Positions 1 to 47,135 of a stretch of 47,135 bases of DNA are shown here, one piece after another. Source of the stretch: a virus; IMG/VR virus record IMGVR_UViG_3300023196_001583, positions 1 through 47,135 of that record; one strand, written 5' to 3'. Each line of letters begins with the position of its first letter. The stretch's first letter is position 1. The notes below the pieces were generated by a model that saw nothing but the letters and a program-made list of their open reading frames with translations, searched no databases and had not been told where the DNA came from. A program made the translations under genes and the position numbers.

Positions 1-108
1 CACCAACAGGACCGACTGGACCTGGTACACCAACAGGACCGACTGGACCTGGGACACCAACAGGACCGACTGGACCTGGGACTCCAGGTGGTCCAGGGAC
101 AGGTACTG
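1..108. repeat. Terminal overlap of the contig (circle joint)
   Basis: Bases 1-108 match bases 47028-47135 with one mismatch (base 53 against base 47080). The last 55 bases of the window are identical to bases 54-108. The shared part includes copies of a 27-bp tandem repeat and a unique stretch from base 78 on, which anchors the alignment. The frame open at the right end continues in phase at the left end, so the two ends join to one circle of about 47,027 bp. This is more likely an assembly joint in a repeat than a physical genome end. Confidence 0.85.
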
Positions 109-2678
109 GAACTGATGGTCCTACGTCGCCTACAGGACCAGGTGGACCATGGACTAATCCAGGAGGTCCTTTAGGTGGTCCTGGCGGTCCAGGTAGTCCA
201 GGTGGTCCAACAACAGGTCCAGGTAGTCCAGGTGGTCCAATGACTATTCCTGGTGGTGGAGGTCCTAGTTCTCCAGGTCCAGGTGGCCCAACAACGGGTC
301 CTGGAGGTCCAGGGACAACTACTGGAACCGACGGTCCTATGTCCCCTCAAGGCCCATGGTCCGGTCCTGGTCCTGTTAGTTTTCCAGGAGGTCCTGGAAG
401 TCCAGGCGGGGGTGGTGAATGGAATCTTCCAAAAGATTCTGGCAATATGATGGGCGGGATACCAGGAACATACGAAGAGTTTATGGCTTCTCAGGTTCCA
501 GGGCCCGATGGTCAGATGATGGCTAGCATGCAAGGGACAGATGGAGAGATGTACGGTCCTGGGTATGGTGGCGACTGGGGTGAACCACAAAAGTTTGGTC
601 GTCAAGGACTTATGGCTACTCCAGGTAACGGTCTGCAAGGACTAGCTAATCAGGCAAGTGGTCAACCACAATCTTCAGCTATGGGTATGATGCCAGCACC
701 TCCTCCAGGTTTATTTGAGGATATGGCTATACCAGGTGGCGGTGGCCCACGTTCTCAAGGACCTTCAACAGCACCTTCTACAGGACCTGCTTATCAAGGA
801 GGTCCTAGCGCCGAAGATGTGTTCCAAGGAGGATATGATGACGCTAAAAATGATCCGTTTAGGAATCCAGGATTGCGTGAAGACATCCGAATGCAGGAAG
901 AGAACAATAGAGTTCAGCAGGGAAGGCTTGACGATATTCAAAGGCAGAATCAACGCCTTGAAGAAATTGGCGGTAACGTAGGTGTTCCTGGCCCTATGGG
1001 CACCCCAGGAGGTCCATTAGGTGGATCTACTGACATGAGGATTCCAGAGAGTCCAGGACAACGCTCAGACCGCATGATGGAAGATATGCTCACCAGCGAA
1101 AATTACGGCAAGGGTATGGGCGGTGGTGGATGGGGTACAAGCCCTGACGGCACTCCATGGGTTTCAGCTGAAGGTACAGATGGTGAAATGTACATGCCTC
1201 TTAAAGACAAGCAGGCTATGGATGCGGAAGCTGGTGTGTGGAAACCAAATGCTTTCATGGAAGAACCTCTCAAGAGAGATCTTACTGAAAAAGAAGAAGC
1301 AGGTTTGATGGAAACCCAAAGGCCATATCAACCAGAAGATTTTTGGGCTGGTGGCCAAGCACATACCGACATGACCAATCAAGGTATGCAAAATCAGTGG
1401 GACCAAGCAAATAGGATGTGGGAAGAGCAGCTCCGAAAGCAAGAAGAAATGGTTGATAAAATCAACCAAGGCGGTGGCGGCGGTGGCGGCGGTGGAGGCG
1501 GCGGCGGCGGTGGCGGTGGAGGAGGCCGTGGAGATACCGGCGGCGGTGGTGATGACGGCGGTGGGCGTGATAGACCAGAACGCAAGCGTCCACCCTTCGA
1601 TGATGTGATCATTCCTGAAGGCGGTCGTGGAGGGCCAGTCTCTGGCGACCCAAGAATAAAAGGAATGCCACCTGGGATTCAAGAGAGATGGGACAGAAGA
1701 GGCGGGCCTCAAATAGCTGGAGGGCCTGAAGAAAAAGGCAAGCAGTCCGCAATCATGCAAAACGAAAAGGGTCAATGGGTTGACCGTAAGACTGGTCAAC
1801 CTGTTGATATTGGCTCAGCAGCACCTCAAGGTGGCGGTGGTCAGGGAAGTGCCTTGCCGCCACCAGACGACTGGCAACCAAAAGCTGGTGCCAGCGGTGG
1901 CGGCGGTGGTGGCAATACCACCATGCAGGGTGATGTTGAAATGCCAAACTTCGGTGGCGGTCAGCCTCAAAGCTCTGTGACCGGACCTTCACGGGAAGAA
2001 TTCTGGGAACAGAAATACGCAGAGTCAGCCGCAAATAAACAACAGCAGCAGGACTTGCAAAGAGATCGGTCAGCAGCGTCTGAGCAACGTAGAATAGCAA
2101 CGCATGATCGTTCTAGACAGCAGTCCCTTGACGGCATGAAGCGCAGGTTTGACCTGATGACACCTGAACAGCGGAGGCAAAACGCTGATACTTTTGGGCG
2201 AGAAATGGCAGGTTGGCAATCAGAGTACGGTCAAGGTGGCAATACGAGCGAACAAGCTAACTTATTCAAACAAATCAGAGAAGGCTCTGGTGCAGGGCCT
2301 ATGCCTCACATGCCGCAAGGAGTTGCTGGGAATGCCCAACAGACGCATTCTTGGCTCAACGAGAATTTCCCACACCAAGCTCAGCAGCAACAGCGACAGG
2401 GAACGTTCCGTGGCACTGATGCAAGGCTTCAACAGCCTCAACAGCCGTCCCTGCAAAACCTGAGCAACCAAGCTCAGGGTCAGGGCCCTATGGGATCTCA
2501 GCCGTCACGGTCGCCAATGATGAGTAGTCAACCGTCGATGATGAGTAGTCAACCGTCGATGAATCAAAAAGCTCCTGGAATGAGAACGGCTCGGGCTGGA
2601 AGCGGTGGTCTTAACAGACTATCTAATGCTGCCAAGGGTTCTAATATGATGAAAAAACCAATGTTAACCTACGGATAA
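1..2678 (+). CDS. Giant Gly/Pro/Gln-rich virion protein, C-terminal part (continues from the right end)
   Basis: This is the 3' part of a gene that begins at 43481; the first whole codon here starts at base 3. Joined across the circle it would encode about 2,074 residues, of which this part gives residues 1184-2074. It opens with Gly-Pro-Thr collagen-like sequence and then alternates Gly/Pro/Met-rich tracts with short charged helical stretches. A run of 19 glycines lies at bases 1470-1526, followed by Gln-rich sequence and a basic, Met-rich tail ending near KKPMLTYG. An ATG at 240 opens an 812-residue frame, but the upstream frame is open, so 240 is not the likely start. The place between the tail nozzle and two other large proteins suggests an ejected or internal virion protein. 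A fibre or scaffold-like role is possible; no known domain was recognised. Confidence 0.75.
24..77 (+). repeat. 27-bp tandem repeat, left-end copies
   Basis: Two full copies (24-50 and 51-77, with one base change) of a 27-bp unit encode the nonapeptide [10 protein letters not shown] partial copy lies at 1-23. Three further copies lie at 47024-47104. The unit length is a multiple of three, so copy-number change keeps the frame. Confidence 0.9.
2517..2558 (+). repeat. 21-bp perfect tandem duplication in coding sequence
   Basis: Two identical 21-bp units (2517-2537 and 2538-2558) encode MMSSQPS twice near the C terminus of the giant protein. The duplication keeps the frame, as expected for replication slippage in low-complexity coding DNA. 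Confidence 0.9.
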
Positions 2679-2684
2679 TATTTA

Positions 2685-4592
2685 ATGGCTATTAGAGTAG
2701 AGCATGGCCCAAGCATGGTGCCGGTAGGCCGATTGGCCTACCGTACAGGGCAAAATGAATATATAAATCGTCGTCGTAAGGAACTTGAAGCTCTGCGGGA
2801 ACAGCAAGCTGATAGGCAGCAGAGATCTGCTATGCACATCAGTGACATAAATGCTAGTTTCCAGCGTCTTAACATGGAGAACCAGAATCGCCAGGCTGCT
2901 GCACAACAGCAGCAGCAATTCCAAATGGACTTTGCTCAGCAACAAAATCAAGTTGCTAAAAAAGCTGCGAAGAAGGGACATCGCTGGGACCAGCAAGACG
3001 CTCAACAGCAGCAAGAATGGCAACAGCAGGCCATGGAGCAGCAACAGCAGTTTTCCATGGAGCAGGCTGATAAGAAGCAGAAGTGGGATGTCCAGCATCA
3101 GCAACGTGCTTTTGACAATTCGATGTCTGTTGCCAAATACGGTGATGAAGCTGCAATCAGCCGTATGCAGGCTCAGTGGGGTCATGAAAATGACGTTATA
3201 GATAAAGCAACTCAGCAAGCCGAAGAGCAATGGTTGCAACAAAGAACCTTTGGAATGCTCACTCCTGAAAAACGGTCTGAAGTCGTTTCTATTAGGCAGC
3301 AAATAGTTGATACCAAGAACAGTACTGAGCTTGATGAAACTCAGCAAGAAGAAGCTCTTAAGGAATTTAATGGTCAGCTTAATGAAATTTTACAGGCAAC
3401 TCCTGCGAGCAAACCTGAGTTCTTCCATGGTTCTCATCTCCAACCTGGGTATAGCGGTCCAGATCCAATGAATCCAGGGTACTGGATAAATAATGTAGAA
3501 AAAGCTGACGGTACCTTTGAGCAAGAAAGGTCCTACAACATGATGAAAGACGATGGGACTATGTACTCTACTCTTCAGGAAATGTTCCAGGACAGAGGGC
3601 TTTCTGGGGTAATGAAAATTGATGGTATAAATCAATTAGTCACAAGAACTCCTGACGGAGGTTTTGAAAAGGAAATGTTGCCCTCAGATGCCCAGATAGA
3701 GAATGCTGGCATTGATTCTAAAACAAAGCTTCTTGACGCACAAAATAGAGCAAGTGAACTACGCCAACAAGAAAACGCTGCGGGGATATTAAGAAGCGAT
3801 CAGGTAAGCGGTGCTTATGACGCACTTTCTTGGGACCCTCAAGCTGGTATTGATGAAACGGGTAAAATGATTCCTGGTGGTCCTTTCGATCCCACTAAGG
3901 GTACTAAAGGTGGTCAAACAAGGTCTCAGTATATGGAGGAAAGAGGTGTTTCCTCAGGCGTAAGGACCGGTGATTCACAGACTCCTCAACGTCTTCTTCC
4001 AGGCGTTATAAATCCTAGTATGGAACAAGTTCATGTAGCAGCAGAAGCGCAAGGTATAAAACCTGGTGAAAACATTGAAATTGATGTGGATGGATCACCG
4101 CAAACAATTAGATATCAAGGCCGTATAAATAACGAAGAATCTATTTTGCAAGGTGGTGCTCCTGCCGCTGGACATATTCTTCAGGCAATGGAACGGGGTA
4201 TTGATGGAGGAGAATACGAACAAGCATTTACTGGGTTGGGGGCTTTTGCTTCAGGAAATGTCCGAAGCCAACAGGCTGGAAATCTAGCTGCTTTCTTTCA
4301 GCAAATACCTGGAGGCGACGTTACTTCAGATAAAATCGGCAGTATGTCCACGGCGGAATATATAGACTTTGTTACCGGGCTAATAGATGAAAATCAATTT
4401 GGTGATGACGTTCGTCGTAAATTTTTAAGACAAGCGGTTCACGGCAACCGTAAACTTGATGCAGGCGGTGAACCAGCTCCGCAACCACCAGCTCCTGAAC
4501 CAGAAGAGCAAGGCATGTTTGATGGAGTCAAGAAAGTCTTTGGTCAATTAAAGCCTTTGAAAAAACTAAGACCACTGCGTGGTTTTGAATAA
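2685..4592 (+). CDS. Gln-rich coiled-coil virion protein (internal/ejection protein candidate)
   Basis: This 635-residue protein starts 6 bases after the giant 2,074-aa gene; the ATG at 2685 has only a weak ribosome site. Residues about 25-200 are Gln/Lys/Glu-rich and almost free of Pro, which predicts long helices or coiled coil. The middle (about 240-500) looks like a mixed folded region. The C terminus has a Pro-rich linker (PAPQPPAPEPEE-like) followed by a basic, amphipathic end rich in KKL and PLR. In T7-like phages the genes after the tail-tube genes encode internal core proteins that leave the capsid with the DNA. By position and composition this is a gp14/gp15-like candidate, but no sequence family was recognised. 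Confidence 0.6.
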   Translation: MAIRVEHGPSMVPVGRLAYRTGQNEYINRRRKELEALREQQADRQQRSAMHISDINASFQRLNMENQNRQAAAQQQQQFQMDFAQQQNQVAKKAAKKGHRWDQQDAQQQQEWQQQAMEQQQQFSMEQADKKQKWDVQHQQRAFDNSMSVAKYGDEAAISRMQAQWGHENDVIDKATQQAEEQWLQQRTFGMLTPEKRSEVVSIRQQIVDTKNSTELDETQQEEALKEFNGQLNEILQATPASKPEFFHGSHLQPGYSGPDPMNPGYWINNVEKADGTFEQERSYNMMKDDGTMYSTLQEMFQDRGLSGVMKIDGINQLVTRTPDGGFEKEMLPSDAQIENAGIDSKTKLLDAQNRASELRQQENAAGILRSDQVSGAYDALSWDPQAGIDETGKMIPGGPFDPTKGTKGGQTRSQYMEERGVSSGVRTGDSQTPQRLLPGVINPSMEQVHVAAEAQGIKPGENIEIDVDGSPQTIRYQGRINNEESILQGGAPAAGHILQAMERGIDGGEYEQAFTGLGAFASGNVRSQQAGNLAAFFQQIPGGDVTSDKIGSMSTAEYIDFVTGLIDENQFGDDVRRKFLRQAVHGNRKLDAGGEPAPQPPAPEPEEQGMFDGVKKVFGQLKPLKKLRPLRGFE

Positions 4593-4632
4593 AATTTAAT
4601 TTCCAATAACGCCTTTTAGTTGAGAGTTCCTA

Positions 4633-7600
4633 ATGGCAAATGGATTCGATAGCGCTTCCCAATGGGAACGCGCAGCAGAGATAATTAGGTCTAGAGATAC
4701 TGTTCCTGGATTCAATCCAGACTTAATCGGCCCCCGAATTACTAGACAAAATAAGCATAAAGTAGCTAGAGACTTTGCTAGGAAGATTGCTTTAGAGGGT
4801 GGCGAGAACAGCATAAAGCCTCGGATCATGGTTTATGATCAGGCAGGTAATGTACATCCATGGGAAAAAGGGGCAATGGCTGCTCTGAATATGGATGAGC
4901 TTTCTCCTGGTAGGGGTTACCAAGGAACCTGGGATCATTGGTTTAATAGTAAAGCAGCTGGTTTTGAGCTTAGAGATGAAGGTATAGATCCAGCAACAGG
5001 TAAGCAAAAGGAAAGTGCTTTCTATACAAATGAAGCACTTGATAAGCTTGCTACTAGTGAGCTCCGCAAGATGCGGGAGCAGTATCCTGACCAGGAACTT
5101 GATTTTACTGACTTCAGGAATGAGGTGAGAGCCTATGCTCTCGCCAATCACTACGTGCAGCCTTGGGTAGAGCAGTTGCAGAGTACAATAGGTGCCAATG
5201 TAGGTACCGAAGGTATGTTTATCTCTAATCATACCGAAGGGCATATCGAAGAAGAAGACTTAGCTGCTTTGCTAAGTACCATGCCGAAGACCGAGCACCG
5301 AAGGTTTTTGAGAGCTCTTGATGACGTTGTCCAGGAAGCAAAGAAGACTTACAAGAGTAAGACTGTTGCTACAGCAGAAGGAATTGCAAAAGGTACTGCG
5401 ACGATTGGTGCTTTGCCACTGACAATTGCTGACGCTTTGGCTTACGAGAAGCCTAGTGGGCAAGAAGATTACGGAAAAGAAACTTTAGAAATGGCTAAGG
5501 CCATTCTTGGTGGTGTCCGAGTAGAAGGGATGGAAGAACCTGAGACCAGTGTTATCGGCCACGTTGGCAAGAATCTTGATGACACCGTAGCCCCTGCCTT
5601 GGTCCACATTGGAAGCATGTGGACAGGTTCTGCGGTAGCTGGAAAAGGTGCTGCTAGTGCAGCTGGTTTTATAAACAAGGTTTTTAGAGGAAAGACTTTA
5701 GCTGGTGGTGTGCAAAAAGGAGCCAGTACAGCTGACAAGATAGCTGCAATAAACTCTCGTAGAAACATGTTAAAGAGCGTTGAGAGTGCGGGCAAGATTG
5801 GTAGCGTTGGCTATTGGACTGCTGCCGAATATGAGCCAATGCAAAAAGAGCTAGTACAAATGGGCATGGACCCTACGTCAGCTGCTCTTACAGCTTTACC
5901 TGCTTCTATAGCCATAGCTTTAGTTGAGCGTCAACAGTTTCTGCAAGCAACAAAGTTAGCAGATGAAACACATTCTGGATTGGTAAAGGCATTACATGAA
6001 TCTCGGAAGGGTAGGCTTAAAAGACGTTGGGATGATGTTGTTGATGTTGCAAGACAAATGCCACGATCTGTTGCTGTCCAAACAACTGAAGAAATGGTTC
6101 AGTGGGGTATTGGTGAAACTACAAAGTATCTAGCTGGGTTAGCAGAGGGTGTCGAATACGATAAGACATCTAAGGATGTAGGCGATGAGTTCGTAAAGGA
6201 ACTCATCGGTTCAGGAAGTGCTTTAGCATTTCTTTCAGCTGGTATGGGAGCTAGAGGCCGTATCGGTGTACGGCGTGGCGAAAATCAGCTCATGAAAGAA
6301 TTCATGGAGAAAAGAGCTGGCGAAATAGAAGTAGGAGAAGTTTGGGCAGACTCATATATCCAAGATCTGGAAGACACCCTCCTGTCCCAGGAACACATAG
6401 CTCCTGAAGACGCTGCTACTATGCTGGGTATTAGTGAGCAAGAGTTAGATGATCTAAGAGACCAGGGTATCTTGGATTATGAAACAGATGTCAACGCAGC
6501 TATTGCTGCTGAAAATCTAAAAGAAGCCAAAAGGAAGCTTGCTCAAGCTGGCGATAACATTATTGATCAAGAAGTTGCTATGGAAGAAATAGCAGCTGCT
6601 CAGGCTGAAATTGAAGATGCTAGTATTACGTATCGCCGTGAAGACATATACAAATTTGCAACAGAATCAGGAACAGAGATAAGCCCTGAATACGATTTGG
6701 ATTTAGGTGACGTTGAATCTGTCCTTGATTGGTTGGAGAACCCGTCTACAACACATTCAGGCATGGCTGGTGTGACAATGTCAGACTTTGACATATTGAT
6801 GCCAGATGGCACCTCCAAGACATTCAATCTGCCTATCTCCAGACTTCTTGATACACCTACAGCACGTAGGGCGTTCCGCAAGCGATTGTTAGACTCTGAA
6901 AGAAACCCTTCTATTTATAAAGCCTTTGGTCAAAGGCTTGTTAACTTGGAGCTAAAAGAAAAGCAGGCAGAGCAGTTTAAGCAGAAGATGCAGCCTGTTG
7001 TCGATGTGTTCATGAAGCATGTCGATAGAGATGGAACTCTTGTCAATGAATTCTTACAGCTTCTAGAACAAGAGCCTACCAGATCCCAGTTCAACAAATT
7101 TCTTATTGCTAGAAATGCGTTTAACAACGATGGTTCTCTTAACATGGAAACTCCAGAGGCTCAGTTATTAACTGAACTTATGGAATCCATGGGGACTGGT
7201 ATGGTTCAGCAATGGTCTGATGATTACCTTCAAGACCTGGGTGTTGAATCAACTATCAGTTACCAGGGTGGTGGGGAGTTCCTACCTCCCCACCAACTGA
7301 TGACAATGGATGAGCAGAACTTTAGAGGATGGGTTCTGGCTAATGGTGGTTCTGACGGAATGATATCAACAATGTCTCGTGAAGGCATTATCAACCGTCT
7401 GCTAGGACAAACTTCTCAAAGGTTAGTTGCTACCCAGAAGAAATTCCTTGTTCCTACCAACCTTGAGAAGCTGGGTATAAACAGCCAGGATCAACGTAAT
7501 TCGTTTATCGAAATGCTTACAGATGGAATGAACGAACATGCTCGCAACGAGGCATTAAAAGATGTCAAGATGCAGGTTTTGTCTATGGCTCAGTTAAAAA

Positions 7601-10600
7601 GGGAAGGGTTACTGGATAATGTCGCTGGTGCTTTAGTTGATCTTGAAGAGAGAATGAAACTCGCTAAGACATCTGAAGAACGTATTAACATAGACGCTGA
7701 CATTAAGACATTGTTTGATCAGTTGAACCGTATTGCGGAGCGTCCATTAGATTCTCAGTTTAGGACTATACGACTTGATAAGTCGGGTGAACCAATTGTT
7801 CTTCAGATAGCAGAAGACATTGGGACTATGCCTTGGGAAAACTACATCAAGATTAAGCAAGCTAAAGGTGAGGAGATCCCTGATTTCCTTAGCAATGAGC
7901 TTCAAAGAATGTACCTAAGGAAGAAGTTTAACGGTGAACAAGTGCCTGATTGGTTGGATGCTCAGTTCAATCCTAACACAGCCGTTCCTGACGTTAGGCC
8001 AGCACCAATAAAGCGTTACCCTATATCCGAAGCCTGGATAGAGAAGGTGATCGACAGGGTTCAAGCTCATTTAGATTCCCCAGAAGCCAGGTATTTGACT
8101 GCTGCCCAGGAGGATGAGCTGTACGAATACATGTACACAGCACGTAGAGGAGCAGATCCCGATGACGTTTTGTGGGCACAGGAGAACTTAACTGATTTTG
8201 TAAGTAAGCTTGATAAGGGTGAGAAGTACCTTCCTAAATACCGTGATGAATGGGACTCAAGTGCTGGAGAAGTAAAACGAGCCAGGAGAATGGGCGAAAA
8301 CTTCAAGCGTCTCATTGAAGATGGGATACTTGAAGACCCTGATGCATGGTCTCCTGCAATGCTTAAGTACCTTAAACTTAAGCCGGAGCAAGTTCAAAGG
8401 GCTGTTCTCGGGTATAGGCAACGTGTCAATTCGGGTGAAGTTGTTACTGACAACATGCTTGCTGAAGTAATGTATCAGGCGGTAACAGGTGATGGGATAA
8501 ACCTGGATGCGGAAGTCGTAGAGCAGGCCCCTAAGCCTGCTCCTGAAACACCTGATCCTACGTTTGGTAGAGAACAACGTCTAAATATTATAGGCTCCTT
8601 AGAAGGTAGGAATTGGGAATCGATTATTGAAACAGAGTTTCCTGGGAGAAGTATTTTTGATTTGACTACGTCTGAGTTGCAAGGTTTAGGTAATGTACTT
8701 GATAACTATAAAGATACTATTAGCAAAGAGCTTGAAAGCCGTGGTCTAACAGATGAAGTACGTAAAGAGCTTAAGGAAAAAGGAAAGAAAAGAACTGCGG
8801 AAGAGAACAAAGATTACAAGTTCATTAATCGAATGAAAAAGCTTTTTGAAAAGCTTACTCCAGACACGTTTGTTCTCAGAGATGAATACGAAGTTAATTG
8901 GTTAGCAGATATCGATCCAGATTATGTTGCTCCAAACCATCCAAAGCATTTTAAGGGGAAGCCTACTAAAGACGGTAAGGTGCGTCCTAAAATAGGGATT
9001 ATAGTTAACGGTGAGCGAGTTGATGTAGACCACCTGGAAGATGGCTACGACATAGATAACGAAATTGTTGAATTAAAATCCCCGACCAGAATTAAAACAT
9101 TTCATGCCATTGATCTTAGTAATCCCAATGCTCCTGTAAGAACTTTTGATGTTTATCATGGTTACCTGGAATCAGGTAAGATTGAAGGCGTACCTGCTGT
9201 AAGAGTTTATGAAAGAGGTGAGAAAAAACCTTTAAGCCTTGAGTTGATGGACAGTAATATGCTTTCATTTGCTAAGGCAGTACAATCAACAGCTCATGTT
9301 GTTTATGAAGATCTGGGTCTTACCTTTGTGGGTGCTTCTAGCACTGTGACTCCTGAATTCAGAGGTGCGCGATCTGGTGTTAAGAACAGAGCAGTGCGTA
9401 AAAAATACATGCAGCTGCGGCAATTGATGCCTCGTGAAATACGCAATCATATTGATAGTTGGGTATCAAACAACACTAACGATGATGGCATTAAGCTGGC
9501 AATGATGCAGTACCTTCATGATCATTATTACCAGAGGAAATACCAGGAAAATGATGAGCCTCAGTCCTGGGAAGATGTTTACATAACACTGAAGAATGAT
9601 GAAGAGTACTTAGGTGGGCGTGAATTCAAAGACTATCGCCTGGTCCGCATAGCTGTTCCTGATAGTGACGTAAGGTTCAACTGGCAAGTTTACTACAAAG
9701 ACCAGCCCCAGGGTGACCTTATACGTAGTGGATGGGCTTCTGCTAAAGCCATGATATGGAGGCACTGGCGAGATAATGAGCGTGGCAACTACCATTACAA
9801 ACCTGACTTCCTAAACGAAATGAACGACATGCTGAAGGACAATAGTCACTTCATGCGTCAATACAAGAGCATGTTTACATGGAGTGATGACAGGAACACC
9901 GGGGCTTACGATGCAGCTGCTCGTGAACGAAGAGATACTCCTCGCAGGTACGTAAACAAACTACTCATGCGACCTATGGCTAACCTTACAGTTATAGATA
10001 AAGGAGAGAGTAACAACGACGGCGAAAACAACATCCCGCAAGATCCTGATGTATCTCCTACTTTGATTTCTGATGAGTGGTCTAAGAAGACAGATGATGA
10101 GAGAAAGACCGACATGGAGACTGGTGTTGAGCTGGGTGTGTCCCAGCTCATAGCTTCCAATGTAATTGATAGCCGTGATGATGTTCTTAATAGCACTATA
10201 TCTGTATCTTCTGATGGTGGTGAGGCTGTCGTAACATTAAAAGACGGTCGTCATCTTGTTGTTGACAGGACAATGTACGGTCGTCATGGCGACGATGCAT
10301 TCTGGTTTACCGTTAACACCGGTTTGAAAAAGGGTGCTTCTGACAGCGAAAACTACATTGGTAGTGCAACGCTGGCAGGCTACAACCTGCCAGCTGATTG
10401 GTGGGCAGCAACGAAAGAATTCCTAAACGACATCGACAGTCAAAACTTTATGTTTGATGATGACGGAAATCCGTTGTCCGAAAAGAACTATGAAAAGATA
10501 CACAGCAAGATCATTCAGCGTCTTCATGAAGAGGGGTACTCTGAATTTATTTCTGATGAAGTCAAAGCTTATTATGCATCAGAGCTAGGTGAGTCACAGC

Positions 10601-13600
10601 CTCAAGTAAACAATGTTGGTGTCTTAACCAAGCAAGAACATGCGCGCAAGTTTGACCCCGTCGAAATGGACGAGATCACAGCAATGATGGATGATCTCAT
10701 ATTGGAGCAAATTGAAAATGATGAGATCGCTGAAAATGAAGACGACATTATAGACATGTTTGATGAGGGCTTTAATGAGCTCTTTGAGGGTTGGGCTGTT
10801 CAGCTTGGATTAAGTACTGAAGATTACTTAAGTACTTTTCCAGAGAAAGAAGACGCTTTATTAGTTACGGTGGTAGACCTGTATCATGGAATGTACAACG
10901 AGCGTTACACTTCCAGGATTGACGAAGAGCTTGAAGTTCCCCAGGAAGAAGCTGAGCCAGTAGACCAGGATGAGGTTGATGCTTACCAGGTAGAGTTCAA
11001 TAACCCTGAGAACCATGACCTGCTTAAGCTTGCCATTGGACAGGACGAACGCTACAGGAACCCCAAGAACTACTACGAGTACGGGGATGATCTGTATCTC
11101 AGGACAAGGACAGGATCTTCTAAGGATGGAACTATTTCTGTCGGTGACAAGATGCACAGAAATGTCTATGTTACTGCTCCTGCCGTTCTTGAGCTTGATG
11201 TTCCATTTTCTGAAGGAGGAGTTTTCGTTAATCCTCAGAATGATAATAATTATGCTTTGGGTATTGTCAAAAATGTTCATGGCGTACCACAAGAAACTCG
11301 TTTGTATGAGCATAGGGGAATTGGGTCATCAAAAATCTTAGGCTGGGCCAATGTTTACGCTAGTGCTGGAAACGAGCTGTCAATTCTTTGGGGTGAGTAC
11401 GTTGGGCGAACTTCTAGTTCAGTAACTGTCGATGTCTCCAGTATAACTCCAGAGAAGGTCATTCAGTTTTGGGAGCAACTTCCAGATGCATGGAAAACTA
11501 AAGTCGAAGAAGGTTTCAATAAAGCTTTGGGGTATTCTCACGGGTTTATGCACAGCCGTGAAGACAGTGTCGCATCTCTTGACGGTATGAAAAATGCTCT
11601 TCCTATGGGTCTTACTTTTAATCGTAACGAAAGAGCTGAATACCTAAAAAGACTTCAAGATTCTTTTCGGGATAACATTAGTGAAACTTTATCAGAACTA
11701 AACAAGGCAAAAGAAGGATCTGATTCTAAGCAACAAATTGAAGAAGCTGCTCCCGAAGTAGAGTCCGTGGTTCAAGAAGAAGCTGAGCAAATTCCAGAAG
11801 AGTTTGAACTTGCTGAGCAACAGCCTAAACGCAAAAATCGCAAGCTTAAGAAGCATGCGACACGGACAAGCAGAACTGAGAAAAAGGATTCGCCTCCTGA
11901 AGAAGGTGGTCCTATGACACAGCAGAGCTTGTTCTCGTTGGAATCTGAAGGTAGACAAGTCGTTGATGAAGATGGGAATGCTATAGACCTATCTCAGTAT
12001 TCAACCGAAGAGTCTCAGCAAGAGGGTGAGCAGTTTACACACCTTGAGTGGACTAATCTCCCAGGCACTGACAGGGACATCGATCCACGAGCTGCTGAGG
12101 ACTACATTCCAGGTCTTAAGTACATCGGTTACAGTGAAGCCCTTGGTGCTTTTGAGTATGAGCTTGGGGGGGAAACTGTTTGGATTAAGCATGTGAAGTT
12201 TATTCCTTACCAGACAGGAGACGTAGAAGGGTATGGTCAAATGGAAGAATACGACCAGGCTAGAGAAGATACGGGTGTATCGGCTACTGGTGGTATGTTC
12301 CTTAACATGCGATTAGCTGGTGGAGATCAGGTTATCCTGATCTCTGATCTAGGTATGGATGTTTCTCCTGGTGGAAGTAAGACTCTCATTCATGAGATAT
12401 CCCATATGCTCCAAATGGGCGGTCGTTTTGACGATAAGATGCAGGAGTTCATACTTCAAACGGCTATTGAGCAAGGCCGAATGACAGGCAATGAACGCTG
12501 GGATATGATTGTTGAAGCTACAGCAGACGTACTGACTGATGCGTTTAACCAGGAGACCAGACAGCGAAGCAAGTCTGGGGTACTCAGAAAGTTTAGAAAC
12601 TTAGTCCGTAGGCTTGGTCTTATGTGGAACAAGGTTTTGGTTAACAGCGGTCACCGTGAAATGAACCTGGACTATATTATTGACCAGTGGTTCTCAGGCA
12701 AACTTGCCGGTGAGGTTAAGGGACGGGAACAGAGCTATCTAAATAGACTCCGCACCGTACCTTCCCGTTACAGTAGAAACTTCTACGACATAATTGGAGA
12801 CGCTTCAAAAGAAGTTAAAGAAGCTAGGAGTGAACGCCAAAGAACGAAAGCTCAAGGTCACATCAGAACTGCCCAGGAGAAATTGAAATCTATTCAATGG
12901 GCTGACAACTTCATAGGTCGTCCGATGCAGTGGGGTAAGGGGTTAAAGCATTTATTCAAGACTGCAATGCGATCTCACAACATTGATGACCCTCTCCAGA
13001 GGAACCGGCTTACTAGATTGACTGAACAGAAGGAAGGGTTCTTACAGGAAGTTGACGACCGCATGCAGCGTAACTTTAATGCTATGCGTTCGATTAGAAG
13101 TAAAATAGGAATTGATAAGCTGCCCAAGGCAGTTAAGCAAGCATTGTTTGAGGCCCTCACTGATCCCGCTGCCAGAAATAATTTAGCAACAAAGTTAGCT
13201 AAGGAAATTAAAGATCCTAAAGAGCTAAAGCAAGTTGAAGACCTATTCCATGAATACATGAAACGACTGGATGACGCTCGTCAACACATTGATGAGTTAT
13301 CCAAGCTTCTACTTCAGTATGTACCTGGCATAAATGAAGAGATGAAGTTGGAAATCGACAAGAACATCAATGTTTATGTGACTAGGGCTTATGCTTTATT
13401 CAACAGCCAGGACTATGTAGACATGATTCGTTATTCGGAACGGGGTCGTGAGCTCATGGAAAAAGCGGCTGAGGTTGTTCTTGAAGAGGACAACAAGTCC
13501 ATGGAAGAAGCTGCTAAGAGTAAGGCAATTAGAGATGTGATTGGTGACCCGAACACTCAAGCCTCTAAAGATTACCGAGCATACCGAGCTCAGGTTCGTA

Positions 13601-16104
13601 AAGAGCTTGCTGCTGGTCAACATGCTAACATTGTCAGCAATTTTGGTGGTGATACTAAATTAGCACTTAAGTACTTAGCCGGACAATGGAAAACCAGGTG
13701 GGCTAACAGTCCTGCTGCAAGAAAAATTTGGGAACCTGATTTCAACTCTACTAAGAGAGATATAACTGAAGCCAGGGACATTGTTCAACGCATTATTAAC
13801 GACCACACCAAGAAGGGTGTGGTCGAAAGCGAAGACAATAGCATGCTTGATCGGGGTATTCTCAAGCAACGTAAGGAGCTTGATGAGGTATTCAAGGAGC
13901 TATACGGGGAGATAAAAGACCCAGAAACTGGTTACGCAATCACTGTAAGCAAGATGGGGTCTTTAATATCGACAGCAAAATTCCAGAATGAGATTCTCCT
14001 AGATTCTGTGTTTAGTGATCAGATAAGCGAGAACAGTAGTGAGACCCACCAATTTTCATTCAGTGGTGACAAGTGGGGTGTTCTATCTGAGTCAGGGTAC
14101 TTCTTTACGGAAGAAATGTATGAAGCAATTCAAAATGCATTCAATAAAACCATAGTTGGGCATTGGAAGTCTCGGGGTAACCCGTTTGATGTAACACTAG
14201 CCATGTTAGCTCAAGCAAGTCAGACCACGAAGACTATGTTGACTGTGGCTAATCCAAGAGCACAATCCAGGAACCCATTAGATGCTACTTATCATGCATT
14301 GGTTAATGGTTGGTTCACTTATGATAGTCTCAGAAAAGCTTACATTGTCTCACTGCATCAAACCAAAAGACAACACTCAAGCAAGATTCAACTGCTTACT
14401 GCATTTCCAGTGCACGCATTAGGATTGGCTGTTAGAGCAGTTGACTGGAAGAAGCGTGGAGCCAAAGGAGGTATTGGCAAGAACTGGGCTGAATTCAAAA
14501 GATCTTTCTTTGACGAGTTTGACGAGAACAATAAAGACCTTTATGAGCTAGGAGACATGCTCCTTAGAGAAGGTGTTCTTTCAAATGACCAGTGGAGGAT
14601 AAATGAAAAGGAAATGCAGGAACTTTCGGCAAGCAAGTGGGATAAAGGATTCAAAGGGAGGGCAGAAAAGATGTCCGGTAAATCAGCTCTGCAAGCCACT
14701 ACTCGTACGATTGATCGTGCGTTTACCACAATAACTGACAATAAGATAATGAACTCCCTGAAGGCTTTGTATCGCATGCCTGATGACATGGTAAAGATTA
14801 TGGGGTATCTAAAGGAAAGGGAGCATGAGATAAGAGCTCGCAAGTTAGGGGAGAATAAAAGCGACTCTCAAATAAGAGCTGAGATGTTAGGCATACAGGA
14901 AACGGCAATAAACAATGTCTTGGAGATGACTACAACTTACAGCCGAATAGGTAGGCTTCCAAAAGCAATTGGTAGTACTCCATTTATCGGGTCCTTTGCT
15001 TCTTGGCAATCTAGTTTTTATAGAGCGACGATAGGTAAGTATCTTACTATCGCTAAGGAATTGAAGAGTGATAACCCAGTCAGAAAGAAACGAGGTTTAA
15101 CTAGACTGGCTTCTGGATTGGCAGCTGACATAGGGATGTCGGTCCTATTACGATCCTTGCTTCCAATGATGATGTTTGACGATGACGAAGAAGTAGAAGC
15201 TTACTTGGAGATGCTTCCAGAGTGGCAAAAAGACCACACCATGGTTGTTTTGAAGTGGGGTGATGAAGGTCCAGAGTTTATTGATCTTTCCATGGTAATG
15301 CCTCACCTGGCTTTCGGGGATATTATTTCAGCTGGATACAGACACACCAAAAGGCACGGTCTTGCTGACGGTTTAATGGCTGCTGTATTTGAAGGATTAG
15401 AACCTTATTTGGATGAAGACGTATATTTAAGTAAGCTTGTGGACGTAACATTTAGAGCAGGTCAGCCAAAATACGCAAAGAAAGTTTATGACTCTCTTGA
15501 TAGCACTTGGCATAAGATGAAGAATTCAATTGACCACGTAACCCTGGGGCTTAGATCAGGAGCAAGAGGACCTTTTGTTCCTGGATTCGTTACGGAATCT
15601 CAGCGGTTTATGGAAGCAATGAAAAATGAGGAAACCAGAACAGGTGTGAAGCGTAGTATGCTTGGAGCTTCAATGCGTTGGCTTGCCGGAGTTGAGATGA
15701 CTAGTGTTGACGCTGAAAGGAAGCTAACCCTGAAGGCTTCAGAGTTTAGGTCCAAACTAAAGGTTATCAAGGACGATTTAAGACGTTCTGGATTTAGCGA
15801 AAACTCCGATACTTTCCGTAGGAAGATGATAAAGTTTCGTGATGATAATGCCATGCTGTATGATGAAATGGGGCGTACAGTTTACGCAGCCAGGAAGCTG
15901 GGATTAAGCCTGGACAATATCCAGGATACACTTAGAACCTGGAACGTACCCAAGGACGACATACAAGCCTTTATCAATAGATCCGATAGGAAACCAGTCT
16001 TTAGCGATAAGACTATTGAAGGGATGTTGGACTCTTCTACTTCTCCAGAAGAAAGAGAAGCCAAGTCTGGCATTTTAAGTGAGTATACAGATGAGCAAAA
16101 ATAG
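4633..16104 (+). CDS. Giant 3,823-aa internal virion/ejection-type protein with HEISH metallopeptidase motif
   Basis: A single uninterrupted frame of 3,823 codons, the largest gene here and about a quarter of the genome. The start at 4633 follows a 40-base gap with a weak GAGAG site. Residues about 315-540 contain Gly/Ala-rich, possibly membrane-seeking stretches. Most of the rest is charged and helical. A zinc-metallopeptidase signature HEISH lies at residues 2587-2591, followed 37 residues later by EATAD (Glu2628), a plausible third zinc ligand as in gluzincin-type peptidases. A basic linker (about 2395-2430) precedes this domain. Near residues 3498-3516 a hydrophobic stretch ends in LLPMMMF. 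T7 gp16 occupies this place and carries a transglycosylase; here a peptidase may replace it for envelope passage or head-protein processing. I looked for but did not find RNA polymerase motifs of the N4 virion type. The peptidase call is good; the ejection role is inferred from position. Confidence 0.7.
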   Translation: MANGFDSASQWERAAEIIRSRDTVPGFNPDLIGPRITRQNKHKVARDFARKIALEGGENSIKPRIMVYDQAGNVHPWEKGAMAALNMDELSPGRGYQGTWDHWFNSKAAGFELRDEGIDPATGKQKESAFYTNEALDKLATSELRKMREQYPDQELDFTDFRNEVRAYALANHYVQPWVEQLQSTIGANVGTEGMFISNHTEGHIEEEDLAALLSTMPKTEHRRFLRALDDVVQEAKKTYKSKTVATAEGIAKGTATIGALPLTIADALAYEKPSGQEDYGKETLEMAKAILGGVRVEGMEEPETSVIGHVGKNLDDTVAPALVHIGSMWTGSAVAGKGAASAAGFINKVFRGKTLAGGVQKGASTADKIAAINSRRNMLKSVESAGKIGSVGYWTAAEYEPMQKELVQMGMDPTSAALTALPASIAIALVERQQFLQATKLADETHSGLVKALHESRKGRLKRRWDDVVDVARQMPRSVAVQTTEEMVQWGIGETTKYLAGLAEGVEYDKTSKDVGDEFVKELIGSGSALAFLSAGMGARGRIGVRRGENQLMKEFMEKRAGEIEVGEVWADSYIQDLEDTLLSQEHIAPEDAATMLGISEQELDDLRDQGILDYETDVNAAIAAENLKEAKRKLAQAGDNIIDQEVAMEEIAAAQAEIEDASITYRREDIYKFATESGTEISPEYDLDLGDVESVLDWLENPSTTHSGMAGVTMSDFDILMPDGTSKTFNLPISRLLDTPTARRAFRKRLLDSERNPSIYKAFGQRLVNLELKEKQAEQFKQKMQPVVDVFMKHVDRDGTLVNEFLQLLEQEPTRSQFNKFLIARNAFNNDGSLNMETPEAQLLTELMESMGTGMVQQWSDDYLQDLGVESTISYQGGGEFLPPHQLMTMDEQNFRGWVLANGGSDGMISTMSREGIINRLLGQTSQRLVATQKKFLVPTNLEKLGINSQDQRNSFIEMLTDGMNEHARNEALKDVKMQVLSMAQLKREGLLDNVAGALVDLEERMKLAKTSEERINIDADIKTLFDQLNRIAERPLDSQFRTIRLDKSGEPIVLQIAEDIGTMPWENYIKIKQAKGEEIPDFLSNELQRMYLRKKFNGEQVPDWLDAQFNPNTAVPDVRPAPIKRYPISEAWIEKVIDRVQAHLDSPEARYLTAAQEDELYEYMYTARRGADPDDVLWAQENLTDFVSKLDKGEKYLPKYRDEWDSSAGEVKRARRMGENFKRLIEDGILEDPDAWSPAMLKYLKLKPEQVQRAVLGYRQRVNSGEVVTDNMLAEVMYQAVTGDGINLDAEVVEQAPKPAPETPDPTFGREQRLNIIGSLEGRNWESIIETEFPGRSIFDLTTSELQGLGNVLDNYKDTISKELESRGLTDEVRKELKEKGKKRTAEENKDYKFINRMKKLFEKLTPDTFVLRDEYEVNWLADIDPDYVAPNHPKHFKGKPTKDGKVRPKIGIIVNGERVDVDHLEDGYDIDNEIVELKSPTRIKTFHAIDLSNPNAPVRTFDVYHGYLESGKIEGVPAVRVYERGEKKPLSLELMDSNMLSFAKAVQSTAHVVYEDLGLTFVGASSTVTPEFRGARSGVKNRAVRKKYMQLRQLMPREIRNHIDSWVSNNTNDDGIKLAMMQYLHDHYYQRKYQENDEPQSWEDVYITLKNDEEYLGGREFKDYRLVRIAVPDSDVRFNWQVYYKDQPQGDLIRSGWASAKAMIWRHWRDNERGNYHYKPDFLNEMNDMLKDNSHFMRQYKSMFTWSDDRNTGAYDAAARERRDTPRRYVNKLLMRPMANLTVIDKGESNNDGENNIPQDPDVSPTLISDEWSKKTDDERKTDMETGVELGVSQLIASNVIDSRDDVLNSTISVSSDGGEAVVTLKDGRHLVVDRTMYGRHGDDAFWFTVNTGLKKGASDSENYIGSATLAGYNLPADWWAATKEFLNDIDSQNFMFDDDGNPLSEKNYEKIHSKIIQRLHEEGYSEFISDEVKAYYASELGESQPQVNNVGVLTKQEHARKFDPVEMDEITAMMDDLILEQIENDEIAENEDDIIDMFDEGFNELFEGWAVQLGLSTEDYLSTFPEKEDALLVTVVDLYHGMYNERYTSRIDEELEVPQEEAEPVDQDEVDAYQVEFNNPENHDLLKLAIGQDERYRNPKNYYEYGDDLYLRTRTGSSKDGTISVGDKMHRNVYVTAPAVLELDVPFSEGGVFVNPQNDNNYALGIVKNVHGVPQETRLYEHRGIGSSKILGWANVYASAGNELSILWGEYVGRTSSSVTVDVSSITPEKVIQFWEQLPDAWKTKVEEGFNKALGYSHGFMHSREDSVASLDGMKNALPMGLTFNRNERAEYLKRLQDSFRDNISETLSELNKAKEGSDSKQQIEEAAPEVESVVQEEAEQIPEEFELAEQQPKRKNRKLKKHATRTSRTEKKDSPPEEGGPMTQQSLFSLESEGRQVVDEDGNAIDLSQYSTEESQQEGEQFTHLEWTNLPGTDRDIDPRAAEDYIPGLKYIGYSEALGAFEYELGGETVWIKHVKFIPYQTGDVEGYGQMEEYDQAREDTGVSATGGMFLNMRLAGGDQVILISDLGMDVSPGGSKTLIHEISHMLQMGGRFDDKMQEFILQTAIEQGRMTGNERWDMIVEATADVLTDAFNQETRQRSKSGVLRKFRNLVRRLGLMWNKVLVNSGHREMNLDYIIDQWFSGKLAGEVKGREQSYLNRLRTVPSRYSRNFYDIIGDASKEVKEARSERQRTKAQGHIRTAQEKLKSIQWADNFIGRPMQWGKGLKHLFKTAMRSHNIDDPLQRNRLTRLTEQKEGFLQEVDDRMQRNFNAMRSIRSKIGIDKLPKAVKQALFEALTDPAARNNLATKLAKEIKDPKELKQVEDLFHEYMKRLDDARQHIDELSKLLLQYVPGINEEMKLEIDKNINVYVTRAYALFNSQDYVDMIRYSERGRELMEKAAEVVLEEDNKSMEEAAKSKAIRDVIGDPNTQASKDYRAYRAQVRKELAAGQHANIVSNFGGDTKLALKYLAGQWKTRWANSPAARKIWEPDFNSTKRDITEARDIVQRIINDHTKKGVVESEDNSMLDRGILKQRKELDEVFKELYGEIKDPETGYAITVSKMGSLISTAKFQNEILLDSVFSDQISENSSETHQFSFSGDKWGVLSESGYFFTEEMYEAIQNAFNKTIVGHWKSRGNPFDVTLAMLAQASQTTKTMLTVANPRAQSRNPLDATYHALVNGWFTYDSLRKAYIVSLHQTKRQHSSKIQLLTAFPVHALGLAVRAVDWKKRGAKGGIGKNWAEFKRSFFDEFDENNKDLYELGDMLLREGVLSNDQWRINEKEMQELSASKWDKGFKGRAEKMSGKSALQATTRTIDRAFTTITDNKIMNSLKALYRMPDDMVKIMGYLKEREHEIRARKLGENKSDSQIRAEMLGIQETAINNVLEMTTTYSRIGRLPKAIGSTPFIGSFASWQSSFYRATIGKYLTIAKELKSDNPVRKKRGLTRLASGLAADIGMSVLLRSLLPMMMFDDDEEVEAYLEMLPEWQKDHTMVVLKWGDEGPEFIDLSMVMPHLAFGDIISAGYRHTKRHGLADGLMAAVFEGLEPYLDEDVYLSKLVDVTFRAGQPKYAKKVYDSLDSTWHKMKNSIDHVTLGLRSGARGPFVPGFVTESQRFMEAMKNEETRTGVKRSMLGASMRWLAGVEMTSVDAERKLTLKASEFRSKLKVIKDDLRRSGFSENSDTFRRKMIKFRDDNAMLYDEMGRTVYAARKLGLSLDNIQDTLRTWNVPKDDIQAFINRSDRKPVFSDKTIEGMLDSSTSPEEREAKSGILSEYTDEQK
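6183..6208. repeat. Intragenic perfect 10-bp stem-loop
   Basis: Arms 6183-6192 and 6199-6208 are perfect inverted repeats around a 6-base loop, inside the 3,823-aa gene. No T-run follows, so it is not a typical terminator. Confidence 0.85.
7269..7295. repeat. Intragenic perfect 10-bp stem-loop
   Basis: Arms 7269-7278 and 7286-7295 pair perfectly around a 7-base loop. It is GC-rich and lies inside the 3,823-aa gene. Confidence 0.85.
10128..10150. repeat. Intragenic perfect 9-bp stem-loop
   Basis: Arms 10128-10136 and 10142-10150 pair perfectly around TGTGT, inside the 3,823-aa gene. Confidence 0.85.
10371..10394. repeat. Intragenic perfect 9-bp stem-loop
   Basis: Arms 10371-10379 (GCTGGCAGG) and 10386-10394 pair perfectly around a 6-base loop, inside the 3,823-aa gene. 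Confidence 0.85.
12323..12344. repeat. Intragenic perfect 9-bp stem-loop
   Basis: Arms 12323-12331 (GAGATCAGG) and 12336-12344 pair perfectly around TTAT. It lies about 50 bases upstream of the HEISH codons. Confidence 0.85.
13800..13825. repeat. Intragenic perfect 10-bp stem-loop
   Basis: Arms 13800-13809 (CGACCACACC) and 13816-13825 pair perfectly around AAGAAG, inside the 3,823-aa gene. Confidence 0.85.
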
Positions 16105-16363
16105 AAGAGCTAAGAAGCTTGATAAGTGGGGGTACTATCTTAATTCAGAAGATACCACAGAGGCTATAGCTCACGGTCATGAGCCCAAATACGTTGCCCG
16201 TGGGGACCGTAAAGAGGGTAAACGAGACTACAAGCTAGATAAAACAGCCCAGAAAACAGAGCTCCTTAAGGCTAAGGGGACTCGTTTGAAGTGGCTTGTG
16301 ATACTAATAGGTTTGGTAATGGGCGGTTTCGCTGCATTCAAAACTGGGATATTTGGAGGTTAA
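16091..16363 (+). CDS. Small basic protein with C-terminal membrane segment (lysis-cassette candidate)
   Basis: A 90-residue protein overlapping the end of the 3,823-aa gene by 14 bases. An in-frame GTG lies upstream at 16079; I prefer the ATG at 16091. The first 60 residues are strongly charged (many Lys, Arg, Asp). Residues about 65-88 form one hydrophobic segment (WLVILIGLVMGGFAAF) ending in GIFGG. It is the first of three consecutive small membrane proteins between virion genes and an HNH gene, a usual place for phage lysis genes. A spanin or holin-accessory role is possible, but no family was recognised. Confidence 0.6.
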   Translation: MSKNRRAKKLDKWGYYLNSEDTTEAIAHGHEPKYVARGDRKEGKRDYKLDKTAQKTELLKAKGTRLKWLVILIGLVMGGFAAFKTGIFGG

Positions 16364-16364
16364 C

Positions 16365-16589
16365 ATGGAAAACATAAAAGCAGTATTAATGGACTTCTTG
16401 AGTTCATTAAAATCGAAGCGTGTTGTGTCTGGATTACTCACGATCCTGTTTATGGCAGCTTGGAACTTTTTTAAGTTAGAGCAATATGGGATCACTGAAG
16501 AAGCGGTTAGTAATCTAGTCATTACGGTGACTGGGCTTATAGTTGCTGACAGCATCTCCAGCGTCAATCCAGATAAGAAACGAGAGTAG
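16365..16589 (+). CDS. Putative holin
   Basis: A 74-residue protein whose ATG at 16365 is preceded by a strong GGAGGT site; a TTG start at 16353 would waste that site. It has a basic N-terminal region (LKSKRVVSG), a hydrophobic segment (LLTILFMAAWNFF), a short polar stretch with GITEE, a second hydrophobic segment (LVITVTGLIVADSI) and a charged tail DKKRE. Two membrane segments, small size and neighbours with membrane segments fit a holin, which forms the lethal membrane hole at lysis. The assignment rests on topology and context. Confidence 0.55.
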   Translation: MENIKAVLMDFLSSLKSKRVVSGLLTILFMAAWNFFKLEQYGITEEAVSNLVITVTGLIVADSISSVNPDKKRE

Positions 16590-16591
16590 AG

Positions 16592-16870
16592 ATGTCTGAA
16601 GAGGTAGTCAAAGAGTTGCAAAAAGTCAGCAGGGATTTAGTTAAGCTAGAGAGTCGTGTAGATAATTTACAGCAGACTATCCGAACTGAGTTACAACCAT
16701 TAAACAAACTGTTCCAAGGGAACGGTAAGCCGAGCCTTGAAGCTCGGCTCTATCACGTAGAACATGAAGTTAAGGAGCAAAGCCAGGCAACCAGCTGGGC
16801 TTTTAAGACTGCATTAGGTGCAGCCTTGGGAGCATTAGTGACTGTTGTACTGTCTTTGATGAAAGCATGA
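16592..16870 (+). CDS. XhlA-like coiled-coil protein with C-terminal anchor
   Basis: A 92-residue protein. Residues 1-45 show heptad-like spacing (VVKELQKVSRDLVKLESRV) predicting coiled coil, and residues about 73-91 form one membrane segment (ALGAALGALVTVVLSLM). This is the layout of the haemolysin XhlA family, accessory cell-lysis proteins in phages. It lies 2 bases after the putative holin. A short inverted repeat (GCCGAG/CTCGGC, about 16728-16748) lies within the gene. Spanin-like or XhlA-like function is inferred. Confidence 0.55.
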   Translation: MSEEVVKELQKVSRDLVKLESRVDNLQQTIRTELQPLNKLFQGNGKPSLEARLYHVEHEVKEQSQATSWAFKTALGAALGALVTVVLSLMKA

Positions 16871-17037
16871 GAATTAGATACATCATACCCAAGACACGTA
16901 AACGAGCCATGATCCGTACCAGCAGCACCGAGGTAGCTTGCCTACTGAAGAGTGTCCTGGAGGATGCCGGATACCAGGAGACTGGGATGGCTGGAATGGT
17001 CAAACACATACTGTTCTGGTGGACTAAGAAGAAATGA
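16867..17037 (+). CDS. Small basic hypothetical protein
   Basis: A 56-residue frame fills the gap between the XhlA-like gene and the HNH gene. It overlaps both by four bases in ATGA joints, the tight coupling used throughout this genome. The sequence begins MRIRYIIPKTRKRAMIR and ends FWWTKKK, so it is very basic with no long hydrophobic segment. The coupling supports translation; the function is unknown. Confidence 0.6.
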   Translation: MRIRYIIPKTRKRAMIRTSSTEVACLLKSVLEDAGYQETGMAGMVKHILFWWTKKK

Positions 17038-17507
17038 ATGACTCTTACGCACAGATGATGCGTGAGGCACTTGAGAAGTATGGATCAGTTAGCAGCAGAG
17101 AGCTTTCGAAGAAACCCGAGTTCAAGGATTGGCCTTTTGACAGAATTATGCAGACCAGGAACAACGTGGTGAACTCTTCACGGGTCTCAAAGTGGGTCAG
17201 AGAAAACCCCAAGAAGAGAATGATGGCACAGGTAAAGTCTAGGTGTAAAAGGAAAAACGTCTTCTTTGATTTGGTTCCAGAAGACGTTGAGATACCTACT
17301 CATTGTCCTGTCTTTGGAATCCCGTTAGATAAACGGGACCCTGACCATCATCCTTCTCTTGATAGGTTTGATAACACCAAGGGCTACACTAAAGACAACG
17401 TGAATGTGATCAGCTTCAGGGCCAACCATCTAAAGAATGATGCCACTATTGAAGAGATTCAGGCTCTTTATACATGGATGAAAGATCAAGAAGATCGTCG
17501 CCAATAG
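17034..17507 (+). CDS. HNH-type homing/phage endonuclease
   Basis: A 157-residue protein. The C-terminal half carries a pattern common in small phage HNH nucleases: Cys91-Pro-Val, then DHHPSLDRFDNTKGY at 104-118 and NVNVISFRANHLKND at 122-136. The PSLDR...KGY...NV.VIS.RAN.LK arrangement is the conserved core. The N-terminal half looks like a DNA-binding extension. It is the last gene of the rightward block and overlaps the opposite-strand nuclease gene tail to tail by 62 bases. It may be a selfish homing enzyme or a recombination/packaging nuclease; most phage HNH genes of the packaging type sit near the terminase, unlike this one. Confidence 0.8.
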   Translation: MNDSYAQMMREALEKYGSVSSRELSKKPEFKDWPFDRIMQTRNNVVNSSRVSKWVRENPKKRMMAQVKSRCKRKNVFFDLVPEDVEIPTHCPVFGIPLDKRDPDHHPSLDRFDNTKGYTKDNVNVISFRANHLKNDATIEEIQALYTWMKDQEDRRQ

Positions 17508-17961
17508 TCCCAAAAACTACGTGGTCAGTGCTTACACGGTATGATTTCTGCACGTATCCATCCCCATAACGCTTGTCTGGCATGTTGAATTCTTCCCAAT
17601 GGGGCCTGGTGGATGAGTAAATAATGGCCACATGAGACATCGAATCATTGAGATTGATGTAGGCGTAAGGCTTGGGGAACGAAAAGTCGAAGCTTCTCTT
17701 GGCACATATGAATAGATCTGGGTAAGGGAAGTCTTCCCTGCATGTCCAGCTGAGCTTCTTGCGGTGCTTTACTTCGATCTTCAGGTTGATGTGAAGATCA
17801 CCATCATCAACGTAGTCCACTCTGTTCCCGCCCTCAGGCATTTCCCCAGAGCAATTGATCGTAGGGCTGAAGCCCTGATCAAACAGGGCCTCAGCGACTG
17901 TCCAGACAGCCTTACGACTCTCCCTCAGGTGGGTTAGAAACTTCTTTCGATTGTCCATCAT
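17446..17961 (-). CDS. Putative PD-(D/E)XK nuclease
   Basis: A 171-residue protein, last gene of the leftward block. The ATG at 17961 has an AAGG site seven bases upstream; a second ATG follows at 17958. The N-terminal part shows a nuclease-like order: Glu24 in a helix, Asp55 in GDLHINL, and Glu63-Val-Lys65 in IEVKHR, matching E...D...ExK of the PD-(D/E)XK fold. The rest is unassigned. It overlaps the gene upstream by 50 bases and the convergent HNH gene by 62 bases. Possible roles are recombination or host-DNA breakdown; the fold call is by motif only. Confidence 0.55.
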   Translation of the reverse strand: MMDNRKKFLTHLRESRKAVWTVAEALFDQGFSPTINCSGEMPEGGNRVDYVDDGDLHINLKIEVKHRKKLSWTCREDFPYPDLFICAKRSFDFSFPKPYAYINLNDSMSHVAIIYSSTRPHWEEFNMPDKRYGDGYVQKSYRVSTDHVVFGTIGDDLLDLSSMYKEPESLQ

Positions 17962-18208
17962 CAAATAACCTTGTTAGAAATATAGGGGTTCGCTCACCTA
18001 CGTAAGCTGAAACAATATTAAATTCAAAAAACTCACGAGCTTCTTCCTCGGTCATATCTTCTGACAGCTTTATGATGACCTTATTGGTATCGTACACGGC
18101 CAGCATAGGAATGCTGGCCCCTTCCGCTAACCCTAAGATGCAATCATCAAAGCCTTCAGCACATACTATTTCAGGGTCTAAAGCTGCTAGTTTATCTCGC
18201 CTGTCCAT
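17912..18208 (-). CDS. Conserved phage protein of unknown function
   Basis: A 98-residue acidic protein starting MDRRDKLAALDPEIVCAEGF, with a good GGGAGG site before the ATG. The pattern (LDPEIV..AEGFDD, then AVYD, EEEAREFFEFN and a VGERTPIFL end) recalls small proteins seen in many phage early regions whose role is unknown. The start overlaps the zinc-finger gene upstream by 17 bases, and the end overlaps the nuclease gene downstream. Confidence 0.65.
   Translation of the reverse strand: MDRRDKLAALDPEIVCAEGFDDCILGLAEGASIPMLAVYDTNKVIIKLSEDMTEEEAREFFEFNIVSAYVGERTPIFLTRLFDDGQSKEVSNPPEGES
18098..18119. repeat. Intragenic perfect 9-bp stem-loop
   Basis: Arms 18098-18106 (GGCCAGCAT) and 18111-18119 pair perfectly around AGGA, inside the 98-aa early gene. 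Confidence 0.85.
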
Positions 18209-18389
18209 CCTTGTCCTCCCTCATTAGATCCATTTTCATTTCCATATAGTTCTCGTAATCCATTTCGTCGGTTACGTTTAACGAACCCTTTCCTCTACAA
18301 ATGCCGCATCTTGATTTGTCTACTGGTCCGTGCTTACCGATCCCAGTTCCCATGCAGCTATTGCATTCATAATCCTCCGGCCTGCTCAT
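18192..18389 (-). CDS. DnaJ-type zinc-finger mini-protein
   Basis: A 65-residue protein with two CxxCxGxG motifs: CNSCMGTG from Cys9 and CGICRGKG from Cys28. This is the zinc-binding repeat of the DnaJ Cys-rich domain, here in one half-set (one zinc expected). A charged Met/Glu-rich tail follows. The ATG is preceded by AAGGAAA. Such stand-alone fingers occur in many phages and may bind protein or nucleic acid; the exact role is unknown. Confidence 0.7.
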   Translation of the reverse strand: MSRPEDYECNSCMGTGIGKHGPVDKSRCGICRGKGSLNVTDEMDYENYMEMKMDLMREDKDGQAR

Positions 18390-18477
18390 TGTATTTCCTT
18401 AATTGGTACAAAAAAAATGCTAATGCCAATGCAAACAGAAAGAACAGCATTGGGCTTTTGACTAAAAAATCAACCAT
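18367..18477 (-). CDS. 36-aa single-pass membrane peptide
   Basis: A short frame whose ATG overlaps the stop of the DUF3310 gene by eight bases and follows GGAGG and GAGG sites. Residues about 9-27 are strongly hydrophobic (PMLFFLFALALAFFLYQL), followed by a basic and polar tail RKYNEQAGGL. Its end overlaps the zinc-finger gene by 23 bases. Tight coupling and a clear membrane segment support a real gene. A longer frame with a start at 18597 is possible but would lie within DUF3310. Confidence 0.6.
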   Translation of the reverse strand: MVDFLVKSPMLFFLFALALAFFLYQLRKYNEQAGGL

Positions 18478-18688
18478 TGACCTCATCCTCCAGGCATTGT
18501 TGGTAAACCTCTTTAAGGTTTTCAATTGCTTTCCTGATGTCCTGAGCCCTGGAATTACCATCTTTACCCCCAGCTCGGCAAATGTATTTAACTGCATTGC
18601 CTTCCCAGAAGTCCAGATCCCAGTCTTTTATAACGTCCCATGGTTGGATCTCATACGCATAATGAACTGGCTTAGTCGGCCTGTCCAT
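18470..18688 (-). CDS. DUF3310 family protein
   Basis: A 72-residue protein with the family pattern HYAYEIQPWDVI, then FWEGNAVKYICRAGGKDG and AQDIRKAIENL. DUF3310 proteins are common in phage DNA-metabolism clusters; a nucleotide-related role has been suggested but is unproven. I place the start at the ATG at 18688, since family members begin about ten residues before the HY motif. An upstream in-frame ATG at 18730 would overlap the resolvase gene much further. The gene lies directly downstream of the resolvase-like nuclease. Confidence 0.8.
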   Translation of the reverse strand: MDRPTKPVHYAYEIQPWDVIKDWDLDFWEGNAVKYICRAGGKDGNSRAQDIRKAIENLKEVYQQCLEDEVNG

Positions 18689-19034
18689 CTTGAAGAGGGT
18701 CTCGCTTATTGAATTCTGTGATTCGGTCACTGATGTCTCCTAAGTCTTCTAAGTACATGACTGCCACAAACCGTTTGTGGTTCTTCTTGTAAATTACGAT
18801 CTGTCTGTCGTGGTATTTCTTATCTGTTTCAGCTTGCTCTAAAGCTTTGTGCAGCTGAAAACGCTCCACAGTCTTTATCTCAAAATGCAAACCAGGCATG
18901 TTGGTGATCAGATCCGCATCGCCCGCAACGCCACAATATTGCTGTGATCTCCTGGCATCGCATCCAAAAAGCCTGGTGAGCTCCTTAGCAGCAGCGAGTT
19001 CGCCCCTGGCACCCTTCCTTCTACTATTGGTCAT
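18672..19034 (-). CDS. Holliday-junction-resolvase-like PD-(D/E)XK nuclease
   Basis: A 120-residue protein with the compact resolvase layout: Glu12 in RGELAAAKEL, then RRSQQYCG, Asp39 and Asp41 in GDADLI, and Glu52-Ile-Lys54 in FEIK. This E...D...ExK order and small size match phage Hjc-like endonucleases that resolve recombination or packaging intermediates. The ATG at 19034 has AGAGGA in front, better than a further-upstream candidate at 19049. It sits two genes after the primase-helicase, so it probably acts on branched replication products before packaging. Confidence 0.75.
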   Translation of the reverse strand: MTNSRRKGARGELAAAKELTRLFGCDARRSQQYCGVAGDADLITNMPGLHFEIKTVERFQLHKALEQAETDKKYHDRQIVIYKKNHKRFVAVMYLEDLGDISDRITEFNKRDPLQDGQAD

Positions 19035-19317
19035 AAAATTCCTCTGCACTCATAGATGAGTTTTCAAAAAGTGTTTTTATTATCGGTACACTGGCTTCGT
19101 AATCAGTCCTGCCGACATATCGCCTGCAAGCTTCTTCCAAAGTCCAAGACTCTTTAATTTGTGTTGAGACCCGGCGAATCCGTTCGTCCATGATCTCAAT
19201 AGCTTCAGGTAACTCCCACCTCAAATGTTCAATGGCCCAATCTTCTAGTGGGTCATCTACATCTGATGTGAGGTACCATTGTTTTAAGCTGGCCTTTACA
19301 TATGATCCTATACGCAT
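19024..19317 (-). CDS. Hypothetical early protein
   Basis: A 97-residue protein whose ATG overlaps the helicase stop in a TGATG joint, so translation is probably coupled. It is acidic and helical with a WTLEEACRRYVG stretch; no motif was recognised. It lies between the helicase and the resolvase-like gene, which suggests a replication or recombination accessory role, but this is inference from position only. Confidence 0.6.
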   Translation of the reverse strand: MRIGSYVKASLKQWYLTSDVDDPLEDWAIEHLRWELPEAIEIMDERIRRVSTQIKESWTLEEACRRYVGRTDYEASVPIIKTLFENSSMSAEEFYDQ

Positions 19318-21038
19318 CAATAAAACCGTTGCTCCGAAGATTCAAATCGCAGGTGAAGCTTCTGCTTCTTTACGGGACCGTTACGTCTTTTAGCAACGTG
19401 TACATCGTACCTGCGTGGGTTGTCAGAATTATTGTCTTTACCATAATTCCAACCGAACAGTATTAGGTCGGCATCCTGCTCTAACTGTCCTGATTCCCTT
19501 AAGTCTGACCCTTGAAATTCTACATTATCCCTCTTCTCCACCTCTCGGGAAACCTGACAAAGTGCAAGAATTCCGATGTTGTAGTCTCGGGCACATCCTT
19601 TGATGCGTTGTGAAATCTCTGTGACAGTTTCATATCTTCCGCTTGATGTTGACGAGCGTAGAAGTTGAAGATAATCGATAGCAACGAGTTGTACCCCTTT
19701 GTTTTCGACGTAGGACTTGATGTTAGTTTCAACATCTTCAATACTTCCAACTGGTCGGTAAAAGAGCTTCCCCTTATCCTTCCAGTATTCCTCAATCTTC
19801 TCCATGATCTCATTCTTATTTTCCTCCCAATAAGCTTCGTCTTCAGGAAAGCCATTCATAACAACTCTCCTACCAATTTCCCTCGCTGACATTTCAGCAT
19901 TCAACATTAAGCAATTGATGTTGTTTTGAGCCTGATAGATCAGCCATTGCAAAGCCAGAGCTGACTTACCATGGCCAGGGCGAGCTGCAATGATTGCCAC
20001 TTCCCCTGGACCAACACCATCAATTGAGTAGTCAACGGCAGCTATACCGCTGCCGAAGTAATGGTTAGCACCAACACTCTTAAGGAATACGTTGGCACAA
20101 TCTACCACGGTTTCTGACGACTGTTCGCTTTCGCTACTGAGTCTATTACGTACACTATCATAAGCATTGTTAATAACAGTACTAAGCCAAACATCGTTAT
20201 CACCTTTGTCGTACCCCTCCTTCTCGCACCAGTGTCTCAAGGTGCTCTTGATGACATCGGTGTGCACTCGCTGGTAGACCAGCTCGCAGGCTATGTAGAA
20301 TACACTGGCACTTGTAGACCTGTCCCCGTCAAACGAGTCGTTAAACATCCTGTGCCACTTCCCGTACAAACGGCTGTCTTGGTTCTTGATCATGCTTGCG
20401 ATCTCACCAGGAAGCCCGTATTCATCCTTTACAGGAGGCACCAATGAGGTGCCGAACCTGATACAGGAAGCTTCTATCTCACTCCGATAGGTCCACGTTG
20501 GTGTGAATCGATCAAGCTCTTCCCACGACTCGTTAACATCTACGAACCTACTCTTGTTCCAGTAGGGTAGTCGCACTAGGTTCCCCAGACCCTTACCAGA
20601 TAGCTTATCCTGTCTAGGGTAGATCTCCTTAAACTTCTGATCTACCTTTTTGGAAACACCCGTCCAAAACTTCCTAATGAGCCATGCTGGTATAGGGTCC
20701 TCAAAGAACAGCCATATGTGAGCCCCTGAGCCGCTTGACGACACTTCAGCTGTCGGTGTGTATCCTTCCGACTCTAAGAAGTTGAAGACCTTCTGAGCAT
20801 CCTCACGCCATTCAGGATTGGGGGCGTCATCATGGTCGTCAAAATCAACGCAGCTGCAATGTACTGTGTTGTCCTTCCGCAGAACATAAAAACCAACACA
20901 AGTATCCCCAGTAAGGTGTAGAGTTCGATAATCCTCAATCGTAATCTCCTTATCCATCGGCCTGAAGTCGTGGGCACAGATATCCTCTCTTCCTTTGAAG
21001 GTGTTTACGACAATTGATTTGTCTAATTCAGATAACAT
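19317..21038 (-). CDS. Primase-helicase: AEP-type primase fused to DnaB-type helicase
   Basis: A 573-residue protein; the ATG at 21038 has a consensus AAGGAG site, better than an in-frame TTG upstream. Residues about 40-165 resemble an archaeo-eukaryotic primase (PrimPol): the metal-binding DFDDH at 65-69, SGSGAHIWLFFE at 102-113 and NLVRLPYW at 153-160. Residues about 240-300 resemble a primase C-terminal helical domain. The C-terminal half is a RecA-fold DnaB-like helicase with Walker A ARPGHGKS (352-359), Walker B AIDYLQLL (453-460), the CQVSR motif (494-498) and DLRESGQLEQDADLI (512-526). It should prime and unwind DNA at the phage fork. Unlike T7 gp4, the primase is not of the TOPRIM type. 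No DNA polymerase gene was recognised nearby. Confidence 0.9.
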   Translation of the reverse strand: MLSELDKSIVVNTFKGREDICAHDFRPMDKEITIEDYRTLHLTGDTCVGFYVLRKDNTVHCSCVDFDDHDDAPNPEWREDAQKVFNFLESEGYTPTAEVSSSGSGAHIWLFFEDPIPAWLIRKFWTGVSKKVDQKFKEIYPRQDKLSGKGLGNLVRLPYWNKSRFVDVNESWEELDRFTPTWTYRSEIEASCIRFGTSLVPPVKDEYGLPGEIASMIKNQDSRLYGKWHRMFNDSFDGDRSTSASVFYIACELVYQRVHTDVIKSTLRHWCEKEGYDKGDNDVWLSTVINNAYDSVRNRLSSESEQSSETVVDCANVFLKSVGANHYFGSGIAAVDYSIDGVGPGEVAIIAARPGHGKSALALQWLIYQAQNNINCLMLNAEMSAREIGRRVVMNGFPEDEAYWEENKNEIMEKIEEYWKDKGKLFYRPVGSIEDVETNIKSYVENKGVQLVAIDYLQLLRSSTSSGRYETVTEISQRIKGCARDYNIGILALCQVSREVEKRDNVEFQGSDLRESGQLEQDADLILFGWNYGKDNNSDNPRRYDVHVAKRRNGPVKKQKLHLRFESSEQRFY

Positions 21039-21051
21039 GTTTTCTCCTTGC

Positions 21052-21086
21052 AAAAAAAAGCACTGGGAGCGTTAACTCCCAGTGCT
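21052..21086 (-). terminator. Rho-independent terminator between SSB and primase-helicase
   Basis: On the minus strand an 11-bp perfect stem (arms 21059-21069 and 21076-21086) around a 6-base loop is followed by a run of eight T. It lies just after the SSB-like gene and just before the helicase ribosome site, so it should reduce helicase expression relative to the recombination genes or create a regulated read-through point. Confidence 0.9.
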
Positions 21087-21105
21087 ACTAGTAAGACGGA
21101 CAAAC

Positions 21106-21606
21106 CTAGAACGGTGCGTCACCTGGGTCAGTCGGAGGGGCTGTACCCTGTGAGCCGCCATAGGAAGTCTGGGAGGACTTGAATTTGTCTCCCCAGAGGG
21201 CATCCGCTTCCATTAGAGTGTGCTGATCGATGGCCGTGGGAGCCTGAGCTGCCCGTGGTCGATCTACATTCCACTCTTCACGATCCTTGCCGTTGTAACT
21301 TGACTTGCTGGAAAACCAAGGAGAAATCTTCCCAATCAAGCTCACATGTTGGTTATGTGAAGGATCAAGCTGGGCAGGACTACCTGTAAACCCTACGAAG
21401 GCTAGATCCTCAGCAAAACGGTCAATCGTTTTGTCGGTAAGCGTCATCCACTTCTTCCGTCTTACGCCACCTTCAACGGCTTCTCTGGTGCCATCGGCAT
21501 TCAGTTTAAAGAGCACGTTGAGGTCAAATTCCACCTGATGATTTCCATTGCTGGAAACTGTGAGTCGGTGGCCCGCAATCTCACATTCAAATTTACCTAG
21601 TAACAT
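21106..21606 (-). CDS. Single-stranded-DNA-binding-like protein
   Basis: A 166-residue protein. Residues 1-100 look like a beta-rich OB-type region (EIAGHRLTVSS, VEFDLNVLFKL, HVSLIGKISPWF). A low-complexity Gln/Ser/Gly/Pro linker follows, and it ends DPGDAPF, close to the acidic D-x-PF tail of bacterial and phage SSBs that recruits partner proteins. It starts 3 bases after the Sak4-like gene and is followed by a strong terminator. The neighbours (exonuclease, RecA-type ATPase, primase-helicase) fit an SSB for replication and recombination. The OB fold is inferred from pattern. Confidence 0.7.
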   Translation of the reverse strand: MLLGKFECEIAGHRLTVSSNGNHQVEFDLNVLFKLNADGTREAVEGGVRRKKWMTLTDKTIDRFAEDLAFVGFTGSPAQLDPSHNQHVSLIGKISPWFSSKSSYNGKDREEWNVDRPRAAQAPTAIDQHTLMEADALWGDKFKSSQTSYGGSQGTAPPTDPGDAPF

Positions 21607-21609
21607 GTA

Positions 21610-22404
21610 CTATGCTTCCTTTGAGAATAGTTTAACGAAGTTACGGAATCCCTCAGACGAAGAGGAACCCAAATCAAAAGATGCTGGCAGGCCCATTCTG
21701 TTCTTGGCCTCAAACCCAGCCTCAGGTTCGCAGTAGGCGACACGTTTCTTGCCTCCTTTTGCCTTACCGCTTGAATCGACAGTGGTGAAGAAATTGAAAA
21801 ACAGTACTGCGTCAGCCCACTGTCGGATGACATCACTGTTGTCCTTGTGAAGATCGATCTTGTAAGACTGGTAGTCTTCGCCAAGAGGGTTGCGTTCTTT
21901 AGCCAGACGACTGTGTGCTAGGCACACGATGGTCATCCCCTTCTCAACACGCAATCGATCAAGTTTAATCGTCAGCTCCTTGAACACGTTCGCACAAGCA
22001 GCGTAACCACGGTGGTATGCCATGAAGCTGGCATGGTCACCATTGAACTGGGTATCCAGAACATGTTCCAGACACAGCTCTTCAAAGCCATTAAGGCAAT
22101 CAACAACGACTGTCTTAAAGTCATGCTCTGCTGTAGCCAGCTCTTCTAGACATCCCATGAATTCAGCCCAAGTGCTAAACGCAGGTAGGTGGCTAGTCTC
22201 ACCCAGTTGACCACTTGAGATCAGGGTTTCAAGACCTGTCTCATTGCGGCTCATTAGGTAGAGAGGATTGGTCATTTCGGCAGGGAATGATGTCTTCCCA
22301 ACGCCCTCACGACCATAAATAACGATTCGGTAAGGTAGCTTTTCGGCTTTGGCCTTTACCTTGGTCAGAATGCTTCCAATAGCATTAGCTGATACTTTGT
22401 TCAT
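21610..22404 (-). CDS. Sak4-like RecA-fold ATPase (recombinase)
   Basis: A 264-residue protein with Walker A GREGVGKTS at residues 31-39 and Walker B KTVVVDCLNGFEE at about 97-109, followed by IVCLAHSRLA as a sensor-like strand. The length and layout match the AAA_24/Sak4 group, short RecA-like proteins that promote single-strand annealing together with a phage SSB. It overlaps the permuted nuclease gene by 20 bases and has a good AAAGGAAG site. Nuclease, ATPase and SSB in a row make a complete recombination cassette. Confidence 0.85.
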   Translation of the reverse strand: MNKVSANAIGSILTKVKAKAEKLPYRIVIYGREGVGKTSFPAEMTNPLYLMSRNETGLETLISSGQLGETSHLPAFSTWAEFMGCLEELATAEHDFKTVVVDCLNGFEELCLEHVLDTQFNGDHASFMAYHRGYAACANVFKELTIKLDRLRVEKGMTIVCLAHSRLAKERNPLGEDYQSYKIDLHKDNSDVIRQWADAVLFFNFFTTVDSSGKAKGGKKRVAYCEPEAGFEAKNRMGLPASFDLGSSSSEGFRNFVKLFSKEA

Positions 22405-23371
22405 GAACTTCTTCCTTTTTAGTAGAATTCCAAAATGACTCTAAGCACTCATGAAATGCAGAGCCAAATGTGAGAGCTAACGGTTGCTCTTCACGATCTC
22501 TTTCGATACGTTCGACGTATCGGTAGTAGTACTTTCGGCGACACTCCATGAAGGTGTGTATGCCGGATGTACTCAAGTTAAATTCACCAGACAGATCAGA
22601 ACCTTTTCGTTCCCTCCAAGATCCGTCATCAGGTCTGGATGTCCCACAGCAAATGTTAATGTATTCGCATGGGGTATTGAACTTAGAGCATGCACTGCTG
22701 TTCTGGTACCAGCTACCGTTTACACGGGCATCCCTGATGTGATCAGCGATTGTGTTTAACGTCAGATAGGTCTCTTCACATTGTGCAGTAGTTCGGCGAA
22801 GGTTCCCGTGACGCAGATAGTATTTATCTGGGTCAGCTAGGATCTCCGAGAACAGGCGTGCCTCGTACAGACCAGGCGTTTCCACATCACCAACATCTAC
22901 TGCTGGTATAGGGATTTTCAACATAAGGTTGCAATAGTGCCCGACCTGCAATTCTTCTATATCCGCTTTCTTCAGCTTCCTCGGACGAATCCGTGGCTTG
23001 TGAACAACATCGTATATAGTTTGCTCTAACTCTTCCTCCATGAAGAGCTGAGCCATGTGGTAGGCAGATAGCTGCAAATCATAAGCCAGCTTTTTGAAGT
23101 ATGGCTTATTCAGATCTCCTAGATCGTTCACAGTAGTCTTATGCTCCAGCATAACAAGACCGTGATTATCGTCCGTGATCAGCGTATCTATCTTACCAAC
23201 AAATACATAAGGTTTTACCTTCAGTTCAATTTCAAAGTTACGCTCTACGTCAACTGCGTACCATGTGTCGGCAGCATATCGATAGAAGTAACCGAGAACA
23301 AGTGCACGAAGCTTAGCTTTGTCATACTCTTCCATCTTGTAGTTTGAAATAGCGGCTAAGTGCTTACTCAT
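22385..23371 (-). CDS. RecB/Cas4-type exonuclease with circularly permuted motif order
   Basis: A 328-residue protein from the ATG at 23371; a longer start at 23407 would lie deeper in the HTH gene. The catalytic core comes first: VGKIDTL with Asp62, LEHKTT with Glu76 and Lys78, and the Gln-x3-Tyr motif DLQLSAY (Gln100, Tyr104). Cys228, Cys235 and Cys241 then form a C-terminal cluster of the iron-sulphur nuclease kind. The segment that normally opens the family, S.. .F..C..KYYYRY followed by GSAFH, lies at the very end: Cys277, KYYYRY 280-285, GSAFH 303-307. All key residues are present, but motif I is moved from the N to the C terminus. It probably resects DNA ends for the downstream Sak4-like protein. 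Confidence 0.8.
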   Translation of the reverse strand: MSKHLAAISNYKMEEYDKAKLRALVLGYFYRYAADTWYAVDVERNFEIELKVKPYVFVGKIDTLITDDNHGLVMLEHKTTVNDLGDLNKPYFKKLAYDLQLSAYHMAQLFMEEELEQTIYDVVHKPRIRPRKLKKADIEELQVGHYCNLMLKIPIPAVDVGDVETPGLYEARLFSEILADPDKYYLRHGNLRRTTAQCEETYLTLNTIADHIRDARVNGSWYQNSSACSKFNTPCEYINICCGTSRPDDGSWRERKGSDLSGEFNLSTSGIHTFMECRRKYYYRYVERIERDREEQPLALTFGSAFHECLESFWNSTKKEEVHEQSIS

Positions 23372-23552
23372 CCGATGACACCTCGTTCTTGTTAATGTAC
23401 TCTTCAAGAGCCGATTTAGTTGTCATCCAAGTCTTGCCAATCTTTCTGGCATCCAATCCTTTGTTGACCCAGTTACGGATCGACTGTGGAGTTTTGTGTA
23501 GAAGCTTTGCAGCTTCAGAGATAGTTATCTTATCTGGATCAAAGATATCCAT
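23364..23552 (-). CDS. Small helix-turn-helix (excisionase/MerR-like) DNA-binding protein
   Basis: A 62-residue protein from the ATG at 23552, preceded by AAGGAAGG. The sequence ITISEAAKLLHKTPQSIRNW followed by a Lys/Gly wing and TKSALEEYI fits the winged HTH_17/excisionase family, which recognises short DNA sites. With no integrase seen, a transcription-regulator role is more likely than excision. It heads the nuclease-Sak4-SSB cluster behind a candidate promoter and overlaps the nuclease start by 8 bases. Confidence 0.8.
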   Translation of the reverse strand: MDIFDPDKITISEAAKLLHKTPQSIRNWVNKGLDARKIGKTWMTTKSALEEYINKNEVSSDE

Positions 23553-23604
23553 CGAACCTTCCTTTCCCAACTAGCTGTAGTAGTTGTAGTAGTTGTATTT
23601 AGCG

Positions 23605-23635
23605 AGCCCCCTCAAGGGCTCGCAAGAATCAAGTA
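23605..23635. repeat. Intergenic GCGAGCCC hairpin (copy 1)
   Basis: In the 129-base gap before the HTH gene, GCGAGCCC pairs with GGGCTCGC around a 6-base loop. It sits in the transcript leader of the leftward recombination cluster. There is no strong T-run on the minus strand, so a processing site or attenuator is as likely as a terminator. A near copy lies at 30829-30851. Confidence 0.7.
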
Positions 23636-23657
23636 GAAGTCGTCTTAGTTAAAGACC

Positions 23658-23692
23658 ATTATAAATATGCATAAACCATATTCATCCGTCAA
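23658..23692 (-). promoter_or_regulatory. Candidate sigma70-type promoter for the recombination cluster
   Basis: Minus strand: TTGACG (23692-23687), a 17-base spacer and CATATT (23669-23664), with a perfect TATAAT directly adjoining (23663-23658). It lies at the end of the upstream gene and about 105 bases before the HTH start. Read by eye only. Confidence 0.45.
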
Positions 23693-24158
23693 GTCCAATT
23701 TTAGCTGTAATGGTTTTTTTAAGACGTTCGATCTCTTGGGCTGTTAACTTACGAGCCCTCTCTTCAGCTTCTTTTTCCCAGATTTCAGCGTTGTAGTTGT
23801 CTGGTAGTTGAGCTTCCGTGTAGGTTCTGAGCAAGGTTTTGACTGCTGAGGGAGTCCAGCTGCGGTTGGTAGAAGACTTAGTTCGCAGCTGATTCATGCG
23901 TTTTGCTATCTTGCCAGATGACATGCCCGAGTTGCGCAGGTGGATTATATAACCCACCTTCTCTAGGTAGGGCAGTCTTTTTTTGACTGTGTTGGACACT
24001 TGAGTTTTCATAGCCAATTGGCTCCTGAAATCGGCCTCCCAGCGCAATAAAATACGGACAGCCCTTGAGCTGTCCGTATCGGCGATCCCAGACTTTATCT
24101 GTTCTCGTATCCTAAAGTACTCCTCCTTGGTCAGATTCAGTGCTATGTTCCTGCTCAC
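23682..24158 (-). CDS. Helix-turn-helix protein, resolvase-HTH-like
   Basis: A 158-residue basic protein with a GTG start at 24158 and an AAGGAA site; it overlaps the gene upstream by 47 bases. The central part, LRNSGMSSGKIAKRMN followed by RSWTPSAVKTLL, resembles the C-terminal HTH of serine recombinases (G.s...IA..LN ... W....V..il), but no recombinase catalytic domain is present. The C terminus is a charged helix. It is probably a DNA-binding regulator and lies just upstream of the candidate promoter for the recombination cluster. Confidence 0.6.
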   Translation of the reverse strand: MSRNIALNLTKEEYFRIREQIKSGIADTDSSRAVRILLRWEADFRSQLAMKTQVSNTVKKRLPYLEKVGYIIHLRNSGMSSGKIAKRMNQLRTKSSTNRSWTPSAVKTLLRTYTEAQLPDNYNAEIWEKEAEERARKLTAQEIERLKKTITAKIGLDG

Positions 24159-24414
24159 GTTTCCATTCCTTGTAGAATTGAAGTTGCAAATGCCTTATCT
24201 CTTGCTTTGCAATAAATTCTACCAGCTCACGGGTCTGACGATCATCCTCTTTTCTTAGGCTGATGTGATCGAACATCCATAACTTATTGTGGATAGCTGC
24301 CTCCAATTCTTTCTTGGTGGATTCCTGAAAGGGATCATCTGGTTGGAATACCTCACGGATCTCATGCCTGATCTTAACAATGCTAAAATCTTCTATCTTT
24401 GTGATGTAACTCAT
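24112..24414 (-). CDS. Hypothetical early protein, charged helical
   Basis: A 100-residue protein starting MSYITKIEDF, with AAAGGA before the ATG and an ATGA overlap with the gene upstream. It is rich in Glu, Lys and Gln and should be mainly helical. No motif was recognised. Its 3' end overlaps the downstream HTH gene by 47 bases, which suggests coupled expression. Confidence 0.6.
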   Translation of the reverse strand: MSYITKIEDFSIVKIRHEIREVFQPDDPFQESTKKELEAAIHNKLWMFDHISLRKEDDRQTRELVEFIAKQEIRHLQLQFYKEWKREQEHSTESDQGGVL

Positions 24415-24830
24415 TCTGAATTCCTTTCATTCATTTCCTCAAGTTCTTTCCTCGCAGCATCGTAGTCAAAGACATACTCGTACAAGGCACCCTTCTCCAA
24501 TGCTTCTGAGATCAACGTGTGAAGCAGAAATGCATCATCATCCACGTACTCCATATAAGCCCCTGAAATGTCGTGGAAGACCATCCACTTCACCTTGATA
24601 TCCTTCTTCTCATATTCATCAAGGAAGCCATCTACACTGGCCACATCGGTATCATCCCAATCAGATGCTGGTTGCCCTTCAGGGAAGTACCAGATCGTCT
24701 TAGACGATCTAGCATTCCCATTAAGTACTATGAAGCATTCGCAGCCATCACCGTCCACAAAGCTGTTGTGCAGCCCTGCCCACGATCCGGCTATTTTCTT
24801 TAATTCGTCTAAGGTTTTAATTGGTCTCAT
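24411..24830 (-). CDS. Hypothetical early protein, acidic
   Basis: A 139-residue acidic protein. I choose the second ATG at 24830, since AAGGAG lies seven bases before it, rather than the one at 24836. Patterns such as CECFIVLNGNARSSKTIWYF suggest a mixed alpha/beta fold, but no family was recognised. It overlaps both neighbours slightly, as expected in a coupled early operon. Confidence 0.65.
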   Translation of the reverse strand: MRPIKTLDELKKIAGSWAGLHNSFVDGDGCECFIVLNGNARSSKTIWYFPEGQPASDWDDTDVASVDGFLDEYEKKDIKVKWMVFHDISGAYMEYVDDDAFLLHTLISEALEKGALYEYVFDYDAARKELEEMNERNSE

Positions 24831-25359
24831 CTTCATTCTCCTTCAGTTTTTTAGCTTTATGACAAATCTCGGCTAAATGCGAATAGCACTTGTTGAAATC
24901 CGGTTGGCAATCCTCACCCCAAGTAGATGCGGGAGGTAGCCAATCACCTTCCTCGCTTTGGTCTGCCAGCTTATTAACGAACTCCACAAGCTTCCTGTTG
25001 TAGTTCTCTGCACGTAGGCACCATAGGTGAGCCTTCTCAACGATCTCGGCTGCCACAACAAGCTCCTGAGTGGATTGCCAGAATTCTAATTCATTCTTTC
25101 CGTTATCGGGGCATTTGAAATGACCATAGTCATCGTTGTAGTAATACTCACGTTCATGATGTGCATAATCGACTTCAGCATCGTGTGCGTATTGCTTGGA
25201 AGCCTTCACAAGGATCATGATGCACTCTTTAAGCGTCTTACCCTCAATCGCTTTCCTCGCACGTTGCTTCGCAAGCTCGGCACCTCCTATTCCACCTACG
25301 CTAAGATTCCAACTACTGAGTCTCTTCATGTAGTCGTAACTGTGTTCTTCCTTTTTCAT
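24817..25359 (-). CDS. Hypothetical early protein
   Basis: A 180-residue protein; its ATG overlaps the stop of the gene upstream in a TGATG joint. It has a His/Tyr/Asp-rich middle (DYAHHEREYYYNDDYGHF) and several Cys, which could bind metal, and a long helical stretch with a Trp. No known family was recognised. Confidence 0.65.
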   Translation of the reverse strand: MKKEEHSYDYMKRLSSWNLSVGGIGGAELAKQRARKAIEGKTLKECIMILVKASKQYAHDAEVDYAHHEREYYYNDDYGHFKCPDNGKNELEFWQSTQELVVAAEIVEKAHLWCLRAENYNRKLVEFVNKLADQSEEGDWLPPASTWGEDCQPDFNKCYSHLAEICHKAKKLKENEDETN

Positions 25360-25604
25360 CAGACTTTTACCTTTCTGAATAGTAATCTTGCAGCCCAGTT
25401 GTAGTCTTTCCTGAAACCGTTCAGGTCTTGCTGAGCTTCTTTCCTAGTCTTGTACCATCCGACATAATCAACGGTGTCATCAGGCCATATCACTTCGATC
25501 TCCCACTTACCCACAACAAAGTCCTCAGGAACAGGAAGCCCCTCGGCTTCCTTCTCACTGACAAACTGCTGTGTTAGTCGGAATAACCTAAACTTACACG
25601 TCAT
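25359..25604 (-). CDS. Hypothetical small early protein
   Basis: An 81-residue protein overlapping the 55-aa gene upstream by 11 bases; AAGGAG lies 10 bases before the ATG. A beta-rich part (GKWEIEVIWPDDTVDYVGWY) is followed by KTRKEAQQDLNGFRKDY, which looks like a helix. The function is unknown. Confidence 0.6.
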   Translation of the reverse strand: MTCKFRLFRLTQQFVSEKEAEGLPVPEDFVVGKWEIEVIWPDDTVDYVGWYKTRKEAQQDLNGFRKDYNWAARLLFRKVKV

Positions 25605-25761
25605 CTTTAGGTATCTCCTTCACTTTGCCATCAGTACCAAGGAATGTTCCCGCCGGTAGTTGTTGGAAGCTAATGTAGCCATTGATAATGGCATCCATCA
25701 TTGTGATGTAATCCTCACCATCCTGTTCCGGCTTATCGACCGGCTGTTTATCGTTAGACAT
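25594..25761 (-). CDS. 55-aa early protein, first after terminator and repeat motif
   Basis: A short frame starting MSNDKQPVDKPEQDGEDYIT at 25761 with a GGAAAG site. It begins 13 bases after a copy of the 26-bp early motif and is the first gene after a strong terminator, so it opens a new transcription unit. The C-terminal half (LPAGTFLGTDGKVKEIP) looks beta-rich. The function is unknown. Confidence 0.6.
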   Translation of the reverse strand: MSNDKQPVDKPEQDGEDYITMMDAIINGYISFQQLPAGTFLGTDGKVKEIPKDDV

Positions 25762-25774
25762 CTGTGTTCTTTCC

Positions 25775-25800
25775 TGCGCACCTGGAATAACTTTAGATCA
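25775..25800 (-). promoter_or_regulatory. 26-bp early-region motif, copy 1
   Basis: On the minus strand it reads TGATCTA, 8 variable bases, then CCAGGTGCGCA. All 18 fixed positions are identical to copy 3. It lies between a terminator and the start of the 55-aa gene, the expected place for a promoter or operator. Confidence 0.6.
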
Positions 25801-25805
25801 GGCAC

Positions 25806-25843
25806 AAAAAAATACCCGCTGGTCTTTCGACCAGCAGGTTGGG
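25806..25843 (-). terminator. Rho-independent terminator after the 144-aa gene
   Basis: Minus strand: GCTGGTC, GAAA loop, GACCAGC (25835 down to 25818), extended by weaker outer pairs and followed by T-rich sequence ending in seven T (25812-25806). It ends the transcript of the 144-aa gene. Confidence 0.85.
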
Positions 25844-25853
25844 TAATGAATAG

Positions 25854-26288
25854 TTAATCTTCGTCATGTTGATACACATTCCACTGGAGATCGCTGTATG
25901 CGTGTCCTTCAGAATGCACGTTGTGTTCTTCCTCAACATCATCGCACTCAAATTTTGAGTAGGCTAATGTCTTGGCGTCTTCAGATGTACGGGCTTCCAC
26001 AGTGGCCGTATAACGATTAGTTTCTTCGGCCTCCATGGTAACCTCCCATTGGTACACCCAATGCTCCTGAGCCCCATGTAAAGCCATCACAAGCTCTTCT
26101 AAGCCTCTCTCATGTTCATCACGTAGTTTGTGTGGGTCAGTGGCTCTCCTGACCTCTCTGAGTCTCTTGAGGCTTTCCTCCAGATGTTTAATGACGTGAA
26201 TATCAATCTGCTCACGTACAACACCCAGCAGGCCGTCATTGTCCTCAGATTCCCAATCCCATTCAGATAATTCATGCATCGACTTCAT
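25854..26288 (-). CDS. Hypothetical acidic early protein
   Basis: A 144-residue, strongly acidic protein with a GGGAG site before the ATG at 26288. Residues about 30-75 form a charged helical stretch. Residues about 80-144 look like a small beta-rich domain (YQWEVTMEAEETNRYTATVEA) with a His/Glu-rich end. Its start overlaps the stop of the 54-aa gene by four bases, and a strong terminator follows. The function is unknown. Confidence 0.6.
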   Translation of the reverse strand: MKSMHELSEWDWESEDNDGLLGVVREQIDIHVIKHLEESLKRLREVRRATDPHKLRDEHERGLEELVMALHGAQEHWVYQWEVTMEAEETNRYTATVEARTSEDAKTLAYSKFECDDVEEEHNVHSEGHAYSDLQWNVYQHDED

Positions 26289-26449
26289 ACTAATTCTCCC
26301 TCTTGCATGGCTCTAGACCATGCCTTAAAAACATCTCTTGCTTCTTGTTTGGTTAAATCAAAGTGTGCCATCAGGATCTCAGGAAACTCATACGAGTTAT
26401 GCATTCCCGTCTTCCTTAGGTAACTCATTAATTCAAAGTATTCACTCAC
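26285..26449 (-). CDS. 54-aa early protein with GTG start
   Basis: A short frame from the GTG at 26449 with a consensus AAGGAG site seven bases ahead, ending in an ATGA overlap with the next gene. The sequence FELMSYLRKTGMHNSYEF followed by DLTKQEARDVFKAW reads as two or three helices. A good ribosome site and coupling support it as real; the role is unknown. Confidence 0.65.
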   Translation of the reverse strand: MSEYFELMSYLRKTGMHNSYEFPEILMAHFDLTKQEARDVFKAWSRAMQEGELV

Positions 26450-26487
26450 AACTTTTCTCCTTGTTTGTGAAATAGAAAAATAAAAAT

Positions 26488-26508
26488 GCTATCCCAACAA
26501 GGGATAGC
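26488..26508 (-). terminator. Rho-independent terminator after the 193-aa gene
   Basis: GCTATCCC (26488-26495) pairs perfectly with GGGATAGC (26501-26508) around a 5-base loop. On the minus strand it is followed by ATTTTTATTTTT. It lies just downstream of the 193-aa gene. Confidence 0.8.
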
Positions 26509-26520
26509 AAGAAAACTAAA

Positions 26521-27102
26521 CTAGTCAGTTCGCTGCTCCGCATTAATTCGTCCTTGTACAGATTCGATTGAATCCACAACAGTTTTTGCTAGATGGTCGA
26601 TATGTCCTTCAGAAGAGGGGAAACCTGCCAGATCAGCAATCATTGCATTCCACAACACAGTGAAGTGGTTGATGATGTCCTGATCCAGATCCAGTAGTTC
26701 TTCAGTGTCATTGCTGAATTGCACAATGGCTACGGCACCAACGATCCTGTTGAACTCCAGTGCTTTAGCCTCTTCAGCAGTGATACTCTTATCAGCTCCC
26801 TTGTGAGCTTCTTCTTTCCAAATGCTATTGATAGCGGCTGCGTATTGCCCAAAGCTCTCATACCGGAACAATGAGGCTACGTTGTTGATGTAAAGTCCAT
26901 CAGGGTTATATGCGGCCAATTCATCTCCAATGATGCACACCGAGTAGCCTTCATAAACTGTAGGTGTCCACATTTGTGGTTGAATGAACTCAAACGGTGC
27001 AGTGTTATCCCAAGCAATGGTGTCCAATACTTCTTTCAAGTTGTTGTGGTTGTGGGTAGTAGGTGGTTGTGGTATTGCGTGAAGCACTAAAGTCTTTGCC
27101 AT
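26521..27102 (-). CDS. Hypothetical early protein
   Basis: A 193-residue acidic protein with a consensus AAGGAG before the ATG at 27102. It has an N-terminal His/Pro/Asn-rich part, a middle with YSVCIIGDELAAYNPDGLY, and a mainly helical C-terminal half. No family was recognised. It is a one-gene unit: the repeat motif and a weak hairpin lie upstream and a strong terminator downstream. Confidence 0.65.
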   Translation of the reverse strand: MAKTLVLHAIPQPPTTHNHNNLKEVLDTIAWDNTAPFEFIQPQMWTPTVYEGYSVCIIGDELAAYNPDGLYINNVASLFRYESFGQYAAAINSIWKEEAHKGADKSITAEEAKALEFNRIVGAVAIVQFSNDTEELLDLDQDIINHFTVLWNAMIADLAGFPSSEGHIDHLAKTVVDSIESVQGRINAEQRTD

Positions 27103-27132
27103 TTCAATTCTCCTTGAGTTTGGCGTAATAAA

Positions 27133-27152
27133 GATACCAGCCCCGTAGAGCT
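27133..27152 (-). repeat. Leader hairpin upstream of the 193-aa gene
   Basis: On the minus strand ACCAGC pairs with GCTGGT around about eight bases, followed by ATCTTTATT. It lies between motif copy 2 and the 193-aa gene. It could be a weak terminator or an attenuator. Confidence 0.45.
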
Positions 27153-27179
27153 GGTGTTTGGTTAGATTGTTATAATAAC

Positions 27180-27205
27180 TGCATGCCTGGCATAAGTCTA
27201 GATCA
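27180..27205 (-). promoter_or_regulatory. 26-bp early-region motif, copy 2
   Basis: Minus strand TGATCTA, 8 bases, then CCAGGCATGCA. It differs from copies 1 and 3 at three of 18 fixed positions. It lies directly after the gp88-like gene and 77 bases before the 193-aa gene. Confidence 0.6.
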
Positions 27206-27207
27206 GG

Positions 27208-27972
27208 TTATGCATGCCAAGGGTATATGACAACGTCAACGGAAGGATTCGCACAGTCTGTACACGATCCACACAACTCGCCTTGTCGTTTCTTCCGTCT
27301 AGGTCGTTCACTTGCCACGGCGAAGGCTTCACGGGTTGCACTGCAAACGCTGACAGTGTTTCCGTTATCCCTTAGACATTGCGCGACCTGTTCAGCAGCG
27401 GCTAGATTATTTTTATTGCCTTGTCCCTTTTTACCGACAATCACGGCACGGGCACCAGTTGAGCGGCTGACCGTACTGTTCCCGTTAAACGATTCAATAT
27501 CATGCAACGGGGGCATGCTTTCACGTATTACGCATAGGTCACCCAATTGACGCCGGTGTTGCCTTGCTTTCTCTTTACCTTGTACCGGCCAATGAACGGG
27601 GATTCCAGCATCATTGGCAACGGTCAAAAGCTTACGGGCTGCGGCATAGTACCTACGGTGAATCTTCTTATCCTTCAAGAATTTAACCGTAGGAGATGCG
27701 CCAAGTGGGTTGATCCTCAACCACGGTATTTCATAGCCGCATAGAATAAGCTGCTCCAGTTCAAGTCGGGCAGCGTCCAGCGTTGCGGCTACGTCTAAGA
27801 TCTTTAACCGCTTATTGTGTGCCTGCTTGATGTACTGCCTATGCTTATAAAGCGTTAGTACGTAGCAGTCCCGCACTTTACAACCAGCACACGCGCCAGC
27901 ATGGCCAGCGGGAAGTAGGCTTACGCCTACACTCCCCCTTTTAAACTTCTGTATCTCTTGTAATACCTTCAC
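27208..27972 (-). CDS. Cys-rich gp88-like protein
   Basis: A 254-residue protein with a GTG start at 27972 and TAGGAG upstream. It carries an N-terminal Cys cluster (Cys28, Cys31, Cys36 in CAGCKVRDCY) and a C-terminal one (CGSCTDC) before a VVIYPWHA end. Between them are IPWLRINPLGASP, VHWPVQG and a basic Ser/Gly-rich region. This layout recalls the phage gene-product-88 family: an N-terminal C..C..CY, a central barrel-like domain and C-terminal Cys pairs. The family function is unknown; metal or iron-sulphur binding is likely. It is expressed early, second in the leftward block. Confidence 0.5.
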   Translation of the reverse strand: MKVLQEIQKFKRGSVGVSLLPAGHAGACAGCKVRDCYVLTLYKHRQYIKQAHNKRLKILDVAATLDAARLELEQLILCGYEIPWLRINPLGASPTVKFLKDKKIHRRYYAAARKLLTVANDAGIPVHWPVQGKEKARQHRRQLGDLCVIRESMPPLHDIESFNGNSTVSRSTGARAVIVGKKGQGNKNNLAAAEQVAQCLRDNGNTVSVCSATREAFAVASERPRRKKRQGELCGSCTDCANPSVDVVIYPWHA

Positions 27973-27983
27973 GGTGTTTACTC

Positions 27984-28397
27984 CTAATTCAATTCATGGG
28001 ATAGGTTAACGACAATACCAGCCTTTGCGTGGATTGCTGGACTAGCCAGCCCTGCATCTTTAGACAACATGTAAGCTAGCGCAGATTGAGCAACGGTTGA
28101 ATGATCAGAGTCTAGGACGCCGTCACCTTGCAACTTTGCAACGGATGTTTCTCCGTACTCGGTGCCGATAACGTGCAACTCCTCAAGCAGTACCTCTATG
28201 TACTCGCTATGCCATACCAACGGAAGATCCTCAAACCATACGCTAGGTTCGTTCGATTGGATATGCTCCAATACTGCACGGCTAATCTCCTCAAGATCAA
28301 AACAATCTATATAGGATGCGTACGCGCTATAAACGATGTACTTCAATTCGTTCGGCATCTGATTAAATATACTGGTAACTGGGTGTACTCTTTGCAT
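27984..28397 (-). CDS. First gene of the leftward early block, unknown function
   Basis: A 137-residue acidic, mostly helical protein with a consensus AAGGAG site before the ATG at 28397. It follows the non-coding control region directly, so it is probably among the first proteins made after infection, a position often used by host-takeover or anti-defence proteins. No family or motif was recognised. Confidence 0.65.
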   Translation of the reverse strand: MQRVHPVTSIFNQMPNELKYIVYSAYASYIDCFDLEEISRAVLEHIQSNEPSVWFEDLPLVWHSEYIEVLLEELHVIGTEYGETSVAKLQGDGVLDSDHSTVAQSALAYMLSKDAGLASPAIHAKAGIVVNLSHELN

Positions 28398-28891
28398 TGT
28401 TAATGCTCCTTGTTAATGAATAGTAATTACTTGCAACATTGTATATAGAATCGGTTGTTACGGCTATAGAACTTTAAGCCTTGCAGAGTGTACGCCGTTT
28501 GTTGTGGTGGTGGTTGTACGTGGCATTGCGTGTACTGGGGGCTATGGGTACGGCCTAGGCTAGTCATCACGGGGAGCAATGGCCATCTGTCCAGCTGTCA
28601 CCCGTTCATCTACAGACATTCTTGCGCACCTGGCAGAAGATTAGATCACAACCACCATCGTCCACCGGTTCGGTCACGGGCTGGATCGTGAATCATTCAA
28701 CCTCTGCAAACGTCCTATAATGTTTCTTATGTTCGGTTCACAAAAACGTTTTCCCCACGCGCGCGATCCTTATATATAGAACCAAACCCCCCACCCCCAC
28801 GCGTGTATCTATACATATAGCCTCCATTCCTAGCGAATGCATTTTTCGACCCTATGGAGTAGAATAGTAGGGTACCTGGGAGGGACTGATT
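28398..28891. promoter_or_regulatory. Divergent control region between the early and late blocks
   Basis: A 494-base stretch with no convincing gene on either strand. It holds motif copy 3 (28623-28648), a perfect TATAAT at 28716-28721 for rightward transcription, and several TATAG-bearing segments (28442-28450, 28465-28472, 28771-28781, 28811-28822), some reading TATAGAAC. A C-rich stretch (about 28785-28800) and an alternating GCGCGCG (about 28759-28765) also occur. Both transcription blocks start here, and it is the best place to look for an origin of replication. No clear -35 box pairs with the TATAAT. Confidence 0.6.
28623..28648 (-). promoter_or_regulatory. 26-bp early-region motif, copy 3
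   Basis: Minus strand TGATCTA, 8 bases, then CCAGGTGCGCA. It lies 225 bases before the first leftward gene. The variable 8 bases also share a pattern with the other copies. Confidence 0.6.
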
Positions 28892-29143
28892 ATGAGTGGA
28901 ATGGAGGACATGGTAGCACGTTTACACCACGCTTTCCGCTGGGATTGCGATAATTGTGGGCGTGAGAACTTTGAGAGAGCAATCTCTATGGAAAAAGAGT
29001 ACATAGAGAGTAAGATAAAAGAAGAGGTTGACCAAGAGGGTGATTACGTTCTTTACCCTGCTTTGGTGTTCTGTACGCATTGTTCGGCACAATACCTGGC
29101 ATCATTCCAGGATTTGACTGATTTAGAAGAGGAAGACGAATAA
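28892..29143 (+). CDS. Zinc-ribbon-like small protein
   Basis: An 83-residue acidic protein, first gene of the rightward block, with a GGGAGGG site. It has two CxxC knuckles, CDNC at about residue 19 and CTHC at about residue 61, as in zinc ribbons. The C terminus is very acidic (DLEEEDE). It could be a regulator of late transcription or a structural accessory. Its stop overlaps the next ATG by one base. Confidence 0.65.
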   Translation: MSGMEDMVARLHHAFRWDCDNCGRENFERAISMEKEYIESKIKEEVDQEGDYVLYPALVFCTHCSAQYLASFQDLTDLEEEDE

Positions 29144-29691
29144 TGGCTCAATATGCTAGGCCAGATGCTACAGATAGCACTGACACGGAAGGAACTTGGA
29201 CTGGCTGGTCTGACCAGTCTGGCGGCTCAAACCTGCACTTAGCCATTGATGAGACCAGTGCTGATGACGGCACAACGTACATAGCAGCATCTGACAGTGG
29301 TAGTGATGAGGGGTGCCGTGTGAGCCTGAGCAACGTGTCTGCACCTGGTTCTTCGGGCACTTACATTAAATACAAGGCAAAAACCCAAGATGGCGGTTAT
29401 GGTCAGCCTACGTTAAAAATAGAGCTGTTACAGGGAACTTCAGTTAAAGCTACAACAACAAATTCAAGTGTAAGTACGGGTAGTTATACTGCATATTCTT
29501 ACACTGTTTCAGACGTTAGTGGTATTAGTGATTGGACAGACTTAAAGCTGCGGATAACAATGGTTTCCAATACAGGCAGTGGTGAGTACATGCGGGTTAC
29601 GCAAGCGTATTTAGAGACACAAGAAGCTGGAGGCGGTGCTTCGGTTCCTATAACAGCAATGAATCTTATCTACAGACAAATGAGGAAATAA
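29143..29691 (+). CDS. Beta-rich structural protein
   Basis: A 182-residue Ser/Thr/Gly-rich protein with alternating polar and hydrophobic residues, predicting a beta sandwich of the kind seen in virion decoration or carbohydrate-binding proteins. The pattern GTYIKYKAKTQ, LKIELLQG, YTVSDVSG, LKLRITMVS fits a jelly-roll-like domain. It is followed directly by another structural gene. It may decorate the head or tail; no family was recognised by name. Confidence 0.6.
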   Translation: MAQYARPDATDSTDTEGTWTGWSDQSGGSNLHLAIDETSADDGTTYIAASDSGSDEGCRVSLSNVSAPGSSGTYIKYKAKTQDGGYGQPTLKIELLQGTSVKATTTNSSVSTGSYTAYSYTVSDVSGISDWTDLKLRITMVSNTGSGEYMRVTQAYLETQEAGGGASVPITAMNLIYRQMRK

Positions 29692-29692
29692 G

Positions 29693-30823
29693 ATGTTTTT
29701 AAGAAAATCTACTGCCAGTCAAGAAGTTATGATTGGCCCATTTTTAGATGAAGATGACGGTAAAACTGTAGAATCCCCAAGCATAGCTGTTAGTGATGTA
29801 AAGCTCAGTAAGGCTGGTGGAAACTTTGCTAACAAGAACAGTGGTGGTGGTACGGAGAAAACTAACGGTTTTTACCTTATCACGCTAGATGCTACTGATA
29901 CAGACACTGTTGGTGAACTCTGTATTTCCGTTAAAGAATCGGGATGTATGTCGGTATTTAAGTACATGCAAGTTCTGGAGCAGGACGCATATGATTCGTT
30001 ATTTGCTTCCAGTGCTAACTTAATTACCAAAACAGATGCTATTAAAACAGTGGTTGATGCTATTAAGGTGGTTACAGACGCTATTAGTTCTAATGGTTCT
30101 GGCCTGTCGGCAGTGCCATGGAACTCCTCCTGGGATTCTGAGGTGCAGAGTGAAGTCAATGATGCACTGGTTGCTTTAGGCTTAGATCACTTGGTATCAG
30201 CTTCCGTGGCTGGCTCAGATGTCACAGACAACTCTATCGTCGCTAAGCTGGTCAGTAAGGAATCTACTGCTGACTGGGATGATTACGTTAATACAACTGA
30301 GAGCTTACAAGCTCTCAGGGACAGGGGTGATTCTGCTTGGACAACGGGTGGTGGAGGATCTGCACCTACAGTCGCTCAGATACGTGCGGAAATGGACAGT
30401 AATAGCACTAAACTTGCTGATATTGTTGCAGACACCAATGAGCTTCAAACTGACTGGGTTAATGGCGGTAGGCTAGATTTGATAATAGACAACATTTTGA
30501 CAGACACTGCTGTAATTGGTTCAGCAGGAGCTGGATTATCTGCTATACCGTGGAACTCTGCATGGGATTCAGAGGTTCAGAGTGAGTGCGCTGACGCACT
30601 TACAGCTCACTGGGGAGCAACTTTAACGGAAGCTTATGCTAATGACAATGCGGCAGCTACACCAGCGCAGCTCTTGTATATGATCTATTCAGCTTGTAGC
30701 CAGTTTACTGTTTCAGGAACAGATGTTGATTGCTACGGATTAGATGGAAGCACTGTAAAGATGAAGTTTACTTTAGACGATGCAACAAGTCCGACAGAAC
30801 GTAAGAGAGCATCATCTCCATAA
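29693..30823 (+). CDS. Virion structural protein with internal repeats (tail/fibre candidate)
   Basis: A 376-residue acidic protein. Residues about 1-105 form a beta-rich domain with the K.GG...E..G.Y.L.LDA pattern also seen in two other proteins of this genome (30929-31345 and 39158-40261). Two copies of PWNS[SA]WDSEVQSE follow, encoded near 30,115-30,155 and 30,548-30,588, each preceded by helical stretches (IKTVVDAIKVVTDAI; IRAEMDSNSTKLADI). The C-terminal part is a short beta domain. It is probably a virion surface or fibre-linked protein. The stop is followed by a strong hairpin. Confidence 0.65.
   Translation: MFLRKSTASQEVMIGPFLDEDDGKTVESPSIAVSDVKLSKAGGNFANKNSGGGTEKTNGFYLITLDATDTDTVGELCISVKESGCMSVFKYMQVLEQDAYDSLFASSANLITKTDAIKTVVDAIKVVTDAISSNGSGLSAVPWNSSWDSEVQSEVNDALVALGLDHLVSASVAGSDVTDNSIVAKLVSKESTADWDDYVNTTESLQALRDRGDSAWTTGGGGSAPTVAQIRAEMDSNSTKLADIVADTNELQTDWVNGGRLDLIIDNILTDTAVIGSAGAGLSAIPWNSAWDSEVQSECADALTAHWGATLTEAYANDNAAATPAQLLYMIYSACSQFTVSGTDVDCYGLDGSTVKMKFTLDDATSPTERKRASSP
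30297..30318. repeat. Intragenic perfect 9-bp stem-loop
   Basis: Arms 30297-30305 (CTGAGAGCT) and 30310-30318 pair perfectly around TACA, inside the 376-aa gene. Confidence 0.85.
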
Positions 30824-30828
30824 ATAAA

Positions 30829-30851
30829 GCGAGCCCCGTAAGGGGGCTCGC
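30829..30851. terminator. Intergenic GCGAGCCCC hairpin (copy 2), possible terminator
   Basis: GCGAGCCCC pairs perfectly with GGGGCTCGC (9 bp) around GTAAG, six bases after the stop of the 376-aa gene. No T-run follows on the plus strand; the minus-strand side is T-rich (TTTATTTAT). The stem sequence nearly repeats the hairpin at 23605-23635. It may be a terminator or an RNA-processing/stability hairpin. Confidence 0.55.
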
Positions 30852-30928
30852 AGTCGGGTAAACACCTACATGAAGCGTTCCGTATATGAACATTTTAACG
30901 TCAGTCGTCAATACCGCAAGGGGTCAAA

Positions 30929-31345
30929 ATGGCAATTAAAGATTTAATTGGTCCTGGATTTGTTGGTACAAACACTATTGAATTTATTGTTACCCGTGGA
31001 TTTGGATCTGCTAATCCTACAATCCAGTACTACGTACCGGCAAATCAAATCATTGGGGACATAGCAGCAGAGGACCTGTTCCGGCAGGGCGTAGCCCTAA
31101 CCGGATACACGTTTATGTTGGTAAGCACAGTAGACGGTTCCGCTATTACTAGCGGTTCCGTTACGACTAAGATAACTAAAGATGGAGGTACCCAGGGATC
31201 TACTACTAATTCAGCTGCTCATGAGGGAAACGGGCAGTGGTCTATAACCCTTACAGCTACGGAAATGGATGCTGAGGTAATTGGATTATCATTTACGCAC
31301 AGTAGTGCAATAACAAGTCACATGACGATAAAGACACATGGCTAA
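30929..31345 (+). CDS. Beta-domain structural protein, paralogue of the adaptor N-terminal domain
   Basis: A 138-residue protein with an AAGGGG site. Residues about 55-138 closely match the N-terminal 90 residues of the adaptor encoded at 39158: both have ITKDGGTQ, EGNGQ[WY]S, LTA.EM.A.VIGL and FTHSSA with [TF]IKT. It is a stand-alone copy of a beta-sandwich domain, probably on the virion surface. The domain appears near both the terminase and tail genes, so an internal duplication is likely. Confidence 0.7.
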   Translation: MAIKDLIGPGFVGTNTIEFIVTRGFGSANPTIQYYVPANQIIGDIAAEDLFRQGVALTGYTFMLVSTVDGSAITSGSVTTKITKDGGTQGSTTNSAAHEGNGQWSITLTATEMDAEVIGLSFTHSSAITSHMTIKTHG

Positions 31346-31946
31346 GAAAAAACGACGAAGACCTGGTTGGGCTCTATTCATTGACAGGATGAAGAGGGAG
31401 CAAAAATACCACCTTTACCGAGAAGTGTACGAAAGACTTTTGGCTGAAGGTAAACCACAAAAGACTGCTTCTTTTGAAGCGTGTAAGGAGATGGGGTATG
31501 AAGGACCGGACAAAGAGAGGGAAGTACAGGCCGATTGGTTACAGGTACAGGAACAACAGTTGGCGACGGAGGAAAAGGAGCAAGAGAAACAGCGACTGGA
31601 AGAAGAGAGAGCTCCTGCTAAATTACAGCGGGAACAGCTAGATCTCCTTGATCAGCTTGGTGACTATGACATCCAGGAGTCTGATTTGCCGGAAGACATT
31701 GCCTGGGTCTTTCATAATTTACATAAGTGTAAGGGCGATCTGGATGAGTGGCTTATTGTTCCTGAGAATGCTCCCACGCCTGGAGCGTGGAGCATGGTAG
31801 TTTGGGCAGTGGGTAACCAGACTAAGTTTATGGAGCTTGTTATCCGTGAACAGATGAAGATTAACAGTGGCAAAGACGAAGATAAAACAATGAAAGCCAC
31901 TAATCATACGATTGCCCAAATAGAAGAGATGCTGGCAAATATCTAA
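31338..31946 (+). CDS. Putative small terminase subunit
   Basis: A 202-residue protein lying 12 bases before the large terminase gene. It is very basic at the N terminus (KKKRRRP), has a helical region around residues 20-55 (EVYERLLAEGKPQKTASFEAC) that could hold an HTH, then a Gln/Glu-rich coiled coil (about 65-105) and a mixed C-terminal region. DNA-binding N-terminal and oligomerising central parts are typical of small terminases, which recognise phage DNA and start packaging. The call rests on position and layout. Confidence 0.5.
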   Translation: MAKKKRRRPGWALFIDRMKREQKYHLYREVYERLLAEGKPQKTASFEACKEMGYEGPDKEREVQADWLQVQEQQLATEEKEQEKQRLEEERAPAKLQREQLDLLDQLGDYDIQESDLPEDIAWVFHNLHKCKGDLDEWLIVPENAPTPGAWSMVVWAVGNQTKFMELVIREQMKINSGKDEDKTMKATNHTIAQIEEMLANI

Positions 31947-31958
31947 TAAAGGAAGATA

Positions 31959-33797
31959 ATGAGCTTATACGATCAAGTGCCTAAGACTCTTAAAGAGAAC
32001 CTGGAGTATCGCAGGGATCTTCTCAAATGGGCAGATACTGTTGAAAAGCAACGAGTTCTTTTTACAGCTTGTCGTGAAGACATATTGTTTTTTATTAATG
32101 TCTTTTGTTGGCTGTATGAGCCTAGATCTTCTCGGCTGCGTGGTACTAGTTCTAACGTAATACCGTTTTTGACTTACGAGTATCAGGATCGTGATTTTTT
32201 AATCATGAATGAAGCCTTGGGTGATAAGGACATCGGTATTGAAAAGTCTCGTGACCTTGGGGCTACCTGGATGTTCTTAACGCTATTGTTTTATCAATGG
32301 ATGTTCTACGACTTTAGTAGTTTTGGGATTATGTCTCGTACCGCTGACCTTGTAGACAAACCAGGTAAGAAAGATACGTTAATGTGGAAGCTGGACTTTC
32401 TTCTTACAGGTGACGGGGGCAAGGGGGGCTTGCCCCCCTGGATGCGTCCTAAGTTGTACCGAACAGCAATGTTAATGGAAAACCAAAGTAACGGATCTAC
32501 GTTTGAAGGTGCTTCAACAACGGAAGATGCTTTCCGTGGTGGACGTAAAAAATGCATCGCTATCGACGAATACGCAGCCTTTCCAAATGGCGATGATTAC
32601 AAAGCTTTAGCAGCTACTCAGCATGCTACTGATTGCCGCATGTTTGTGTCTACACCAAAAGGTGCCAGTGGTGCCTACTACGATGTAATGCACCAGGATT
32701 CTAACATGGTTAAAGTAATCATGGACTGGAAAGAACATCCTGTTAGAAAACAAGGCTTGTATACAAGTGACGCTGGAGAAGTGATTATCCTGGATAAGGA
32801 GTATGATTTCCCCGAGGATTATTTACACGTCAAAGACGGAAAGACTAGAAGTCCATACTATGATCAAGAATGTATGCGGCCAGGAGCCACTCCTCAGTCA
32901 ATTGCTCAAGAATTAGATCGTGACTATGGTGGTTCTGAATACCAGATCTTTGGAAAGGATTTGTACGAAATTGGAAAAGAAAGTTTGTTACGCCCTTATA
33001 ACACTGGCATTTTACATTACGACGAAGATACTCTTGAGCCGGAGTTCAATATTACAGAGGATGGTCCATGGAAGCTCTGGTGCCACAGGGACTCGGAAGG
33101 CAAACCACTTTCTAATGGTCAGTACGTTGTCGGTTGCGATATTGCTGCCGGGCTTGGAGGTTCCTATAGCTCTAATAGCGTGTGTGTTGTCTTGGATCGT
33201 GTGACTAATGAACAAGTCGCTGAGTTTGCTACAAATACATTACGACCAGAATCATTTGCTGATTTAGTCATTGCAACGTGCAAATGGTTTGGTGATGCTT
33301 ATTTAATCTGGGAAATGAATGGTCCTCCTGGTGGTGCATTTGGTAGGCAGATCTTAGATCGGTTTTACCCAAACATCTATTTTCGTAACACTGAAGGAAG
33401 ATCATTTAAGAAGAAAACAAAGAATCCAGGGTGGTTTAGTAACGACAAAAACAAACTTGCTGTTTTATCCAAAATGAGTAGTGCGGTACAATCTAAGCAG
33501 TATATGATCCGTTCCGACAAATTACTTGAGGAGTGTCGTCAGTACGTTTACAAGGATGGTAAAGTTGTCCATTCACGCAGTGTGAAAACCCAGGATGATT
33601 CCTCAAAAGGCCAATCTCATGGTGACCGTGTAATTGCGGCAGCCATAGCTTGGCATGCTTTACAGGAACGTCCGGCTGAGAAACGACCTGAAATAGATGA
33701 CATTACAATGGAAGATGCTCCTGTCGGAAGTATGGCCTGGAGATTCCAGCAAAAACAAAACAAAGCAAAACAATTTATTAATGCAGGGTGGGATTAA
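31959..33797 (+). CDS. terL: Large terminase subunit
   Basis: A 612-residue protein, the packaging motor. The ATPase domain shows a variant Walker A EKSRDLGATW (95-104) and Walker B CIAIDEY with Asp203-Glu204, followed by a coupling STPKG motif (231-235). The RNase H-like nuclease domain has Asp394 in VVGCDIAAG, Glu452 in LIWEMN and a C-terminal Asp in GDRVIAAAIAWHA. The order and size are standard for phage terminases of the Terminase_6 kind. The ATG has AAAGGAAG ahead, and the stop overlaps the portal ATG by one base. It cuts and pumps DNA through the portal into the prohead. Confidence 0.95.
   Translation: MSLYDQVPKTLKENLEYRRDLLKWADTVEKQRVLFTACREDILFFINVFCWLYEPRSSRLRGTSSNVIPFLTYEYQDRDFLIMNEALGDKDIGIEKSRDLGATWMFLTLLFYQWMFYDFSSFGIMSRTADLVDKPGKKDTLMWKLDFLLTGDGGKGGLPPWMRPKLYRTAMLMENQSNGSTFEGASTTEDAFRGGRKKCIAIDEYAAFPNGDDYKALAATQHATDCRMFVSTPKGASGAYYDVMHQDSNMVKVIMDWKEHPVRKQGLYTSDAGEVIILDKEYDFPEDYLHVKDGKTRSPYYDQECMRPGATPQSIAQELDRDYGGSEYQIFGKDLYEIGKESLLRPYNTGILHYDEDTLEPEFNITEDGPWKLWCHRDSEGKPLSNGQYVVGCDIAAGLGGSYSSNSVCVVLDRVTNEQVAEFATNTLRPESFADLVIATCKWFGDAYLIWEMNGPPGGAFGRQILDRFYPNIYFRNTEGRSFKKKTKNPGWFSNDKNKLAVLSKMSSAVQSKQYMIRSDKLLEECRQYVYKDGKVVHSRSVKTQDDSSKGQSHGDRVIAAAIAWHALQERPAEKRPEIDDITMEDAPVGSMAWRFQQKQNKAKQFINAGWD
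32415..32437. repeat. Intragenic perfect 9-bp GC-rich stem-loop
   Basis: Arms 32415-32423 (GGGGGCAAG) and 32429-32437 pair perfectly around GGGGG, inside the large terminase gene between the ATPase motifs. Confidence 0.85.
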
Positions 33798-35581
33798 TGG
33801 ACGTTAACGATCCTAAAGAACGAGCAAGGTTGTTTAAGTGCATTGAGTATTCAACAAGAAACTTAAGGCCATTTCGTGAACTTAGAAAACGCTTGGTTAA
33901 AGATTATGTAGGTACTTACTACAACCAAGGAGGTGATGAGCCTACTTCTGAGATAATCATGAACTTGATGTATCAGACTGCTGAAACATACACAATGTCT
34001 TTAGCGGCCAACCGCCCCCGTGTTCTCGTGACCAGCAAGTTCGCAGAACTTAGCTGGTTTGCACACCATTTCCAAAGAAGCATCAACAATCTTATTGAAG
34101 AAATCCACCTGGAAGAAACCCTTCGCAAAGCAGTTCTTGAAGCATTTTTTGGAATGGGTGTTGTTAAAGTTTACACAGCTGAGTCAGGTTTAGTAAAACT
34201 TGAAGACGAAGACGAATGGGTAGACCCTGGAAAACCGTATGCTGAAAACATTAGTTTAGACGACTTTGTTTACGACATTGAAGCTACGTCCTGGAACAAG
34301 ATTCGTTATGCGTTAAACAAATATACTATGCCTAAATACAAGGCTTTGCAGGATGATTCATTTGATCAAAAGTTAGTTAAGGACTTAGGGCCTCACAAGA
34401 GCGAATCGGGAATGTTTGATCATCAACCTGACAAGCCTTTGCGAGATGCTTTTACAGGTGAGTCCAAACCAGATGCATACGAAGAAGAAATCAAATTAAT
34501 GGATGTGTGGTTGCCCTACGATGGAGTCGTAGCCACGTTTCCTGTTGGAGGTAATTCGCCTCCGCTTAGAGTAGTTGAATGGGAAGGACCTGAAACAGGA
34601 CCGTTTCATATACTTACTCTTGCTGCTGAAGTTCCTGATCAGATCATGGGCGTATCCCCTGCTATGAACCTTAAGCCTTTGAATGACATTATCAATGGCC
34701 TCCTTCGGAAACAAAAGCGTCAGGCTCAAAGGCAGAAGGACATTCCGTTTTACCAGGATGGTGCACATGAGGATGCACAAAGATTACAACGTGCTGGTGA
34801 TGGCGAATGGACTCGGGTTTCCAACCCCGAGTCCGTCAATGTATTAAAGATGGGTGGCGTAGACCAGCAGAACCAGGCGTTTAGTATGAACATGCAAGAG
34901 CAGTTTGACCGCATGGCTGGGAACCTACAAATGATGGCAGGCCTGGGACCACAGTCAGACACAGCTACTCAAGACAAGCTTATACATGGTGCTGTGTCCA
35001 AGCGTGAAGCCAACATGCAGTACCGTGTCGTAGACTTTACAGCCAACATATGTAAAGATCTGGGCTGGTTGCTTTGGTCTGATGAAGCTAAAGAGATTGA
35101 AACTTCTTACCAGGTTGCTGGCAGGGACTATAGAACAACCTGGACTCCAGAAATGCGAGAGGGTGATTTCTTGCAGTACAACTTTGATATCGAACCTTAT
35201 TCAATGATGTATAAATCTCCGTCTGAAAAGCTAAACAACATCACTCAATTTGTTACTCAGATTGCTATGCCAATGCAGCAAAACATGATGGAAGCTGGTG
35301 GACAGATAGATTTCCAGGAACTTTGCTTCTTGTATTCTGAATTGTTAGACATACCAAGACTTAAAGAAGTTATCACTTTTGCTGAACCTAAATCTAATAG
35401 ACCAAAGCCTACTCCGGCTGAACCTCCATCTCCAACTCATACAGTTAAAGAAAGTGTACGTAAGAATGTACCAACCGGAGGAACAAAAGATTCTAGAAGT
35501 CATGTAATGCAACAGATACTTCAAGGCGGTCAACCAAATCAACAACAAATGTCTCAAATGGGAAGAACTCCAGCAGGTTAG
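33797..35581 (+). CDS. Portal protein
   Basis: A 594-residue protein; the ATG at 33797 overlaps the terminase stop, with an in-frame GTG just upstream. It has the usual portal features: an N-terminal helical part with YQTAETYTMSLAANRPRVLV, a middle with GVSPAMNLKPLNDIINGLLRK forming long helices, a GLGPQSDTATQD segment, and a Gln/Pro-rich flexible C terminus. It forms the dodecameric ring at one capsid vertex through which DNA enters and leaves. Its position directly after the large terminase and before scaffold and capsid genes is standard. Confidence 0.88.
   Translation: MDVNDPKERARLFKCIEYSTRNLRPFRELRKRLVKDYVGTYYNQGGDEPTSEIIMNLMYQTAETYTMSLAANRPRVLVTSKFAELSWFAHHFQRSINNLIEEIHLEETLRKAVLEAFFGMGVVKVYTAESGLVKLEDEDEWVDPGKPYAENISLDDFVYDIEATSWNKIRYALNKYTMPKYKALQDDSFDQKLVKDLGPHKSESGMFDHQPDKPLRDAFTGESKPDAYEEEIKLMDVWLPYDGVVATFPVGGNSPPLRVVEWEGPETGPFHILTLAAEVPDQIMGVSPAMNLKPLNDIINGLLRKQKRQAQRQKDIPFYQDGAHEDAQRLQRAGDGEWTRVSNPESVNVLKMGGVDQQNQAFSMNMQEQFDRMAGNLQMMAGLGPQSDTATQDKLIHGAVSKREANMQYRVVDFTANICKDLGWLLWSDEAKEIETSYQVAGRDYRTTWTPEMREGDFLQYNFDIEPYSMMYKSPSEKLNNITQFVTQIAMPMQQNMMEAGGQIDFQELCFLYSELLDIPRLKEVITFAEPKSNRPKPTPAEPPSPTHTVKESVRKNVPTGGTKDSRSHVMQQILQGGQPNQQQMSQMGRTPAG
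34809..34834. repeat. Intragenic perfect 9-bp stem-loop
   Basis: Arms 34809-34817 (GGACTCGGG) and 34826-34834 pair perfectly around 8 bases, inside the portal gene. Confidence 0.85.
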
Positions 35582-35590
35582 GAAATAATT

Positions 35591-35698
35591 ATGCCAAAAG
35601 TAGGAAAAAAGAAATTCAGTTACACTAAAAAAGGTAAAAGTGCCGCAAGAAAGCATGCCGCTAAAACTGGCAAAAAAATGCGGAGCAAAAAATACTGA
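35591..35698 (+). CDS. 35-aa very basic portal-linked peptide
   Basis: A short frame starting MPKVGKKKFSYTKKGKSAAR and ending RSKKY, with an AGGAAA site. Nearly half the residues are Lys or Arg. Small basic proteins of this style (MPKVGKKKF.YTKKG) are familiar beside phage portal genes, where the role is unknown; DNA or RNA binding or virion packing is possible. Its stop overlaps the next ATG in a TGATG joint. Confidence 0.75.
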   Translation: MPKVGKKKFSYTKKGKSAARKHAAKTGKKMRSKKY

Positions 35699-35934
35699 TG
35701 AAAACAATTGTTCATGTAAACCAGCATGTAATTAAGTCAAACAAAAAGAAGCAGGAAACAGATCCTGTTCTTACGGTAAAGACTTATAAAAGCAATCGTT
35801 ATGCTCATGAGGCTGTAATTGTAGATGATGATGGATCTGAAATAGCTAGAATCGTTTACCGGCCTCACAAGCCTTTGTCTTGTGGAGCTCATTGCTGGAT
35901 TGAAACACAAAAAAAGGTAGTCATTGATGTCTAG
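35698..35934 (+). CDS. Hypothetical protein near portal
   Basis: A 78-residue protein with a basic N-terminal part (IKSNKKKQETD) and a beta-rich rest (AHEAVIVDDDGSEIARIVY, CWIETQKKVVIDV). No family was recognised. It is coupled to the 35-aa gene by TGATG and overlaps the next gene by eight bases. Confidence 0.6.
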   Translation: MKTIVHVNQHVIKSNKKKQETDPVLTVKTYKSNRYAHEAVIVDDDGSEIARIVYRPHKPLSCGAHCWIETQKKVVIDV

Positions 35935-36250
35935 GAAGAAATACTTATACAGAAACAAAAAGGGAGATCTTGGTTGGCACGATACTCCAGCTCCTGAGTA
36001 TGGCAAAGAAAGTGTTACTAAAACATCTCGTAAACTAGGTACAAATGCCTGGTCTACGGGGTTAAGTAGTGTTGCTGCTGCTGTCCACAGCAACCAGGTC
36101 GGTGAGTTTAGGGAAGATGCAAAGACCCATGGATTTACTGGCGTTGATTTTAAGAACGACGGTACAGCTGTATTTAGTTCCCGAGGGGAACGAGCAAAGT
36201 ACCTAAAGCATCGTGGCTTAAGAGACCGTGATGGTGGATATAGTGATTAA
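35927..36250 (+). CDS. Conserved phage protein between portal and scaffold
   Basis: A 107-residue basic protein. I choose the ATG at 35927 over the TTG at 35924. The C-terminal half (HSNQVGEFREDAKTHGFTG, FKNDGTAVFSSRGER, and an RDRDGGYSD end) recalls small proteins of other phages placed between portal and capsid genes (H..Q..E.R..A..HG ... DG...F.S...R ... R..GGY.D). The function is unknown; a head-assembly role is inferred from position. Confidence 0.65.
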   Translation: MSRKKYLYRNKKGDLGWHDTPAPEYGKESVTKTSRKLGTNAWSTGLSSVAAAVHSNQVGEFREDAKTHGFTGVDFKNDGTAVFSSRGERAKYLKHRGLRDRDGGYSD

Positions 36251-36259
36251 GGAAGAACA

Positions 36260-37216
36260 ATGAGCGAAGAACAAGAAAACGAAGAGGTTGAGCTTACAGA
36301 ATCCGATTTAGCAGTCATTGATGAAATCAATGAGGAAAGATCGGCAGAAGCGGAAATTGAAGACATTGATGATATTTCCGTTGAAACAGAACAAGAAACA
36401 AGTCAAGATATAGATAACGAGAGTGTTGAAGTATCCACTCCCGAACCCACTATTAATGACGAGTTACGTCAAGCTGCTCAGTATTATGGATTAAATCCAC
36501 AAGACTTTAGCAGTGAGGGGTCACTAAAGAATGTTATAGATCAGTTTATCTTAGCGGAAAGACAGGTTTACAATGCTCAGCAGTACTCCAATCAACAAAA
36601 CGCTCAGCAAACGCAGCAGCGAATTGTTGATCAATTTAGGGTTGGATTAGGCGATGATTATGATGAAGGTCTTCGTGATGCCATTAATTCGTTAGCAGGT
36701 AATATTGTTAACAATTTTAATGGTCAACTTGGAACCTTACAGGATCAAATATCCTACCAGCAACAATTCGTTGACCAGGCATACCGTGAGCAATCTCAAC
36801 AGATGGCTCAAGGACAGCTTGACCAATTCAACGATGCTGTTGCAAGCCTTAAGCATAAGTCCTTGTTTGGCGATAAGTCATTCCAGGACATTGATCCAAA
36901 TAGCACAGAGGGTCAGAATATGGCTCAGCTATTTGATCAGATGACTGTTCTCGCAACTGGTTATCAGCAAATGGGGCAACAGCCACCAGGCTATAAGCAG
37001 TTAGTAGAGCAGGCATACCGTGCCTTGTATGGCAATGAAATAGATTCGTTAAACAAGCGTAGAACAAACGACCGGCTTCGTAAACAAGCTAAGCGAAGAC
37101 TTGGGGGTGGAGCAACCACTTCTAAGCCTATTGCTATGATGACAGACGATCCGGTTAATGATCCATCTCTTAAAGAAGCTTTTGATGGCTATCTGAGAGA
37201 GAATGGTGATATATAA
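36260..37216 (+). CDS. Capsid scaffold protein
   Basis: A 318-residue protein with a very acidic N-terminal part (residues 1-75, many Glu and Asp), a Gln-rich helical middle (about 90-250, e.g. AQQTQQRIVDQF) and a basic C-terminal part with NKRRTNDRLRKQAKRR. Acidic, helical and basic-ended proteins right before the major capsid gene are typical phage scaffolds; the basic end probably binds the capsid protein. It would guide prohead assembly and then leave. The ATG has TAAGGAAG ahead. Confidence 0.85.
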   Translation: MSEEQENEEVELTESDLAVIDEINEERSAEAEIEDIDDISVETEQETSQDIDNESVEVSTPEPTINDELRQAAQYYGLNPQDFSSEGSLKNVIDQFILAERQVYNAQQYSNQQNAQQTQQRIVDQFRVGLGDDYDEGLRDAINSLAGNIVNNFNGQLGTLQDQISYQQQFVDQAYREQSQQMAQGQLDQFNDAVASLKHKSLFGDKSFQDIDPNSTEGQNMAQLFDQMTVLATGYQQMGQQPPGYKQLVEQAYRALYGNEIDSLNKRRTNDRLRKQAKRRLGGGATTSKPIAMMTDDPVNDPSLKEAFDGYLRENGDI

Positions 37217-37239
37217 TACGCACTTATAAGGAGTAAGCA

Positions 37240-38289
37240 ATGCCATTGCTACCAGATCAATTAGACGATTTTGTCAATTTGACCTTGGATAACTTCAAAA
37301 AGCGGAAGTGGGTTGACCTTTCTTTAGATCTTCAACATCATATTTTTGCTTCTAAGTTCCTCAAGGGCAAAGCAGCCGACCCTGAAAAGGGAGGCGTGCA
37401 GCTAAACTGGAAAGTCCAAACAACTAACACTGGGACTGCCAAGTTTAGTGAACTTTACTCAGTCGATGTCACTAGCGTGAAAGACCTTACCACTGAAGCT
37501 AAGCAGCAGTGGACAAAAAGTACGGTCAACTTCAGCTATGACGTAGACGAAGATGTTTTCCAATCGGATCGTGAAACGATCATCCGTGAAGTGGAAGTGC
37601 GTGAGCACTCCATGTACAACGATTGGTTTGAACTAATGGAAGAAGCACTCTGGACTGCTCCTACTTCTGACAGTCAATCACCACGTAAGCCATCCGGTAT
37701 TCCTTTCTGGATTCAGCCAGGTACAGGTTCAGGCGGCTTTGTTGGTGGTGATCCAAGTGGATTCAGTAATGGTGCTGGCGGTATTAAAGTCGCTGATGTA
37801 GCTAACTGGAAAAACTGGGCTGGTCAGTATACGACAGCAAGCCGTGACGATCTTATTGCTAAGATCCGAAAGGCCTGTGAGTTTACTTACTTCCAAGCTC
37901 CTAAGCAGTTCGCAGAACTTGCTGGTGGCAAGGGAGATTCAGACTGGATGTTCTTTACTACTTACGACACTCTATCAGAACTAGAGAAGCTGTTGGAAAG
38001 TCGTAATGATAACCTTGGTGCCGATCTCAGCAAGTACGCTGGTTCAGTCGTCATCAAAGGTAATCCTGTTGTATGGGTTCCATACCTTCAGGAAAATACT
38101 TCCAATGATCCGTTCTACGGAGTAAACCTCCGAGTATTCAAGTTCTTCTTCCGCAAGGGTCGTAAGATGCTTCGCCATGCTCCACAGCAGGCAGCGCGTC
38201 AACACACCGTTCGTGAAGTTCATATGGATACCTGGGGTAACTTCGTATGTTACAACCGTCGTAAGCTCTTCGTATTGAACAAAGCGTAA
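37240..38289 (+). CDS. Major capsid protein (HK97-like fold expected)
   Basis: A 349-residue protein with a strong AAGGAG site. Features of podovirus-type major capsid proteins are visible: an N-terminal helical arm (LPDQLDDFVNLTLDNF), an extended-loop-like region with KFLKGK and GGVQLNWKVQ, a long helix region VREHSMYNDWFELMEEALW, a glycine-rich loop and a C-terminal VHMDTWGNFVCYNRRK. Its place after the scaffold and before a decoration-like gene with a terminator supports the call. The HK97 fold is inferred. Confidence 0.88.
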   Translation: MPLLPDQLDDFVNLTLDNFKKRKWVDLSLDLQHHIFASKFLKGKAADPEKGGVQLNWKVQTTNTGTAKFSELYSVDVTSVKDLTTEAKQQWTKSTVNFSYDVDEDVFQSDRETIIREVEVREHSMYNDWFELMEEALWTAPTSDSQSPRKPSGIPFWIQPGTGSGGFVGGDPSGFSNGAGGIKVADVANWKNWAGQYTTASRDDLIAKIRKACEFTYFQAPKQFAELAGGKGDSDWMFFTTYDTLSELEKLLESRNDNLGADLSKYAGSVVIKGNPVVWVPYLQENTSNDPFYGVNLRVFKFFFRKGRKMLRHAPQQAARQHTVREVHMDTWGNFVCYNRRKLFVLNKA

Positions 38290-38314
38290 TTTTAGTTGAA
38301 AGGAGGTACCCCAA

Positions 38315-39061
38315 ATGGGAGACCTTTATACAAAACGACAGGCTAAAGCTGGTTCGGTAAAACGAGGGCTTTCGCCTAACTTGTGGGGCCAAGTAAACCT
38401 CACTGAGATCAACAATGGTGGTATCAGTGAAGGCTTTGGTATCCTGAATGACTTTTTGAGCTATGAAGCTGATTTTCTTTTAGCTCAAGACAGTGCTGGT
38501 GCTGTCGGAATGGACACTGCTGCTAAGGGTGGTGTTCTTCTGCTGGATTCGGCTGGGACATCCGACAACCAAGGCCCTGACCTTCAGATGGGTGGTACTG
38601 CTGCTGCCTCTAGTTTTATTGCTAGTGCAGACTCAAAAATCTACTATGAAGCTCGCATTAAAATTGTGGACACACTTGCTGCCGCACAATTGTTTGTGGG
38701 TTTAGGTGCAGTGTTGACTCCGTTTATTGATTCGGATGCGAACGCTTCTCCTAACCATGTTGGTTTTGAGGCATTTAGTAGCACAAGTGCCACTTTTGCT
38801 AGTGAAAAAGCTACAGCACGAACTTCGACTGCTGCCGCTGCTACTCTAGCTGAAGATACCTACATTAAGCTAGGTTTTGAAATCGACGGATTGACTAAAA
38901 TCACTCCATATGTCGATGGTCAAGCTGGTGCAGCTATCAGTACGAATATTCCAATTGTTGCGCTGACGCCAACATTTGCTATTCGTTCGACTGGCAGCAC
39001 CGATCCAATCATGCACGTTGATTGGCTTGCTTGTTATCAGGTAGAGCAGATCGCCAACTAA
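38315..39061 (+). CDS. Capsid decoration-like protein
   Basis: A 248-residue Ala/Ser/Thr-rich protein with an ideal AAAGGAGG site, so probably made in large amounts like the capsid protein just before it. The first 40 residues are basic and polar. The rest is beta-rich (KIYYEARIKIVD, YIKLGFEIDG, KITPYVDGQ, MHVDWLACYQ), like a jelly-roll or lectin fold. Its place between the capsid gene and a strong terminator suggests a head-surface protein in many copies. No family name is certain. Confidence 0.7.
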   Translation: MGDLYTKRQAKAGSVKRGLSPNLWGQVNLTEINNGGISEGFGILNDFLSYEADFLLAQDSAGAVGMDTAAKGGVLLLDSAGTSDNQGPDLQMGGTAAASSFIASADSKIYYEARIKIVDTLAAAQLFVGLGAVLTPFIDSDANASPNHVGFEAFSSTSATFASEKATARTSTAAAATLAEDTYIKLGFEIDGLTKITPYVDGQAGAAISTNIPIVALTPTFAIRSTGSTDPIMHVDWLACYQVEQIAN

Positions 39062-39081
39062 TTGGTTTCTGTTTTTCGTCG

Positions 39082-39124
39082 CTGGGGGTAAGGTCGCTTC
39101 CTTTACCTTGCCCCCAGTTTTTTT
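39082..39124 (+). terminator. Rho-independent terminator after the capsid genes
   Basis: A 13-bp stem (arms 39082-39094 and 39105-39117, one G-T pair) around a 10-base loop is followed by seven T (39118-39124). It ends high-level capsid/decoration transcription and should reduce read-through into the tail genes. Confidence 0.92.
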
Positions 39125-39157
39125 ACATACAACACAAAAACCTGAGAGGGCTAGTTT

Positions 39158-40261
39158 ATGAGCTTTGTTCGCAATGAAGCTGTAACTGGATTTACTTTTG
39201 GTTTAGTAAATAAAACTAGTGGTGCAGCCCTCACAGGGGCTGCTTCCGGTATAGGTAAATTCATAACTAAAGATGGCGGCACACAAGCTTCCATTTCTGG
39301 TTCAATTGCGGAAGAAGGCAATGGGCAGTATTCGTTAAATCTTACTGCCGCAGAAATGAACGCAGCTGTCATTGGGTTAATGTTTACCCATTCATCAGCG
39401 GTTCCAGTCCAGTTTACGATAAAGACAATTGGTTCTCCGGCTGATACCAGCACAGAGTCAACGCTGTCTCTATCATTGACTGACCTGAGGAAGGAAGTCG
39501 GCTGGTATTGGCTCGGAGAACGCACTTCTAGCAATTGGAGTGCTGACGAGTTGTCACAGATAGATGATATTATTAATTCTGGGCTTCGTCAATTCTACCA
39601 TCCATCGCCAGGAGGACTTGCTCCTAAAGGCCATAAATGGTCGTTCATGGAACCTGTAACAACGCTCACAACGGTTGCCGGAACAAAAGATTATTCTCTC
39701 TCAGCAAACTTTGGCGGCATGATAGGAGTGGCAACATATGCCACTAGCGATGATCGTTGGAGTCCAATTGAAACAACTGGAGAAGCCAGGATAAGATTGC
39801 TTCGACAAAGAGACAGTGGGAGCGAACAGTCGGACCCTCGCTTTATGGCAATCAGGCCAATAAGTAGTGACGGATCGAACGGTCAAAGGTTTCAATTAAT
39901 GCTTTGGCCTACACCAGATCAAGGCTATACAGTTTCGTATAAATACCATGCATTGCCGAATAAGCTTACTACGGGTAATCCTTACCCTCTTGGTGGTGAA
40001 GCTCATGCAGAAACAATACTTGCTAGTTGCATGGCGGTTGCTGAAGCTCGCCAGGAAAACAATGCTGGTATTCATGCAGCAAACTTTATGCAAAGAATGC
40101 AGGCATCAATTGCCTACGATAAACAAATTAACACCCCAGATGTTGCTGGCTACAACCGAGATGCTAGTGATACTGTGATGATGACAGAACAAGACAATCG
40201 CTATGTAAATGGTGACGTTGTGAAGTACAATGGAAGTGCCTTTTACGATTCAAACCCATAG
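39158..40261 (+). CDS. Head-tail adaptor (T7 gp11-like) fused to an N-terminal beta domain
   Basis: A 367-residue protein. Residues 1-90 are a beta-sandwich-like domain nearly shared with the protein at 30929-31345 (ITKDGGTQ, EEGNGQYS, FTHSSA). Residues about 105-367 look like a phage head-tail connector/tail tubular protein A: LSQIDDIINSGLRQFYHP, KWSFMEPVTTL, DYSL.ANFGG and an Ala-rich C-terminal helix region (AVAEARQENNAGIHAANFM). It should sit under the portal and take the tail nozzle. The extra N-terminal domain is unusual for the family and may point outwards. Confidence 0.75.
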   Translation: MSFVRNEAVTGFTFGLVNKTSGAALTGAASGIGKFITKDGGTQASISGSIAEEGNGQYSLNLTAAEMNAAVIGLMFTHSSAVPVQFTIKTIGSPADTSTESTLSLSLTDLRKEVGWYWLGERTSSNWSADELSQIDDIINSGLRQFYHPSPGGLAPKGHKWSFMEPVTTLTTVAGTKDYSLSANFGGMIGVATYATSDDRWSPIETTGEARIRLLRQRDSGSEQSDPRFMAIRPISSDGSNGQRFQLMLWPTPDQGYTVSYKYHALPNKLTTGNPYPLGGEAHAETILASCMAVAEARQENNAGIHAANFMQRMQASIAYDKQINTPDVAGYNRDASDTVMMTEQDNRYVNGDVVKYNGSAFYDSNP

Positions 40262-40268
40262 GTGATAC

Positions 40269-40610
40269 ATGTCAACTATTAGTCCACAAAACAATGTGCT
40301 TTCGTCAATTAAGATTAGCGATGACATCGCTGACTCTAGCGACAGTACAAAGTCCAGCCCGATTGTTTTTTCAGGTTTTCGGAAGGCAATTATTAATGTT
40401 CCAGCAGGTTCATCAATAACATCAATCAGCTATTACGTAGCCGATAGTGAAGACGGCACTTACCAGCAGCTTTATAGCGGCGGTAGTGCAGTTACAACTA
40501 CCGTAGCTCATAGCAAGTGTTATGCACTTGACAGCGCTATAGAAGGCGCTGCATTTTTGAAACTAATCGCAAACGCAGCTGGCACAGCTGCTCTACACAT
40601 TATTTCGTAA
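40269..40610 (+). CDS. Small structural protein, unknown
   Basis: A 113-residue Ser/Ala/Thr-rich beta-type protein with an AGGTG site. Patterns such as KAIINVPAGSSITSISYYV suggest a small beta sandwich. Its place between the adaptor and nozzle genes makes a virion role likely. No family was recognised. Confidence 0.6.
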   Translation: MSTISPQNNVLSSIKISDDIADSSDSTKSSPIVFSGFRKAIINVPAGSSITSISYYVADSEDGTYQQLYSGGSAVTTTVAHSKCYALDSAIEGAAFLKLIANAAGTAALHIIS

Positions 40611-40620
40611 AGGGATATCC

Positions 40621-41025
40621 ATGTCAGGCCATAATATTCTTCAACAACTTTCAAGAGAACCAGAGCTTCTTATCGAAGATCCGGGCGCAAATGGGGTTAT
40701 TCCTATTGATCGCACCTTCGGTATTTGCAACGTGGTTTCTACCAGTGCAAGTGGTGGCGGTGCTCGTGTACTAGCTAACCCAGCGCGTGAAGGCATTGTC
40801 ATTACAGTGAACTTCCAGACTAAAGACACCAATAACCTAGAAATTACTGGGTCGGTAAGTGATACAGATTCACCTAACGCAACAAAAATTGGTTCCATTG
40901 ACGGAACACAAACCGTCAAGATGACCTGTGCAAATGCTGGTGATACAGTTAGTTTCATTAGCACTAAATTAGGTGCTGATTTAATTTGGAATGTGTTCGC
41001 TAACAACGGTGGCACTTTGAGCTAA
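40621..41025 (+). CDS. Small structural protein, unknown
   Basis: A 134-residue Thr/Ser/Asn-rich protein with an AAAGGG site. It looks beta-rich (GIVITVNFQTKDTNNLEITG, TVKMTCANAGDTVSFIST). It overlaps the nozzle gene by one base (TAATG), so translation is probably coupled. A role as head-tail or tail accessory is inferred from position. Confidence 0.6.
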   Translation: MSGHNILQQLSREPELLIEDPGANGVIPIDRTFGICNVVSTSASGGGARVLANPAREGIVITVNFQTKDTNNLEITGSVSDTDSPNATKIGSIDGTQTVKMTCANAGDTVSFISTKLGADLIWNVFANNGGTLS

Positions 41026-42602
41026 TGGCAAGATTAAGGACAAGGTTTGATATGCCTTGGCCTAATCTTGGTTTAGTGGAGTCTACAGGCTTTGAAACAC
41101 AACCACGTAACAGCACCGCCGAGTGTCAGAATGTCCGTGCTTATGAACCTTCTACTGGGCGCTCTCGTGGTGGCCAGCGTGCTGGGTTGTCAAAGTATGT
41201 AAACGCCCGAACAGCTGATGGCAAGGTACAAGATATTGGTCAGGTTGTAGCTAGAGCTACCCCAGCTAACCAAAATGAGGTTGGTGCGAGGACGGTGTAT
41301 ACTTACGCCGTTACCAATGGTACTGTTGCTAAGGTAACAAGTTCTGGATTCACTACTGCCACAAGCGGAAGTGGTGCATTATCCAGCACTGTTCCCGTTA
41401 TCTTTTCAGCCCAGCTATTCGGCGTTGTTTATTTTGCTGACGGTGCCAGCACTAAAAAGTGGACTGCATCAACTAACACAGTAGGTACTTGGACAGCATC
41501 GGCGGGATCTCTTCCTGCTGACGGTGGAAATGAACCAAGGTTAATAGAAACATGGCGTGGGCGAATTGTCCAGGCTGGTGTTAGCTCAGATCCTCATAAC
41601 TGGTACATGTCCAAGGTAGGAGATGCTACTAACTGGAACTACGCTCCAGCAACACCCACGGCCACCCAGGCCGTGGCAGGTAACAATGCAGACGCAGGCA
41701 AAAGCCCTGACATTATAAATGCCATGTGTCCGTACAGTGATGACATACTATTGTTCTTTGGTGATCATAGTATTTATCAAATGACTGGTGACCCTGCTGA
41801 AGGTGGTCGTTTAGACCTTATTTCAGATAACATCGGTGCTCCATTTGGTAGACCTTATTGCAAAAGCCCAGAAGGAATTGTTTATTTCTTTGGCTCCCGT
41901 GGTGGTGTCTACCAAATGCAGCCTGGGTCTCCTCCTCAGAACTTGAGTGAAAAGCAAATACCCGAACGCCTGAATGCTTTCAATGCTGATACTACTTCCG
42001 TAAGGATGGTATGGTCAGACCGTGAAAGAGGCTTCTACGTGTTCCTGACCCCATTGGATGGATCAGCAACTACTAACTTCTACTATGATGTTAGGAATCA
42101 ATCTTGGTGGCCAGATAAGTTTGCTACAGCGGCACATAACCCAGTATCAGTGCACACCTTTGATGGTGATGCGGCAGCTGATAGAACTGTATTACTTGGT
42201 GGCCAAGACGGGTATGTTCGCAAGTTTGATTACGACACTCCTGCTAAAGCAGATGATGGTGTTGCAATAGACAGCTTTGTGTTCCTGGGACCCATACAGT
42301 TAGCGAATAGACCTAAGATAATGCTTACTGATTTAGGTGCTGCTGTTGCGACTGGCAGCAATGATGTAGCTTTTACTGTTTATGCTGCTGAAACTGCACA
42401 GCTTGCAGAAGCTGCTGCTAGTGCACAAACAATATTTACTGGAACTTGGTCTGCTGGCAGAAATAAATCAGAAAGACGAAGAGCAGTTGGTCATAATATA
42501 TATATAAAGCTTCAAAACAATACTAACAGTGAGACCTGGGCATTTGAGTTTTTGGGAATTGAGCTTAATAGCTTTGATGGCCCAAGAGGGAGGCAATGGT
42601 AA
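41025..42602 (+). CDS. Tail nozzle / tail tubular protein B (T7 gp12-like)
   Basis: A 525-residue, mostly beta protein. The N-terminal pattern, PNLGLVESTGFETQP followed by CQNVRAYEP, SRGGQRAGLSKYV and WRGRIVQAGV, is typical of phage tail-nozzle proteins, which form a beta-propeller-like ring. Later blocks LLFFGDHSIYQMTGDP, GGVYQMQPG and YYDVRNQSWWPDKF continue the propeller. It forms the distal tube through which DNA and ejection proteins pass, and the next genes encode those candidate ejection proteins. Confidence 0.82.
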   Translation: MARLRTRFDMPWPNLGLVESTGFETQPRNSTAECQNVRAYEPSTGRSRGGQRAGLSKYVNARTADGKVQDIGQVVARATPANQNEVGARTVYTYAVTNGTVAKVTSSGFTTATSGSGALSSTVPVIFSAQLFGVVYFADGASTKKWTASTNTVGTWTASAGSLPADGGNEPRLIETWRGRIVQAGVSSDPHNWYMSKVGDATNWNYAPATPTATQAVAGNNADAGKSPDIINAMCPYSDDILLFFGDHSIYQMTGDPAEGGRLDLISDNIGAPFGRPYCKSPEGIVYFFGSRGGVYQMQPGSPPQNLSEKQIPERLNAFNADTTSVRMVWSDRERGFYVFLTPLDGSATTNFYYDVRNQSWWPDKFATAAHNPVSVHTFDGDAAADRTVLLGGQDGYVRKFDYDTPAKADDGVAIDSFVFLGPIQLANRPKIMLTDLGAAVATGSNDVAFTVYAAETAQLAEAAASAQTIFTGTWSAGRNKSERRRAVGHNIYIKLQNNTNSETWAFEFLGIELNSFDGPRGRQW

Positions 42603-42880
42603 TGAGTGGATTAGTTGGTGGGCTCAACAGAGGTCCAAAGTTTCCTCCGAGAGCTAGGCGTGCCAATGCTCGCCTAGCGTTAACTGACCCTGCACAAATT
42701 ACAATTAGTGGAGCTGTAGCTATTCCAGTAGTTACTAGCGACGAAACTGATTCAACGGACTTAAGCACTAGTCCTGTTGATGGTGAAATTGTTTTGTTGT
42801 TTGGTGCGGGATCAACTGCAAAGTTGTGCGTTGCTTACAACGGTAATTGGTACGAAGAAACCTTAACGCAGATGAGTTAA
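42602..42880 (+). CDS. Small structural protein, unknown
   Basis: A 92-residue protein. I choose the ATG at 42602, with GGGAGG eight bases before it, over 42596. The N-terminal 30 residues are basic and Arg-rich (RGPKFPPRARRANARL); the rest is beta-type (GEIVLLFGAGSTAKLCVAYNGNWYEE). It may be a tail accessory. The function is unknown. Confidence 0.6.
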   Translation: MSGLVGGLNRGPKFPPRARRANARLALTDPAQITISGAVAIPVVTSDETDSTDLSTSPVDGEIVLLFGAGSTAKLCVAYNGNWYEETLTQMS

Positions 42881-42884
42881 TGAT

Positions 42885-43481
42885 ATGAGTTCAACAAGAT
42901 GGATGGGACCAAGGACTAATCCAAGCGGTTATCCCGGCCAAGTCTCCGGTAAACATCAAGCACCTGCTGGAAACTCGGGAGGTTATGCACCTGCACCAGG
43001 CATGGGTGGAGGTATGCCTGCTCCTGGTGGAGGTATGGGTGGAGGTATGCCTGCTGTACCTGGAATGGGTGGAGGTATGCCGATGCCTCCCGCTGGTGGA
43101 GGAGCAGGTGCTGGTGGTGAAAGTGTCGATACTGGAGGGTTGCCTTCGGGTCCAGAAGGCGGTGCTGGAGGTGGCTTTAATCCGACTACTTATAGCCCGA
43201 CGTTTGGTGGTGACACTTTTAACACAACAACCAACAATAGAAATATAAGCACTTACCGAGGCGGTGATCGGGATTACAGTCGCACATACAATCAGCAGAA
43301 GACAAATATAGATAACTCGCAGACAACAATGGCTGCTCGTGGTGGGCAGCAAAGACAGAAGATAGAACGGATGAGACCGTTCAAGCAAAAAGATTATGGC
43401 ATGGGTGAGCAGATGATAGGTGACCCAGGTCTTGCTATGCAACAACTTAAAATGATGAACTCCTTAATGGGACTAGGATAA
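42885..43481 (+). CDS. Gly/Pro/Met-rich virion-associated protein
   Basis: A 198-residue low-complexity protein. Residues about 25-85 contain repeats of the GMGGGMPAPG kind; residues about 110-160 are Asn/Thr/Asp/Arg-rich (FNTTTNNRNISTYRGGDRDY), and the C terminus is Gln/Met-rich and helical. Its TAATG overlap couples it to the giant gene downstream. Similar composition in the next protein suggests that the two work together, perhaps as ejected core components. Confidence 0.6.
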   Translation: MSSTRWMGPRTNPSGYPGQVSGKHQAPAGNSGGYAPAPGMGGGMPAPGGGMGGGMPAVPGMGGGMPMPPAGGGAGAGGESVDTGGLPSGPEGGAGGGFNPTTYSPTFGGDTFNTTTNNRNISTYRGGDRDYSRTYNQQKTNIDNSQTTMAARGGQQRQKIERMRPFKQKDYGMGEQMIGDPGLAMQQLKMMNSLMGLG

Positions 43482-46400
43482 TGGCTGAGACTCCTTATCA
43501 CCAATCACTTATTGAACAAGTAATATCTGAGTTTGAAAGCGCGCGCCAAAAAGGCAACGCAGCAAACGAAGCTCGTTATTCGCAAATCCTTAGAGGATAT
43601 GACCAGCTTGTCAATGAGCAAAAAGGTCGTTTAGATGCGTTAAGTACTAAGCATGGCGGCCTTGCTTCGGCAATGGCTAATCTTAGTGGAGATGTATCGT
43701 CTGCGATGAAAGACATAGCGGATGGTACCAGAACAGATGTATTAACAGGAGGAGAGGGTCGTGTTCAAGATACAGCTGATAGGTTTGATGCTGGACAAAG
43801 TAATCTTGGAAAGCTTGCATCTGCCGCCGGAGAAGCAGTTAAAGGCATTGGGGAAGATGTCTCTGGAAAAATCGGAGAGCTTGGAGAAACAGCTAGAAAA
43901 GGCGTACTGGATCGTTCATCTAAAGATATAGATAAACTAGTAGGTAAGTATAAGACAGAAGCTGCTGCTCAAAGAAAAATTGTTGAAAGTGGAAGAGGCA
44001 AAGTAAAAGCTGGTTATGGAAGCCTTGAAGGCAAGGATGCTAGTTCTAGACAAAAAGCAGCAGCTGATGTTCTCGGTAAGTATGAAAAGCAGCAGGGGAA
44101 AACTGGCCAGCTTTTTGCAGGTGCTTCTAAAACAGCAGATAAAGCATTTGATGCAGCTTCTAAACAAGCCCAGCAAGCAATGGGTGCTGCCGAGCAAAAG
44201 ACAGGTAAAGCTTTTGATAAGGCTCGTGGCCAAGTAGATAAAGCTGTTTCGGGTGAAGTAGATGCTGCTGGTCAGAGATATGCAAAAGGTAAAGGGCAAG
44301 TAGGAAAAGATTTTGCAGCAGCACGTAAAGATGCTGCTGGCATTTCTGATCAAGCTCAAACAAAAGCAGGTCAACTTGCTTCTGGAACACTTCAAGACCT
44401 TGCTTCTAGAGCTGAAGGTAGGCTTGGCGAATTAGGTAAGGGTTATTCTGAGCTCGGGAAAACAGGGAAAGAAGCTGCTCAAGCAACTGGCAAAGCAACA
44501 ACCGAAGGCTTTGACAAGCTTCAAGAAGGAATGACAAAAAAGTTTGGCTCAGCAGCTGAGGAAAGATCTGCTGGATTTGGTGCTGCCAGGGAAACGGCAG
44601 CAGGAGCTGCCGGAACTGCTCAAGGCGAAAGAGCTCAACGATACGGTCAAAGAGCCGAAACCGGATTAGGCATGTACGACAACATGGCTAAGGAAAGTAA
44701 AGGCCAAATTAATCGCCGGTTTGACGAGCAGAGAGATACTCAGCTTGCAAGCATGGAGCAAAATTTAATAAACAGAGGTCTTGATAGCACCACTATCCGT
44801 GGTCAGTTAGACCGTGCTGCTTCAGACATTGAAAGAAATCGTTCTGAAGCTCTTGGCCAAGTAGATTCTCAAGTAAGACAACAAAAAGCTTCAGCGTATG
44901 AACGTCTTACCGGCCAAGGCATGAGTGCTCAAGATGCAGCTCAGCAGGTAGGTCTACAGTCAGAAGCTTCTTTAGCTGGAGCTGAAGCTGGTGCTGGAGA
45001 ACAAGCAAGAAGAGATGAACTTTCAACAAGTGCTCAATTAGGACAACAGCAAATAGCGGCTGGTGAAAGATCAGAAGTTCGTGGTGAACAAGCTGCTCAA
45101 CAATCAGGGCTTGCTGGATTAGCACAACAAGCAGCTGGACAACAAGGGATTTCTGATGTTGAATCAAGAGCTGGACTTGCTGGTCTAGGTGCTCAAATGG
45201 GTGCTTTACAACAGGGTACTCAAGCACAAATGGGTTTGTTGGGTCAGCAGGCTGGTACAGCAGCTAACTTAACTGGGCAAGGCTTAGGTGCTCAACAGCA
45301 ACTTGCATCGCAAGCAGCAAACCTTAAAGCTGGTCTGGCAGGTCAGGAAGCTGCTGGCCAACGTGGATTAGCAGCTCAGGGTGCAGCAGGGCAACAAGCT
45401 TTGGCTGGGCAAAGAGCAGCAGGTCAACAGCAACTTGCAGCTCAAGGTGCAGGTGCTCAAGCTCAAGCTGGTCTTGCTGGAGCTGGTGCAGCTCAGCAAA
45501 TGGCTGGGCAAAACCTTGCTGCTGGAACAGCGTTGGGTCAAGCTACCCAAGCTGCTGGTGAGCGAGGGCAAGCTGCTTTGGAAGGTCAGGCTGGACAATT
45601 CGGTCTTGCTGGATTAGCCGCAGCCGCTGGTGGCCAACAACAGATGAGGGGTGCTGATGCTGCACTAACATCTGGAATCCAGGGTCAACAGGCAAGTGCA
45701 CTTGGCCAAGGTGCTGCCTCTAGAGCTAATCTTGTTGGTCAAGGTTTAGGAGCTCAGGCTGGGTTGTTGGGTCAAGGCCTTGGTGCTGAAGCTTCTGCCA
45801 GAGGACAACTTACAGGGTTAGAGGGTCAATTAGCTGGTCAAGGACTTGCTGGGCAATTAGCCCAGCAATCTGCTGGATACAACATGGCAGGTCAACTTGG
45901 CTCTCAAGGTTTGGCTGCTGATGAACGTGGAGATGTCCGTGGTGATGCAACCAAGCAAGGTCAGCTTGATTATATGGAACGAAGAACTGACACAGTTCCG
46001 TCCCTGAAAGACATGGCTGATCTTGTTATGGCTGCTGGTAATAGTGGTATGGGAGTTGGAGGAGGAGGAGGTGCTCCTGGCGCAATGGACCCTGCTGTTG
46101 CTGCATTAATGGGGCAGCTAGGTAAACAGCAGCAAATGGCTCAGCAAGATCGAATAAGAGCAGAAGAAGCCAGGGCTCAACGAGAAAAAGACAGAGCTGC
46201 TTCTAAATCTAAAGGAGAGCAAGATAAGTTTGATAGGGACCGTGTCATTGCCGAAGAAGAACGAAAAGAACGGCGTGCTCAGGATCAAATAAAGAAAGAT
46301 ATAGTTGATCGTCAGCGAGAGCTTGAAGACAAGAACGCTGATTACCTTAAAGGTGAAATGGAGAAACTAGAGGGAGCTAGAAAGGCTAATGAAGACAAGC

Positions 46401-47135
46401 TGGCAGCTAAAAACGACGAAATTACCAAGATCCAAGGAGATCTTGGTAAAGCAGTAACAGAAGAAGCTCGTATGGGTGCTGAGATGGCATTGGCTGAAGC
46501 CGAAAAAGGCCGTGCTGCGATTCAAGGTTCGCTGGATAGCATGGCAGGAATTGCTGAAACGCTTGCTACTAACAAAGAACAATCCAATGCCCAAGGCATG
46601 CCTATCAATGTGACGGTTAACCAGAACGTCGAAACTGGTGAAGTTTCACTTCAGGATTCAGCTTCAGGCGTAGAAACGATAGGCACCAACGCTGGGCCTC
46701 AATCACAAGGCCCTCCTGGAGGAAATACTTCAGGGCCGTTTTGGGAAGATCCGAACTACAACCCAAATCAACAACCAGGGACAGGCACTTTCCCAGGAAC
46801 AGGTGGACCATCAGGTGAAGTCGTATTAGACCCTGATGGCAACCCTGTTGATCGTGGTGGTGATCCATGGGGTTCACCTAGTGGCCCAGGCGGCCCGATG
46901 AATATTCCTACAGGTCCAGGTGGTCCAGGTCCAAGTAGTCCAGGTCCAGGCGGTCCTACAACTGGACCAACAGGGCCAGGTACACCAACAGGTCCAACAG
47001 GTCCTGGCACACCAACAGGTCCAGGTACACCAACAGGACCGACTGGACCTGGTACACCAACAGGACCGACTGGACCTGGTACACCAACAGGACCGACTGG
47101 ACCTGGGACTCCAGGTGGTCCAGGGACAGGTACTG
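43481..47135 (+). CDS. Giant Ala/Gln/Gly-rich virion protein, N-terminal part (runs off the right end)
   Basis: The frame opens at 43481 ([20 protein letters not shown]) and is open to the last base; it continues in phase at the left end to 2678, giving about 2,074 residues in all. Residues 1-500 are Ala/Gly/Lys-rich with repeated amphipathic helices, like apolipoprotein or LEA-type repeats. Residues about 500-840 are Gln/Ala/Gly/Leu-rich with many GQ..LAGQG repeats and no long hydrophobic core. Residues about 866-1023 form a charged coiled coil. From about 1066 it becomes Gly/Pro/Thr-rich and collagen-like. It follows the tail nozzle, as do the T7 ejection proteins, so it may be an extended, ejectable internal protein. 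No catalytic motif was seen. Confidence 0.75.
45846..45868. repeat. Intragenic perfect 9-bp stem-loop
   Basis: Arms 45846-45854 (TTGCTGGGC) and 45860-45868 pair perfectly around AATTA, inside the giant gene. Low-complexity GCT/CAG codon use makes chance pairing somewhat more likely here. Confidence 0.8.
47024..47104 (+). repeat. 27-bp tandem repeat, right-end copies
   Basis: Three identical 27-bp units (47024-47050, 47051-47077, 47078-47104) encode GTPTGPTGP. They match the copies at the left end. The true copy number at the joint is uncertain because the assembly breaks here. Confidence 0.9.

Follow-up and report, generated by a model that had tools for sequence, protein, structure and literature searches.

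The nuclease gene and its surroundings

The window (the whole stretch of viral DNA that was analysed, 47,135 nucleotides) carries a phage recombination-replication module in which an open 328-codon frame on the minus strand, read from 23371 down to 22385, is surrounded by a small HTH gene, a Sak4-like annealing protein, a probable SSB, a primase-helicase and a RusA-like resolvase (Table 1). The tail codons of the nuclease hold a Shine-Dalgarno-like AAGGAAG ahead of the Sak4 start. The protein in the SSB slot gave no PHROG match, and it may belong to a diverged SSB family, its counterpart in the Tunturi phages carrying an SSB annotation. One PHROG of 598 positions, phrog_8097, matched both a segment of the nuclease (positions 3-50, E 0.13) and Sak4 (positions 264-402), which suggests that natural nuclease-Sak4 fusions occur in other phages. 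Elsewhere in the window, a 3823-aa ORF (4633-16104, plus strand) that makes up roughly one quarter of the 47-kb phage had no Pfam match, and the two large ORFs that precede it (240-2678 and 2685-4592) had no match in Pfam or PHROG. Likewise, a 254-aa Cys-rich protein (27208-27972, minus strand), with GACAGCKVRDCYV near its start and a second Cys cluster at its end, matched neither Pfam nor PHROG.

Table 1. Features of the nuclease gene and of the genes next to it (positions are those of the window)
Feature	Position	Strand	Basis or remark
RecB/Cas4-type PD-(D/E)XK nuclease, probably circularly permuted, 328 aa	22385..23371	-	
Core, residues 1-250 (helices, catalytic sheet, Q-x3-Y, three-Cys cluster)	22622..23371	-	C-terminal in canonical relatives; phrog_1218 97-329; model 1-241 ~ AdnA 843-1039, 1-243 ~ ACE1 80-265
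Predicted catalytic Asp62 and Glu76-His-Lys78	23138..23188	-	D, K and E/D each 54/54 in the permuted set
Gln100-x3-Tyr104	23060..23074	-	56/56 invariant
Cys228/235/241, three ligands of a predicted Fe-S cluster	22649..22690	-	56/56 invariant
Linker, residues 242-264, between the former C- and N-terminal ends (HxEL strand followed by the beginning of the LTNS strand)	22580..22648	-	Permuted compared with canonical proteins
Segment 265-318, N-terminal in canonical relatives and C-terminal here (Cys277, KYYYRY, GSAFH)	22418..22579	-	PF12705 2-61; canonical HMM 7-63
Disordered tail, residues 317-328	22388..22423	-	pLDDT under 50 for 323-328
HTH/excisionase-like gene upstream	23364..23570	-	phrog_2655; its end overlaps the nuclease start
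Sak4-like ssDNA annealing protein	21610..22404	-	phrog_124, 2.3e-38; 20-base overlap with the nuclease gene
Probable SSB	21106..21606	-	By position; homologous slot annotated SSB in Tunturi phages
Primase / DnaB-like helicase	19317..21053	-	phrog_19, phrog_21866

Motif order, conservation and profile matches

An earlier note on this DNA had read the product as a RecB/Cas4-like nuclease with all its catalytic and cluster residues present in a swapped order, and the translated protein bears this out. Asp62, Glu76-His77-Lys78, Gln100 and Tyr104, Cys228, Cys235 and Cys241, and only then Cys277, KYYYRY (280-285) and GSAFH (303-307), each stand where the note had placed them. The one detail to be amended is the notation Cys277-KYYYRY, because both motifs are present in that order, but two residues (RR) sit between them. 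The residues of a RecB-type PD-(D/E)XK enzyme (Asp, Glu-x-Lys, Gln-x3-Tyr and the metal-site His) are all found, and they are invariant in the permuted relatives except that Glu and Asp interchange. In an alignment of 56 permuted proteins, all four Cys, Gly303, the metal-site His307, Gln and Tyr are present in 56 of 56 rows; two rows are cut before the catalytic residues can be read, and Asp, Glu/Asp, His and Lys are kept in the other 54 of 54. This invariance argues for an active, cluster-binding enzyme, as far as can be judged from residues. The possibility that the N-terminal segment had been split off or lost was ruled out: the gene upstream is, as had been claimed, an intact ORF, it encodes an unrelated HTH/excisionase-like protein, and no second copy of the segment was found in any locus.

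The homology of the two parts was then analyzed with profiles. PF12705 (PDDEXK_1) matched the window protein as two stretches with 71.1 bits, its cut-off being 22, and its positions 2-61 aligned to residues 266-324. With the exonuclease family phrog_1218 (364 positions, E 2.4e-25), residues 18-241 aligned to positions 97-329, and a second stretch followed in swapped order; other permuted members also gave two stretches (the moved segment falls at positions 6-62 in L020), whereas canonical members gave a single one, positions 4-330. A profile of 346 positions built from 44 canonical relatives matched the window protein in two pieces, of 158.5 bits (positions 63-326) and 42.0 bits (7-63), and when the protein sequence was doubled the two merged into one match of 207.9 bits spanning positions 7-326. 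The best doubled score after the C-terminal segment had been shuffled 200 times was 162.2 bits. Doubling raised the score in all but three of the 56 permuted proteins, those three being cut by contig ends; canonical proteins gained nothing, with the single exception of L085, which has an internal gap. Since the PF12705 score exceeds its cut-off, the phrog_1218 stretches are swapped and the doubling score lies above every shuffled control, chance is excluded, and residues 265-318 are homologous to what stands at the N-terminus in canonical relatives and are not an unrelated domain, an alternative that the earlier note had named as fatal to its reading. A practical consequence is that profile searches report permuted nucleases as two broken pieces. 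The CRISPR Cas4 profile TIGR00372 gave 25.2 bits with the window protein, below its cut-off of 65.

Five scans of viral contigs supplied the related loci, and every ORF in them was classed by the order of its two pieces. The swapped order, which the earlier note had proposed to look for in related phages, recurs in 71 distinct ORFs; another 49 distinct ORFs are canonical, and no ORF with the segment at both ends, nor any other duplicate intermediate, was found among these loci. Two isolated phages of Tunturiibacter (Acidobacteriota) with complete genomes, PP885685 and PP887698, also encode the nuclease in the permuted order, and this putative DNA-end-trimming nuclease is found in many soil and water phages. 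Sak4 lies downstream in 124 of 128 permuted loci and in 76 of 77 canonical ones (at least three of the five loci without it represent one contig that ends within the nuclease gene), so the two orders share one gene slot. Relatives with the segment at the N-terminus do therefore exist, but they form a different lineage and not a corrected assembly of this one. No match was found in plasmids, and a scan of genome contigs returned an AddB-like protein only. Among 150 genomes of one bacterial phylum 41 had a match, nearly all of them to the N-terminal segment alone and none spanning both parts in the permuted order.

A few of the fetched loci carry disruptions. The canonical L064/L196 has an in-frame TAG at 500-502, where its close relative L058 has Tyr, the canonical L073 has an in-frame TAA at 3412-3414, and the permuted L075 is frameshifted at 3368-3492; these are broken copies or sequencing errors. 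On a 94-kb contig (IMGVR_UViG_3300020229_000001; loci L099 and L109) two permuted nuclease genes lie about 63 kb apart, and this contig represents either two phages joined or two modules of one large phage.

Predicted fold, junction and the origin of the rotated order

The AF2 model of the permuted protein, computed with 56 permuted sequences, reached a pLDDT of 93.9 and a pTM of 0.88, and that of a canonical relative 95.9 and 0.89; after rotation, the main secondary-structure elements of the two models are the same. The placement of the moved C-terminal segment in the predicted fold rests on the high pTM and on this order of elements. Against the PDB, the canonical model matched AdnA 790-1039 (Z 16.1), ACE1 2-267 (Z 14.6), AddB 785-1134 (Z 14.3) and Dna2 (Z 11.5), whereas the permuted model matched AdnA 843-1039 with Z 8.7 and ACE1 80-265 with Z 7.8, about half the canonical values. 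It enters the target chains some 50-80 residues late, and its own residues past about 243 stay unaligned. This combination of late start, halved Z and unused tail is what a sequential aligner gives for a chain whose order is rotated. Foldseek on the PDB gave partial, weak matches only (best E 1.1e-3), as expected for such an aligner, and a search of the solved structures by sequence with the permuted protein gave no true match. In BFVD, the best match of the permuted model was A0A6J5NSY1, over the full length and with a TM of 0.83, so that other permuted proteins stand in the database as plain PD-(D/E)XK nucleases.

The junction points in the same direction. In canonical proteins LTNS lies a few residues from the start, and the chain stops a few residues past HxEL, a conserved motif behind the Cys cluster; the permuted linker consists of this canonical C-terminal stretch, HxEL included, and, after a short spacer, of LTNS, HxEL being worn in the window protein's own subclade. 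We infer that this linker is a fossil of the head-to-tail fusion of two copies whose outer parts were then lost. The new termini lie, in the model, at a short turn between helices 298-316 and 2-10, and the matching canonical helices (37-53 and 58-66 in L051) are four residues apart.

The comparison shows that both parts are homologous to those of the canonical nucleases, that active-site and putative cluster-ligand residues are preserved, and that the gene occupies the slot of its canonical relatives. With the swapped order recurring in independent genomes, the true circular permutation proposed in the earlier note is supported, and our best explanation, including the inferred origin, refolding and role, is that this protein arose by natural circular permutation from a phage four-Cys nuclease of the RecB/Cas4 type, with a probability of roughly 0.87. 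A gene duplication or fusion, head to tail, would have been followed by loss of the outer pieces, giving the rotated order, and the permuted chain would refold into the normal RecB-like fold.

Other origins of the same motif order were weighed. We consider it unlikely that the moved segment completes a neighbouring subunit, so that the protein would be an obligate dimer or ring rather than fold in cis: oligomers do occur among Fe-S Cas4 proteins and phage exonucleases, SSO0001 being a decameric Cas4 (PMC4176176), and the AF2 models made here were of monomers only, but all permuted ORFs have a linker of 22-34 residues between the profile ends, the monomer model has high confidence over its whole length (pTM 0.88), and both canonical termini have short strands beside the join. 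A core devoid of its N-terminal segment that captured, at its C-terminus, the segment of another RecB-type nuclease would also give this order, and phages recombine freely; we hold this to be very improbable, because the linker resembles the family's own C-terminus followed by its own N-terminus, and because the profile of the canonical family scores both parts and joins them on doubling. The moved segment has too few residues to give a decisive tree by itself. As for an assembly or gene-calling artefact, one related contig does end within the nuclease gene, but the permuted order is present in 71 distinct ORFs from separate assemblies and in two isolate genomes, and this reading, to which we give practically no weight, was rejected. 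That contig, of 47513 bases and from a near-identical phage (L002 4001-4879 and L003 1-111), both starts and ends within the gene, so its genome is probably circular, with no end repeat in the assembly.

If the protein is a circular permutant, the rotation may have happened once or twice. In a tree with the pieces placed in one register, the permuted proteins fall into clade A (22 rows, with the window and Tunturi proteins) and clade B (24 rows, e.g., L066, L072 and L077), and two independent permutations at the same helix-helix turn are a tentative possibility that would refine the best explanation and not compete with it. The careful tree needs two changes, more than one change occurs in 98% of the bootstrap trees, and 19 canonical rows form the sister group of clade B (96/87). 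Clade B also has a KDGKKWR-type insert in common with the canonical L048 and L051, but this insert is scattered among canonical members and does not decide the number of origins. If the permuted rows are all forced into one group, the cost is 1.7, 7.0 or 7.9 log units according to which columns are used, and a single permuted clade is not rejected by the AU test (p 0.46, 0.36 and 0.30). The data do not tell one origin from two. Two independent permutations at the same turn, if true, would mean that the rotated order is favoured and is not a frozen accident.

Putative role and comparison with known nucleases

Judged from its fold, residues and position, the permuted protein is expected to be an AddB/Cas4-like exonuclease that depends on metal, with the four Cys predicted to bind an Fe-S cluster, and it is likely an end-resection exonuclease that acts with Sak4 and SSB. 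It would degrade DNA from its ends to expose single strands, and these would be used by SSB and Sak4 for annealing recombination during phage replication.

Circular permutation is known to occur in nature, and the RecB/Cas4 nuclease family is known as well. No description of a permuted four-Cys nuclease of this type was found in the literature searched, which left the main superfamily survey (Steczkiewicz 2012, gks382) outside it. Among the closest known proteins are the exonucleases of the Tunturiibacter phages Tunturi_1/2 (XJP11549.1 and XOB77130.1), which have the same permuted order and 28-30% identity to the window protein; they are annotated just as "exonuclease", and PMC11924767 makes no mention of a permutation. 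The Cas4 family, including ACE1 (9iab, 9iac) and SSO0001 (4ic1), has the RecB-like core, Q-x3-Y and four Cys in common with the window protein, but in Cas4 one Cys is N-terminal and three are C-terminal (PMC4176176), whereas here this bracketing layout is replaced by a rotated order in which all four lie within residues 228-277, in the C-terminal third.

The nuclease domains of AddB and AdnA (iron-staple nucleases) match the fold of the models, and their four-Cys pattern, described for AddB in PMC3466216, is alike; they differ in having the canonical order and in being domains within a large helicase-nuclease, whereas the window protein is stand-alone and permuted. In AddB, Cas4 and Dna2-type nucleases the Fe-S cluster is seen as a "staple" that ties the ends of the domain, and there is debate on whether its role is purely structural (PMC3466216, PMC4176176). 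Permuted proteins have those ends linked by the chain itself, yet the four Cys are invariant in 56 sequences, so that the staple idea can be put to a direct test: the Cys should be dispensable here if the cluster did nothing but staple. The permuted nuclease is in this sense a natural experiment on the need for the cluster once the ends are joined. Finally, the canonical exonucleases of phrog_1218 (e.g., L051, L054 and L070) have the same motifs, the four Cys, the slot upstream of Sak4 and the family profile, and they differ in having Cys-KYYYRY-GxxxH first and a single colinear profile match; with both orders in one gene slot, this is a family for studying how permutations arise.
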